Origin: Antedon mediterranea
Taxonomy: Eukaryota; Echinodermata; Crinoidea; Comatulida; Antedonidae
Length of the DNA stretch: 64,000 nt
Reading direction: 5' to 3'
Assembly (NCBI RefSeq): GCF_964355755.1
Contig: NC_092680.1
Coordinates: 5,001 to 69,000, forward strand
Part shown: positions 1 to 64,000 of the stretch, piece after piece
Position numbering within the stretch: the first letter of the stretch is position 1
Layout: each line of letters begins with the position of its first letter
Program-made: the position numbers and the translations under genes
The notes under the pieces: model-generated
Told to the model about the DNA's origin: nothing
The model's input: the letters and a program-made list of their open reading frames with translations, nothing else
The model's database searches: none

Positions 1-516
1 CTGTCTAGACTGTCTGTCTGTCTAGACTGTATGTCTGTCTGAACTGTCTAGACTGTCTGTCTGTCTGAACTGTCTAGACTGTCTGTCTGTCTAGACTGTA
101 TGTCTGTCTGAACTGTCTAGACTGTCTGTCTGTCTAGACTGTCTGTCTGTCTAGACGGTCTGTCTGTCTGAACTGTCTAGACTGACTGTCTGTCTGTCTG
201 TCTGAACTGTCTAGGCTGTTTTTTGTCTAGACTGTCCGTCTGTCTGAACTGTCTAGACTGTCTGTCTCTCTGTCTATAAACTGTCTAGACTGTCTGTCTG
301 TCTAGACTGTCTGTCTGTCTGAACTGTCTAGACTGTCTGTCTGTCTAGACTCTCTGTCTGTCTGTTTGTCTGATCTGTCTAGGCTGTCTGTCTGTCTGTC
401 TAGACTGTCTGTCGGTCTGAACTGTCTAGGCTGTCTGTCTGTCTAGACTGTCTGTCTGTGTGAACTGTCTAGACTGTCTGTCAGGTATAGACTCTGTCTG
501 TCTGTCTGAACTGTCT
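1..516. repeat. CTGTCTAGA-type satellite, first orientation
   Basis: Imperfect tandem repeat of CTGTCTGTCTAGA with CTGAACTGTCTAGA variants, running from the window edge. The unit contains the palindrome TCTAGA. The array probably continues to the left of the window. No coding potential. Confidence 0.95.
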
Positions 517-1597
517 AGACATAGACAGACAGATAGTCTAGACAAACAGACAGTCTAGACAGACAGACAGTCTAGACAGACAGATAGTTTAGACAGACAG
601 TCTAGACAGACAGTCTAGACAGAAAGTCTAGACATACAGAAAGTCTAGACAGACAGAAAGTTTAGACAGACAGACAGTCTAGACAGACCGACAGTCTAGA
701 CAGACAGACAGACAGTCTACACAGACCGTCTAGACAGACATTCTAGACAGTCTATACAGACAGACAGTCTATACAGACAGACAGTCTATACAGACAGACG
801 GTCTATACAGACAGACGGTCTATACAGACAGACAGTCTAAACAGACACAGTCTAGACAGACAGACAGTCTAGACAGACAGACTGTCTAGACTGTCTGTCT
901 AGTCAGACAGTCTAGACAGACAGTCTAGACAGACAGACTGTCTAGACTGTCTGTCTAGTCAGACAGTCTAGACAGACAGTCTAGACAGACAGTCAGTCTA
1001 GACAGACAGACAATCTAGACAGAGAGTCTAGACAGACAGACAGTCTAGACAGATAGACAGTCTAGATAGACAGACAGACAGTCTAGACAAACAGACAGTC
1101 TAGACAGACAGACTGTCTAGACAGACAGTCTATACAGACAGTCTAGACAGACAGTCTAGACAGACAGTCTAGACAGACAGTCTAGACAGACAGGCTAGAC
1201 AGACACGCTAGACAGATAGTCTAGACAGAAAGTCTAGACATACAGAAAGTCTAGACAGACAGAAAGTCTAGACATACAGAAAGTCTAGACAGACAGACAG
1301 TCTAGACAGACAGACAGTCTAGACAGACAGACAGTCTACACAGACAGACAGTCTACACAGACAGACAGTCTACACAGACAGTCTAGACAGACATTCTAGA
1401 CAGACAGTCTATACAGACAGACAGTCTATACAGACAGACGGTCTATACAGACAGACGGTCTATACAGACAGACAGTCTAGACAGACAGACAGTCTAGACA
1501 GACAGAAAGTCTAGACAGACAGACAGTCAGTCTAGGCAGACAGTCAGTCTAGGCAGACAGTCAGTCTAGACAGACAGTCAGTCTAGACAGACTGACA
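517..1597. repeat. CTGTCTAGA-type satellite, inverted orientation
   Basis: The same satellite as 1-516 but reading as its reverse complement (AGACAGACAGTCTAGACAG). The switch occurs near 516-525. Short stretches in the original orientation recur near 885-905 and 945-960, so the array holds several inversions. It ends abruptly against the 5'-truncated retrotransposon fragment at about 1600. Confidence 0.93.
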
Positions 1598-1601
1598 GTT
1601 A

Positions 1602-2090
1602 GGGTATAAAACGCTAATTCGTCCACTCTTAGAGTACTGTGTACAAGTGTGGTCACCTAACCAAGTTGGACTCAAGAAGATTTTAGAAAGAGCACAAAAC
1701 CGAGCAACCAAACTTGTACCTGAACTTAGGAATCTTCCCGCTGATGAGCGTCTTGCCATGCTTCACCTACCAACACTCGAAGAAAGACAAGATAGAGGTG
1801 ATCTCATTGAAATGTTCAAAATTATCCGTGGTATAGTAAACATTGAGGCAAATTCATTTTTCACTCTAAGGCAAAACCCTGGAGGTTATATAACCAGAGG
1901 ACACTCACTTACACTATCTAAACCTAGATACAAAACCATCAGGAGAGATACCTATTTTGACGTCAGAGCAATCAACAAATGGAACTCACTACCAGAACAT
2001 GTCATTGACAGCACAAACACAAATTCATTCAAAAACAACCTCGACATTCACATAAACAAAAGGAGAGGAGGCAACTATTACGAGCATTAA
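1602..2090 (+). mobile_element. C-terminal fragment of a non-LTR retrotransposon reverse transcriptase (CR1/Jockey/L2-like)
   Basis: An open frame begins immediately after the satellite with YKTLIRPLLEYCVQVWSP. It continues through ILERAQNRATKLVPEL and LPTLEERQDRGDLIEMFKI to AINKWNSLPEHV and a TAA stop at 2088-2090. The LEY..VWSP, E+.QNRATK, RR.RGDLIE.+KI and WNSLP blocks are the usual ending of the pol protein of CR1/Jockey/L2-type elements, from the thumb region to the C-terminus. The endonuclease and catalytic reverse transcriptase motifs are missing, so this is a 5'-truncated dead copy, as target-primed insertion usually leaves. After the stop, the 16-bp string AATCACTAAAGGTAAG occurs twice (about 2107-2140), resembling the short 3' terminal repeats of such elements. 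Clade assignment is inference. Confidence 0.85.
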
Positions 2091-2130
2091 GCTCACAGCC
2101 TCTTTTAATCACTAAAGGTAAGAATCACTA

Positions 2131-2600
<470 letters not shown>

Positions 2601-3660
2601 GTGGAATTAAGCTTCCATAAAATGGCCTATTCAAAATCTGATTTTATTAATCTTTATTTTTTATGTTGTCGGGGGACAATACATCTTGAACTAATATTGA
2701 ACACATTAAACTAAACTAACAAGATAACTTTTTGTTATTTTTTATATTAAGCTATTCTTCCAAGATGACAAATGCTCGAAGCGTGGTAGAAATACAAACA
2801 CGTTATTCAAACAAGTTCTAGATAATGTTGGAATGGTCAAGCCTTCATTAACAACTCGAAGGCCCCCTTATTTTGAATCGGCATTTATTTATCATATGCC
2901 ATCTACAACACTCTGTCTGAGTTAGAGATTAAATTTTTATATTATATTAAAGCATGGTCTCTCCATAAAAAATCCGTATTATACTAAATTTAAAAAAAAA
3001 TTAAATTCAATGGATGAATCACAAATTGGAGGCACATATATTTCATACACCAAAGAAAAATTACAAGTTTATGCAAACAATATTTAATTAAAAATGTATG
3101 ATTAGCATTAAAATCGTAATTTGACTTGTATTGTGATTATCTTGTCAAATCACCAAATAATTGAATCATATTTACAAAAGTCAATATATTTACAACATTT
3201 TTATACAATGCAATGCATATGGAAACTATTAATAAAGGAATAACACTATAAAATAAACCATATCGTTGGTATTCTTTCAATACTTTGTATCTTGACAGAA
3301 AATGATCTTACAGGAAGAAATTCAGAATTTTATATGTAATGAAATGAAACACTAATAGTAAAAAGATCAAATTAATTATTATTTTTAATTTGTTCACTTA
3401 CTGTAACTATTAATTATTATTATTTATTTTGTTATCTGTATACCAACATACATGGTATTGAATACAATTCCAAAAAAAATAAGTGTTTTCCAGGTAGGTA
3501 TATTTTATCATATATATTTAATAAACAAAACATGCCTGAAAGCATTTTCTGATGACTCAAATTGAGTATGTCATCAATGTCATTTTCTAATTTCATCTAT
3601 AAAGGCTTCAATTGTCATAAGGACTAACCAAGTCATCCAGTCATTTGGTGTGCCATCTAA
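2601..3660. other. AT-rich intergenic DNA without recognised genes
   Basis: I see no open frame, splice structure or clear repeat here. The string GGGGGACAATACATCTTGA near 2669 has a near reverse complement at about 13798 (GATGTATTGTCCCCC), suggesting a dispersed repeat shared with a HAUS6 intron. Confidence 0.6.
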
Positions 3661-3664
3661 TGTT

Positions 3665-4110
3665 TAAATGAACTCTGTCTAACAGTACTGCCATCTGATG
3701 AAATGTGGTGTGCCATTGTATAAATGAACCCTGTCTAACAGTACTGCCATCTGATGAAACGTGGTGTGCCATCTAATGTATAAATGAACTCTGTCTAACA
3801 GTACTGCCATCTGATGAAATGTGGTGTGTCATTGTATAAATGAACTCTGTTTAACAGTACTGCCATCTGATGAAATGTGGTGTGCCTTTGTATAAATGAA
3901 CTCTGACTAACAGTACTGCCATCTGATGAAACGTGGTGTGCCATTGTATAAATGAACTGTGTCTATTCAGTACTGCCATCTGATGAAATGTGGTGTGCCA
4001 TCTAATGTATAAATGAACTCGGTCTAACAGTACTGCCATCTGATGAAATGTGGTGTGCCATTGTATAAATGAACTCTGTCTAACAGTACTGCCATCTGAC
4101 GAGGATGAGT
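3665..4110. repeat. 56/60-bp minisatellite downstream of HAUS6
   Basis: About eight tandem copies of a unit containing AACAGTACTGCCATCTGATG. Copies start near 3681, 3737, 3797, 3853, 3909, 3965, 4025 and 4085. Period alternates between 56 and 60 bp because some units read CCATTGTATAAA and others CCATCTAATGTATAAA. It lies just 3' of the last HAUS6 exon. Confidence 0.93.
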
Positions 4111-4356
4111 GATCATATCATCTGTGCATCGGTACATCATTTTCCAGTTGGGATCTCGTCCATAAGTGATCTCTCTAATATTATAACATCTGAAGGACAA
4201 ATGAGTACACATCCAATCAATATTTTGTTTAAATATAGTCTTAATAATTAATTATATTTGTTGCAAGAAACTCTGAAATGTAATGCCAAATAATGGTTGA
4301 ATAATATCATACTTAATGAAATAATGGTGAATATCTTTATATTCGATGGTGATATC

Positions 4357-4511
4357 TCAAATGTCAATGAGCTGTCCAACCTTGGGTGACGTCATCTGAA
4401 TAATTGAGGAACTATCACTACCAGTTACTGGAGAGTGCATGTGGTTGATGGCAGGTTTATCATTCTCTTGCATTGATGATGACAACATTAAAATTGAATC
4501 ATCACCATCAT
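4357..4511 (-). CDS. HAUS6: HAUS6 exon 18 (last coding exon)
   Basis: Acceptor gatgctgatag. It encodes DDGDDSILMLSSSMQENDKP, then AINHMHSPVTGSDSSSIIQM and TSPKVGQLIDI, with the TGA stop at 4357-4359. The split codon joins exon 17 to read DLLDDGDDS. The acceptor's pyrimidine tract is weak. Confidence 0.78.
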
Positions 4512-7500
4512 CTATCAGCATCAAATTTAATAACGAAATATATAAATAACTAAAGCAGCATGTAAACATTTGTATGCTTTTTAAATTTTTGACAATAAAT
4601 TGAATCTTGTTCGTCTAGTATACACTATAAATTCAATATCGTTTTAACAATATTGATGTAAACCTCAGGCTGATGTGTGGTAGAACATTGAATGTTTTAT
4701 TGGGTACAATTATATAATCAGAGAAAAACAGAATAAATACATTTTATCCCACAGAAATGACTTCGGAATTCAAGTTTGTATACAAATTATTTTTTGTATG
4801 AAGATTTATCAATAATATACATAAATAAATATCTCAAACAGTTTCACTTTCACAAATTACAAATATAAACAAAAAAGATTTACCTAGAAGATCAAAATCA
4901 GAGCTTTTGTTCCATTCGTCATCATCAAAGAGGATTAACCGTTCATCTGCATCATCATGAAGACTGCTAGAAACTGAAGATTTTGTTAGGTGTATTGGCG
5001 ATTTGATGTCTGAATTCAGCTTTAACCTTTCTAGTAATGAAACAGTTGCATCATGCTTTGTGATATCAAATGGAGAATCATGATCAAGTATTTCCATTTC
5101 TCCATGTCTTTGTAAATTCACTGGTGTCATGCCAGGTGAGAAGTGATGCAAAACGTCCTCTACTGGTCTTAATTTATCCAAATCAAAACATTCATCTTCT
5201 GAAAAAATTAAACTTAAATTGTTCCTCTTTCCAGTTGATTTTACAAAGCTTAAAACTTGACTTTCATCTTTGTTGATTAACACATTAATGCTTTCTTGAC
5301 AATCGTCAGAGAAGTGAACACTCTTTTGCGAGTCACCACTAAGAGTCCGGTATTTCAATGTACTTTTTGTCACACTTTCATCAGATAATTCACTACTTCT
5401 AACTGACAACCTTGTTTGAGGATGATCATTTGCTATGATTCCATCAGATAAGTAACTGCCTGGTGATGATGAACTCCCCACAGGCATTTCACTAAATGAT
5501 TTCATTGATGAGGCATGCAGTTCGTTTTCAATCGACGGTGGGTTTTTTAACAAATTACTAGTATGCATACTCTCCGTAATGGGAGAATCTACAGAAATGT
5601 CCTTTCGTGCTTCCAGTCGCTGTCTTGATCTTAAAGGTAAAATCGGTGTTTTTGATGCAAAGATTTCTGAAAGATCACTTTGAAAATCATTTAGTCCTTC
5701 TGGAGTTGCTAAAAGTGGAGAATCTAATGCTTGTAATTCTAAATCTAATTTTGGATGAAACTCTTTTATTTTATCAACTTGAGGCATGGCCTGGGATTGA
5801 AAATTGATGGGCGATTCTTTATGACTGTAAATACTGCTATTCTGGACATCAATTAGCTTTTCTGTTGGCACATTCTTTTCTACAGGAAATTCTTTCGACA
5901 CAAATGTTTTTCCAGAAAACTTGGAGGAACCAAGTTTCTGAACATTCGGGGAATCCATTAAACTATCTACAAAATTAAAATGATTGTATATTATAATAAC
6001 ATAAATATTCTACTCTTGGGTAATGTCTGTTTGATCCCAAAAATACAGGCGAGACACGTATCTGCGACTACAGACACAGGTAATATCTCCAATATTCTCT
6101 ACTGCTTTTTTAGACATTTCAGCAGATGTTGAGGGTTGGTTATTTGTTTCTTGACTAATCATGTCCTGTATTTTTACTTGATTTGCACATAACATAAATA
6201 TTACACTCTTGGTAATGTCTGTTTGATCCCAAAAATACAGGTGAAAACTCAGTTTTAAATCAGTTTAGCACACACCCATAAAACCATGATAATTGTACAG
6301 TTAAAATTCAAAATCTGTTTTGAACACATAACCTTGGGATTAAAAGTGTCACTACCTCCATACATTGTAATTATAATATGTCAACTTACCATCAGATACA
6401 GTGTCACTACCTCCATACATTGTCATTATAATATGTCAACTTACCATCAGATACAGTGTCACTACCTCCATACATTGTCATTATAATATGTCAACTTACC
6501 ATCAGATACAGTGTCACTACCTCCATACATTGTCATTATAATATGTCAACTTACCATCAGATACAGTGTCACTACCTCCATACATTGTCATTATAATATG
6601 TCAACTTACTATCAGATACAGTGTCACTACCTCCATACATTGTCATTATAATATGTCAACTTACCATCAGATACAGTGTCACTACCTCCATACATTGTCA
6701 TTATAATATGTCAACTTACCATCAGATACAGTGTCACTACCTCCATACATTGTAATTATAATATGTCAACTTACCATCAGATACAGTGTCACTACCTCCA
6801 TACATTGTCATTATAATATGTCAACTTACCATCAGATACAGTGTCACTACCTCCATACATTGTCATTATAATATGTCAACTTACCATCAGATACAGTGTC
6901 ACTACCTCCATACATTGTCATTATAATATGTCAACTTACCATCAGATACAGTGTCACTACCTCCATACATTGTCATTATAGTATGTCAACTTACCATCAA
7001 AAAGCTTTTTAGTTGGCATCATTGAGTTCATATCATTATCTTCTTCCATTTTTTCAGTATTTTCTGGAGTTCGACTAAGTTTGTCTCTGGTAGTAAAGGG
7101 AGTTGTTGCTAATGCAGCCAGTGGGTCATCTAAGGCCAGTGGTGTATTGCCATCTTCAGCTGTTCCAGCCACAGCATTAGCAATCTATCACAATAAACAT
7201 TAATATCAATACAAGTGGCTAAATCCAATATCAAGATTACACTGAGAATATATCTTAGATTTTCAGGTTGTGTGAATTTACAATACAGTATGGAATACAT
7301 TTAAGGGCCTGTTTTTGTTGTCAAGAAAAACCATTTTTTTTTTTACAATGGTTTTAAAAAAACTTCTGGGGCACTAGAAATGGCACTGCTGACAAATTGT
7401 TTTTTTCTGATACAGCTAAAACACAATCATAGCCTTAAAACAATCACCAATAAAACAAAATTGGGTAGAAAATAGGCTGCAACATTATCATTGTTATAAC

Positions 7501-10500
7501 ACATTACTAAAACATTTTTAGCAGTATTGTATGTTATAAGAGAGCTACTGTATAACAATAAAAATATAATCACACACCTGCTCTGCAAGAATCAAATGAG
7601 CAGGAGCAGCAGCAGTTGACTTAGCTGTTGACATTACTGGTGTTCTATTATAAATTTCATGTCTTACAGCTGGTCTTCTTGCGCTCCCATCTGGTTTTCT
7701 GTTAATAGAAGCATTGAAGTCACTAATCTGTGTGGCAACTACAGTTGTTATGCTGTCCATATACACTGGATTGTCTTCAGCTATTTTTCTGATGTTCGTT
7801 GTTGCAGCTTTGATTGCGGTTTTTGGATGATGGTGGTTACGATGCTCTCTTTTTGGCTGTAATGCAGGATGAATGACACATTATTGCTTAAGTTAATGTT
7901 TTTTTTCATTATGATTGATGACTGCAGGTTACATTGGTTCCTGTTCAACAAAGTTCAAAATAATTTGTTTTAGTGAACATAAAAGATATGATATATCTTT
8001 GAACATGTCATGTACACAAACAAGAAAGACAAACAAAATTTGATTTTCTGAATATATCAAGCAGGCGGTCCGAGTTCAAGTCTCGGTTGGGGCGACTTTT
8101 TCTCATTCTCACAGATTTCCTCATCTTTATCGTTTCAAATTAATTAATTTAATTTCAGTATATCACCGGGCGGTTTCGAATTAATGTTCATTGCCTAATG
8201 TGTTTATATATATATGTATATCACCGGGCGGTTTAGAATTAATGTTCTTTGCCTGATTTGTTTATATATATATATGTATATACAGTATATCACAAATTCA
8301 AAATAATTACTACACTATTTCATTATTTCTGTCAACCTGGACTTAAATAAAGGTACTGTATTATCAAAGCATGCAATCAAAGGTGATATTCAAATGAGAT
8401 GATTATTGAAGGCTAAACCTTTTTCTTGAAGTCTGTATTAATCATGCCCTTTCTACTGTCTCTGTTAGCCTTCACTGTTTGGCTTCCGATTGTCTGATGC
8501 CAACTCTTACGATTTGATCCCTTTGGGGTTACCATATGCTGCTTTAGTGGTTGACAGTGGATTGGTGTTGACTGGGCCTTAGATGGTGCCGATTTTACTC
8601 TTTTTCTTTCTTCTATGCCACTACCCTCAACGGTTTTAATTGGTTTCGGAAGTTTAGAACTAAAAACAAAATAAAATTATTTTAAGTCTGCAAGGGCCAT
8701 CTTGGAAGTGGTCCAGCTGTATTCTAACCCTAACCCTAACAATATGGCTCTTTTTACATTGAATGTTAAAAACTAAATTTTAAAATAATTGTTACTTGTC
8801 AACTTTAGTTTCTACAATAAACAATATGGCTCTTTTTACATTGAATGATAAAATTTAAATTTTAAAATAATAAGTTAATAGTATTTTCAAACCCAATATT
8901 GGTCGTCAAGTGCTTGGCAGTGCTGACTGGTGTTCCTTGTTCTAGGCCTGCATGTTTCAAAGCCTCTTTATCAATTACACTTCTCAAAAGAGTAGTTGCT
9001 TCTGGTGTATCCACTACAAAACAAAGTTATATATATATATGGTAATGCCTTCTATAATCACATTTATTACACTGCTATGTACATAAGTTATATATATATA
9101 TATAGTATATATATGGTAATGCCTTCTATATATGGTAATGCCTTCTATATATGGTAATGCCTTCTATATATGGTAATGCCTTCTATAATATATGGTAATG
9201 CCTTCTATATATGGTAATGCCTTCTATATATGGTAATGCATTCTATATATGGTAAAGCCTTCTATAATGTAAATAACATTTATTACACTGCTATGTACAT
9301 AAGTTGACAATTTTAAAATCGTGTGTTTTTTTTACAATAAAACATAGAAATGAATAGCTATTCTTATACAATTTTGACCAATATTTACATTTATAACAGC
9401 CTTTTTTCATGAAATTATCTCATTTTTACAAGAAAATTGGTTCTGCCCCAATTTTAAAGAGCAAAAACGCCAAGATAATCATGAATGTTAATAAGCTTCA
9501 TAGATAACCACTGAAAAAATGTTTTAAGTCTGAAACAAGACAAATTATCAAAGTATTCTATTTTTTTAAATTAGGTTACATTGGTAAATTTTACTTTAAG
9601 CATTTATTTTCTCTTCATCAACATTAGTTGAAAAGGTGAACAATGATAGAAATGTAATTATTGGCTTTAAGAAGAAAGTATGCTTACAAATATCTGGGGA
9701 CCTTTGCAGCAGTCTACGTGCTAGTTCCTTTGGAGTACCATCTCTTAAAATTGTGTCTGGTTGAAATGATACTGGTGGTGTTGATGGTAGCAGAGTAAGA
9801 TTATCAAACTGAAAGATCAGTCAATTCAGCAATATTAGAAGACTTCAGAATATATACGAGCGGGTCAAACGACCGAGCGGTTAAGGCAGGGATGTCATTT
9901 ATTGTACCTAACTTGCTTTTAGTTTTGGTGGTGGAACAATTCTTTTCAGATAAGGACTTAACCACTGTTGTAATTTGAAAACATAATTTTACTTATGTAA
10001 CGGTTTTTTGACATGAGTATTTTTTTTTTTGTTTTTTTTTTTCAATTCTACCCACTTGTTTGTAGCACTTTTACATTGTTAATTGATTTTCTGTTGCTAT
10101 TTTTATCATTTTTTCATTGTTAAAACTTATATCCAAGTAAAGTGGTATGGGTCTGTGTGGTTAATTAAGCACCACTGACTTTAGGGAGATGAATAAGATC
10201 AGCTGATGAAAACACAACACACTAATATCAAATATAGGCCAAAAAACCCACAAATTTTAATGAATATGCCTGGATAGGCGTATCAAATTTACCAGAATTG
10301 TACCGGAAATGTTTTAAACCACATTTGATGGAGTATTATTATTGGATATCAATATGACTCATGAACAGAATTTCTACTTGAAAAAGTTTTAAAATACTGG
10401 AGTGGAATGGGGTGTAACTAAACTAGGTATAAACATCAAATTACTTGTATGAATTTTACATACCATATTTTTAGAAGAACCTAAGAAGGGATGTTGTTTT

Positions 10501-13500
10501 AATGTACTATCCTCCTGCAGAGTTTCAATCTGCTCTGTAAGGTTTGCTATAGACTTCTTAAGCTCTGGTAATAACTCAACTGATAGATTTGATCTGTATA
10601 CAAAGAATATGATTTAATGCAATACAAAATAAGAAAAGAAAAGTTTATTTAACTATTGAACATTTTGAATTAACAATTGTACTTGGTTAAGACATATAAT
10701 TGTATTAAGTGGTGTAGACTGGCAGCCTACTATGATAAAGAAATATAAAATAAGTAGTATAGACTGGCAGCCTACTACCTTAATGCCTGTGTGTTCACCA
10801 GGTGAGTGTGATGATCATGAACTTGTCTAATTACAGTTGGTGAAAGTTCTCCAAAATCAGGTAATGATGCTGAAATTAATTAAAACTAAAGTAAAAATCA
10901 ATTTAATTAATTAATTTGTAATTATCATTTTATAATTGTTGGTTCAATACTTTGTTACTGACTTTTTTCAAAACCTTCAAATATGTAGTGTGACACTAAC
11001 CTTCAAATATGTAGTGTGACACTAACCTTCAAGTATGTAGTGTGACACTAACTATCAAATATGTAGTGTGACACTAACCTTCAAATATGTAGTGTGACAC
11101 TAACCTTCAAATATGTAGTGTGACACTAACCTTCAAATATGTAGTGTGACACTAACCTTCAAATATGTAGTGTGACACTAACCTTCAAATATGTAGTGTG
11201 ACACTAACCTTCAAATATGTAGTGTGACACTAACCTTCAAATATGTAGTGTGAAACTAACCTTCAAAAATGTAGTGTGACACTAACCTTCAAATATGTAG
11301 TGTGACACTAACCTTCAAATATGTAGTGTGACACTAACCTTCATTTCAGTTTACAATACAACAATAAAACATATTGAAAAATCACTTTGTATTTTGGGTT
11401 TGTTTGTAATAATTAAAATCACTTTGTATTTTGGGTTTGTTTGTAATAATTAGGATTAAAATCACTTTGTATTTTGGGTTTGTTTGTAATAATTAGGATT
11501 AAAATCACTTTGTATTTTGGGTTTGTTTGTAATAATTAGGATTAAAATCACTTTGTATTTTGGGTTTGTTTGTAATAATTAGGATTAAATTTGAAAAATA
11601 CCACAGACTATAATAATAATAAATAAAATTAATAAAAACAATTTTAAATAAACTTGTATTTGGAATTATTTCACATTTAAAAAATCACAGGTGAGGTTTT
11701 GTCACTAGCTCAAAATCACAGGTGAGGTTTTGTCACTAGCTCAAAATCACAGGTGAGGTTTTGTCACTAGCTCAAAATCACAGGTGAGGTTTTGTCACTA
11801 GCTCAAAATCACAGGTGAGGTTTTGTCACTAGCTCAAAATCCTGTTTGAAAAAATGTCAAACCATAACTATACTTAATTGTGAATAATAATGACCTTGAT
11901 TAAGCTGTTCCACGTATAAATGAAGTGATAAGTTCCATAATTGAATCAGCGTCACCAGATTTAACTTGCCACCTTCGTATGTATTGCTTAAATTTCTCTG
12001 AAAACCAAATAAGATTGCAATTGACATCACTCATATTGAATAACTAAAAATATGGTGCAAATTGTTCTATAAACCTACAATACAAATTGTGTTATGATTG
12101 CGTTACTAATTGTAAATGTGAGGAAAATAACCTGTGTTTACAACCTGAGGGCTGAATTGTACACTGGTACAACAGACAACAACAGCGGTTGAGGTAAGGG
12201 TTACCCTCTACCCCCAGAAAGATGCACAGACAACAGCGGTTGAGGTGGACATAAAGGATACCCTCTACCCTCAGAAAGATGCACAGACAACAACAGCCGT
12301 TGAGGTGGACATAAGGGTTACCCTCTACCCCCAGAAAGATGCACAGACAACAACAGCGGTTGAGGTTGACATAAGGGTTACCCTCTACCCTCAGAAAGAT
12401 ACACAGACAACAACAGCGGTTGAGGTGGACATAAGGGTTACCCTCTACCCTCAGAAAGATGCACAGACAACAACAGCGGTTGAGGTTGACATAAGGGTTA
12501 CCCTCTACCCTCAGAAAGATGCACAGACAACAACAGCGGTAGAGGTGGACATAAGGGTTACCCTCTACCCTCAGAAAGATGCACAGACAACAACAGCGGT
12601 TGAGGTTGACATAAGGGTTACCCTCAGAAAGATACACAGACAACAACAGCGGTTGAGGGGGACATAAGGGTTACCCTCTACCCTCAGAAAGATGCACAGA
12701 CAACAACAGCGGTTGACATAAGGGTTACCCTCTACCCTCAGAAAGATGCACAGACAACAACAGCGGTTGACATAAGGGTTACCCTCTACCCTCAGAAAGA
12801 TGCACAGACAACAACAGCGGTTGAGGTTGACATAAGGGTTACCCTCTACCCTCAGAAAGATACACAGACAACAACAGCGGTTGAGGTGGACATAACGGTT
12901 ACCCTCTACCATCAGAAAGATGCACAGACAACAACAGCGGTTGACATAAGGGTTACCCTTTACCCTCAGAAAGATGCACAGACAACAACAGCGGTTGACA
13001 TAAGGGTTACACTCTACCCTCAGAAAGATGCACAGACAACAACAGCGGTTGAGGTGGACATAAGGGTTACCCTCTACCCTCAGAAAGATGCACAGACAAC
13101 AACAGCGGTTGAGGTGGACATAAGGGTTACCCTCTACCCCCAGAAAGATGCCCAGACAACAACAGTGGTTGAGGTGGACATAAGGGTTACCCTCTACCCT
13201 CAGAAAGATGCACAGACAACAGCGGTTGAGGTGGACAAAAGGGTTACCCTCTACCCTCAGAAAGATGCACAGACAACAACAGCGGTTGAGGTGGACATAA
13301 GGGTTACCCTCTACCCTCAGAAAGATGCACAGACAACAACAGCGGTTGAGGTTGACATAAGGGTTACCCTCTACCCTCAGAAAGATGCACAGACAACAAC
13401 AGCGGTTGAGGTGGACATAAGGGTTACCCTCTACCCTCAGAAAGATGCACACAAACCAGATGTGTAACACCTTTAGGTTTAAATCCGTATGTAAACAAGA

Positions 13501-16500
13501 CTTCTATCAGAAACGCTTGACCTTGCATTTAATTTATTTACCCAGTATTATAAATTGATAATATTAAAGGATCAATTCTTATAATTGACTCACTCTCTGT
13601 AACTCCTTTTCACACTCTCTTAGTAGCATTTCAGGAATGTGTATGTGGATATCGCTGGCATCCAATTTGAAACGATTTGTAGATCCATCTAAAATTGATT
13701 GCAACACATCACGCTCTGGTTTTTGTACATTGTAAAGTTCATTTACAGACTTCCACAGCTCACGAACCTATATGAAACAAACATCAATTTATTTAAAGAT
13801 GTATTGTCCCCCAAAAACATGAAAAATGAAGATAAGACTGAATACTGAATAGGGTTATTTTGTAATTAATTTATATGTGGTAACTACTGTATTATGTAAC
13901 ATTAAAATGGCATATTCAACAAAAAAAATTATTTTTCATGAAGGAAAATATATCTTTAAAAACATTTCACAAGGGGTAGTGTATGATTGAGAGATTGTCA
14001 ACACGCCTGCTGCAAGGGGTAGTGTATGATTGAGAGATTGTGAACATGGCTGCTGCAAGGGGTAGTGTATGATTGAGAGATTGTGAACATGCCTGCTGCA
14101 AGGGGTAGTAGTGTAGGCCAGTATGTAATTTCGTGTCATTTTTTTGTTAAAAGCAAAATTCCAGCTGATTTAGTGTCTTTAGGATGTAAAGTAATGAAAA
14201 AAATATGTTGCCATTTTTTTTAAAAAGCTTAAGGGTGTCAAATCCAAGATGGCCACCAATATGTAAAATATCCAATAAATGTACCATATTGGACAAAGTA
14301 ACACCCATTATGAATAATATTTTAAGTTCATATGGGTTCTCTGCTATATAAGAATTATTATAAACCTATATTCATTAGTATTCTGACATTTTGAATTTCA
14401 AAATGGCCGCCATTTTTAAAAAATGGATTAAATTTCTTATTAAAACATGTGCAAGTTATGACGTTGATTGAAATCACATAAAATGATAGGCCTATGACAA
14501 CAACATTGGTGATTAACACAAAATGGCGGCCATTTTGAATTTTAAAATGGCCGCAATTTTTTTTAAATGGGTTAAATTTCTTATTAAAACTTGTATAAGT
14601 TAAATAAAATTAGATTGAAATATACAAAATGATATGCTTATGACAACAACATGGTGATTAACACAAAATGTTGACCATCAGGAGGTCTACAGTACTGACA
14701 GTACACTTCTTCATATTAAAACATCTCATAAACTTCTTCAGTTAAATGACAACTAACTCTGCCAAAGTCCTTCAATGAAATATTTCTAATCTTGGATGCG
14801 ATACAGTAAGTTGACCTTCCTTCGTTCTCTACTGCTGTATCCATCAAACTTCCACAGACCTTGTTCAGAAACAAATTGGCAAAATAACTGAAATACCTCA
14901 TTTCACCGGCAAATAATCTCTATAGGAGTCTTCTTTTACTTTGATAAGTTTGTCACCTGTATTCACCGTCATATATATTTTTTGCCAATATTCGTCGTTT
15001 TCTTAGGATCCCATATAGACAGTTTGCCTTCTACAAGACTTTTACCAATGCCTCAAACATTTTCTGTCCAATTTCATCATGCCATGGCCAACAAACACCT
15101 TTGTGCGAATTGCAGCATTCTTCATTAATCGGGATATCATCTCTCTTTAAATGTAAACTAAATTTGCCAGCTCTGATGAAATCATTAATTTGTGTTATTC
15201 CAATGATACCACGCTCAATGACCCTGATCAATTGATGTAAATCCAGCAAGTCTCACACATACATGTCCTCTCATATACATACCATACTGTATATAGGGAT
15301 ATAGTTTAACCACATCATTTAGATTTCGTCGACTCTCTGTATTCAAGTTAATATCTTTATGATCAGCCTCTTTCAAACAAAATGATACTTAACTTAGAAT
15401 CTCTTTCTCCGTCTGCATTTGTAGAAGCAAATTTTTGTAGATTTTCAACTCAATTTCAATTGTACGCGGTCAAAGTAATTTCCGGGTTCACGATGAGTTC
15501 ACAGGTTCACCTTGCAACTACCTGGTTTCAGTAAAGTTGGTCGTTAGTGGCTATTAGCTATTTTAGTTTTTTGTTTATTTTCGGATTGAACCACGAGTGT
15601 GAAGGTACAGTAGTTAAAAAATAAAATCCCGATAGCCGAGTTTTATTGAGTAAGCTGGCAGGAATAACTGTAGGCTATCTGTGTCCCATTAGGGCCCATA
15701 TTGCAAGCCGTCTAAAACATCTTCCTTCTTGGGCCGAAACGGCCTACACTGTCGCGGAAGTTAGTTTCAAAAGATGTTTAAATTAAATAATGTATTATGA
15801 TGGTATTTATTTGAATAAACGCCTCCCCAATAAAACACTTTGAATAATAATCGCCTACACCCCCTCCCCCCACCTACCCAACTATCTAATAAACGCCCAT
15901 CCACATTAATTATACACACAATATTGTATATACTATTTATAATAGAATTCATTACACTGTTAACTATAATTTACCAAGCATTTGTTATAATTTTTTACCA
16001 CTTTTCATATCTATTAGAGGATTTTATTTGATTATAAATGTTACGATATTATTAAGACTAAAAAATCCCTCGAATAAGCAACTCCCTCAAATGAACTCTG
16101 CCTCCCCACATCCCTATAAAACAATAAACACTATACTTTAAAATGTTATTAATCATCTAAGACACTGTGAAACAGAGTAGGTTTAGTTTTTCGAATGTCA
16201 AGCATTTTCAATAATGGTAACCGACAGAAAACGTACAAGGAGAACGTCCTTCTAAAACCTTTTTACCCGGGTCATTATCCTTCCGAGAACCTTAGTTTAC
16301 ACTTCCTAGAGGGGAGCGAGCGAACTAGATGTCTAACCCTCTAGTTAGACGTAATTGTTGTTGAATATTTGATATAAATTGTTAATTTGTTCCATACTTT
16401 TGCAACTCCAACTTTGAACGATTATTTAATTTTATAGTCATAGTGGGGTATTATATATCTGTTATAGAGGACATTGACAACTTTAGCCTTATATTTACAA

Positions 16501-19500
16501 TTTACAATCCTGTGAGAAGTGACAATTTTAGAACATTGTGTACAAACAACAATTTATGCACACATATTTAAAAAAAATTATTTTAAAGAATTTAATTTTT
16601 AGTGGCGGCCATTTTGAAATCCAAGATGGCCGACAGATTATCGCTTTACATAGTTAGGATTGTATAATGGGTACAGTAATACCATCAAAACGGACTTGTT
16701 CCACATTTATAATTTGTATTATTGTTGATGATATTCTGATTTTTAATAGGGTTATTTGAATGTTGGCGGCCATCTTGAATTTGGTCCTTTAAATGTTTTA
16801 AATGTATTTTTTTTCATTCCTTATATTATCAAGATATGAAATAAAGTCAAAGTTTGCTTTTAACAAAAAATATACACGACATTCATATAAACGACATACC
16901 AGCCTATACTATAGTGTATAATTGAGAGATTGTCAACACGCCTGCTGCAAGGGGTAGTGTATGATTGAGAGATTGTCAACATGCCTGCTGCAAGGGGTAG
17001 TGTATGATTGAGAGATTGTCAACACGCCTGCTGCAAGGGGTAGTGTATGATTGAGAGATTGTCAACATGCCTGCTGCAAGGGGTAGTGTATAATTGAGAG
17101 ATTGTCAACACGCCTGCTGCAAGGGGTAGTGTATGATTGAGAGATTGTCAACATGCCTGCTGCAAGGGGTAGTGTATGATTGAGAGATTGTGAACATGCC
17201 TGCTGCAAGGGGTAGTGTATGATTAAGAGATTGTGAACACGCCTGCTGCAAGGGGTAGTGTATGATTGAGAGATTGTGAACATGCCTGCTGCAAGGGGTA
17301 GTGCATGATTGAGAGATTGTCAACACGCCTGCTGCAAGGGGTAGTGTATGATTGAGAGATTGTGAACATGCCTGCTGCAAGGGGTAGTGCATGATTGAGA
17401 GATTGTCAACACGCCTGCTGCAAGGGGTAGTGTATGATTGAGAGATTGTGAACATGCCTGCTGCAAGGGGTAGTACATGATTGAGAGATTGTCAACACGC
17501 CTGCTGCAAGGGGTAGAGTATGATTGAGAGATGGTGAACATGCCTGCTGCAAGGGGTAGCGCATGATTGAGAGATTGTCAACACGCCTGCTGCAAGGGGT
17601 AGAGCATGATTGAGAGATTGTCAACACGCCTGCTGCTAGGGGTAGTGCATGATTGAGAGATTGTGAACATGCCTGCTGCAAGAGGTAGTGCATGATTGAG
17701 ACATTGTCAACACGCCTGCTGCAAGGGGTAATGTATGATTGAGAGATTGTGAACATGCCTGCTGCAAGGGGTAGAGTATGATTGAGAGATTGTCAACACG
17801 CCTGCTGCAAGGAGTAGTGTATAATTGAGAGATGGTGAACATGCCTGGTGCAAGGCGTAGTGCATGATTGAGAGATTGTCAACACGCCTGCTGCAAGGGG
17901 TAGTGCATGATTGAGAGATTGTCAACACGCCTGCTGCAAGGGGTAATGTATGATTGAGAGATTGTGAACATGCCTGCTGCAAGGGGTAGAGTATGATTGA
18001 GAGATTGTCAACACGCCTGCTGCAAGGGGTAGTGTATGATTGAGAGATTGTGAACATGCCTGCTGCAAGGGGTAGTGTATAATTGAGAGATTGTGAACAT
18101 GCCTGCTGCAAGGGGTAGTGCAAGATTGAGAGATTGTCAACACGCCTGCTGCAAGGGGTAGTGTATGATTGAGAGATTGTGAACATGCCTGCTGCAAGGG
18201 GTAGTGCATGATTGAGAGATTTCCAACACGCCTGCTGCAAGTGGTAAAGAGAAAATAATATCTTGTTTTACATCACCTTTTGAACTTTCTTTGTTCTTCG
18301 TATTGCTTGAACTTCTGGTTCCCCTTCAAAACAATCCCCGGAATGGCGTCGCCTGATTGGAGGCGGACTTCCTCGTTCCTTGGCCAACTGATTCGCTTTA
18401 TCATACAGATCATGTAATTTTGTTTCCACTCCTCGAATAGATTTTGTTATTGTGCGGTGTTCTTTTGTAAGCTCTCTGAAATTAAATTTTTGTTGAAGTA
18501 GTGTTAACATTAATAATATTTTTAAGAACATAATAAAGTAAAATGTTAATAGTTTTGTTAATTTTTAATTGTGTAACATCAAAAATGCTTAATTGTAATT
18601 CACAAATAAAATACTGAATTTGCAAAATTATTTGTTTCTTAAATAACTTACGCAGCATAATCGAGCCACTGGTCCTGCATGGCTGTTGTTTCCTGTAATT
18701 GGTCCAAGAAACGTTTACGATGACGTATACCTGATGCACCAACCGTCTTAGCCATCACACCAGCCAGATGTATTGAAGAAGGAACCAAACGAGGGCGTTG
18801 CAATAAATCTCTACCTTTTAGCCCTAAAATATGACAATGGAAATTATATTTTAGTGTCATTAATACATTTATGTATTAAGGGATAGGAAATAAGATGTAA
18901 TCAATACAATAAATAGTTTTGCTTTCTCTATAGTGTCGTTAATACGATAGGATATAATCAATACAATAAATAGTTTTGCTTTCTCTATAGTGTCGTTAAT
19001 ACATTTACAGTATGTATTAAGGGATAGGATATAAGATGTAATCAATACAATAAATAGTTTTGCTTTCTCTATAGTGTCATTAATACATTTATGTATTAAG
19101 GGATAGGATATAAGATGTAATCAATACAATAAATAGTTTTGCTTTCTCTATAGTGTCATTAATACATTTATGTATTAAGGGATAGGATATAGGATATAAT
19201 CAATACAATAAATAGTTTTGCTTTCTCTATAGTGTCATTAATATATTTATGTATTAAGGGATAGGATATAGGATGTAATCAATACAATAAATAGTTTTGC
19301 TTTCTCTATAGTGTCATTAATACATTTATGTATTAAGGGATAGGATATAAGATGTAATCAATACAATAAATAGTTTTGCTTTCTCTATAGGGTCGTTAAT
19401 ATATTTATGTATTAAGGGATAGGAAATAGGATGTAATCAATACAATAAATAGTTTTGCTTTCTCTATAGTGTCATTAATACATTTATGTATTAAGGGATA

Positions 19501-22500
19501 GGATATAAGATGTAATCAATACAATAAATAGTTTTGCTTTCTCTATAGTGTCGTTAATACATTTATGTATTAAGGGATAGGATATAAGATGTAATCAATA
19601 CAATAAATAGTTTTGCTTTCTCTATAGTGTCGTTAATACATTTATGTATTAAGGGATAGGATATAAGATGTAATCAATACAATAAATAGTTTTGCTTTCT
19701 CTATAGTGTCATTAATACATTTATGTATTAAGGGATAGGATGTAATCAATACAATAAATAGTTTTGATTTCTCTATAGGGTCGTTAATATATTTATGTAT
19801 TAAGGGATAGGAAATAGGATGTAATCAATACAATAAATAGTTTTGCTTTCTCTATAGTGTCATTAATACATTTATGTATTAAGGGATAGGATATAAGATG
19901 TAATCAATACAATAAATAGTTTTGCTTTCTCTATAGTGTCATTAATACATTTATGTATTAAGGGATAGGATATAAGATGTAATCAATACAATAAATAGTT
20001 TTGCTTTCTCTATAGTGTCATTAATACATTTATGTATTAAGGGATAGGATATAAGATGTAATCAATACAATAAATAGTTTTGCTTTCTCTATAGTGTCAT
20101 TAATACATTTATGTATTAAGGGATAGGATATAGGATGTAATCAATACAGTAGAACCTCCATTTTACGTACGGTACGGGACCGAAAGGCGTACGTAAAACA
20201 AGGGATTCGTAAAATCAAGGTTGACCTTAAATTGACCCCAAATACGTAGAGATCGTAGGTAGCCGTATTTGCCTACTTCTGTACAGTATGCAGGTGGTCA
20301 CTAGCTAGGCCTTGCCTAGAATATTCAGGCTAGGCTAGCAGGCCTAGCAAGATGTGAGGCCTAACTAGACAAGTACAGTATATACAGGCTGTACGATGTT
20401 TAAATAAAGTGTAAAATATAATTGTTTTCTATCAATAAAAACAGTCGCTGCTTTAGGGGGAATGCACGTGCGTAGCTTGTCCCACAGACAACAACAGCAG
20501 AATAGACACAGCCATGATTGTGACTTTGTGTGCTTTGTTGTTGTTAAATTGCGCCCTCAATGTAAGAAAATGATGACGTCATCGGTTATTTTAAGCGTAC
20601 GTAAAATCGAGGGAACGTAAAATCAGGGTACGTAAAACACAGGTTCTACTGTACAATAAATAGTTTTGCTTTCTCTATAATTTAATTGGGGAGAGTTGAA
20701 TTTATGATTATGTGAATATGTTGCTAAAAACACAATATAAAATAACAGAGGCCTGCTTTTATCATGATTGTGTGTCTTTAACCCTATTACAAATACCTGA
20801 ATTATGAGAACTGCTTGTAGAGTACTTCACCACTAGACCCAACCACGGGACATTAACATCTCCCAGTGTAGTGTTGTTAGCTGCACTCCTGATCCATCTC
20901 TCCCAATTTTCTCCTGGTACTCAAACCCCTAAAGAAAGCCGAACCAACTTACCATGTGATGATCTAGCCACTGTAAGAAGGACGTGAGCTGACAGATGAA
21001 GGAGAAGGCTGTAAAACTTGTCACCAGATGGAGACATCAACAATGAGGGCGATATTCTTGGAAGGTAAGCCTCATGATCATCCTATTAAAAAAGTAAGTT
21101 AGTATCAGTTTGCAGTGAAAACCCTGAAAAGTGATTTATGGTATTTTCAGGTAGCTCATAGAAATATACCTTAAACTACTTTAAGCTTTGAAACTTGACT
21201 GCTGCATATTCTATGTTAACCTACTGTATCTTTTGCATATTGTGTGTGTCGATGACAATATTGAAAGAAACTCAATGTATAAAGCTCTATCTAAACTACC
21301 AATGACATCATATCACTACCATATTTGGGAGCTCTTTTTTTTGCCAAACTAATTTAATAGTGTAGACAGAGCTTTTTCAAGCTGCTTTCAGCCGAAGACT
21401 ATTGACCACATCAATTATTTTAAATATACTGTACCTTTGTTATTTCCGTGAGCCAATGTGTAACAGCTCTCCGGAAAAGCTGATCTTGTTTTTTGTCACA
21501 AATAGGATAGCACACTCTATGAAAATGAAAAACCAATTAAAAGACTTAAAAGGCTAATAAAATAACTACATACATTTGTATTATTGTGCTCTAGGGAATT
21601 TACATAGTTATATATTGACACTGGCAATTACCTGTACTTTTGGGTGTCAAGCAGATATGGTACATAATATAGCCACCGGTAGTGGCATTTGTTAGGGCCT
21701 ATACTGTAGGTTTCACTTTGATGCAAAAACTTTATCACATGCAGCCTGATTTACTGTATTAGTTATATAATTATAATTATATTAAGTATCATTTTTTCCA
21801 TACTTGAAACATACCTAAATCTTTCTTTAGCTAAGGCTGGGTTTAGACGAGTCAGCAGAAAATGCATAACAACTTCAAACGCTTTCTTGTTGGGCATTGC
21901 AAACATGTCTCTGTAATAAATACAAATACATAATTTGAGGTGGAGTTTTTAAAATATTCAGAACATGGTCTACGTGAGTAAGTGGCCGAGTGGTTAAGAT
22001 GGTGGAATGAATGCGGAGCCATAATATCGGTAAGGGTACAACATGGCTCACTTGCTTCATAGTTTTGGTGGTAGAACAAGTCTTCTCGGATAAGTACAGA
22101 AACCATAGGCCCTGTGTAGCACTTTAAAAAACCTAGTACATCTTCCAAAATGTGTATGGGGTTACCGCATGCTAGTTTACACACAGCTACTGTCATGGAC
22201 AGGGGAAGCCGTAGTTGGATGCACTGACAGGAAGTGACCCTTAAGGAAGAAGCATGTACATGATGCATTGAATAAAATACTGTTTTATCAGTCTGACTTT
22301 TATGCAGATACTATGCATATAATAATACTGTATGTCTATTAGTACTATCCAGTAGGCATACAGTAGGCCTACTCTTCTGTAAAGAACATAATTAGCTTAC
22401 TTTGTAAATGGAATAGAGTGTTTTGCTTCCATAGCCCCTGGCTCAAACCCCAAAAGAAGGATATTGTTAAAGAAAATATTTCTTTGACCTGTAGGGTCAA

Positions 22501-22542
22501 ACTTTCCATCAGCTTTCGTCCGGTTCATTTCATTTAAAATTT
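4357..22542 (-). CDS. HAUS6: HAUS augmin-like complex subunit 6 (18 coding exons recognised)
   Basis: HAUS6 is a subunit of augmin, the complex that recruits gamma-tubulin rings to existing spindle microtubules to nucleate branches. The spliced product is about 1200 residues; human HAUS6 is about 955. Matches to the family run in order: GFEPGAM in exon 1; FLLTRLNPALAKERFR in exon 2; LMSPSGDKFYSLLLHLSAHVL in exons 4, corresponding to the family's FLSPGGPKFIHLMYHFAR region; KVRELWKSVNE across exons 6-7; NTYEGGKLNLVTLIQL in exon 8; and TPFTTRDKLSRTPEN in exon 15. Exons 17-18 give a long acidic/serine-rich tail with many SP sites, as expected for the mitotically phosphorylated C-terminus that binds NEDD1. 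Reading phases agree at every junction except possibly around exon 16. The true start may be the ATG in exon 1 (MNRTKADGKF) or lie in an unseen upstream exon, because exon 1 has a good acceptor. Confidence 0.92.
4884..5966 (-). CDS. HAUS6: HAUS6 exon 17 (large C-terminal tail exon)
   Basis: Acceptor aattttgtag, donor gtaaat. 361 residues, acidic and serine-rich, predicted disordered. Repeated proline-directed sites occur (MDSPNV, ESPINF, DSPLLATPEG, DSPITES, DSPFDITK, KSPIHL). In vertebrate HAUS6 this region is phosphorylated in mitosis and recruits NEDD1 and gamma-tubulin complexes; the same role here is inferred from position and composition. Confidence 0.88.
6010..6243. repeat. 48-bp duplication flanking HAUS6 exon 16
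   Basis: About 48 bp (from ATAAATATT to AAAAATACAGG) occurs at roughly 6001-6050 and again at 6193-6242 in direct orientation, on either side of exon 16. The copies differ at a few bases. Confidence 0.8.
6072..6176 (-). CDS. HAUS6: HAUS6 exon 16 (boundaries uncertain)
   Basis: The open frame MISQETNNQPSTSAEMSKKA followed by VENIGDIT lies between exons 15 and 17. The drawn acceptor (aaatcaag before 6176) keeps phase but has a poor pyrimidine tract. The better-looking acceptor tacag before 6165 is out of phase unless a 17-nt micro-exon is used upstream. Donors at 6071 (gtagtc) and 6077 (gtgtct) both preserve phase. Confidence 0.5.
6346..6990. repeat. 55-bp minisatellite built on a HAUS6 splice donor
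   Basis: Twelve near-identical 55-bp units, starting at 6346, 6401, 6456 and so on to 6951. On the minus strand each unit contains GATGGTAAGTTGACATA, the last 4 bases of exon 15 plus its 5' splice site. The copy next to exon 15 is the genuine donor. The region is otherwise intronic. Confidence 0.95.
6995..7184 (-). CDS. HAUS6: HAUS6 exon 15
   Basis: Acceptor ttattgtgatag, donor gtaagt. It encodes IANAVAGTAEDGNTPLALDD, PLAALATTPFTTRDKLSRTP and ENTEK. TPFTTRDKLSRTPEN parallels the vertebrate NPF.TR.Q.PRTPEN motif. Its donor (GATG/gtaagttgac) is the seed of the adjacent 55-bp minisatellite. Reading through the donor gives a stop after 13 residues. Confidence 0.9.
7185..7577. other. HAUS6 intron 14
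   Basis: AT-rich intron with a short poly-T tract near 7332; nothing else recognised. Confidence 0.6.
7578..7856 (-). CDS. HAUS6: HAUS6 exon 14
   Basis: Acceptor tgcattacag, donor gtgtgt. 93 codons in phase 0: PKREHRNHHHPKTAIKAATT, VYMDSITTVVATQISDFNAS, ending AHLILAEQ. It joins exon 15 to give LILAEQIANAV, the conserved short helix (VEEVARAV in vertebrates). Confidence 0.85.
8055..8105 (+). mobile_element. tRNA-like SINE remnant
   Basis: GGTCCGAGTTCAAGTCTCGG followed by TTGGGGCGA resembles the T-arm and 3' end of a tRNA with a B-box-like GAGTTCAAGTC. No A box or cloverleaf precedes it. It sits in HAUS6 intron 13, so it is probably a SINE piece and not a tRNA gene. Confidence 0.45.
8158..8280. 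repeat. 60-bp tandem duplication
   Basis: TATATCACCGGGCGGTTT followed by (C/A)GAATTAATGTTC and a TA-rich tail is present twice, at about 8158 and 8217. Confidence 0.85.
8419..8659 (-). CDS. HAUS6: HAUS6 exon 13
   Basis: Acceptor gtttttag, donor gtttag. 80 codons of basic, disordered sequence: SKLPKPIKTVEGSGIEERKR, later QHMVTPKGSNRKSWHQTIGS, ending KKK. Rich in Lys/Arg, as expected in a microtubule-proximal linker. Confidence 0.8.
8721..8855. repeat. Telomere-like motif beside an 80-bp-spaced duplication
   Basis: CTAACCCTAACCCTAAC at 8724-8740 is followed by AATATGGCTCTTTTTACATT at 8741, and the latter recurs at 8821 with about 50 bp of similar sequence. In HAUS6 intron 12. Confidence 0.7.
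8893..9013 (-). CDS. HAUS6: HAUS6 exon 12
   Basis: Acceptor gttttgtag, donor gtttga (weak). It encodes DTPEATTLLRSVIDKEALKH, then AGLEQGTPVSTAKHLTTNI. Both junction phases agree. Confidence 0.78.
9030..9262. repeat. 21-bp TATATATGGTAATGCCTTC repeat
   Basis: About nine copies of a TA-rich unit carrying GGTAATGCCTTCTATA, in HAUS6 intron 11. A larger 70-90 bp segment with ATCACATTTATTACACTGC is also duplicated at its two ends (about 9057 and 9273). Confidence 0.88.
9688..9808 (-). CDS. HAUS6: HAUS6 exon 11
   Basis: Acceptor gatctttcag, donor gtaagc. It encodes FDNLTLLPSTPPVSFQPDTI, then LRDGTPKELARRLLQRSPDI. The LLP..PP.SF.P spacing matches family members just after the coiled coil. Confidence 0.85.
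9856..10075 (+). mobile_element. tRNA-derived SINE copy 1
   Basis: An RNA polymerase III A-box-like GACCGAGCGGTTAAGGC (9871-9887) resembles tRNA-Leu/Ser. It is followed by a body with TTTTGGTGGTGGAACAATTC and GTAGCACTTT. The same A box plus body recurs at 21970-22130, which identifies a SINE family. It is intronic and no complete cloverleaf can be drawn. Confidence 0.72.
10464..10593 (-). CDS. HAUS6: HAUS6 exon 10
   Basis: Acceptor gtatacag, donor gtatgt. It encodes a coiled-coil stretch SNLSVELLPELKKSIANLTE, then QIETLQEDSTLKQHPFLGSS and KNM. The HPFLG.S portion matches the family's PLSP/FLGLSP transition that ends the structured half. Confidence 0.83.
10779..10869 (-). CDS. HAUS6: HAUS6 exon 9
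   Basis: Acceptor taatttcag, donor gtagta. It encodes SLPDFGELSPTVIRQVHDHH, then THLVNTQAL. Phase 1 in and phase 2 out, both consistent with neighbours. Confidence 0.82.
10975..11342. repeat. 26-bp minisatellite
   Basis: About 14 tandem copies of CCTTCAAATATGTAGTGTGA followed by CACTAA, in HAUS6 intron 8. Confidence 0.95.
11378..11590. repeat. 43-bp minisatellite (intron 8)
   Basis: About five copies of a unit with AAAATCACTTTGTATTTTGG and GTTTGTTTGTAATAATTAGG. Unrelated in sequence to the other 43-bp array at 16.9 kb. Confidence 0.93.
11682..11838. repeat. 31-bp minisatellite
   Basis: Five copies of AAAATCACAGGTGAGGTTTT followed by GTCACTAGCTC, 60 bp from HAUS6 exon 8. Confidence 0.95.
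11895..11997 (-). CDS. HAUS6: HAUS6 exon 8
   Basis: Acceptor ggttttcag, donor gtcatt (non-consensus but GT). It encodes RNLSNTYEGGKLNLVTLIQL, then WNLSLHLYVEQLNQ. N.YE.GKLNL.T.IQL.N is a direct family match. Confidence 0.9.
12165..13457. repeat. 60-bp minisatellite with open frames on both strands
   Basis: About 22 copies of a unit with CAGACAACAACAGCGGTTGA and GGGTTACCCTCTACCCTCAG. The period is mostly 60 bp, with 54-bp units where GAGGTG is missing. Both are multiples of three, so long open frames appear on both strands. It lies inside HAUS6 intron 7 and is not counted as coding. Confidence 0.95.
13594..13767 (-). CDS. HAUS6: HAUS6 exon 7
   Basis: Acceptor catatag, donor gtgagt. 58 codons in phase 0: VRELWKSVNELYNVQKPERD, then SILDGSTNRFKLDASDIHIH and IPEMLLRECEKELQR. 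The pattern VR.LW.SVNE....E++V...L and NIP..LL..+EK is conserved in HAUS6. Confidence 0.93.
13966..14105. repeat. 43-bp minisatellite, left portion
   Basis: About three copies of a unit with GTAGTGTATGATTGAGAGAT and TGCCTGCTGCAAGGG, identical in type to the array at 16912-18245. The 14110-16911 transposon separates the two portions. Confidence 0.95.
14110..16911. mobile_element. 2.8-kb DNA transposon inserted in the 43-bp minisatellite
   Basis: Diverged terminal inverted repeats: AGTGTAGGCCAGTATGT at the left and the reverse complement of AGTATAGGCTGGTATGT at the right, followed by shared TTTTTTGTTAAAAGCAAA. Both outer edges are 43-bp minisatellite, and TAGT (14106-14109 and 16912-16915) is duplicated. 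The interior has several copies of AAAATGGCGGCCATTTT-like palindromes. Two short minus-strand open frames, at 15031-15249 (72 residues, ending EIGQKMFEALVKVL) and 14716-14901 (61 residues), may be decayed coding sequence; I recognise no transposase. Superfamily is undetermined. Confidence 0.8.
16912..18245. repeat. 43-bp minisatellite, right portion
   Basis: About 31 copies of the same 43-bp unit as 13966-14105. Two subtypes alternate: GTCAACACGCC and GTGAACATGCC. It ends about 30 bp from the donor of HAUS6 exon 6. Many open frames on the minus strand are repeat artefacts. Confidence 0.96.
18277..18475 (-). CDS. HAUS6: HAUS6 exon 6
   Basis: Acceptor tttaatttcag, donor gtgatg. It encodes a predicted coiled coil (ELTKEHRTITKSIRGVETKL, HDLYDKANQLAKERG), a proline/arginine-rich insert (SPPPIRRRHS), and VQAIRRTKKVQK. 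Joined to exon 7 it recreates KVRELWKSVNE. The 43-bp minisatellite ends about 30 bp beyond its donor. Confidence 0.9.
18652..18823 (-). CDS. HAUS6: HAUS6 exon 5
   Basis: Acceptor catattttag, donor gtaagt. It encodes LKGRDLLQRPRLVPSSIHLA, then a basic helical stretch with RHRKRFLDQLQETTAMQDQ ending WLDYAA. It likely starts the coiled-coil region of the N-terminal half. Confidence 0.9.
18840..20146. repeat. 79-bp minisatellite
   Basis: About 16 copies of a unit containing AATACATTTATGTATTAAGG, GATGTAATCAATACAATAAA and TAGTTTTGCTTTCTCTATAG. It is interrupted by the MITE at 20147-20651, with the rest of the last unit at 20652-20685. HAUS6 intron 4. Confidence 0.95.
20147..20651. mobile_element. 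505-bp pogo/Tigger-like MITE
   Basis: The ends are CAGTAGAACCTCC and the reverse complement GGTTCTACTG, followed inward by repeated (C)GTACGTAAAA motifs in inverted order. TA flanks each end (20145-20146 and 20652-20653). Intact 79-bp units read CAATACAATAAATAG across the same point with a single TA, so the empty site is known. The TIR and TA duplication fit Tc1/mariner, pogo/Tigger branch (inference). No transposase. Confidence 0.88.
20953..21082 (-). CDS. HAUS6: HAUS6 exon 4
   Basis: Acceptor ttttaatag, donor gtaagt. It encodes DDHEAYLPRISPSLLMSPSG followed by DKFYSLLLHLSAHVLLTVAR. The SPSGDKFYSLLLHLS segment corresponds to the most conserved HAUS6 signature, LSPGGPKFI.LMYHFA. Confidence 0.92.
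21435..21516 (-). CDS. HAUS6: HAUS6 exon 3
   Basis: Acceptor ttcatag, donor gtacag. It encodes VCYPICDKKQDQLFRRAV then THWLTEITK, corresponding to the family stretch CWPP.D.K.D.EFR..C.EW...I. 27 complete codons. Confidence 0.86.
21815..21910 (-). CDS. HAUS6: HAUS6 exon 2
   Basis: Acceptor ttattacag, donor gtatgt. It encodes DMFAMPNKKAFEVVMHFLL followed by TRLNPALAKERF, matching the family pattern of a hydrophobic helix, then FLF..LD..LTKE.F. Phase agrees with exons 1 and 3. Confidence 0.88.
21970..22130 (+). mobile_element. tRNA-derived SINE copy 2
   Basis: A-box GTGGCCGAGTGGTTAAGA at 21982-21999, then a body with TTTTGGTGGTAGAACAAGTC, TTCTCGGATAAG and GTAGCACTTT shared with the copy at 9856. 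The B box is not clear. In HAUS6 intron 1, opposite to the gene. Confidence 0.75.
22401..22542 (-). CDS. HAUS6: HAUS6 exon 1 (first recognised)
   Basis: Acceptor tttctccag before 22542 and donor gtaagc after 22401. It encodes ILNEMNRTKADGKFDPTGQ, then NIFFNNILLLGFEPGAM. LGFEPG matches the start of the conserved HAUS6 N-terminal domain. It enters with two bases of a split codon and leaves with two. The internal ATG could be the initiator; otherwise an upstream exon is missing from this list. Confidence 0.82.
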
Positions 22543-22848
22543 CTGGAGAAAAAAACATTAATTATGGATTTAGTGATATTGAACCTTGTTTCCTGTCTAT
22601 GATTATCTCTGTGTCTGTCTGACTGGCCTAACTTTTGCTTAAAATTAAAGGGTATTTAAATAGTATTTATTGTTGTTTAATGATTTGCCACAAATAATAC
22701 ATGTATTCTTTATATCATTAATTATTTATAAATGTGGATGGTGGTCAAAATAACCCTACAAATGAACTTTAATATAAAATGAAGGTTTTATGTTTAAAAC
22801 AATGTAAGTTGTACTATTATTGAAAGCTTTTGATGCAAACAATGAGGA

Positions 22849-22896
22849 CACCATGAATTGACTTCTAACCCTAACCCTAACACCATGAATTGACTT
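22849..22896. repeat. 16-nt telomere-like insert between 16-bp direct repeats
   Basis: CACCATGAATTGACTT occurs at 22849-22864 and 22881-22896, exactly flanking CTAACCCTAACCCTAA (22865-22880), the C-strand of the TTAGGG telomere repeat. Confidence 0.9.
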
Positions 22897-22939
22897 TTAT
22901 TGCTACAGTACACTAACACTAAATAGAATACTGAACACT

Positions 22940-23300
22940 GGATACTGAAAAGCTTTATTTTTCTATTATCATAGTAAAATAATAATAGAAATTCTTCTTA
23001 AAGATTAGGAAATATATATAAGTACAATAAAAAAACAGATATATAAAATATAAACAAAAAATGTAAATATAGAATACACACAGATTAACATTATTGGACA
23101 AAAACTTAAGTTTAAAAAGCAGTTACAGTTTGGAAGTTAAGTTAAAATACGATAAAATGCATAATAAAAATTAAAACGCTTAAAAAGTTGTAGTTTAAAA
23201 AGTTTCATTTACATATTCTTAACTAAAAAATACAGTATTTTATAAATTGTGATGTGAGTTAATACTATAGTCTATGGATGGCATTTGCAACAAAGGTATA
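22940..23300. repeat. AT-rich dispersed repeat, copy 1
   Basis: It shares AATAGAAATTC, a long AATATAAAATATAAA-like tract and TATGGATGGCATTTGCAACA with the copy at 63020-63330 in the same orientation and order. Family unknown. Confidence 0.6.
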
Positions 23301-23472
23301 GAAGTATCTGGTTCTGGTTGTCCTTGAAGTTATTGGAACATGTATTCTACTAATTCCGTTTAAACTTTAATTGATGATTGTAAAGTATTTTTTAAACGGG
23401 GTGATCAGTATCCTTAACTATCCAATCAATGTATATGTCATCTAATTGTATCAATCGATATTTAACGATATA

Positions 23473-25658
23473 CCGTAAATTTTATAATTGTAATTGTTTT
23501 TTAGGGTGGGTTAATATTAGAAGGGGGTGTATTACTAATCTTAAATTAGGCACCTGAAAATAGTAACCCATCCCTTAACTTTTCCGGTCAGCAACTCAGC
23601 AAAATAATAAAACAGTACGAATAAAAAAACTTGGTTGAACTCCAACTTTATTTAATAAACTCAAAAACACTCAATCCTTCCCCCACTCCCGAGATTAACA
23701 TGCATTATGATTATCTCCTTATTTTCAAAATACGGCTCAGCTGCATCATAAGTTGTTGTGACCCTATAGTAACCCCCATCATGATGGGTTACTACTAGAT
23801 TAGAGTAGAGTAGGCCTAGCCTGGCCGCCTAGGCCCGAATACAGATCACTCCGGCCGCGCTTCACTCCGGCAGCGCTTCACTCCAGCCGCGCTTCAATCC
23901 GGCCGCGCTTCAATCCGGCCGCGATTCATTCCAGCCGCGATTCATTCCGGCCGCAGCTATGGAGCGCCCAATGAGTCTTTTACAACCGAGAAACGTTTTT
24001 TGTAGAGAATCAAAATAAACATTTGTAATCATACAGTATATTTTTTCTCTTTCAGGATCACAACAACATCGCAAGTGTTTTAAATTAGGTCTAATGCTAA
24101 AACAAAATAATTTATGTGTTTTATCCAATGTATAGGCTAGTATATTAATTGTAATGTGATTAATTAATGTAATTTATTGCAATGTACCCTATATGTCATA
24201 TTATTTTTATCATATATAAATTAAAATATAAAATCATTGAACTGTACAAAAATGATATATTAATTCTTGATACAATTCCAGGTAACATTAATTAGACGGA
24301 TATTTGATTATTTGAAATAAATTAATTAATATTGTAAATATTGTTATTAACTATAACAAACATCAATAATAATTGATTATTTGAAATAAATTAATTAATA
24401 TTTTACAAATTGAATATTAACTATAATTAGTAAGTATGGGTACTGGCAAGATAAAGTGTTATAAAAATAAGGGTTTTAACTAATTTTTAATGTTAATAAA
24501 TGTAAAGCTATAAAAATGAATGTACATAGAAAGAAATTAAATATTGTTATTCAGGCATTAATTAGACGGGTATTTGATTATTTTTTTATTATTGAATTTA
24601 ATTAAGTTAAGTTTAGTTTGAAAGAAAAAGCAGTTCCAACTTCTTTGAATGTTATTGTTAATGAAAAAAGTAAAATTGTTGCTAATAAATATTCAATTAG
24701 TTCCATTTAAATTCACCAAGAATTTGTTATACGCCGTGGTTAGGATTCCGGCACCGGAACTCAACTGCCCACCGTTAGGGAATCCGACACGCTATTGCGC
24801 ATGCCCAGAGCTCTGGGAAGTGAATTATAGCTTGCACTAATAGTGCCACACCACCACACCACGAAGAGTCGCGAGTGTTATAGGGATTTACTGTAGCCTA
24901 GATAGTCGTTGCGCGAGCGAGAGAGCGATGGATGAAACTTGGCCTATGCCATACATGAATTAATAATTAAAATACGACTGCGCCACGCGTTAAAATAATT
25001 ATAATGATATTAATAAGTATCAGTATCTATCTAAGAATCGTAATGCTGTTTTTAGCGTTGCGACCCGAACAGTTTTTTCACATCCACGCGGTGGCTGCCG
25101 TCAACAAATCAACTTGTGATTGCATGTTGTTATGTACAGTATAATGCGTTATGAAAAATCATAAAACTAGTCATGTAATTATATAATTCATAATGATATG
25201 AATTTTATATATGAATGAAGCAACCACTTTTTAATTACAAAATAAATACTATAGGCCCCACTGGTCACGTCTAACTGGTAGCCCTAGCCTAGATTAGTGG
25301 CCATATTAGTAGGCATCTAGGCTAGTTCGCCGTGTGGCGCAGCTATGAAATTAATGATCCATCGATGTTGATAAGTATAGAGTCGCCGATTACCTCGCTC
25401 TGGGCATGCGCCGGACCAGACCGGAATCCAGTATAGAAAACGTAGATATGGGCGCTCCATACTAACGGCCCCTTTGCACAGAAAGTCGAATTGAATAGCG
25501 GCCGGAGTGCAAAACATCGCGCTAAACTGATACGGCGGCCGGATTGAAGCGCGGCCGGAGTGATCGGCTACCCTATAGGCCCTAGTAGGTTATTATTATA
25601 GATTGACTTAGAAGGGGGGTTTATATTAGAGTGTAGGTTACTATTACAAGATTTACGG
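23473..25658. mobile_element. 2.2-kb element with CCGTAAAT terminal inverted repeats
   Basis: The left end TACCGTAAATTTT and right end AAGATTTACGGTA are inverted, with TA outside each CCGTAAAT, consistent with a TA duplication. Further in, GGTTA.TATTAGA/TCTAATATAAACC-like segments are also inverted but diverged. I see no transposase frame. It encloses the 23842-25562 inverted repeat. Confidence 0.55.
23842..25562. mobile_element. Inner inverted-repeat element with GATCACTCCGGCCGCGCTTC ends
   Basis: GATCACTCCGGCCGCGCTTC at the left (about 23846) is matched by its reverse complement ending at about 25562. ATGGAGCGCCCA (about 23960) is inverted at about 25452, and TGCGCATGCCCAGAG (24796) at about 25400. 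The left arm carries six to seven CTTCACTCCGGCCGCG-like 15-17 bp repeats. No coding capacity seen. Confidence 0.65.
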
Positions 25659-25995
25659 TATTCAGCTTATATAATCCCTGGTTGGCTTTGTCTAAGTTCA
25701 TTTAGGCTAGGCCTACCTAAATATCGAGGATATCGGTACACGGCCAGCTGGGCGGACTCGGCTCGGCTCTCTTGTTGTTGCTCTCGCCTTCTCTCTCATA
25801 TGCAGCTGCTTTTATATATTTGGTATAGCAATACGCAATACAGTATTTAGCTTAATAACAAAATACTAAGCATATATAGTATATACAAAGTATTTAGGTG
25901 TTTTATAATTTAAAAAAAAATTTATAAATCTTTAAGTACCTTTTTATATTGTAATTTCACAGCGACAATTTGAAATTTGCTGGCCACACACACTC
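25659..25995. other. Intergenic, nothing recognised
   Basis: AT-rich with a short GC-rich patch near 25740-25800; no gene or repeat recognised. Confidence 0.5.
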
Positions 25996-26011
25996 TCTAC
26001 AAAGAATATAA

Positions 26012-26481
26012 TCACAAGAATGAGTATTCCGCGATTTTTGCATGAGAAATTTGTAACAGAGAGCTCCAGTGAGTGATGCCCGCCCTCATAAGGGCGGATG
26101 TATACATACTAAATAAGACTTGATAGATATTATACATGTCACATTAAATAGAATTATAATAGTTTTTACCGGTCACGCTATCGTAGCGCCCGGTTGATAA
26201 AGCAAACTGTTTATACGGCAGTTTTTACTAAATAAATTGCCTAAAACGAACTATTAAATATCCAAATAGTATTTAACATGATGTTGGCATGTACTAGTTG
26301 ATAACATTTTTTATCATGAAAATACTCACCGGTGGTCCAGCCTTTGATTAGTGAAACCGTCACAAAAAGTTGTATACATCCCAGATACATCCACACTTAT
26401 GGCGGCGCCCTACCACATGGACAATATTACTGTTACAGGAAAAATCGCGGATTACTCATTCTTGTGATGATATATTCTTTG
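26012..26481. mobile_element. Diverged MITE-like inverted repeat
   Basis: AAAGAATATAATCACAAGAA, TGAGTATTCCGCGATTTTT at the left is inverted at the right end (AAAAATCGCGGATTACTCAT, TCTTGTGATGATATATTCTT). TGTAACAG and AAGGGCGGATGTAT-like segments inside are also inverted. Target duplication is not clear. Confidence 0.65.
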
Positions 26482-26583
26482 CTCTCGCTCTATCGACGAT
26501 CTAGAGAAAGAGTGTACCCATCGTTGCCAGAGATAAAATTTGAATTATGCCGCCTTAATAAATACCAGATTGGGCCAAATAAT

Positions 26584-29005
26584 GAGGTATATTCAGAGAG
26601 CGTCATTTCGACGATCGAGCATTCTCTACTTCTACGGAGCGCCATTTATGCCTTTATTTACTTATATAGAAATAGTACTACGGTAGCTGCTCCAGTGGAC
26701 CAAATTTAGCACTAGTGGAGCGCAGTGTGATATAAAATAGAAATAAGTCACTGAATTTTAATATCTTTTCGTATGTTAATACACTGTGCTCAAGTGAACC
26801 CAATTTGGATCCAGTGGAGCACAGTGATATAAAATAGAAATAAGTCACTAAATTTTAATATCTTTTCGTATGTTAATACACTGTGCTCAAGTGGACAAAA
26901 TTTGGAGCCAATGGAGCACAGTGATATAAAATAGAAAAAAGTCACTGACTTTTAACATCTTTTCGTATGTTAATAAACTGTGCTCAAGTGGACCCAATTT
27001 TGAGCCAGTGGAGCACAGTGATATAAAATAGAAAAAAGTCACTGAATTTTAATATCATTTCGTATGTTAATACACTGTGCTCAAGTGGACCCAATTTGGC
27101 GAAAGGAGAGCACAGTGATATAAAATATAGAAATAAGTCATTGAATGTTAATATATTTTCGTATGTTAATACGCTGTGCTCGAGTGGACCTAATTTGGCG
27201 CCAGTGGAGCACAGTGATATAAAATATGGAAAAAGTCACTGAATTTTAATATCTTTTCGTATTTAATATACACTATGCTCAAGTGGACCCGATTTGGAGC
27301 CAGGGGAGCACTGTGATATAAAATAGAAATAAGTCACTGAATTTTAATATCTTTTCGTATGTTAATACACTGTGCTTACGTGGACCCAATTTGGCGCGCG
27401 CGCCAGTGAGCACAGTAATATAAAATAGAAAAAAATCACTAAATTTTAATATCTTTTCGTATGTTAATACACTGTGCTCAAGTGGACCCAATTTGGCACC
27501 AATGGGAGCACAGGGAAATAGTCACATACAAAAACATCGAGAAAAAATACTTCTGGAATTTAAAAATATTCAAACTTGGTATATATGTTCAATATCGGTT
27601 ACTCAATCCGTAAACCAAAAGAAAAAATAGTTTCAAGCCACATCAGTGATTTTAATAACTTGCGTTCGCTTAAGATAATACTTATGAAAAAACATACAAT
27701 TCCGACACATATTATGTTAAACTCTAATAATGATTTTGACAACAACAAAAACGGTTAGGAATTCGAATTTTTCCCTGTAAATTGAGCAACTTAAATAAAA
27801 AATATACCAAGAAATATATATTGAAATCAAGGAGTATTTTTTTTGTACAAAAGAAATGTTCGTATGTTAATACACTGTGCTCCAGTGGATCCAATTTGGC
27901 GCCAGTGGAGCACAGTGTATTGAAATACGAAAAGATATTATAATTTAGTGACTTTTTTCTATTTTATATCACTGTGTGCTCACTGGCGCGCGCGCCAAAT
28001 TGGGTCCACGTGAGACAGTGTATTAACATACGAAAAGATATTAAAATTCAGTGACAATTATTTCTATTTTATATCACTGTGCTCCACTGGCGCCAAATTA
28101 GGTCCACTTGAGCACAGTGTATTAACATACGAAAAGATGTTAACATTCAGTGACTTATTTCTATTTTATATCACTGTGCTCCACTGGCTCCAAATTGGGT
28201 TCACTTGAGCACAGTGTATTAACATACGAAAAGATATTAAAATTCAGTGACTTTTTTATATTTTATATCACTGTCCTCCACTGGCTCCAAATTGGGTCCA
28301 CATGAGCACAGTGTATTAACATACGAAAAGATATTAAAATTCAGTGACTTTTTTCTATTTTATATCACTGTCCTCCACTGGCTCCAAATTGGGTCCACAT
28401 GAGCACAGTGTATTAACATACGAAAAGATATTAAAATTCAGTGACTTTTCTATTTTATATCACTGCGCTCCCCTGGCTCCAAATTGGGTCGACTTGATCA
28501 CAGTGTATTAACATACAAAAAGATATTCAAATTTGGTGACTTTTTTCTATTTTATATCACTGTGCTCCCCTGCCTCCAAATTGGGTCCACTTGAGCACAG
28601 TGTATTAACATACGAAAAGATACTAAAAATCATTGACTTATTTCTATTTTATATAAATGTGCTCTCCTGGCTCCAAATTGGGTCCACTTGAGCAGTGTTA
28701 TTAACATACGAAAAGATATTAAAATTCAGTGACTTATTTCTATTTTATATCACTGTGCTCCTCACTGGCGCCAAATTGTGTCCACTTGAGCACAGTGTAT
28801 TTACATACGAAAAGATATTAAAATTAGTGACTTATTTCTATTTTATATCACTGTGCTCCACCGGTGCTAAATTTGGTCCACTGGAGCAGTTACCGTAGTA
28901 CTATTTCTAATTCGGAAGTAAATAAAGGCATAAATGGCGCTCCTTAGAAGTAAATAGTGAAGTAGAGAATGCTCGATCGTCGAAATGACGCTCTGAATAT
29001 ACCTC
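26584..29005. mobile_element. 2.4-kb foldback element made of 97-bp units
   Basis: Inverted ends GAGGTATATTCAGAG...CTCTGAATATACCTC, each continuing into GCGTCATTTCGACGATCGAG. They are flanked by an exact AAATAAT at 26577-26583 and 29006-29012. The left arm (about 26700-27515) holds about eight, and the right arm (about 27860-28880) about eleven, head-to-head copies of a 97-bp unit containing TTTTCGTATGTTAATACACT and GTGGACCCAATTTGG. A unique AT-rich core lies at about 27520-27860. No transposase, so it is non-autonomous. Confidence 0.88.
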
Positions 29006-29012
29006 AAATAAT

Positions 29013-30169
29013 TCCAAATCCTCTAAATGTGGCACTAAATAGCGCCACCAACGGTTGCATGCCTAAAAAGGCCTGTAAAACCCTAACTGACACAAAATGA
29101 AGGCCTAAAATGATATTCCAATGTTGTTGAAATACTGTATTATATTTTTAGTTTTGTGTGTAATAACTAGTAATTTCTCTAAATGTTTGGGGTGCGAAAA
29201 TTGTAAATGAGGATGACCCTCCCTTCATTCCCCACACAAACAAAACCCCACAGCTCCGGGAAAGAAAATGTTTAGTCGCGTGCGACTCTAAAGCGTGGTT
29301 CCCACTAGCGACGCAACGCAAGGACGTAACGCAACGCAAGTGAATTGACCAATCACAAGCGATGGCTTATTCGTTTGTGATTGCTAACTGTCTATAGCTT
29401 CGCTTCAGCGAAGTTATAGACAGTTAGCAATCACAAGCGAATAAGCTAGCAATCACAAGCGAATAAGCCATCGCTTGTGATTGGTCAATTCACTTGCGTT
29501 GCGTTACGTCCTTGTGTTGCGTCGCTAGTGGGAACCACGCTTACAGCTCACTATGTCGGTCGGTCAGTCGGTAAACACTAACTAAAATTTGCGCACATAA
29601 CTGCAGTCATGTATAGGCCTATGGCCTTGTTAATGTTGTAGAGCCGACAGACCGATGTTCGGAAATAATTGTCTCCATGACCTCAACCACACATGTTGGG
29701 GCTGAGGGAATAAAATTTGGGAAAATAGAGCTGCCACATAATGCACACGGAAATGGCACTTAAAATTTGAAATATGGAAAAAAAAAGTCTCAGGAGAATT
29801 TTGTTTTGAAAAATTAGAGCTGCTAAATTATCGGAAATTGTCCTTTCCGGGTTGGGGAGGGGTGTGGCAGCATCTATATACTAATAATTATTGGTTGCGT
29901 AACTTTACGTAGGTCTCTCCTCCGAAACCGCTGAATGTACCTGCTTACATTTGGCACACGTGATGTTTCTTGATAGGCCGCACACGAAGGCTATATCATT
30001 TCGCCTGAATTTTAAGGATAAAACTAAACAAAAGGCAAACAAAGTTTCGCGAGTTGTTACAACACGTAAGTACGCAACCTTCTGCTGTGTACCGCACTGG
30101 ATCTACAAATACCATGCCAAGTCCGCCACCAAATAAAAACAGTGTAGTCTCGACAGCCGGCCAATCGTA
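29013..30169. other. Intergenic between two foldback elements
   Basis: It contains the palindromic MITE at 29291-29541, the TTTAGTCGCG...GTCGGTCGGTCAGTCGG element into which that MITE inserted, and otherwise nothing I can name. The 61-codon plus-strand frame at 29951 has no recognisable domain. Confidence 0.5.
29291..29541. mobile_element. 251-bp near-perfect palindromic MITE
   Basis: Ends AAGCGTGGTTCCCACTAGCG and its reverse complement. The two arms are nearly perfectly complementary for about 100-120 nt, meeting near 29400 (GCTTCGCTTCAGCGAAG). TA flanks each end (29289-29290; 29542-29543). The related sequence at 49425-49460 reads GCGACTCTATAGTTCACTATGTCGG without the insert, which supports a TA target duplication. 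Confidence 0.88.
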
Positions 30170-30178
30170 TTGACTGAT
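30170..30178. repeat. Left 9-bp target-site duplication of the giant foldback
   Basis: TTGACTGAT directly abuts the element's GCTTGTGTCAAGC end and is repeated at 46946-46954. Confidence 0.92.
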
Positions 30179-30345
30179 GCTTGTGTCAAGCTAGCCAACA
30201 ATAAGCCAGCCAACAATAAGCCAGCCCACTTTTATTTTTTCCAGCCAACAATAACTATGAAACGCCGTTTGTGCATTCTTTACATTTTCATTGTTACTTA
30301 TGGCTTTTATGGTATTAGGAATTAAATATTTGTGAGAAAAACGGC
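30179..30345. repeat. Left terminal inverted repeat of the giant foldback
   Basis: It begins GCTTGTGTCAAGCTAGCC and has three GCCAACAATAA motifs, then ATGGTATTAGGAATTAAATA before the first repeat unit. By eye it is identical to the reverse complement of 46779-46945. Confidence 0.92.
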
Positions 30346-33300
30346 GGATTGTTCCTGGGATTCACTAGGTGGGATTATACTAGGGTACCCCCTTAGTCGT
30401 CCAGTATAAGTTAGAGTGGGACCAATGGTGCCGTTTACTCAGCCCTCATCTTTAAAATTTGAGTGTAACTCAATTACAATTTTTAAAATATAGTTATATT
30501 TGAAACTGTATTTGTGAGAAAATGGCGGATTGTTCCTGGGAGTCACTTGGTGGGATTATACTAGGGTACCCCCTTAGTCGTCCAGTATAAGTTAGAGTGC
30601 GACCACTGGTCCCGTTTACACAGCCCTCATCTTTTAAATTTGAGTGTAACTCATTTACGATTAAAAAAATATAGTGAAATTTGATACTGTATTTGTGAGA
30701 AAATGGCGGATTGTTCCTGGGAGTCACTTGGTGGGATTATACTAGGGTACCTCCTTAGTTGTCCAGTATAAGTTAGAGTGGGACCACTGGTTCCGTTTAC
30801 TCAGCCCTCATCTTTAACATTTGAGTGTAACTCATTTACGACTTTAAAATATAGTGAAATTTGATACTGTATTTGTGAGAAAACGGCGGATTGTTCCTGA
30901 GAGTCACTTGGTGGGATTATACTAGGGTGCCTCCTTAGTCGTCCAGTATAAGTTAGAGTGGGACCACTGGTCCCGTTTACTCAGCCCTCATCTTTTAAAT
31001 TTAAGTGTAACTCATTTACGATTTTAAAAATATAGTGAAATTAGATACTGTATTTTTGTGAGAAAACGGCGGATTGTTCCTGGGAGTCACATGGTGGCAT
31101 TATACTAAGGTACGTCCTTAGTCGTCAAGTATAAGTTAGAGTGCGACCACTGGTTCCGTTTACTCAGCCCTCATCTTTTAAATTTGAGTGTAACTCAATT
31201 ACGGTAAAAAAAGTTAAAATATAGTGAAAATTGATACTGTATTTGTGAGAAAATGGCGGATTGTTCCTTGGAGTCACTTGGTGGGATTATACTAGGGTAC
31301 CTCCTTAGTTATCCAGTAGAAGTTAGAGTGGGACCACTGGTCCCGTTTACCCAGCCCTCATCTTTAACGTTTGAGTGTAACTCAATTACGATTAATATTT
31401 TAAAATATAGTGAAATTTGATACTGTATTTGTGAGAAAATGGCGGATTGTTCCCGAGAGTCACTTGGTGGGATTATACTAGGGTACCTCCTTAGTTGTCC
31501 AGTTTAAGTTAGAGTGGGACCACTGTTCCCGTTTACTCAGCCCTTATCTTTAAAATTTGAGTGTAACTCATTTACGATTAATATTTTAAAATATAGTGAA
31601 ATTTGATACTGTATTTGTGAGAAAATGGCGGATTGTTCCTGAGAGCCACTTGGTGGGATTATACTAGGGTACCCCCTTAGTTGTGCAGTATAAGTTAGAG
31701 TGGGACCACTGGTCCCGTTTACTCAGCCCTCATCTTTAAAATTTGAGTGTAACTCATTTACGATTTTTAAAATATAGTAAAATTTGAAACTGTATTTGTG
31801 AGAAAACGGCGGATTGTTCCTGGGAGTCACATTGTGGCATTATACTAAGGTACGTCCTTAGTCGTCCAGTATAAGTTAGAGTGCGACCACTGGTTCCGTT
31901 TACTCAGCCCTCATCTTTTAAATTTGAGTGTAACTCAATTACGGTAAAAAATTTTAAAATATAGTGAAAATTGATACTGTATTTGTGAGAAAATGGCGGA
32001 TTGTTCCTTGGAGTCACTTGGTGGGATTATACTAGGGTACCTCCTTAGTTGTCCAGTAGAGGTTAGAGTGGGACCACTGGTCCCGTTTACTCAGCCCTCA
32101 TCTTTAACGTTTGAGTGTAACTCAATTACGATTAATATTTTAAAATATAGTGAAATTTCATACTGTATTTGTGAGAAAATGGCGGATTGTTCCTGGGAGC
32201 CACTTGGTGGGATTATACTAGGGTACCCCCTTAGTTGTGCAGTATAAGTTAGAGTGGGACCACTGGTCCCGTTTACTCAGCCCTCATCTTTAAAATTTGA
32301 ATGTAACTCATTTACGATTTTTAAAATATAGTAAAATTTGAAACTGTATTTGTGAGAAAACGGCGGATTGTTCCTGAGAGTCACTTGGTGGGATTATACT
32401 AGGGTACCTCCTTAGTTGTCCAGTATAAGTTAGAGTGGGACCACTGGTCCCGTTTACTCAGCCCTCATCTTTAAAATTTGAGTGTAACTCATTTACGATT
32501 TTTAAAATATAGTGAAATTTGATACTGTGTTTGTGAGAAAACGGCGGATTGTTCCTGAAAGTCACTTGGTGGGATTATACTAGGGTACCCCCTTAGTCGT
32601 CCAGTATAGGTTAGAGTGGGACCACTGGTCCCGTTTACTGAGCCCTCATCTTTTAAATTTGAGTGTAACTCAATTACGGTAAAAAAATTTAAAATATAGT
32701 GAAAATTGATACTGTATTTGTGAGAAAATGGCGGATTGTTCCTTGGAGTCACTTGGTGGGATTATACTAGGGTACCTCCTTAGTTGTCCAGTAGAAGTTA
32801 GAGTGGGACCACTGGTCCCGTTTACCCAGCCCTCATCTTTAACGTTTGAGTGTAACTCAATTACGATTAATATTTTAAAATATAGTGAAATTTGATACTG
32901 TATTTGTGAGAAAATGGCGGATTGTTCCCGAGAGTCACTTGGTGGGATTATACTAGGGTACCTCCTTAGTTGTCCAGTTTAAGTTAGAGTGGGACCACTG
33001 TTCCCGTTTACTCAGCCCTTATCTTTAAAATTTGAGTGTAACTCATTTACGATTAATATTTTAAAATATAGTGAAATTTGATACTGTATTTGTGAGAAAA
33101 TGGCGGATTGTTCCTGAGAGCCACTTGGTGGGATTATACTAGAGTACCCCCTTAGTTGTGCAGTATAAGTTAGAGTGGGACCACTGGTCCCGTTTACTCA
33201 GCCCTCATCTTTAAAATTTGAGTGTAACTCATTTACGATTTTTAAAATATAGTAAAATTTGAAACTGTATTTGTGAAAAAACGGCGAATTGTTCCTGGGA

Positions 33301-36300
33301 GTCACATTGTGGCATTATACTAAGGTACGTCCTTAGTCGTCCAGTATAAGTTAGAGTGCGACCACTGGTTCCGTTTACTCAGCCCTCATCTTTTAAATTT
33401 GAGTGTAACTCAATTACGGTAAAAAAATTTAAAATATAGTGAAAATTGATACTGTATTTGTGAGAAAATGGCGGATTGTTCCTTGGAGTCACTTGGTGGG
33501 ATTATACTAGGGTACCTCCTTAGTTGTCCAGTAGAGGTTAGAGTGGGACCACTGGTCCCGTTTACTCAGCCCTCATCTTTAACGTTTGAGTGTAACTCAA
33601 TTACGATTAATATTTTAAAATATAGTGAAATTTCATACTGTATTTGTGAGAAAATGGCGGATTGTTCCTGGGAGCCACTTGGTAGGATTATACTAGGGTA
33701 CCCCCCTTAGTTGTGCAGTATAAGTTAGAGTGGGACCACTGGTCCCGTTTACTCAGCCCTCATCTTTAAAATTTGAATGTAACTCATTTACGATTTTTAA
33801 AATATAGTAAAATTTGAAACTGTATTTGTGAGAAAACGGCGGATTGTTCCTCAGAGTCACTTGGTGGGATTATACTAGGGTACCTCCTTAGTTGTCCAGT
33901 ATAAGTTAGAGTGGGACCACTGGTCCCGTTTACTCAGCCCTCATCTTTAAAATTTGAGTGTAACTCATTTACGATTTTTAAAATATAGTGAAATTTGATA
34001 CTGTATTTGTGAGAAAACGGCGGATTGTTCCTGAAAGTCACTTGGTGGGATTATACTAGGGTACCCCCTTAGTCGTCCAGTATAAGTTAGAGTGGGACCA
34101 CTGGTCCCGTTTACTGAGCCCTCATCTTTTAAATTTGAGTGTAACTCATTTACGATTTTTAAAATATAGTAAAATTTGATACTGTATTTGTGAGAAAATG
34201 GCGGATTGTTCCTGGGAGCCACTTGGTGGGATTATACTAGCGTACCTCCTTAGTTGTCCAGTTTAAGTTAGAGTGGGACCACTGGTCCCGTTTACTCAAC
34301 CCTTATCTTAAAAATTTGAGTGTAACTCAATTACGAATAATATTTTAAAATATAGTGAAATTTGATACTGTATTTGTGAGAAAATGGCGGATTGTTCCTG
34401 GGAGTCACTTGGTGGGATTATACTAGGGTACCCCCTTAGTCGTCCAGTATAAGTTAGAGTGCGACCAATGGTCCCGTTTACTCAGCCCTCATCTTTAAAA
34501 TTTGAGTGTAACTCATTTACGATTTTTAAAATATAGTGAATTTTGAAACTGTATTTGTGAGAAAACGGCGGATTGTTCCTGAGATTCACTTGGTGGGATT
34601 ATACTAGGGTACACCCTTAGTCGTCCAGTATAAGTTAGAGTGGGACCACTGGTCCCGTTTACCCAGCCCTCATCTTTAACGTTTGAGTGTAACTCAATTA
34701 CGATTAATATTTTAAAATATAGTGAAATTTGATACTGTATTTGTGAGAAAATGGCGGATTGTTCCCGAGAGTCACTTGGTGGGATTATACTAGGGTACCT
34801 CCTTAGTTGTCCAGTTTAAGTTAGAGTGGGACCACTGTTCCCGTTTACTCAGCCCTTATCTTTAAAATTTGAGTGTAACTCATTTACGATTAATATTTTA
34901 AAATATAGTGAAATTTGATACTGTATTTGTGAGAAAATGGCGGATTGTTCCTGAGAGCCACTTGGTGGGATTATACTAGGGTACCCCCTTAGTTGTGCAG
35001 TATAAGTTAGAGTGGGACCACTGGTCCCGTTTACTCTGCCCTCATTTTTAAAATTTGAGTGTAACTCATTTACGATTTTTAAAATATAGTAAAATTTGAA
35101 ACTGTATTTGTGAAAAAAAGGCGGATTGTTCCTGGGAGTCACATTGTGGCATTATACTAAGGTACGTCCTTAGTCGTCCAGTATAAGTTAGAGTGCGACC
35201 ACTGGTTCCGTTTACTCAGCCCTCATCTTTTAAATTTGAGTGTAACTCAATTACGGTAAAAAAATTTAAAATATAGTGAAAATTGATACTGTATTTGTGA
35301 GAAAATGGCGGATTGTTCCTTGGAGTCACTTGGTGGGATTATACTAGGGTACCTCCTTAGTTGTCCAGTAGAGGTTAGAGTGGGACCACTGGTCCCGTTT
35401 ACTCAGCCCTCATCTTTAACCTTTGAGTGTAACTCAATTACGATTAATATTTTAAAATATAGTGAAATTTCATACTGTATTTGTGAGAAAATGGCGGATT
35501 GTTCCTGGGAGCCACTTGGTGGGATTATACTAGGGTACCCCCTTAGTTGTGCAGTATAAGTTAGAGTGGGACCACTGGTCCCGTTTACTCAGCCCTCATC
35601 TTTAAAATTTGAATGTAACTCATTTACGATTTTTAAAATATAGTAAAATTTGAAACTGTATTTGTGAGAAAACGGCGGATTGTTCCTGAGAGTCACTTGG
35701 TGGGATTATACTAGGGTACCTCCTTAGTTGTCCAGTATAAGTTAGAGTGGGACCACTGGTCCCGTTTACTCAGCCCTCATCTTTAAAATTTGAGTGTAAC
35801 TCATTTACGATTTTTAAAATATAGTGAAATTTGATACTGTATTTGTGAGAAAACGGCGGATTGTTCCTGAAAGTCACTTGGTGGGATTATACTAGGGTAC
35901 CCCCTTAGTCGTCCAGTATAAGTTAGAGTGGGACCACTGGTCCCGTTTACTGAGCCCTCATCTTTTAAATTTGAGTGTAACTCATTTACGATTTTTAAAA
36001 TATAGTAAAATTTGATACTGTATTTGTGAGAAAATGGCGGATTGTTCCTGGGAGCCACTTGGTGGGATTATACTAGCGTACCTCCTTAGTTGTCCAGTTT
36101 AAGTTAGAGTGGGACCACTGGTCCCGTTTACTCAACCCTTATCTTAAAAATTTGAGTGTAACTCAATTACGAATAATATTTTAAAATATAGTGAAATTTG
36201 ATACTGTATTTGTGAGAAAATGGCGGATTGTTCCTGGGAGTCACTTGGTGGGATTATACTAGGGTACCCCCTTAGTCGTCCAGTATAAGTTAGAGTGCGA

Positions 36301-38932
36301 CCAATGGTCCCGTTTACTCAGCCCTCATCTTTAAAATTTGAGTGTAACTCATTTACGATTTTTAAAATATAGTGAATTTTGAAACTGTATTTGTGAGAAA
36401 ACGGCGGATTGTTCCTGAGATTCACTTGGTGGGATTATACTAGGGTACACCCTTAGTCGTCCAGTATAAGTTAGAGTGGGACCACTGGTCCCGTTTACCC
36501 AGCCCTCATCTTTAACGTTTGAGTGTAACTCAATTACGATTAATATTTTAAAATATAGTGAAATTTGATACTGTATTTGTGAGAAAATGGCGGATTGTTC
36601 CCGAGAGTCACTTGGTGGGATTATACTAGGGTACCTCCTTAGTTGTCCAGTTTAAGTTAGAGTGGGACCACTGTTCCCGTTTACTCAGCCCTTATCTTTA
36701 AAATTTGAGTGTAACTCATTTACGATTAATATTTTAAAATATAGTGAAATTTGATACTGTATTTGTGAGAAAATGGCGGATTGTTCCTGAGAGCCACTTG
36801 GTGGGATTATACTAGGGTACCCCCTTAGTTGTGCAGTATAAGTTAGAGTGGGACCACTGGTCCCATTTACTCAGCCCTCATCTTTAAAATTTGAGTGTAA
36901 CTCATTTACGATTTTTAAAATATAGTAAAATTTGAAACTGTATTTGTGAAAAAACGGCGGATTGTTCCTGGGAGTCACATTGTGGCATTATACTAAGGTA
37001 CGTCCTTAGTCGTCCAGTATAATTTAGAGTGCGACCACTGGTTCCGTTTACTCAGCCCTCATCTTTTAAATTTGAGTGTAACTCAATTACGGTAAAAAAA
37101 TTTAAAATATAGTGAAAATTGATACTGTATTTGTGAGAAAATGGCGGATTGTTCCTTGGAGTCACTTGGTGGGATTATACTAGGGTACCTCCTTAGTTGT
37201 CCAGTAGAGGTTAGAGTGGGACCACTGGTCCCGTTTACTCAGCCCTCATCTTTAACGTTTGAGTGTAACTCAATTACGATTAATAATTTAAAATATAGTG
37301 AAATTTCATACTGTATTTGTGAGAAAATGGCGGATTGTTCCTGGGAGCCACTTGGTGGGATTATACTAGGGTACCCCTTTAGTTGTGCAGTATAAGTTAG
37401 AGTGGGACCACTGGTCCCGTTTACTCAGCCCTCATCTTTAAAATTTGAATGTAACTCATTTACGATTTTTAAAATATAGTAAAATTTGAAACTGTATTTG
37501 TGAGAAAACGGCGGATTGTTCCTGAGAGTCACTTGGTGGGATTATACTAGGGTACCTCCTTAGTTGTCCAGTATAAGTTAGAGTGGGACCACTGGTCCCG
37601 TTTACTCAGCCCTCATCTTTAAAATTTGAGTGTAACTCATTTACGATTTTTAAAATATAGTGAAATTTGATACTGTATTTGTGAGAAAACGGCGGATTGT
37701 TCCTGAAAGTCACTTGGTGGGATTATACTAGGGTACCCCCTTAGTCGTCCAGTATAAGTTAGAGTGGGACCACTGGTCCCGTTTACTGAGCCCTCATCTT
37801 TTAAATTTGAGTGTAACTCATTTACGATTTTTAAAATATAGTAAAATTTGATACTGTATTTGTGAGAAAATGGCGGATTGTTCCTGGGAGCCACTTGGTG
37901 GGATTATACTAGTGTACCTCCTTAGTTGTCCAGTTTAAGTTAGAGTGGGACCACTGGTCCCGTTTACTCAACCCTTATCTTAAAAATTTGAGTGTAACTC
38001 AATTACGAATAATATTTTAAAATATAGTGAAATTTGATACTGTATTTGTGAGAAAATGGCGGATTGTTCCTGGGAGTCACTTGGTGGGATTATACTAGGG
38101 TACCCCCTTAGTCGTCCAGTATAAGTTAGAGTTCGACCAATGGTCCCGTTTACTCAGCCCTCATCTTTAAAATTTGAGTGTAACTCATTTACGATTTTTA
38201 AAATATAGTGAATTTTGAAACTGTATTTGTGAGAAAACGGCGGATTGTTCCTGAGATTCACTTGGTGGGATTATACTAGGGTACACCCTTAGTCGTACAG
38301 TATAAGTTAGAGTGGGACCACTGGTCCCGTTTACTCAGCCCTCATCTTTAAAATTTGAGTGTGACTCATTTACGATTTAAAAAATATAGTGAAATTTGAT
38401 ACTTTATTTGTGAGAAACTGGCGGATTGTTCCTGGGAGTCACTTGGTGGGATTATACTAGGGTACCTCCTTAGTTGTCCAGTATAAGTTAGAGTGGGACC
38501 ACTGGTCCCGTTTACTCAGCCCTCATCTTTAAAATTTGAGTGTAACTCATTTACGATTTTTAAAATATAGTGAAATTTGATACTGTATTTGTGAGAAAAC
38601 GGCGGATTGTTCCTGAGAGTCACTTGGTGGGATTATACTAGGGTACCTCCTTAGTTGTCCAGTATAAGTTAGAGTGGGACCACTGGTCCCGTTTACTCAG
38701 CCCTCATCTTTAAAATTTGAGTGTAACACATTTACGATTTTTAAAATATAGTGAAATTTGAAACTGTATTTGTGAAAAAACGGCGGATTGTTCCTGAGAG
38801 TCACTTGGTGGGATTATACTAGGGTACCTCCTTGTTCGTCCAGTAAAGGTTAGAGTGGTACCACTGGTTCCGTTTACTCAGCCCTCATCTTTAAAATTTG
38901 AGTGTAACTCATTTACGATTTTTAAAATATAG
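30346..38932. repeat. Left arm: 183-bp satellite with 10-unit higher-order repeat
   Basis: About 47 direct copies of the 183-bp unit, including variants with an AATGGCGG or AACGGCGG start. One distinctive unit (CCAGTAGAGGTTAGAGTGGG) recurs near 32055, 33530, 35367 and 37203, spacings of 1475, 1837 and 1836 bp. That is eight, ten and ten units. Confidence 0.92.
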
Positions 38933-38962
38933 TGAAATTTGTACCAGTGGTCCCACTCTAAA
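38933..38962. other. Central loop of the giant foldback
   Basis: The left arm runs TTTACGATTTTTAAAATATAG up to 38932 and its inverse starts at 38963 (CTATATTTTTAAAATCGTAAA). Only about 30 nt separate them, so the axis of symmetry lies near 38948. Confidence 0.85.
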
Positions 38963-41900
38963 CTATATTTTTAAAATCGTAAATGAGTTACACTCAAATT
39001 TTAAAGATGAGGGTAAACGGGACCAGTGGTCCCACTCTAACTTATACTGGACGACTAAGGGGGTACCCTAGTATAATCCCACCAAGTGACTCCAAGGAAC
39101 AATCCGCCATTTTCTCACAAATACAGTATCAATTTTCACTATATTTTAAAATGTTTATCGTAATTGAGTTACACTTAAATTTAAAAGATGAGGGCTGAGT
39201 AAACGGAACCAGTGGTACCACTATAACTTTTACTGGACGACTAAGGAGGTACCCTAGTATAATCCCACCAAGTGACTCCCCGGAACAATCCGCCATTTTC
39301 TCACAAATACAGTTTCAAATTTAACTATATTTTAAAAATTGTAATTGAGTTACACTCAAATTTTTAAGATGAGAAGGCTGAGTAAACGGGACCAGTGGTC
39401 CCACTCTAACTTATACTGGACAACTAAGGAGGTACCCTAGTATAATCCCACCAAGTGACTCCCAGGAACAATCCGCCATTTTCTCACAAATACAGTATCA
39501 AATGTCACTATATTTTTTAAATCGTAAATGAGTTACACTCGAATTTAAAAGATGAGGGCTGAGTAAACGGGACCAGTGGTCCCACTCTAATTTAGACTGG
39601 ACGACTAAGGAGGTACCTTAGTATAATCCCACCAAGTGACTCCCAGGAACAATCCGCCATTTTCTCACAAATACAGTTTCAAATTTAACTATATTTTAAA
39701 AATCGTAATTGAGTTACACTCAAATTTTAAAGATGAGGGCTGAGTAAACGGGACCAGTGGTCCCACTCTAACTTATACAGGATGACTAAAGAGGTACCCT
39801 AGTATAATCCCACCAAGTGAATCTCAAGAACAATCCGCCGTTTTCTCACAAATACAGTATCAAATTTCACTATATTTTTTAAATCGTAAATGCGTTACAC
39901 TCAAATTTAAAAGATGAGGGCTGAGTAAACGGGACCAGTGGTCCCACTCTAACTTATACAGGATGACTAAAGAGGTACCCTAGTATAATCCCACCAAGTG
40001 ACTCTCAGGAACAATCCGCCATTTTCTCACAAATACAGTATCAATTTTCACTATATTTTAAATATTTTTATCGTAATTGAGTTACACTCAAATTTAAAAG
40101 ATGAGGGCTGAGTAAACGGAACCAGTGGTCGCACTCTAACTTATACTGGACGACTAAGGACGTACCTTAGTATAATCCCACCATGTGACTCCCAGGAAAA
40201 ATCCGCCGTTTTCTCACAAATACAGTATCTAATTTCTCTATATTTTAAAAATCGTAAATGAGTTACACTCAAATTTAAAAGATGAGGGCTGAGTAAACGG
40301 GACCAGTGGTCCCACTCTAACTTATACTGGACGACTAAGGAGGCACCCTAGTATAATCCCACCAAGTGACTCTCAGGAACAATCCGCCGTTTTCTCACAA
40401 ATACAGTATCAAATTTCACTATATTTTAAAAATCGTAAATGAGTTACACTCAAATTTAAAAGATGAGGGCTGAGTAAACGGGACCAGTGGTACCACTCTA
40501 ACTTTTACTGGACGACTAAGGAGGTACCCTAGTATAATCCCACCAAGTGACTCTCAGGAACAATCCGCCGTTTTCTCACAAATACAGTATCAAATTTCAC
40601 TATATTTTAAAAATCGTAAATGAGTTACACTCAAATTTTAAAGATTAGGGCTGAGTTAACGGGACCAGTGGTCCCACTCTAACTTATACTGGACAACTAA
40701 GGAGGTACTCTAGTATAATCCCACCAAGTGACTCCCAGGAACAATCCGCCATTTTCTCACAAATACAGTATCAAATTTCACTATATTTTTTAAATCGTAA
40801 ATGAGTTACACTCAAATTTAAAAGATGAGGGCTGAGTAAACGGTACCAGTGGTCCCACTCTAACTTATACTGTACGACTAAGGAGGCACCCTAGTATAAT
40901 CCCACCAAGTGAATCTCAGGAACAATCCGCCGTTTTCTCACAAATACAGTTTCAAATTTCACTATATTTTAAAAATCGTAAATGAGTTACACTCAAATTT
41001 TAAAGATGAGGGCTGAGTAAACGGAAACAGTGGTCCCACTCTAACTTATACTGGACGACTAAGGGGGTACCCTAGTATAATCCCACCAAGTGACTGCCAG
41101 GAACAATCCGCCATTTTCTCACAAATACAGTATCAAATTTCACTATATTTTAAAATATTAATCGTAATTGAGTTACACTCAAATTTTAAAGATAAGGGCT
41201 GAGTAAACGGGACCAGTGGTCCCACTCTAACTTAAACTTGACAACTAAGGAGGTACCCTAGTATAATCCCACCAAGTGACTCCCGGGAACAATCCGCCAT
41301 TTTCTCACAAATACAGTATCAAATTTCACTATATTTTAAAAATCGTAAATGAGTTAAACTCAAATTTTAAAGATGAGGACTGAGTAAACGGGACCAGTGG
41401 TCCCACTCTAACTTATACTGGACAACTAAGGAGGTACCCTAGTATAATCCCACCAAGTGACTCCCAGGAACAATCCGCCATTTTTTCACAAATACAGTAT
41501 CAAATTTCACTATATTTTTTAAATCGTAAATGAGTTACACTCAAATTTAAAAGATGAGGGCTGAGTAAACGGTACCAGTGGTCCCACTCTAACTTATACT
41601 GTACGACTAAGGAGGCACCCTAGTATAATCCCACCAAGTGACTGCCAAGAACAATCCGCCATTTTCTCACAAATACAGTATCAAATTTCACTATATTTTA
41701 AAATATTAATCGTAATTGAGTTACACTCAAATTTTAAAGATAAGTGCTGAGTAAACGGGACCAGTGGTCCCACTCTAACTTAAACTGGACAACTAAGGAG
41801 GTACCCTAGTATAATCCCACCAAGTGACTCCCGGGAACAATCCGCCATTTTCTCACAAATACAGTATCAAATTTCACTATATTTTAAAATATTAATCGTA

Positions 41901-44900
41901 ATTGAGTTACACTCAAACGTTAAAGATGAGGGCTGAGTAAACGGAACCAGTGGTCCCACTCTAACTTCTACTGGACAACTAAGTAGGTACCCTAGTATAA
42001 TCCCACCAAGTGACTCCCAGGAACAATCCGCCATTTTCTCACAAATACAGTATCAATTTTCACTATATTTTAAATATTTTTATCGTAATTGAGTTACACT
42101 CAAATTTAAAAGATGAGGGCTGAGTAAACGGAACCAGTGGTCGCACTCTAACTTATACTGGACGACTAAGGACGTACCTTAGTATAATCCCACCATGTGA
42201 CTCCCAGGAAAAATCCGCCGTTTTCTCACAAATACAGTATCTAATTTCTCTATATTTTTAAAATCGTAAATGAGTTACACTCAAATTTAAAAGATGAGGG
42301 CTGAGTAAACGGGACCAGTGGTCCCACTCTAACTTATATTGGACGACTAAGGAGGCACCCTAGTATAATCCCACAAAGTGACTCTCAGGAACAATCCGCC
42401 GTTTTCTCACAAATACAGTATCAAATTTCACTATATTTTAAAAATCGTAAATGAGTTACACTCAAATTTAAAAGATGAGGGCTGAGTAAACGGGACCAGT
42501 GGTACCACTCTAACTTTTACTGGACGACTAAGGAGGTACCCTAGTATAATCCCACCAAGTGACTCTCAGGAACAATCCGCCGTTTTCTCACAAATACAGT
42601 ATCAAATTTCACTATATTTTAAAAATCGTAAATGAGTTACACTCAAATTTTAAAGATTAGGGCTGAGTTAACGGGACCAGTGGTCCCACTCTAACTTATA
42701 CTGGACAACTAAGGAGGTACTCTAGTATAATCCCACCAAGTGACTCCCAGGAACAATCCGCCATTTTCTCACAAATACAGTATCAAATTTCACTATATTT
42801 TTTAAATCGTAAATGAGTTACACTCAAATTTAAAAGATGAGGGCTGAGTAAACGGTACCAGTGGTCCCACTCTAACTTATACTGTACGACTAAGGAGGCA
42901 CCCTAGTATAATCCCACCAAGTGAATCTCAGGAACAATCCGCCGTTTTCTCACAAATACAGTTTCAAATTTCACTATATTTTAAAAATCGTAAATGAGTT
43001 ACACTCAAATTTTAAAGATGAGGGCTGAGTAAACGGAAACAGTGGTCCCACTCTAACTTATACTGGACGACTAAGGGGGTACCCTAGTATAATCCCACCA
43101 AGTGACTGCCAGGAACAATCCGCCATTTTCTCACAAATACAGTATCAAATTTCACTATATTTTAAAATATTAATCGTAATTGAGTTACACTCAAATTTTA
43201 AAGATAAGGGCTGAGTAAACGGGACCAGTGGTCCCACTCTAACTTAAACTTGACAACTAAGGAGGTACCCTAGTATAATCCCACCAAGTGACTCCCGGGA
43301 ACAATCCGCCATTTTCTCACAAATACAGTATCAAATTTCACTATATTTTAAAAATCGTAAATGAGTTAAACTCAAATTTTAAAGATGAGGGCTGAGTAAA
43401 CGGGACCAGTGGTCCCACTCTAACTTATACTGGACAACTAAGGAGGTACCCTAGTATAATCCCACCAAGTGACTCCCAGGAACAATCCGCCATTTTTTCA
43501 CAAATACAGTATCAAATTTCACTATATTTTTTAAATCGTAAATGAGTTACACTCAAATTTAAAAGATGAGGGCTGAGTAAACGGTACCAGTGGTCCCACT
43601 CTAACTTATACTGTACGACTAAGGAGGCACCCTAGTATAATCCCACCAAGTGACTGCCAAGAACAATCCGCCATTTTCTCACAAATACAGTATCAAATTT
43701 CACTATATTTTAAAATATTAATCGTAATTGAGTTACACTCAAATTTTAAAGATAAGTGCTGAGTAAACGGGACCAGTGGTCCCACTCTAACTTAAACTGG
43801 ACAACTAAGGAGGTACCCTAGTATAATCCCACCAAGTGACTCCCGGGAACAATCCGCCATTTTCTCACAAATACAGTATCAAATTTCACTATATTTTAAA
43901 ATATTAATCGTAATTGAGTTACACTCAAACGTTAAAGATGAGGGCTGAGTAAACGGAACCAGTGGTCCCACTCTAACTTCTACTGGACAACTAAGTAGGT
44001 ACCCTAGTATAATCCCACCAAGTGACTCCCAGGAACAATCCGCCATTTTCTCACAAATACAGTATCAATTTTCACTATATTTTAAATATTTTTATCGTAA
44101 TTGAGTTACACTCAAATTTAAAAGATGAGGGCTGAGTAAACGGAACCAGTGGTCGCACTCTAACTTATACTGGACGACTAAGGACGTACCTTAGTATAAT
44201 CCCACCATGTGACTCCCAGGAAAAATCCGCCGTTTTCTCACAAATACAGTATCTAATTTCTCTATATTTTTAAAATCGTAAATGAGTTACACTCAAATTT
44301 AAAAGATGAGGGCTGAGTAAACGGGACCAGTGGTCCCACTCTAACTTATATTGGACGACTAAGGAGGCACCCTAGTATAATCCCACAAAGTGACTCTCAG
44401 GAACAATCCGCCGTTTTCTCACAAATACAGTATCAAATTTCACTATATTTTAAAAATCGTAAATGAGTTACACTCAAATTTAAAAGATGAGGGCTGAGTA
44501 AACGGGACCAGTGGTACCACTCTAACTTTTACTGGACGACTAAGGAGGTACCCTAGTATAATCCCACCAAGTGACTCTCAGGAACAATCCGCCGTTTTCT
44601 CACAAATACAGTATCAAATTTCACTATATTTTAAAAATCGTAAATGAGTTACACTCAAATTTTAAAGATTAGGGCTGAGTTAACGGGACCAGTGGTCCCA
44701 CTCTAACTTATACTGGACAACTAAGGAGGTACTCTAGTATAATCCCACCAAGTGACTCCCAGGAACAATCCGCCATTTTCTCACAAATACAGTATCAAAT
44801 TTCACTATATTTTTTAAATCGTAAATGAGTTACACTCAAATTTAAAAGATGAGGGCTGAGTAAACGGTACCAGTGGTCCCACTCTAACTTATACTGTACG

Positions 44901-46778
44901 ACTAAGGAGGCACCCTAGTATAATCCCACCAAGTGAATCTCAGGAACAATCCGCCGTTTTCTCACAAATACAGTTTCAAATTTCACTATATTTTAAAAAT
45001 CGTAAATGAGTTACACTCAAATTTTAAAGATGAGGGCTGAGTAAACGGAAACAGTGGTCCCACTCTAACTTATACTGGACGACTAAGAGGGTACCCTAGT
45101 ATAATCCCACCAAGTGACTGCCAGGAACAATCCGCCATTTTCTCACAAATACAGTATCAAATTTCACTATATTTTAAAATATTAATCGTAATTGAGTTAC
45201 ACTCAAATTTTAAAGATAAGGGCTGAGTAAACGGGACCAGTGGTCCCACTCTAACTTAAACTGGACAACTAAGGAGGTACCCTAGTATAATCCCACCAAG
45301 TGACTCCCGGGAACAATCCGCCATTTTCTCACAAATACAGTATCAAATTTCACTATATTTTAAAATATTAATCGTAATTGAGTTACACTCAAACGTTAAA
45401 GATGAGGGCTGAGTAAACGGGACCAGTGGTCCCACTCTAACTTCTACTGGACAACTAAGGAGGTACCCTAGTATAATCCCACCAAGTGACTCCCAGGAAC
45501 AATCCGCCATTTTCTCACAAATACAGTATCAATTTTCACTATATTTTAAATATTTTTATCGTAATTGAGTTACACTCAAATTTAAAAGATGAGGGCTGAG
45601 TAAACGGAACCAGTGGTCGCACTCTAACTTATACTGGACGACTAAGGACGTACCTTAGTATAATCCCACCATGTGACTCCCAGGAAAAATCCGCCGTTTT
45701 CTCACAAATACAGTATCTAATTTCTCTATATTTTAAAAATCGTAAATGAGTTACACTCAAATTTAAAAGATGAGGGCTGAGTAAACGGGACCAGTGGTCC
45801 CACTCTAACTTATACTGGACGACTAAGGAGGCACCCTAGTATAATCCCACCAAGTGACTCTCAGGAACAATCCGCCGTTTTCTCACAAATACAGTATCAA
45901 ATTTCACTATATTTTAAAAATCGTAAATGAGTTACACTCAAATTTAAAAGATGAGGGCTGAGTAAACGGGACCAGTGGTCCCACTCTAACTTATACTGGA
46001 TGACTAATGGGGTACCCTAGTATAATCCCACCAAGTGACTCTTAGGAACAATCCGCCGTTTTCTCACAAATACAGTATCAAATTTCACTATATTTTAAAA
46101 ATCGTAAATGATTTACACTCAAATTTTAAAGATGAGGGCTGAGTAAACGGGACCAGTGGTCCCACTCTAACTTATACTGGACAACTAAGAAGGTACCCTA
46201 GTATAATCCCACAAAGTGACTCCCGGGAACAATCCGCCATTTTCTCACAAATACAGTATCAAATTTCACTATATTTTTTAAATCGTAAATGAGTTACACT
46301 CAAATTTAAAAGATGAGGGCTGAGTAAACGGTACCAGTGGTCCCACTCTAACTTATACTGTACGACTAAGGAGGTACCCTAGTATAATCCCACCAAGTGA
46401 CTCCCAGGAACAATCCGCCATTTTCTCACCAATACAGTTTCAAATTTAACTATATTTAAAAAATTGTAATTGAGTTACACTCAAATTTTAAAGATGAGGG
46501 CTGAGTAAACGGGACCAGTGGTCGCACTCTAACTTATACTGGACGTCTAAGGGGGTACCCTAGTATAATCCCACCAAGTGACTCCCAGGAACAATCCGCC
46601 ATTTTCTCACAAATACAGTTTCAAATTTAACTATATTTTAAAAATCGTAATTGAGTTACACTCAAATTTTAAAGATGAGGGCTGAGTAAACGGGACCAGT
46701 GGTCCCACTCTAACTTATACTGGACGACTAAGGGGGTACCCTAGTATAATCCCACCAAGTGAATCCCAGGAACAATCC
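38963..46778. repeat. Right arm: inverted 183-bp satellite with 11-unit higher-order repeat
   Basis: About 43 copies of the same unit, inverted. A distinctive variant (AAGATTAGGGCTGAGTTAAC) recurs at 40641, 42653 and 44665, exactly 2012 bp apart (eleven units). Another variant (AACCAGTGGTCGCACTCTAA) shows two intervals of about 2012 bp and a last, outer interval of about 1462 bp (eight units). Confidence 0.92.
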
Positions 46779-46945
46779 GCCGTTTTTCTCACAAATATTT
46801 AATTCCTAATACCATAAAAGCCATAAGTAACAATGAAAATGTAAAGAATGCACAAACGGCGTTTCATAGTTATTGTTGGCTGGAAAAAATAAAAGTGGGC
46901 TGGCTTATTGTTGGCTGGCTTATTGTTGGCTAGCTTGACACAAGC
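46779..46945. repeat. Right terminal inverted repeat of the giant foldback
   Basis: Mirror of 30179-30345, ending GGCTAGCTTGACACAAGC. I found no mismatch to the left end over this length. Confidence 0.92.
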
Positions 46946-46954
46946 TTGACTGAT
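46946..46954. repeat. Right 9-bp target-site duplication of the giant foldback
   Basis: TTGACTGAT directly follows the element; identical to 30170-30178. Confidence 0.92.
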
Positions 46955-47260
46955 CGCGTCGTTGAAGTTTTAATTTAAATACACCTATCCTCCTTCTTCG
47001 AACAGAATGGATTTCGTAAATCACGGCTAAGCTCAGCAGTGATTAAAACACCGTGGCCATTGATATCAATGCTTAATATAGGCTACGTTCGAGTTCGAAT
47101 CCGCGAAATGTGTAAATAATAATTATCACCGCTTAAATCAAAAACTAGACCACAAAATTACAAAAGTAGCAAAATAACAAAGCTCCCACAAAAAAACATA
47201 TTTTTTAAATACATGGCATCTTCACCAGATGATTAAGAATACAAATTTGATATAGAAATA
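46955..47260. other. Region between the giant foldback and the lectin gene
   Basis: It should contain the lectin 3' UTR. A B-box-like GAGTTCGAATCCGCG at 47089-47103 has no A box nearby. Nothing else seen. Confidence 0.5.
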
Positions 47261-47526
47261 TCAAATCAAATCAAACAAATCACAATTGCTTGTTCCCAGA
47301 CCATGAGCTACGTCAGTCTTTCTAGATTTAAGACCGAAGCAAATGATTTCGTCTGAGATATGTTGCATCTGGAACGAAGTACATCCGTCAGCTAAGAGAC
47401 AGTATTGAAAACAACGTGTTAGACTTTCTGTTAACAGATGACCAACAGCTAATGCACTCAATGTTTCGGCAGTTAGACATGTGTTTCTGTGTTTCTTTAC
47501 CGACATCAGTCTTGCTGTTTTTACAT
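47261..47526 (-). CDS. Lectin exon 4 (PAN/Apple-like domain)
   Basis: Acceptor ttttgtttcag, TGA stop at 47261-47263. 87 residues including CLTAETLSALAVGHLLTESL, TRCFQYCLLADGCTSFQMQ and IICFGLKS. Cysteine spacing C-C-C-C-C-C with C..SF resembles PAN/Apple domains. Confidence 0.8.
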
Positions 47527-49906
47527 CTGAAACAAAATAAACGATAAGGTTGTGTTAATGCAAATTGTAAAATAAAGAACTGTATGTAGGCCTATTACTA
47601 AATCAATATTCTAACCTTTCTTTTCACAAATTTGTATCCTTGCACAGCGGCACAAACTCTATCATTCCATGTGACATCGTCGTCATACAATTCAGCACAA
47701 ATGTATCCTTGCACAGCGGCACAAACTCTAAAATTCCATGTGACATCGTCATAAATTCAGTACAAATGTATCTTTGCACGGCGGCACAAACTCTATCATT
47801 CATGTAACATCGTCATACAATTCAGCACAAATGTATCCTTACACGACGGCACAAACTCTATCATTCCATGTACCATCGTCATACAATTCAGCACATTCCA
47901 TGTGCCATCGTCATACAATTCAGCACAAATGTATCCTTGCACGGCGGCACAAACTCTATCATTCCATGTACCATCGTCATACAATTCAGCACAAATGTAT
48001 CCTTGCACGGCGGCACAAACTCTATCATTCCATGTGCCATCGTCATACAATTCAGCACAAATGTATCCTTGCACGGCGGCACAAACTCTATCATTCCATG
48101 TACCATCGTCATACAATTCAGCACAAATGTATCCTTGCACGGCGGCACAAACTCTATCATTCCATGTGCCATCGTCATACAATTCAGCACAATTTTCATG
48201 TGCCCTATTTTGCTCACCCCGCGCCCAATCTGTATATTCTAACCTTTCTTTTCACAAATGTATCCTTGCACGGCGGCACAAACTCTATCATTCCATGTGC
48301 CATCGTCATACAATTCAGCACAATTTTCATGTGCCCTATTTGGCTCACCAGGCGCCCAATCTGTATGATAAAGGTCAACATTAATTTTAAATAAAGCCTG
48401 AAGAAAAATAATGAAAGATGTTTTTTAAAATGTGCAGGTTAATTTATTTCCAAGCACCAATGTCTAAGGATTCAGATATACTATTTACTACAAAAGTATC
48501 TTTAACACATAATTTTTAACAATAACCCTCTTTTTTTATTATTATATAAGCATCTATTCTTATAATATATCTCTAATGTAATTTTTGCACAGTATAGAAA
48601 AAATAAAATAAATAATAATTTATCATACCAGGTACGTGCACAACATGAAAATTGATAGCATGCAACAATTAAATAAAGTACTGTGTAAGTAATAAATGAA
48701 CTTATATAATATTTACGACAGAATGAGTTGTTTCGTTATCTTACTAGTAAAACTAACTGGTTCGTTGCTCGTCCACTTCCAAGTCACATCCAACTCATTC
48801 AGACCTATCCACGTGCGTGTACATTGTGTTCTGCCATTACTAGCAAAGTAGTTTTCGTTTGCTGAAGAGATGGAAATGATATACGAATTGTCTGCCACAC
48901 ACTGTAAATTAGCATTGTACCAATTAGAAGGATCACAGTACACTTTATAACAGTTTCCTTCAAAGTAACTCCACGATGAGGCACATCTATCTGCAAAACA
49001 AATACATTAAAGCTACTACTTGAACATTTTGAACTTACAGATATCTGGAGATTAAAACACAATAACGAAAAAAGATTTACCATGGAAACAAAATAATCCC
49101 CCAATTCATATATATTAGATTATTGGTTTTTACCTTCAGATATGGATAAATATGTTAAGTCGGTGGAAATACAAGGCAAAGGTTATTGGAAAAAAGATAA
49201 TGAATATATCAAAGATGACATGTACTGCAACAAGATTAACGAATTAATTGAGAATTATTTAAAAATTACACATTTTAGTGAACTTCTGTCAGATACCGAA
49301 TTATGGGCAATGTGTAAAAATAAAATACGTAGTTTTAGAATATACAAAATCCAAGAAAAACAAGGCCAACAGCCATAAGTCACGTGCTAAAACGCATAGT
49401 GCTACCGGACCGACAGACAGACCGACATAGTGAACTATAGAGTCGCGTCCACGCGACTAAAAACATATGATGAACTATAATAAACCACCACAAATCATTA
49501 ATCTTAAACGTCAATATAACAATATGAAATGCTTTACGAGCATGTAGTAGAGGTATTAAAATAGGATCTCGTAAAAAGTGGTGCAAAGAAGGAGAAGGTG
49601 GTTATCAAAATACTTTTTGAATCTAGAAAAAATGAGGTATAAAAAACACTTTAAACATGCGCGTCAGGTTTCTTTTCTGAACTATATATATATAGATCTG
49701 GAAAGAGACATTCTTACTGAAATAAAAAATTTCTCAATGAAATTTCTTTACCGAAGCTAAATAAAAAATATGAAAAAAAAGTAGGCCTATATACTTTTTA
49801 TAGTAATAAATCATAACAAATACCTACCACAACTGACTTCGAAAGGAGTAATAATGAAGACAAAAATATTTAATTGCAGGCAAGTTTTAAGAAATCTACT
49901 ATACAT
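47261..49906 (-). CDS. Secreted C-type lectin with C-terminal PAN/Apple-like domain (4 exons)
   Basis: Splicing exons 49828-49906, 48745-48990, 48244-48360 and 47261-47526 gives 235 residues with every intron in phase 1. Residues 1-26 form a signal peptide with hydrophobic core (LNIFVFIITPF). Residues 27-147 form a C-type lectin domain: RCASSWSYFEGNCYK, WYNANLQC, ISISSANENYF, WIGLNE, W.W, then GEPN and YDDGTWNDRVC ending GYICEKK. EPN plus WND are the calcium-site motifs typical of mannose-type binding. The last about 88 residues have six cysteines in a PAN/Apple-like order (TRCFQYCLLADGCTSFQ...IICF). Predicted to be an extracellular, calcium-dependent sugar-binding protein, perhaps in immunity or adhesion. 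No close family member is named from memory. Confidence 0.86.
47633..48229 (-). repeat. Tandemly expanded duplicate of lectin exon 3
   Basis: A second copy of exon 3 begins at 48229 with its own atacag acceptor. Only 14 nt (gttagaatatacag) separate it from the donor of the intact exon. Within it the 66-bp segment encoding CAELYDDGTWNDRVCAAVQG and YI is repeated in tandem: five in-frame copies down to about 47900, then shortened and frameshifted copies to 47633. The last ends in the original donor context (AAAGgttagaatat). The frame from 48229 stops at 47796, before any donor. In this copy the EPN motif reads EQN. Confidence 0.85.
48244..48360 (-). CDS. Lectin exon 3 (EPN/WND calcium-site exon)
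   Basis: Acceptor atcatacag, donor gttaga. It encodes WAPGEPNRAHENCAEL, YDDGTWNDRVCAAVQGYICE, KK. It carries the EPN tripeptide, the WND motif and the last two cysteines of the lectin fold. Confidence 0.9.
48745..48990 (-). CDS. Lectin exon 2 (N-terminal two thirds of the C-type lectin domain)
   Basis: Acceptor gttttgcag, donor gtaaga. It encodes RCASSWSYFEGNCYKVYCDP to WKWTSNEPVSFT. It contains the first disulphide pair, the WIGLNE core strand and W.W. Confidence 0.9.
49142..49760 (+). mobile_element. Decayed Tx1/L1-like non-LTR retrotransposon fragment
   Basis: Two plus-strand frames: GKGYWKKDNEYIKDD to ELWAMCKNKIRSFRI (49142-49378), and WLSKYFLNLEKMRYKKHFKH to TEIKNFSMKFLYRS (49578-49760). 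These match the segment between endonuclease and reverse transcriptase in L1/Tx1 ORF2, where GKG.W...., W...K.KIR, KYFLNLEK and EI+.FY..LY.S appear in this order. Frameshifts and the insert at about 49383-49470 break it. It sits in lectin intron 1 on the opposite strand. Confidence 0.75.
49383..49475. mobile_element. Small repeat with GACCGACAGACAGACCGAC core
   Basis: CGACATAGTGAACTATAGAG, TCGCGTCCACGCGACTAAAA is the reverse complement of the sequence flanking the MITE at 29291-29541. It is therefore a dispersed repeat and the empty-site relative of that locus. Confidence 0.65.
49828..49906 (-). CDS. Lectin exon 1 (signal peptide)
   Basis: ATG at 49904-49906, donor gtaggt. MYSRFLKTCLQLNIFVFIIT then PFEVSC. 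Chosen because it is a signal peptide, ends in phase 1 with G, and joins exon 2 to read CDRCASSW. A decayed L1/Tx1-like fragment lies in the intron that follows. Confidence 0.75.
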
Positions 49907-51246
49907 CTTTGTTTGCTAAAGAGGAAAGTCGTTGTGTGTGATTTGGTAAAAAGACAGACAAACGTAAATCAATATTTATTGAACTAAATAACACTAATGA
50001 AACAAAAATATATCATTTTGGTGGATTTGAAGTAACTGGGCATGCATGTTTGATTTGCAAACAAAGGCTATAGATAAGATTACAAGCAATGATTTATTAA
50101 CAATACAATATGTAATATGCAATATATGAATATATTGATTCGGTCACAATCTTTTAGTTTTCTTTTGTTTATATGACTTTCTTTTATTATCTCGTCCATT
50201 TATGTTTCATTAAAATTTGAAATGGCCAGAATTTGATTAGAAAATCTTAATTGTCTTTGTGCCGAGCAGCCTGTAGATTGGTGGGTAAAGTGCTTGCCTT
50301 CCCATTACAAGGCCCAGGGGTTCAATCCTTACCTAGTGCACTTTAATTTCAAGATTTTACTATATTGTGGATAGTTTCTCTTTTGGACACAATATTAAAG
50401 TAGGCCAACCACAGCTATTTGGACAAATCATAATTACTCGATCTAATTTGACAGTTTATCCATTTTGAGGCAGCACGTTGTCACTATGCGCTAGTCAAAC
50501 ATTTCCCCATTTTGGACAAATATTCTCTATTTTGAAGCAAAAAATAAGAATATCTCGGATCCAAAAAAACGTCACTCAAAAATATATACGTACTTGTTGA
50601 GACTTTGCGAAGCCCAGCAAGTGAAGACTCAAGAATATGTTGTAGATCTTTGTGGATTATATAGATATATAATTTAACACTTAATGACATTTATTATATA
50701 GATATATAATTTAACATTTAATGCAATTTATTTTTCAACAATCAGTTTAATGAGAATAAAGTTTTGTACTGTACACACATTATAAAAACATTACATTTTA
50801 TAACAAATCTGTACAAACGCTTAAAATGCTTGGTATGCTGCAGTGAATAAAGAAGTAAACACGATACAAGTAGGCCTAATGATAATGTTACAATTTCTAT
50901 TGTCGAACTTTCTTTCAAAAAGTGACAATACAGAATAAGAAACGAATTGTTATTTAATTTTTACTTTATACAAATTTAAACACACATGAAATTATATATT
51001 GTATCTTTACAAAAACGTGTTATTTAAATATTGCCACTAACAATTGTTTTTCTTTGATTTAAAAAGAAAGAAAAAAAATAATAAAATTCGTTATTATATT
51101 GTAATTAAAAACGACGTTTAGAAGTAAACAAGCAACTGATTCCCAAAAATCGATTTATAATTTGACTTTGGTATATAAATAGCTATAGCTAACAAAATGT
51201 TCACAAATTATTCAATTCCCAGCGAAGTTATTCAAGTAATGATCAT
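49907..51246. other. Intergenic between the lectin and the 1542-residue gene
   Basis: AT-rich. The lectin promoter should lie just above 49906 but no clear TATA or other element is recognised. It holds one tRNA-like SINE at 50268-50345 and a duplicated ATATAGATATATAATTTAAC (about 50660 and 50698). Confidence 0.5.
50268..50345 (+). mobile_element. tRNA-like SINE head
   Basis: TAGATTGGTGGGTAAAGTGC resembles an A box and GGGGTTCAATCC a B box, about 40 nt apart, in a tRNA-sized stretch. The acceptor stem does not pair convincingly, so I call it SINE-derived. Confidence 0.6.
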
Positions 51247-51252
51247 TTTATT
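51247..51252 (-). promoter_or_regulatory. Polyadenylation signal AATAAA of the 1542-residue gene
   Basis: AATAAA on the minus strand about 110 nt beyond the stop codon at 51361, in AT-rich sequence. A reasonable 3' UTR end; the cleavage site is unseen. Confidence 0.5.
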
Positions 51253-51360
51253 ACATAATAAAATATGCTTATTATTAATATAGACCATAATGTCAATGTG
51301 TTGAAATCTATTTACTGTTAGTTTACTCAGGGAAGAGTTAAATCAAAATTCTTCCCTGGT

Positions 51361-54300
51361 TTATTGTTCCATATTTTTGTGAATCCTCTCAAAATGTTGC
51401 ACAAATTCAGAAAACATAATCAATTTGGAACTTTTTATGTTATATTTTCTTAAAATGGTTTCTAGTAATTTCTGTTCTGCAACAGACATTTCACGTTTAT
51501 TTATACGTAATTCTTTTATAACACGTCTAAACTGCGTTAACGGTTTCTTGCGAAAAAATCGTCTGTGGATGTAGTTAAGTGGTAAAAATGGCTTGTCATA
51601 TCTAGTGATGCAAGGTATTTCAACTCCGTAAAAGGACATTTTCACCAGCCTTTGGATTGGCACACCGCCATAGCGTACTTTACTACAACCTGGTAAAACA
51701 GATTGCCTTTTGAAATTGTCTTCTTTTAAGGCTGCTTTCTCATCATCACTTATCTTCGAAAGTTGTTGTTTTCTGTTTTTTTCTTCTGAATTATATTTTC
51801 TAATTAAATCTTTAAACGGATGTACACAAGCAGTTTTCTTCTTCTCAATGTTATTATTATTCAAGTTTGTTAGCGAACTAATTTTATCAGGTTGAAATTT
51901 AGTATTTTCTTGGGAATCACTAGGTAAGTATTGCATATTGGAGTGAATTGAATATTTTCTGTTCGTTTCAATTTGATTAGGAGTTATATTTGGCTTAGTA
52001 ACTTTATTTTGAAAGTTATCCAAACTAGAATGTTTTAATCCCTCCCGAGTTACAATCTCATTGACTTCATGTAAACAAGGTGTTTTATTTATTCCATGGG
52101 TTTTCTGTCGAAATTCCACAATTTCAAAATCGGTTTTGGTTTCAGAATGGTTAGGTATTGCTTCTATAGTGCCTTTATTTTCAGGTTCTTTTACATTGTC
52201 AGAAGTCTCTAGTTCTTCAGACAACTCTTGTGCTGATGAACGGGTACTTTCTATTCCATACTTTGGTTTCTTCAATATACCGTCATTAGAGGTTAATGTC
52301 AAATCTTGCACACGTTTTCTACCATGGTATTTTGGTAGAATCTCGTCATCTGTTTTGTTCTTATTCAATTTGTCTGCAATCGATGCTCTGGTATTTTCTG
52401 TTGATAAGTGAGTTTGATAATCAAAATAAGGCGGTAACTTGTCAGCAATAACTCTTATATTTGGAAAAAAGAGTTTATCAGACTCCTTCTCGTCTAAGAG
52501 TTCACTGACGTCAGCAGGCATATTTGTAGCAGACATATTATGCATTAACGTTGTGAGACAATCACCCTTCTTGTAAAAGAGAACAGGTGAAGATGTCTTA
52601 GTTTCCTTACAATTCATTTTGTTTATAATGGAATAGTCTGCATCCAAAGGTGTTGCTTCTTTACGGAATGTTATCTTTAATTTATTTGTCTTCAATGTTT
52701 GCTTTAATGTGCATGTATATTTTGAGATTGAAAGTTCTTTCGTATTTTTATCATTTAAAACTTCTTTGCAAACAGTAGTTTTTGGTATGCTAGAATTCTT
52801 CAAACACAAACTATTTTCAGGTTTGTCTTGCATGATTTGTACTTTTTCTAATGTTAAATATTTTGAAGAATCCTTGTCAGATTGTTGTATCTGAAGTTGG
52901 TGGTGTATATCATTGGATATGCATGAGGTATGACTTTTTTCACAAGATTTACTGAGCACTAGTTGATTTCCTGGTACATCAGGAGATTTCAAACATTTTT
53001 CATAACTCTGAACTGAATCTAGATGATTTACAGGAGATGTTGCACATTGGTCATCTGCCAACTGATGGACCGGATTGTTGGCACAATGTCTTCCTCCTGT
53101 AATTGGCATAGACTCTTCATGTGACAAGGTCAACGAGGACTGCATAATTTGGTTGTTAGAATAATTTGTAGAGCTTATATTATTACTTGAAGAGATCTCG
53201 TTGGTTTGGTCACTAGCACAGCTTTGATTTGCTGATGTACAATCAGGATTTCTTTGTGTAGAACCCTTTTTTGATTGGTAGATGCTAATGCTTTCCTCAG
53301 AATGAACTGGAATAAGCTCTCTTTCATTCATTCTTTCTTCATAAGGAGATGTTTGCTTCCTTATGTTGGTTTTAATGTATTCACCTGCAGAGGTTTGCAT
53401 TTGATCTTTATGTAGACCTACATTAGGATGTTTCTGATGTGCATTAGGAGATGTCTGTTTTAAATCTCTTGGCATGAAAGGAGAGCAGAGTTTCAAATTG
53501 ACACTGTTGTTACCTTCAGACATTAGAACATTCTCCCTATGTAACATAGTATCAGACCGATTGATCTTGTAGTTGCAATTTGAATATTTATCTGCTGAAA
53601 CTGGCTGTGTATATGGTAAATTATAAGAATCTTGATGACTTTGTGAGTTGGTACAGCTTTCACCTTTAATTCGACATTTGTCTTCAGAAAATATCATTAC
53701 CTCTTTAGTCTGCTTCTGAAAATAGTTTACTATAGACATCTGTACTTGTTTTCTACATGGTACATTCTGCATGTCCAGACACTTCTTTTTATTATCAGTG
53801 GATGTAGAAACTGCCTCAGAAGGTTCTGTTTTAACAGAAACTGTGTTAATGGATTGTGATTTGTGTTCATTTGCAATGCATTGTACTGAATTGGTTAAAA
53901 TCTGTTTTTCAGAGGCATAATTCAAAACTGGCTTCTTTTGCAGAGCAGATATCAATTGGCCTTTCGATTCAGCTGCTTTCTGCACTAAAAGACCTTGTTG
54001 AAATTTCTTGTTTTTGTAATTTGCATAGGTTTCATTTTTATAGTGCACAGACTCATAGTCAAAGGGGCTTGAACAATGTATGGAGTTTTTCTGTTTATGA
54101 ATCGTTGTTAGTTGGTATTTTGAATAGTCACCTTGGTCTGTTCCATATTGCTGCAACTGAAGCAAGCTGTCTGACCTATTTTTGTATACGTTTGAATCAT
54201 CTACAGTTTTTTTATTGTCACTGTCAAAACTATAACACACATTTGGCAGTGCATTAGGTGAATCTTGCACAATTAAATTTTGTGCACACATTTCTGTAGA

Positions 54301-55989
54301 AGATTTTTGCCGTAGGTCTCTAACGGTCAAAGTAGGAGATGGTTGTTTGTATGTAGGTTCTTTCACGGACACCTGTTTTGTACGTGCTAAACTGGTGTTA
54401 TAATCATAATGTTGTTTGTTTCTCTCTTTTGAGCTTTGTAATTGATTTGACAAATATGTTACCATATTATTATTCATGGAATAAGTTTTAAGAAGTTCAT
54501 TTCTACTATCAGTGTTAAGGCTTGGCAATTGAAGCTCTTTTCTTCCATGTTGTGTATTCAGTTTACTTTTAAACTTGATATTTTCACTAGGCTGCTTCAG
54601 GACAGTACAGTTATTTTGATAAAATGGATGATGGGTTTCACCTTTAATATAAATTTTTGCGATATTAGATGTCTGAATGTCTGGAGCAAGACTTTGTACA
54701 TCAACTATTACTGGAACAACACTCTTATTCACCCGAGTATCTCTCATTGTTGGTGGATTTGTCATTGCCTTTGATCTTCCTAAATCCTTAAGTGTTTCAG
54801 AATTAAAGCTTAGGCACAAAGAATTGGCTTGCTGCAATGTTTTTTCTAGTTTGTTCTTGTCATAAAAAAAATCTTCTTGTTTAGGATGTATGACACTGGC
54901 AGAAAATTTTCCACATCCTTGTGGCAAAGAATGTGCAGATTGCATGTTAATAACAGTTGGCATGTAAATATAATTAGTGTTTTGATGGGAATTAATGGGA
55001 TTACTAGAATTAGCTGGAGTGTTATAACTTGGAGTGCTGTACAAAGTTCTTTCATAGTTCATTTTTGGCATGTCTTTACTAGTGATACTAGAATTGCCTG
55101 GTGTGTTATGAACTGGAGTGCTGTATATATTTCCTTCATAGTTCATTTTTGCCATGTTTTTACTGGTGATACTAGAATTGCCTGGTGTGTTATGAACTGG
55201 AGTGCTGTACATAGTTCCTTCATAGTTCATTTTTGGCAAGTTTTTACTGGTAATACTAGAATTGCCTGGTGTGTTATGAACTGGAGTGCTGTACATAGTT
55301 CCTTCATAGTTCATTTTTGCCATGTTTTTACTGGTGATACTAGAATTGCCTGGTGTGTTATGAACTGGAGTGCTGTACATAGTTCCTTCATAGTTCATTT
55401 TTGGCAAGTTTTTACTGGTGATACTAGAATTGCCTGGTGTGTTATGAACTGGAGTGCTGTACATAGTTCCTTCATAGTTCATTTTTGGCAAGTTTTTACT
55501 GGTAATACTAGAATTGCCTGGTGTGTTATGAACTGGAGTGCTGTATATATTTCCTTCATAGTTCATTTTTGGCATGTTTTTACTGGTGATACTAGAATTG
55601 CCTGGTGTGTTAAGAACTGGAGTGCTGTACATAGTTCCTTCATAGTTCATTTTTGGCAAGTTTTTACTAGTGATAGAATTGCCTTGTATGTTATAAACTG
55701 GAGTGCGACTGTACATAGTTCCTTCGTAGTTCGTTGTTGCTTGATAGTTAACATTATACTGCATGTTAGGTAACATGTCATTATTTATCAGATTGGCATT
55801 ACCATGAACAGCATGCATACCATACAATTGTACCGGTACCATGCCATCAGTCATTTTTGGAATGTTCTTTTCCTTCTCAACTGGATTTCTTACATTGTTT
55901 CTGTCTGGCATAGCACAGTAACCATTTACAGCATAATTCATTGTTCTTTGATTCTCTTGCTGGTAAAATACACTCTTTTTCACATTCAT
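51361..55989 (-). CDS. 1542-residue low-complexity protein with N-terminal 28-residue repeats and C-terminal SKI/DAC-like domain
   Basis: One uninterrupted coding exon with the initiator 18 nt after a strong acceptor (ctttttcag at 56008). Residues about 86-330 hold eight full copies and one partial of a 28-residue unit, NYEGTMYSTPVHNTPGNSSI plus TSKNLPKM. The middle about 1100 residues are hydrophilic, Ser/Asn/Lys-rich and probably disordered. Residues about 1437-1542 form a compact basic domain: VPIQRLVKMSFYGVEIPCI, PFLPLNYIHRRFF, FRRVIKELRI, KLLETILRKYNIKSSKLIMF. Its order of strands and helices resembles SKI/SNO/DAC DNA-binding-like domains (as in SKIDA1 or DACH), which suggests a nuclear regulator. 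That assignment is inference; the family is otherwise unrecognised. The gene itself is well supported by length, the start after an acceptor, and the conserved-looking C-terminus. Confidence 0.85.
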   Translation of the reverse strand: MNVKKSVFYQQENQRTMNYAVNGYCAMPDRNNVRNPVEKEKNIPKMTDGMVPVQLYGMHAVHGNANLINNDMLPNMQYNVNYQATTNYEGTMYSRTPVYNIQGNSITSKNLPKMNYEGTMYSTPVLNTPGNSSITSKNMPKMNYEGNIYSTPVHNTPGNSSITSKNLPKMNYEGTMYSTPVHNTPGNSSITSKNLPKMNYEGTMYSTPVHNTPGNSSITSKNMAKMNYEGTMYSTPVHNTPGNSSITSKNLPKMNYEGTMYSTPVHNTPGNSSITSKNMAKMNYEGNIYSTPVHNTPGNSSITSKDMPKMNYERTLYSTPSYNTPANSSNPINSHQNTNYIYMPTVINMQSAHSLPQGCGKFSASVIHPKQEDFFYDKNKLEKTLQQANSLCLSFNSETLKDLGRSKAMTNPPTMRDTRVNKSVVPVIVDVQSLAPDIQTSNIAKIYIKGETHHPFYQNNCTVLKQPSENIKFKSKLNTQHGRKELQLPSLNTDSRNELLKTYSMNNNMVTYLSNQLQSSKERNKQHYDYNTSLARTKQVSVKEPTYKQPSPTLTVRDLRQKSSTEMCAQNLIVQDSPNALPNVCYSFDSDNKKTVDDSNVYKNRSDSLLQLQQYGTDQGDYSKYQLTTIHKQKNSIHCSSPFDYESVHYKNETYANYKNKKFQQGLLVQKAAESKGQLISALQKKPVLNYASEKQILTNSVQCIANEHKSQSINTVSVKTEPSEAVSTSTDNKKKCLDMQNVPCRKQVQMSIVNYFQKQTKEVMIFSEDKCRIKGESCTNSQSHQDSYNLPYTQPVSADKYSNCNYKINRSDTMLHRENVLMSEGNNSVNLKLCSPFMPRDLKQTSPNAHQKHPNVGLHKDQMQTSAGEYIKTNIRKQTSPYEERMNERELIPVHSEESISIYQSKKGSTQRNPDCTSANQSCASDQTNEISSSNNISSTNYSNNQIMQSSLTLSHEESMPITGGRHCANNPVHQLADDQCATSPVNHLDSVQSYEKCLKSPDVPGNQLVLSKSCEKSHTSCISNDIHHQLQIQQSDKDSSKYLTLEKVQIMQDKPENSLCLKNSSIPKTTVCKEVLNDKNTKELSISKYTCTLKQTLKTNKLKITFRKEATPLDADYSIINKMNCKETKTSSPVLFYKKGDCLTTLMHNMSATNMPADVSELLDEKESDKLFFPNIRVIADKLPPYFDYQTHLSTENTRASIADKLNKNKTDDEILPKYHGRKRVQDLTLTSNDGILKKPKYGIESTRSSAQELSEELETSDNVKEPENKGTIEAIPNHSETKTDFEIVEFRQKTHGINKTPCLHEVNEIVTREGLKHSSLDNFQNKVTKPNITPNQIETNRKYSIHSNMQYLPSDSQENTKFQPDKISSLTNLNNNNIEKKKTACVHPFKDLIRKYNSEEKNRKQQLSKISDDEKAALKEDNFKRQSVLPGCSKVRYGGVPIQRLVKMSFYGVEIPCITRYDKPFLPLNYIHRRFFRKKPLTQFRRVIKELRINKREMSVAEQKLLETILRKYNIKSSKLIMFSEFVQHFERIHKNMEQ
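55010..55740 (-). repeat. 84-bp coding minisatellite
   Basis: The DNA behind the 28-residue repeats: period 84 bp, nearly identical copies, with the variation concentrated in NLPK/NMAK/NMPK and TM/NI positions. Length is a multiple of three, so copy changes keep the frame. Confidence 0.93.
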
Positions 55990-56084
55990 TTTGTTCTAGA
56001 TTCTTTTCTGAAAAAGAAAAAAGTTATTATAAAGATTTAGTTTCAGCATTTTTTAATTTGTTTTTTTCTTTTCTTATTTCTTCT

Positions 56085-56785
56085 TTCTCTTATTTACTTA
56101 GTAAATTAATATTAGTAGGTACAAGTGGAGGTGTACTCAGGGCTTTTCTTTCTCTTATTTACTTAGTAAATTAATGTTAGTAGGTACAAGTGGAGGTGTA
56201 CTAAGGGCTTTTCTTTCTCTTATTTACTTAGTAAATTAATATTAGTAGGTACAAGTGGAGGTGTACTCAGGGATTTTCTTTCTCTTATTTACTTAGTATA
56301 TTAATATTAGTAGGTACAAGTGGAGGTGTACTCAGGGCTTTTCTTTCTCTTATTTACTTAGTAAATTAATATTAGTAGGTACAAGTGGAGGTGTACTCAG
56401 GGATTTTCTTTCTCTTATTTACTTAGTATATTAATATTAGTAGGTACAAGTGGAGGTGTACTCAGGGCTTTTCTTTATCTTATTTACTTAGTATTATATT
56501 AATATTAGTAGGTACAAGTGGAGGTGTACTCAGGGCTGTTCTTTCTCTTATTTACTTAGTAAATTAATATTAGTAGGTACAAGTGGAGGTGTACTCAGGG
56601 ATTTTCTTTCTCTTATTTACTTAGTATATTAATATTAGTAGGTACAAGTGGAGGTGTACTCAGGGCTTTTCTTTCTCTTATTTACTTAGTAAATAATATT
56701 AGTAGGTACAAGTGGAGGTGTACTCCGGGCTTTTCTTTCTCTTATTTCTTAGTAAATTAATATTAGTAGGTACAAAACAAACAAA
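56085..56785. repeat. 65-bp minisatellite (upstream intron)
   Basis: About 11 copies of a unit with CTTATTTACTTAGTAAATTA, ATATTAGTAGGTACAAGTGG and AGGTGTACTCAGGG. It starts about 80 bp above the acceptor of the 1542-residue gene, within its putative 5' intron. Confidence 0.94.
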
Positions 56786-57481
56786 AAATCCATATAAAAA
56801 TAAGCAGTTTTTGAGAAATCAGGAAAAATAAAAAACTGTTCGAAAATATCAAAAAAGCACTGTATATTTTTTTCAGCCGTTAGGTGCTTCTTCTCACTTT
56901 GCAATCGACAAAAAATTAAAAAAATGGTCACGTTATCCCACGCACACATGTACCATTCTCGTCTCATCATCTCGATCGCATGAACCCCAATTCATTTCAT
57001 AATATTTATTTGACAATAATGTAAAATATACATAGATGAATTGGTCAGGGACTTCTAAAGTAACTAGATTACTATAAGTGTCAGCAGTCCCATGATCTTA
57101 ACTAAAACAAATTTATCATAAACAATACTCATATTATTAAACGGCAATTATCACCAAGTGAGGCCAATCTTCATTTGTCTTGCAGCTGAGGCCTAGTCTG
57201 ACTTACATCAACTCATAAACATTTATTGTCTAACTGTAGGCTATAGTCAATTATAGGACTTTGACCTAAATGTGCGTCTTGTTATCAAACTACATCCTAT
57301 CTATCTGATAATAGATTATTTGAAAAAAATCATGTATAATTTAATTTGTTCATATGTAAAACCTTGAAGAAACCCATCTTGAAAAGAAGCCTTCCTCTAG
57401 CTTTGATCTGCAATAGTAATCTTGAAAAAGAAACCCATCTGGAAAATGAAGCCCACCCAAGAGTACTAAAAAAAGAAGCCC
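56786..57481. other. Putative intron, nothing recognised
   Basis: AT-rich; no domain-bearing frame. The short frame at 56749-56970 on the minus strand arises from AT-rich sequence. Confidence 0.5.
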
Positions 57482-58412
57482 ATGGCCTTCAAGGTTTTAT
57501 GGTACATTATGTCTATGGAGCTTTGTATTGCACGCAAGGTGGGTCACTTCTTTTCAAGGTTTTATGGTACATTATGTCTATGGAGCTTTGTATTGCACAC
57601 AAGGTGGGTCACTTCTTTTCAAGGTTTTATGGTACATTATGTCTATGGAGCTTTGTATTGGACGCAAGGTGGGTCACTTCTTTTCAAGGTTTTATGGTAC
57701 ATTATGTCTATGGAACTTTGTATTGCACACAAGGTGGGTCACTTCTTTTCAAGGTTTTATGGTACATTATGTCTATGGAGCTTTGTATTGCACACAAGGT
57801 GGGTCACTTCTTTTCAAGGTTTTATGGTACATTATGTCTATGGAGCTTTGTATTGCACACAAGGTGGGTCACTTCTTTTCAAGGTTTTATGGTACATTAT
57901 GTCTATGGAGCTTTGTATTGCACGCAAGGTGTTTCACTTCTTTTCAAGGTTTTATGGTACATTATGTCTATGGAGCTTTGTATTGCACACAAGGTGGGTC
58001 ACTTCTTTTCAAGGTTTTATGGTACATTATGTCTATGGAGCTTTGTATTGCACGCAAGGTGGGTCACTTCTTTTCAAGGTTTTATGGTACATTATGTCTA
58101 TGGAGCTTTGTATTGCTTGCAAGCAAGGTGGGTCACTTCTTTTCAAGGTTTTATGGTACATTATGTCTACGGAGCTTTGTATTGCACGTAAGGTGGGTCA
58201 CTTCTTTTCAAGGTTTTATGGTACATTATGTCTATGGAGCTTTGTATTGCACGCAAGGTGGGTCACTTCTTTTCAAGGTTTTATGGTACATTATGTCTAT
58301 GGAGCTTTGTATTGCAAGCAAGGTGGGTCACTTCTTTTCAAGGTTTTATGGTACATTATGTCTATGGAGCTTTGTATTGCACGCAAGGTGGGTCACTTCT
58401 TTTCAAGGTGAA
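57482..58412. repeat. 65-bp minisatellite (GGTTTTATGGTACATTATGT type)
   Basis: About 14 copies of CTTCTTTTCAAGGTTTTATG, GTACATTATGTCTATGGAGC and TTTGTATTGCACGCAAGGTG. The unit has no stop in any plus-strand frame, so three overlapping frames of about 280-310 codons appear. They are repeat artefacts: the protein simply cycles, and 65 is not a multiple of three. Confidence 0.95.
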
Positions 58413-58635
58413 TCAATTTACTAATGCATGGTCTTGTTACAAATTAAAGTGTTTGGATGGTAGGTATGCATTCATATCCTAAGTTTGTACCACCTTTGGG
58501 GTTTCACAATAAATGAATCGTCAGTGTAGTAAGACTAAGAGGTGGCTTTGTTGCACTAACCTTTTCCCTGAGTTTACAGAGTTGACGTCAATGATACAAA
58601 AGTAACCCACAGGCTTATGCTTTCTGAAGAGGCCC

Positions 58636-59017
58636 TGTTACAACCGCTAATGAAGAAAACGCCAGCTAATGTCGAAACAACCGTTAATGTAGAACAACCC
58701 ACTTTCAGAGGAAAGACTGATAGCTAAGTAAAGATCGATGCATTTGCACATGATTGAGACATTTTTACAAAATATATAACATTTTCTACATTAGCTGGCG
58801 ATAGTAACTACTGTACATAAGCTGGGAGGCAATTTTCGTTACTACATAAGCTGTTGACCGTTTCTACATTAGCTGGTGTTGATTTTTATTTACTACATAA
58901 GCTTTTGGTGTTTCTACATAAGCTGGAGGTTTTACTACATAAGCGCCGCGGTGGGTTGTTCTACATTAACGGTTGTTTCAACATTAGTTGGCGTTTTCTA
59001 CATTAACGGTTGTAACA
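58636..59017. mobile_element. 382-bp MITE with GGCCC duplication
   Basis: Inverted ends TGTTACAACCGCTAATG and CATTAACGGTTGTAACA continue inward for about 70 bp (AGAAAACGCCA, GAAACAACCGTTAATGTAGA, ACAACCCAC). They are flanked by exact GGCCC at 58631-58635 and 59018-59022. The interior has repeated TACATAAGCTG and TACATTAGCTGG motifs. No coding sequence. Confidence 0.85.
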
Positions 59018-59022
59018 GGCCC

Positions 59023-61747
59023 TAATACCGTTTGTCTAATAGGAAGGCCATGCTAATCAAATACTTACAAATAAATATTTCATGTTTGTTAGGCAGTTGT
59101 TTTGTACATATACGATGCATCTAAATTAATTTAAATTGACTAGTTTTTAAATGTTAGCATTATAATGTGGTTATTTTAAGGTTCAATAAAAAACGTTTAA
59201 CCCAGAAATAATAATTTAAGTCTTTAGTTTACATCAGACCAACTTCTGTAATATGCTGCTGGGGATCATTGTTGCATTCAAATGAAATTAAAGAATTTCA
59301 ATGTTAAAATAATAAATAGAAAAAAAAATAATATCTCTAATTATAATAATCTCTAAAAATTGAAACTGTTGAATATTGTACAATGGGAAATGTTGCTGTA
59401 GAGTTTGTCAATAACTCTAACTGTATGTTCTGTGGTAATAAGTAAATGAGTGTCTGTAATAAATTGAATATTAAAAGTTTAAAATTCGAATTATCAAACA
59501 AAAATATCAAATAATTTTATTCGTTAAATAGGGTTGACAATTTTCATATTTGCTCTTTCTCTTTCAACTCATGACAATATTCTTTCATTCAAATCACATT
59601 ATTTCTACAATTTCTAACTATATTTTAGTCTTTCCCAAGTACAGTTTGATAACACAGTCTGTATTACTATTCATGCCCTTTCCTAACATAGGTTATACTA
59701 GTAGTAATACCTACTTTCACTGTTCAACATGTTCGTAATACAAATTATACAAATGTTAAAAATAATTTACCTTAAACAATTACCTGTACATGGTTACTTT
59801 CTATGACGCATAATTTATAAGTGAGCGATCAATAAGTAAAAGTGTGTACATGTAATACAGATAATAACATGTGTCTTTACATTTTAATTATGAAGATGCA
59901 CAATACAATGTTCATTCAAATCATCTACCAATCAGATGTAGCCAGGTAAGTGTTAGGGATTGTCTTAATAATTTTTCATACATTGTATGTACCTGTACAT
60001 TACATTGTGTAATTTCTCTTTTTCTTTGTTTACTTTCTAATCTCAGTATTATTTGTATTAAAGGTCAGACACTGCATTATGTTTGTTTTGTCATGTTTTT
60101 ATTAATAACTGCAGTATCTGAATTTATATTATGATTATTAAATTAAAACAATTTTATTAGTTATCCTTTGGAGAGTTAACTCCGTGTGCTTCTATGGAAT
60201 CATCTTTTTTTTCTTATAGTTACGCACTTGGTGAATACAGCTAACCTTTTATTGCATGAAATCATCTTTTTTTTTGCTTTTCAATATTATTCTTTCATTC
60301 TGTCCCTTTTTTGTTGGTCGCATTTCTCTAAACTGTGCACCTCCTATGTTTTAATGATGTTTTGCAAGGTGATTTACGCACAATTTCATGAATTTCAATG
60401 ATATTATTAAAAACTAAAAGTTTTATTGACAATTTAATTCATATCAAGGATCAACTTTCTGTGGAGTAAAAATGGCGTGTTTCATAAAAAGTTGGAGCAC
60501 ACATTTATTTTAAAATGAGCAAAATTAATTTTAAAAAATCAACTTTCTATACGGACATTTGAGCATTTCCAAATGTTGCTTTGCGCACAACATGTAAATA
60601 GAGTGAAACAACCAATATTTACAAATTTTCATTTCTGTATACCTTCAGCTTCTGTGATACATTTTATTTATTTTTATGAACTTTAATTGTGAAATAATGA
60701 TGCAAATATGCATGTTATTGTTATTGCCAAAAAATGGATAATTAATGGAAATTTATGAAAAAAGAACATGCCTATTTTGAATCTATTTATTATAGCTTCT
60801 CAGGATGGATGGTGACCACTGTACAGTAAGGCCACCTAGTGAGTGCATATAGCTTATTTGAACCCTAATCTTTCTCATATTTTAATATTTTCTTGTTCAA
60901 TCAAAATTATTTTTCGTAGGAGGAGTTACATCTTTGTATGTGTACATTTTCTTATGTATGTGCACATGATGTTTGTAGAGCAGATAATTAACTTGTCAAA
61001 GTGAGTTCAAGTCTAGTTTAAAATTGTTTTGCTATCTAATCACTAATTTTGATTTTTTTCAGCCCAAAACCCTTTAAAAAGAATGGAGGAAATGATTCAC
61101 ATTTTACACCTGTCTGATTGAACAGAGTGCAAATCAAGAATTAGTAGGTATAACCAAAATATTGGAATATTCAGAATTGTTGGTAGTGAACAGTATGCAA
61201 ACTTGTAATAGGCCTACCTATTTTGTATATCAAATAAAATGTGTTTAACATGATCCACTAACCTAGTTTTATAGAGATCCGCCCCTGCTTGTATTTGGCT
61301 TCTTTCTCGATGAGTGAGGTAGGCTAGGTATTGTTTTGTTTTATTGTTAACTGATCTTGTGTTCTTATGGACGAAGATAGGTCAAGGAAGGTTTTGTAAA
61401 TTGTACATGATCATTCATCCATTTTAGAGTAGCCCTATGGCCTAGGCGTGAAGCCGATGGATCAGTGGTTTGTAATATACTACAAACTACTGTGTACTAC
61501 TAGCATATGCCTAGCCTAGGCCTATATTTATAGTTATATATACAGTAGTAGATAGTAGGCCTAAGGCCTAGGCCTAGGTACGGTAGGATTGAATGGTACT
61601 GCTGCTGTCTGCGCTGCCATGGTTGGTATGATGGATTATTATTCACTTTGAGTATCATCAGGAGTAGTTGCACAAACACATCCACCAGTCTAGATTACCC
61701 ATCTAAAGGCAAAAGCTTACGCAACAAAGATATTAAATCTTACTTAC
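59023..61747. other. AT-rich DNA within the putative 5' intron
   Basis: No gene, satellite or inverted repeat recognised. Several short open frames without domains. Confidence 0.5.
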
Positions 61748-61950
61748 CTCCATATTATTATTAATATTAGGTTGGTTAAGTTGTGTGTGTGACTCTCTCG
61801 ATGGTGGAGGTGGTGATCGTGTCGCGGAAGTTTTTCGAATAATGACCGCGTATTGGACACTTCCATTGTGTTTAAAGGGTGTGCTCGCTCAATGGAAAAG
61901 ACACGTGTGAAACACGTTGATCGCGACATCAGAATATTTTAGTACGAATA
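61748..61950 (-). other. Candidate 5' exon of the 1542-residue gene, with an upstream ORF
   Basis: A strong donor (ATGGAG/gtaagtaag) at 61747 on the minus strand follows more GC-rich sequence. Splicing to the acceptor at 56008 would place an upstream frame starting MSRSTCF or MEVSNTRSLF in front of the main start. That frame would end with a TGA overlapping the main ATG (ATGA). The 5' limit is not visible. Assignment to this gene is inference. Confidence 0.45.
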
Positions 61951-63019
61951 AAGAAATATAAAACACACAATTAAGTATAATTTGGATAGTTACTCCGTGG
62001 AGTGATCAAATAAATATACGTCCATTCATAAAATCATTTTCTTATTGTAAATAAAAGAAATCCAATTCGGAGTATAGCTCCATGGTATACGCCTAAAGTG
62101 ACCCGGGTCTCCAGTTAGTCCGATTAGGCCTACTCCACAATATCATTCTATGAACTTGTTTATATTGACTTGTTTTATCGATTTTGTGAAAATGTAGGCC
62201 GTAAAACATGTTTTTGGTTAAGTTAGTTCTTAAATGTTCTTGTTACTTTAATGGATAATTTTTTGTTAACTCTATTTTTAACAGTTGACATGACCGCATA
62301 GGCCTATGCATGTTGTCGGAACGATTGATAGAAAAAGAGATCAAGGCTATAGAATACTGCAGATACTTATCATAAGTAGGCTTTTCACAGCCTTTAGAAA
62401 TCGGGTGGAGGGCGTTGGTGACATTTATAGGGTTAACTCTATAGCCTAATTCAATTAAAAATTGTATTGTTTCAACAACCGTTTTAACTAACTTAACAGA
62501 AAGCACATCCAGTATAGCTTTCCGGTATGCGATCTTACAACAGTGTGTAAAGAACATGCAACAAAGTACGCGGCATTGCTTAGAACTTTACTTCCGCCTT
62601 TAATTATTTTTACAATAATATATCAATCGTACTTACAGACAGATTTTCAGATATTACAGTCATAGGAATGTTGAATGACGAGTACCTTATAACCCTAACA
62701 AATCAGAAAGGTAATAAACGAAAGTATATAGTGCTCGTGTTAAGACGGCTACCTCGCCCTGGAACAAAACCCCACACCTAATATAACGAGGTTGACTGTC
62801 ACTCGTTAATACAAAATGTATACCCTATTAGGAGATCATAAATCGTTAGCTCCATGGTCATCCTACACAAACACATGCAATAACCCTGAGACAGACCGAT
62901 AAAGGGAAACCCATTGACACAAACGTTTCTTTCTTGGTACTGTTGATTCGAAAGAATTTATTTTGTGACAAATGTTCACAAAAAAGCTGAACCGGAAGAG
63001 GCCTAATTGATCAAGGTTA
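61951..63019. other. Right-edge intergenic DNA
   Basis: No gene recognised. The minus-strand frame at 62243-62557 (104 residues) has no recognisable domain. Confidence 0.45.
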
Positions 63020-63330
63020 TAATAACTCAAGTACTGGACACTTTTTATATGTCCATTATCATAATAAAATAACAATAGAAATTCATATTAAATATTGGCA
63101 AATATTAGTACGATAAAAAAAACAAATAAATATAAAATATAAAAATTAAAACAACTTAATTTATGTTTAGGTTAAAATACAAACAATGCAATTACAATAT
63201 TCAAAATTGATAAAAACTTCCATTTATACATAGTCTGAATTACAGAATTTAATCGACTGTGAAGTGATAATAGTATGGATGGCATTTGCAACAAAAGCAT
63301 ATTGTCCTGTTACTGTATTAGTTCCAATAA
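63020..63330. repeat. AT-rich dispersed repeat, copy 2
   Basis: Same family and orientation as 22940-23300. It shares AATAGAAATTC, an AAATATAAAATATAAAAATT-like tract and GTATGGATGGCATTTGCAAC, ending near TTAGTTCCAATAAAC. Confidence 0.6.
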
Positions 63331-63532
63331 ACTACTGTATAACAAATGTTTATAGGGCCTACTACTCATTGTAAACATAGCAGTTAATGTTGATCGAACT
63401 TTTACGTCAAAATTGGAAGTCGAGTGGCGTTTTGTGTAAGAATGTCTTGTTTCAAATAAAACAAATTCTTCCAGACTTTAAAGTACGTCAGAATCAACAT
63501 TGAGTTCTAATACTAATTGTTTTTTAGATTAT

Positions 63533-63690
63533 TGAAGGTTAATGGCTCCCCTGGGTCAAGAGTATTTTCACAATCAATGTTCCCCTTACCATACCCATGC
63601 TATACTTGATGGTTAATGGCTCCCGGTCAAGAGTATTTTCACAATCAATGTTCCCCTTACCATACCCATGCTATACTTGAAGGTTAATTT
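63533..63690. repeat. 75-80 bp tandem duplication
   Basis: GAAGGTTAATGGCTCCC, then GGTCAAGAGTATTTTCACAA and TCAATGTTCCCCTTACCATA occur at about 63535 and 63609. Confidence 0.9.
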
Positions 63691-64000
63691 AGCATACAAC
63701 TTAATATTCAGAGGAGAATAGAATGAATTTGTGACTTTTAGCCCCTATCTCCCCTACTTGTGAAAAGAATACATGAAAACTAAGATCAACAAAATAATTT
63801 ATTCTATGTTTAGACTACGACGTGGTACTCATGAATTGTTTTTTTTTAAATTATCATATCATTTTTGCAAGCATTTTTGTCTAATTTCAATTTAAAATGA
63901 AAACAAAACTGATTATAGTTTGATGTCATTCTGCCCTGGCGGCGTTCAAACAGGAAATCAATTTGTGGTGGTATACAAAAAGGAAGAACTGGCTTTATAT

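Follow-up and report, generated by a model that had tools for sequence, protein, structure and literature searches.

The TU elements of sea urchins and the FB elements of Drosophila have modular inverted repeats that contain tandem repeats, as does the family described here, although their sizes and repeat units differ from it. Pairs of FB elements are able to carry large host segments.

Several other systems combine inverted repeats with satellite-like sequence. Tetris, a foldback of Drosophila virilis, has ~220-bp tandem repeats within its inverted repeats, duplications of 8–10 bp and a link to satellite DNA. In the available portion of its description, the inverted repeats are up to 1,735 bp long, the repeat unit also forms satellite arrays of as many as 66 copies, no autonomous copy was found, and the authors suggest that transposition may be disrupted by larger arrays (PMC4079207). 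Tm1 of root-knot nematodes has composite inverted repeats of the Mutator/Foldback type and comprises both gene-bearing and gene-less groups, with duplications that are commonly 9 bp long (8–10 bp in 45 of 53), as far as the accessible text goes (PMC3169594). Rehavkus elements are related to MULEs, generate a 9-bp duplication, encode a PHD finger in the transposase protein and possess a minisatellite ahead of the 3′ inverted repeat. The accessible part of that account gives the inverted repeats as 26–400 bp and the hosts as Arthropoda and Annelida only (PMC6446971). One of them, Rehavkus-1_TC of Tribolium, is 9.5 kb long and has a 164-bp satellite in both inverted termini, in arrays mostly of 5–8 monomers according to the excerpts available (PMC10218199). 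Finally, a review of giant elements, likewise available in part, cites the Ising TE and reports that DNA transposition falls with cargo above ~6 kb (PMC6431247).

Some foldbacks, such as Tetris, have no known transposase, and how foldbacks relate to satellite DNA is still unresolved. The element considered here lies in a 64,000-nt stretch, referred to as the window, of the Antedon mediterranea sequence NC_092680.1, and whole-genome searches were carried out in the 354-Mb genome. It is one copy of a dispersed family of unusually large DNA elements, nearly all satellite array, that are flanked by target duplications and include one member with an intact gene. No earlier report of such giants was found in the open literature; subscription papers and Repbase Reports were outside the search.

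Anatomy of the window element

With long inverted repeats composed of tandem repeats, plus a target duplication, the window element meets the structural criteria of a foldback. It measures 16,767 bp between its duplications and consists of the following parts:

30170–30178, + strand: left 9-bp target duplication, TTGACTGAT, an exact match to 46946–46954
30179–30309, + strand: left terminal domain, 131 bp, non-satellite, starting with GCTTGTGTCAAGC; its inverted right copy is identical
30188–30226, + strand: 15-bp repeat AAGCCAGCCAACAAT, 2.6 copies, inside the left terminal domain (Tandem Repeats Finder)
30327–38941, + strand: left satellite arm, 47 anchors, units of 180–187 bp, private 10-unit higher-order period (Tandem Repeats Finder and anchor search)
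38942–38961, no strand: tip, the head-to-head meeting of the arms, without payload (Tandem Repeats Finder and reading of the arms)
38962–46797, − strand: right satellite arm, 43 anchors, private 11-unit higher-order period (Tandem Repeats Finder and anchor search)
46815–46945, − strand: right terminal domain, an inverted copy of the left (end comparison)
46946–46954, + strand: right 9-bp target duplication, an exact match to the left copy

The original prediction of an exact 9-bp target duplication is confirmed, with TTGACTGAT occurring on the + strand of the window at 30170 and 46946 only, and once on the opposite strand, at 9816. Identical inverted ends of ~165 bp had been proposed, and the identity extends further, through the first 188 bp. 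The expected ~90 copies of a 183-bp unit in two head-to-head arms correspond well to the anchors found and to the two arrays delimited by Tandem Repeats Finder. The gap between the arms was overestimated, at ~30 nt; it is ~1 to 20 nt, depending on the aligner.

The boundary between terminal domain and satellite unit was set by unit comparisons. The left terminal domain is a short inverted repeat in its own right, and a genome search located it at other elements as well. On average, unit identity amounts to 0.919 and 0.927 inside the arms and 0.920 between them, and the higher-order periods include 8 exact pairs on the left and 14 on the right. Inverted arms that could form a hairpin of ~8 kb, as had been suggested, are indeed present, but the duplex would be imperfect because the higher-order periods differ and the arms do not mirror each other at the level of single units. 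A comparison of the element with Rfam gave no match at the gathering threshold.

Ends and target duplications across the genome

A search with the 21-bp end matched 78 sites in the genome, compared to none for a reversed control, and 8 of these sites lie within short sister elements. Ends were paired by proximity, yielding 28 convergent pairs, exclusive of the short sister elements L055 and L056, in which the GCTTGTG end is internal. An exact 9-bp duplication is found in 19 pairs (flush in 18, behind a 10-bp tip duplication in one) and an exact 8-bp duplication in three. The remainder match at 8/9 positions in four cases and 7/9 in one, and one pair has no duplication. Both genome-wide checks proposed with the original prediction came out in its favour: the end recurs elsewhere, and duplications of 8–9 bp, exact or one base off, accompany 26 of the 28 pairs. 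A control of 756 mismatched pairings reached a maximum of 7/9, in three instances. The pair without a duplication and the pair at just 7/9 count against the favoured reading of a giant foldback transposon family.

The pairs span 7.5–33 kb, plus one of 79 kb, and the two ends of an element have a median identity of 99.4% over 165 bp (exact in 6 of 27 fetched pairs). Full interiors were read for five core-less elements only. The four besides that of the window consist of arms only and measure 7.5, 7.5, 20.9 and 27.3 kb, the largest with 92 + 58 matches to the satellite unit. Arm lengths in the fully read elements range from 1.8 to 16.6 kb, and the tip junction is different in each of the five. 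Unpaired ends were only partly examined. Nothing resembling a transposase was noticed at four of them, where ORFs were listed but not scanned for L057 and L058, and L059 and L060 were read in part.

Two of the larger units differ in content. A 31.5-kb candidate at C7 has non-satellite DNA at four sampled points (23920000 to 23932000) and a right end just 65% like its left end, and protein searches of it returned no matches. The 79-kb unit at C6 encloses a cluster of fibrinogen-related genes; the 9-mer TGTGTTGTT is associated with this unit.

A gene-bearing member at C3

A 33-kb member of the family (C3:8279859-8313032), which shares the ends and has an exact 9-bp duplication, contains a core of 15.7 kb flanked on both sides by 183-bp satellite arms. 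The core includes an intact gene of two exons, joined in frame by a predicted GT-AG intron, with a predicted protein of 1,822 residues. It is the sole intact copy of this coding region found in protein searches. The protein has a PHD finger (PF00628, E = 1e-5, 25.9 bits against a cut-off of 24), 39-residue repeats, a transposase-like region, and proteases of the USP type (UCH, E = 1.7e-20) and Ulp1 type (Peptidase_C48, E = 9.8e-19). In an alignment with SENP1, the catalytic residues of Ulp1 are retained.

The transposase-like region has no credible match in Pfam or the PDB, and its catalytic assignment consequently rests on position, architecture and general motif patterns. No relatives of the region were confirmed in viral contigs. 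PF10551 was not detected in the core protein, either in three pieces at E up to 1 or in the repeat piece at 0.01. An autonomous MULE-type relative with GCTTGTGTCAAGC ends had been anticipated; the C3 member does combine matching ends with an intact transposase-like gene, but that gene has no match to PF10551 and its anatomy is like that of Rehavkus. The gene matches Rehavkus in this respect, although homology to Rehavkus sequences has not been established. The C3 member is the probable trans-acting partner and transposase source of the family, its action in trans being inferred.

Canonical MULE transposases were also considered as partners. PF10551 has 36 matches in the genome, none of which falls inside the 28 paired elements. 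For three of these, ~2–3 kb on either side was inspected, and no GCTTGTG-like inverted repeat was seen.

Origin of the arms and relation to known systems

Satellite units outside 150–220 bp were dropped from the higher-order analysis and those outside 176–190 bp from the conservation analysis, and near-duplicates at 98.5% inside one arm were removed before identities were compared. The anchor search undercounts, with 143 units in the 27-kb element vs. 150 alignment matches. Without near-duplicates, unit identity in A (150 units) is 0.913 in the same arm and 0.909 to other elements; in B (160 units), the values are 0.931 and 0.933. Units of one arm are as diverse as units of different elements, which suggests that their diversity predates insertion and that long arms probably moved as long arms. 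Private higher-order blocks were then gained by 7 of 14 arms. No stretch longer than two units is common to the sampled elements at ≥98.5%, despite nearly identical 165-bp ends, so the arms do not have the appearance of recent, straightforward copies of a single giant parent. For about half of the units, the nearest relative is in the same element, which is above chance and shows some local growth.

Mirror symmetry arising from hairpin copying was rejected, since the arms of an element are not clearly closer to each other than to those of other elements, and they have unlike higher-order periods. Each unit contains a palindromic box, GGGACCACTGGTCCC, that might have served as a binding site, but its conservation (0.886) is below the unit mean (0.949) and no role is claimed for it. 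The longest word common to end and unit in a search for binding words was 7 bp, which is not meaningful.

Local growth could in principle account for the arms altogether, if a short foldback was inserted with its 9-bp duplication and its arms then expanded at that site through slippage or unequal exchange. Real growth in place is evident from private higher-order periods of 10, 11, 12, 19 and 35 units in several arms and from the enrichment of nearest neighbours within one arm (in A, 0.344 against an expected 0.124), and the failure of the shared-unit test to find multi-unit blocks copied between elements is in keeping with such an origin. It is nevertheless unlikely as a full account, though not negligible. 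None of the 28 pairs spans less than 7.5 kb, and short pairs flanked on both sides by a flush GCTTGTG end are absent from what was examined, which does not cover every unpaired end; one of those (L059) belongs to a remnant of <1 kb without a second end. Moreover, the equality of within-arm and between-element identity would not be expected from one or a few starting units, and the gene-bearing C3 copy has arm sequence at all sampled arm points, over kilobases.

Palindromic satellite arrays of this length are difficult to assemble, and the arm lengths given may not be exactly right. That the palindrome itself arose in assembly, or is merely an inverted array formed by chance without any transposon, is scarcely tenable, because the 28 loci share ends but differ in their duplications, the cross-pair control reaches at most 7/9, and five fully read elements have five different tips. 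It is also very improbable that the arms belong to short elements with TATGGGCGGCC ends and 6–7 bp duplications, all moved by a Harbinger-type transposase, with the 9-bp family as a side branch. These short sister elements do contain a GCTTGTG end, or its inner part, together with 1–5 units, and a 19-kb TATGGGC member has a DDE_Tnp_4 ORF and a weak Myb-like ORF. The giants, however, do not meet Harbinger-type criteria: they are bracketed by flush duplications of 8–9 bp at their GCTTGTG ends, and DDE_Tnp_4 is absent from the scanned pieces of the C3 core. The nine TATGGGC pairs instead show an exact 6-bp duplication in seven cases, 7 bp in one and a 5/6 match in one, and the outer sequence of the TATGGGCGGCC elements does not adjoin the giants' ends that were read.

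The best explanation overall, with a probability of roughly 80%, is that the window element belongs to a giant foldback family as a non-autonomous member without a core, moved in trans by a transposase whose probable source is the C3 member; its own core was probably lost by an arm switch. In the mobile unit, the 131-bp terminal domain would be succeeded by ~183-bp satellite over kilobases, in an inverted arrangement. Recognition of the GCTTGTGTCAAGC ends and insertion with a 9-bp duplication would fall to a trans-acting transposase, probably that of the 33-kb C3 member. Core-less members probably derive from loss of the core through a switch between inverted arms, for example during post-excision repair, a route inferred from the differing tip junctions. 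Large arrays have in addition acquired higher-order duplications of their own. The original prediction of one transposition unit, far above the usual foldback length, is supported as to the unit; its mobilization in trans remains an inference, whereas the structure and dispersal of the elements, their target duplications and the intact gene of one member are demonstrated.

The combination of transposase-like, deubiquitinase-type and SUMO-protease-type regions suggests a possible means of handling host silencing or repair, although any role of the proteases is inferred. A broader proposal, rather doubtful at present, is that of a satellite-dispersal engine, in which a single gene-bearing giant seeds multi-kilobase palindromic arrays on many chromosomes. 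Its protein would strip ubiquitin and SUMO from host silencing or repair proteins, enabling excision, repair and re-insertion of such large palindromes, and the arms would sometimes capture host genes, the 79-kb C6 unit being an example. The occurrence of arms with dozens of units in elements with mostly exact duplications, together with an intact gene in one member, makes two questions testable: the upper size of a palindromic DNA transposon, and the possible seeding of new satellite arrays along chromosomes by transposition.

Among known systems, Tetris resembles the crinoid family as a foldback with satellite-type tandem repeats in its inverted repeats and duplications in the 8–10 bp range. 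It differs, so far as its available description indicates, in that the family has arms of 1.8–16.6 kb in elements with flush 9-bp duplications, as well as a gene-bearing copy (PMC4079207). Tm1 has a repeat motif of ~14 bp, and the only size stated for an element in the accessible text is ~1 kb (PMC3169594). Features common to Rehavkus and the crinoid elements, on the partial accounts at hand, are the 9-bp duplication (exact in 19 of 28 pairs here), the PHD finger (also in the C3 protein) (PMC6446971), and satellite or minisatellite sequence at the inverted termini, represented in the C3 member by its 183-bp arms (PMC6446971, PMC10218199). In contrast to the 5–8 monomers of Rehavkus-1_TC, up to 92 unit matches occur per arm (PMC10218199, in part). 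Compared to the 26–400 bp inverted repeats of Rehavkus, the non-satellite end is 131 bp and the identical end 188 bp, with satellite arms extending the inversion to kilobases (PMC6446971, in part). The available portions of those two reports make no mention of core-less giants or of a USP and Ulp1 pair (PMC6446971, PMC10218199). Array size, core-less giants and twin proteases look like new features relative to Rehavkus-type anatomy.

Structure of the window element and extent of its family

The window corresponds to C11:5001–69000. The 16.8-kb palindrome at window positions 30170–46954 is flanked on its left and right by TTGACTGAT, the 9-bp target duplication noted before. Its inverted ends, originally put at about 165 identical bp, match over 188 bp, and the tandem-unit arms are confirmed by 90 unit anchors, 47 of them in the left arm and 43 in the right. 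The spacer between the arms is almost absent at the tip, and the outermost 131 bp are non-satellite sequence containing 2.6 copies of a 15-bp repeat. Since the higher-order period is 10 units in the left arm and 11 in the right, the two arms are not mirror copies of each other.

Other repeats occur in the window. A smaller foldback (26583–29006) comprises inverted arrays of 97-bp units with GAGGTATATTC ends and a possible 7-bp duplication, AAATAAT. In positions 1–1599, a CTGTCTAGA-type minisatellite forms arrays that lie head to head, the orientation flipping at ~521. On the minus strand, 51361–55995 is a 1,544-codon open frame in which ~28-residue repeats, almost identical to one another, follow in succession (an 84-bp array).

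In the 354-Mb genome (18 contigs), at least 40 places match the 165-bp end, the best 40 of 105 candidates having been scored. A 21-bp end pattern with ≤2 mismatches yields 78 matches (none for the reversed-pattern control), eight of which adjoin outer sequence that belongs to a sister family with other ends. The exact 13-bp tip yields 72 matches versus 5 for its control, and all but three of these 72 also belong to the 78. Two giant subfamilies are separable by end sequence, namely A (AGCCAAC, that of the window) and B (AGCCGAC), with ends 88% alike over 165 bp.

Flanks were read for 28 convergent neighbouring end pairs, one of them that of the window element. Pair lengths run from 7.5 to 33 kb, plus one of 79 kb (median 14.5 kb). 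An exact 9-bp duplication lies flush with the ends in 18 pairs and beyond a 10-bp doubling of the tip in one (19/28 in all). Three further pairs show an exact 8-bp duplication, four an 8/9 match and one a 7/9 match; the only pair without a target duplication has one truncated end. Among 756 mismatched pairings, the best match was 7/9, reached in three. No strong base preference was seen among the 22 duplications that lie flush and match at 8 or 9 positions.

Sister elements of ~1–4 kb, with TATGGGCGGCC ends, enclose the GCTTGTG end of the giant family, or the inner part of that end, with up to five satellite units. Thus one satellite module moves with two kinds of ends, the order of origin being open. 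The nine pairs of TATGGGCGGCC ends show exact duplications of 6 bp (seven pairs) or 7 bp (one), or a 5/6 match (one); at the internal GCTTGTG ends, no 9-bp duplication was found in symmetric flanks. One of the nine pairs, with TATGGG-type ends and an exact 6-bp duplication, bounds a 19-kb element at C9:22664554–22683713 (loci L082, L083, L094, L095, L112, L113), which has a Harbinger-type DDE_Tnp_4 ORF and a weak Myb-like ORF match under the Pfam cut-off. A Gypsy-type ORF (integrase, RNase H) also lies inside it. In the short elements at L055, L056, L078, L080 and L084, the outer repeats include an 18-bp minisatellite, and ~1–5 copies of the 183-bp unit are present; all except L078 contain the GCTTGTG end.

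Core-less and gene-bearing interiors

Four elements besides the window's were fully read (C3, 7.5 kb; C1, 7.5 kb; C10, 27.3 kb; C4, 20.9 kb), and all consist of arms only. The C10 element has 92+58 unit matches, and the C4 element has 85 forward and 30 reverse. Three short pieces in forward orientation recur in its reverse arm (L065, ~16349–18051 of the joined pieces), as if a small inversion had multiplied along with a higher-order block. Elements of 19.4 and 17.7 kb gave only array at 3/3 sampled points each. No two of the five fully read elements have their tip at the same unit position, which suggests that core loss or tip formation occurred as separate events.

A gene-bearing member of subfamily A, the 33-kb element at C3:8279859–8313032, has an exact 9-bp duplication and ends 99.4% alike. 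Its arms, sampled rather than fully read, were satellite at every sampled point.

Features of the C3 element between its arms
8289866–8305568: core, 15.7 kb
8298808–8302131: first open frame, 1,108 codons
8302388–8304709: second open frame, 774 codons

The two frames are joined in frame by a GT-AG intron, and the predicted protein has 1,822 residues counted from the methionine at 8298901. Pfam matches are PHD (E=1e-5), UCH (E=1.7e-20) and Peptidase_C48 (E=9.8e-19), and in the PDB the protein is closest to SENP1 (E=1.3e-20), in an alignment that keeps the residues taken to be catalytic (His, Asp, Gln and Cys). The PHD finger is followed by a coding array of ~10 repeats of 39 residues. Between these repeats and the proteases, no credible match was found in Pfam or PDB. 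From its place and its motif pattern, this region is inferred to be the transposase, its catalysis being likewise inferred. No other intact copy of the coding region was found in the genome. There are decayed relatives at C4:12430401–12433564, the transposase part has distant matches on C2, C4 and C10, and C11 holds a USP-like match.

The 79-kb pair (C6:18981631–19060520; L067–L069, L072–L077) has B-type arms with 40 and 14 unit matches, ~69 kb apart, and a target duplication of 8/9. Its interior holds fibrinogen-C and PAN-type gene exons within a long direct duplication (pieces mostly 87–99% identical). Also enclosed are a reverse transcriptase/tyrosine-recombinase element and another stretch with a weak match to reverse transcriptase. 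An inner, second inverted-repeat pair, with a 30-bp minisatellite, abuts the right arm and begins 1.1 kb inside the left arm. The whole may be a foldback carrying host genes, which would recall Ising elements (PMC6431247), or a foldback with nested insertions of later date, the data being compatible with either.

Evolution of the arms

If arms had grown after insertion out of a single unit or a handful, much higher identity would be expected inside them than between elements. With near-duplicates removed, mean unit identity within arms and between elements is 0.913 versus 0.909 in subfamily A (150 units) and 0.931 versus 0.933 in B (160 units). This equality indicates that unit diversity is older than insertion, and the arms were probably already long when moved. 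Growth in place occurred too, given that 7/14 arms contain duplicated stretches, 6 to 35 units long, and an excess of nearest neighbours in the same arm (A, 0.344 versus 0.124 by chance; B, 0.354 versus 0.195).

When units equally far from the outer end are compared, the first five in B exceed random similarity (0.952–0.960 versus 0.937), and those in A do not (0.887–0.924 versus 0.914). No runs of more than two units are common to the sampled elements at 98.5%, which counts against a simple copy model. Since the ends of A elements are nonetheless 97% alike on average, arms must turn over faster than ends, or selection or conversion must keep the ends alike.

Comparison with Rehavkus

In the literature searched, which was available only in part, no account was found of such array size, core-less giants or a USP + Ulp1 pair. 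A MULE-type relative had been proposed; a gene-bearing member with shared ends was indeed found, but the PF10551 MULE model does not match it. With that, and with its placement resting on anatomy instead of catalytic-region homology, the giant family is filed as a Rehavkus-like foldback and not as a proven Rehavkus member. By anatomy, Rehavkus is the nearest named kind. It is described with a 9-bp duplication and a PHD finger (PMC6446971), and the 9.5-kb Rehavkus-1_TC with satellite in its inverted termini, mostly 5–8 monomers (PMC10218199). The 9-bp duplication, the PHD finger and satellite in the inverted termini are common to both.
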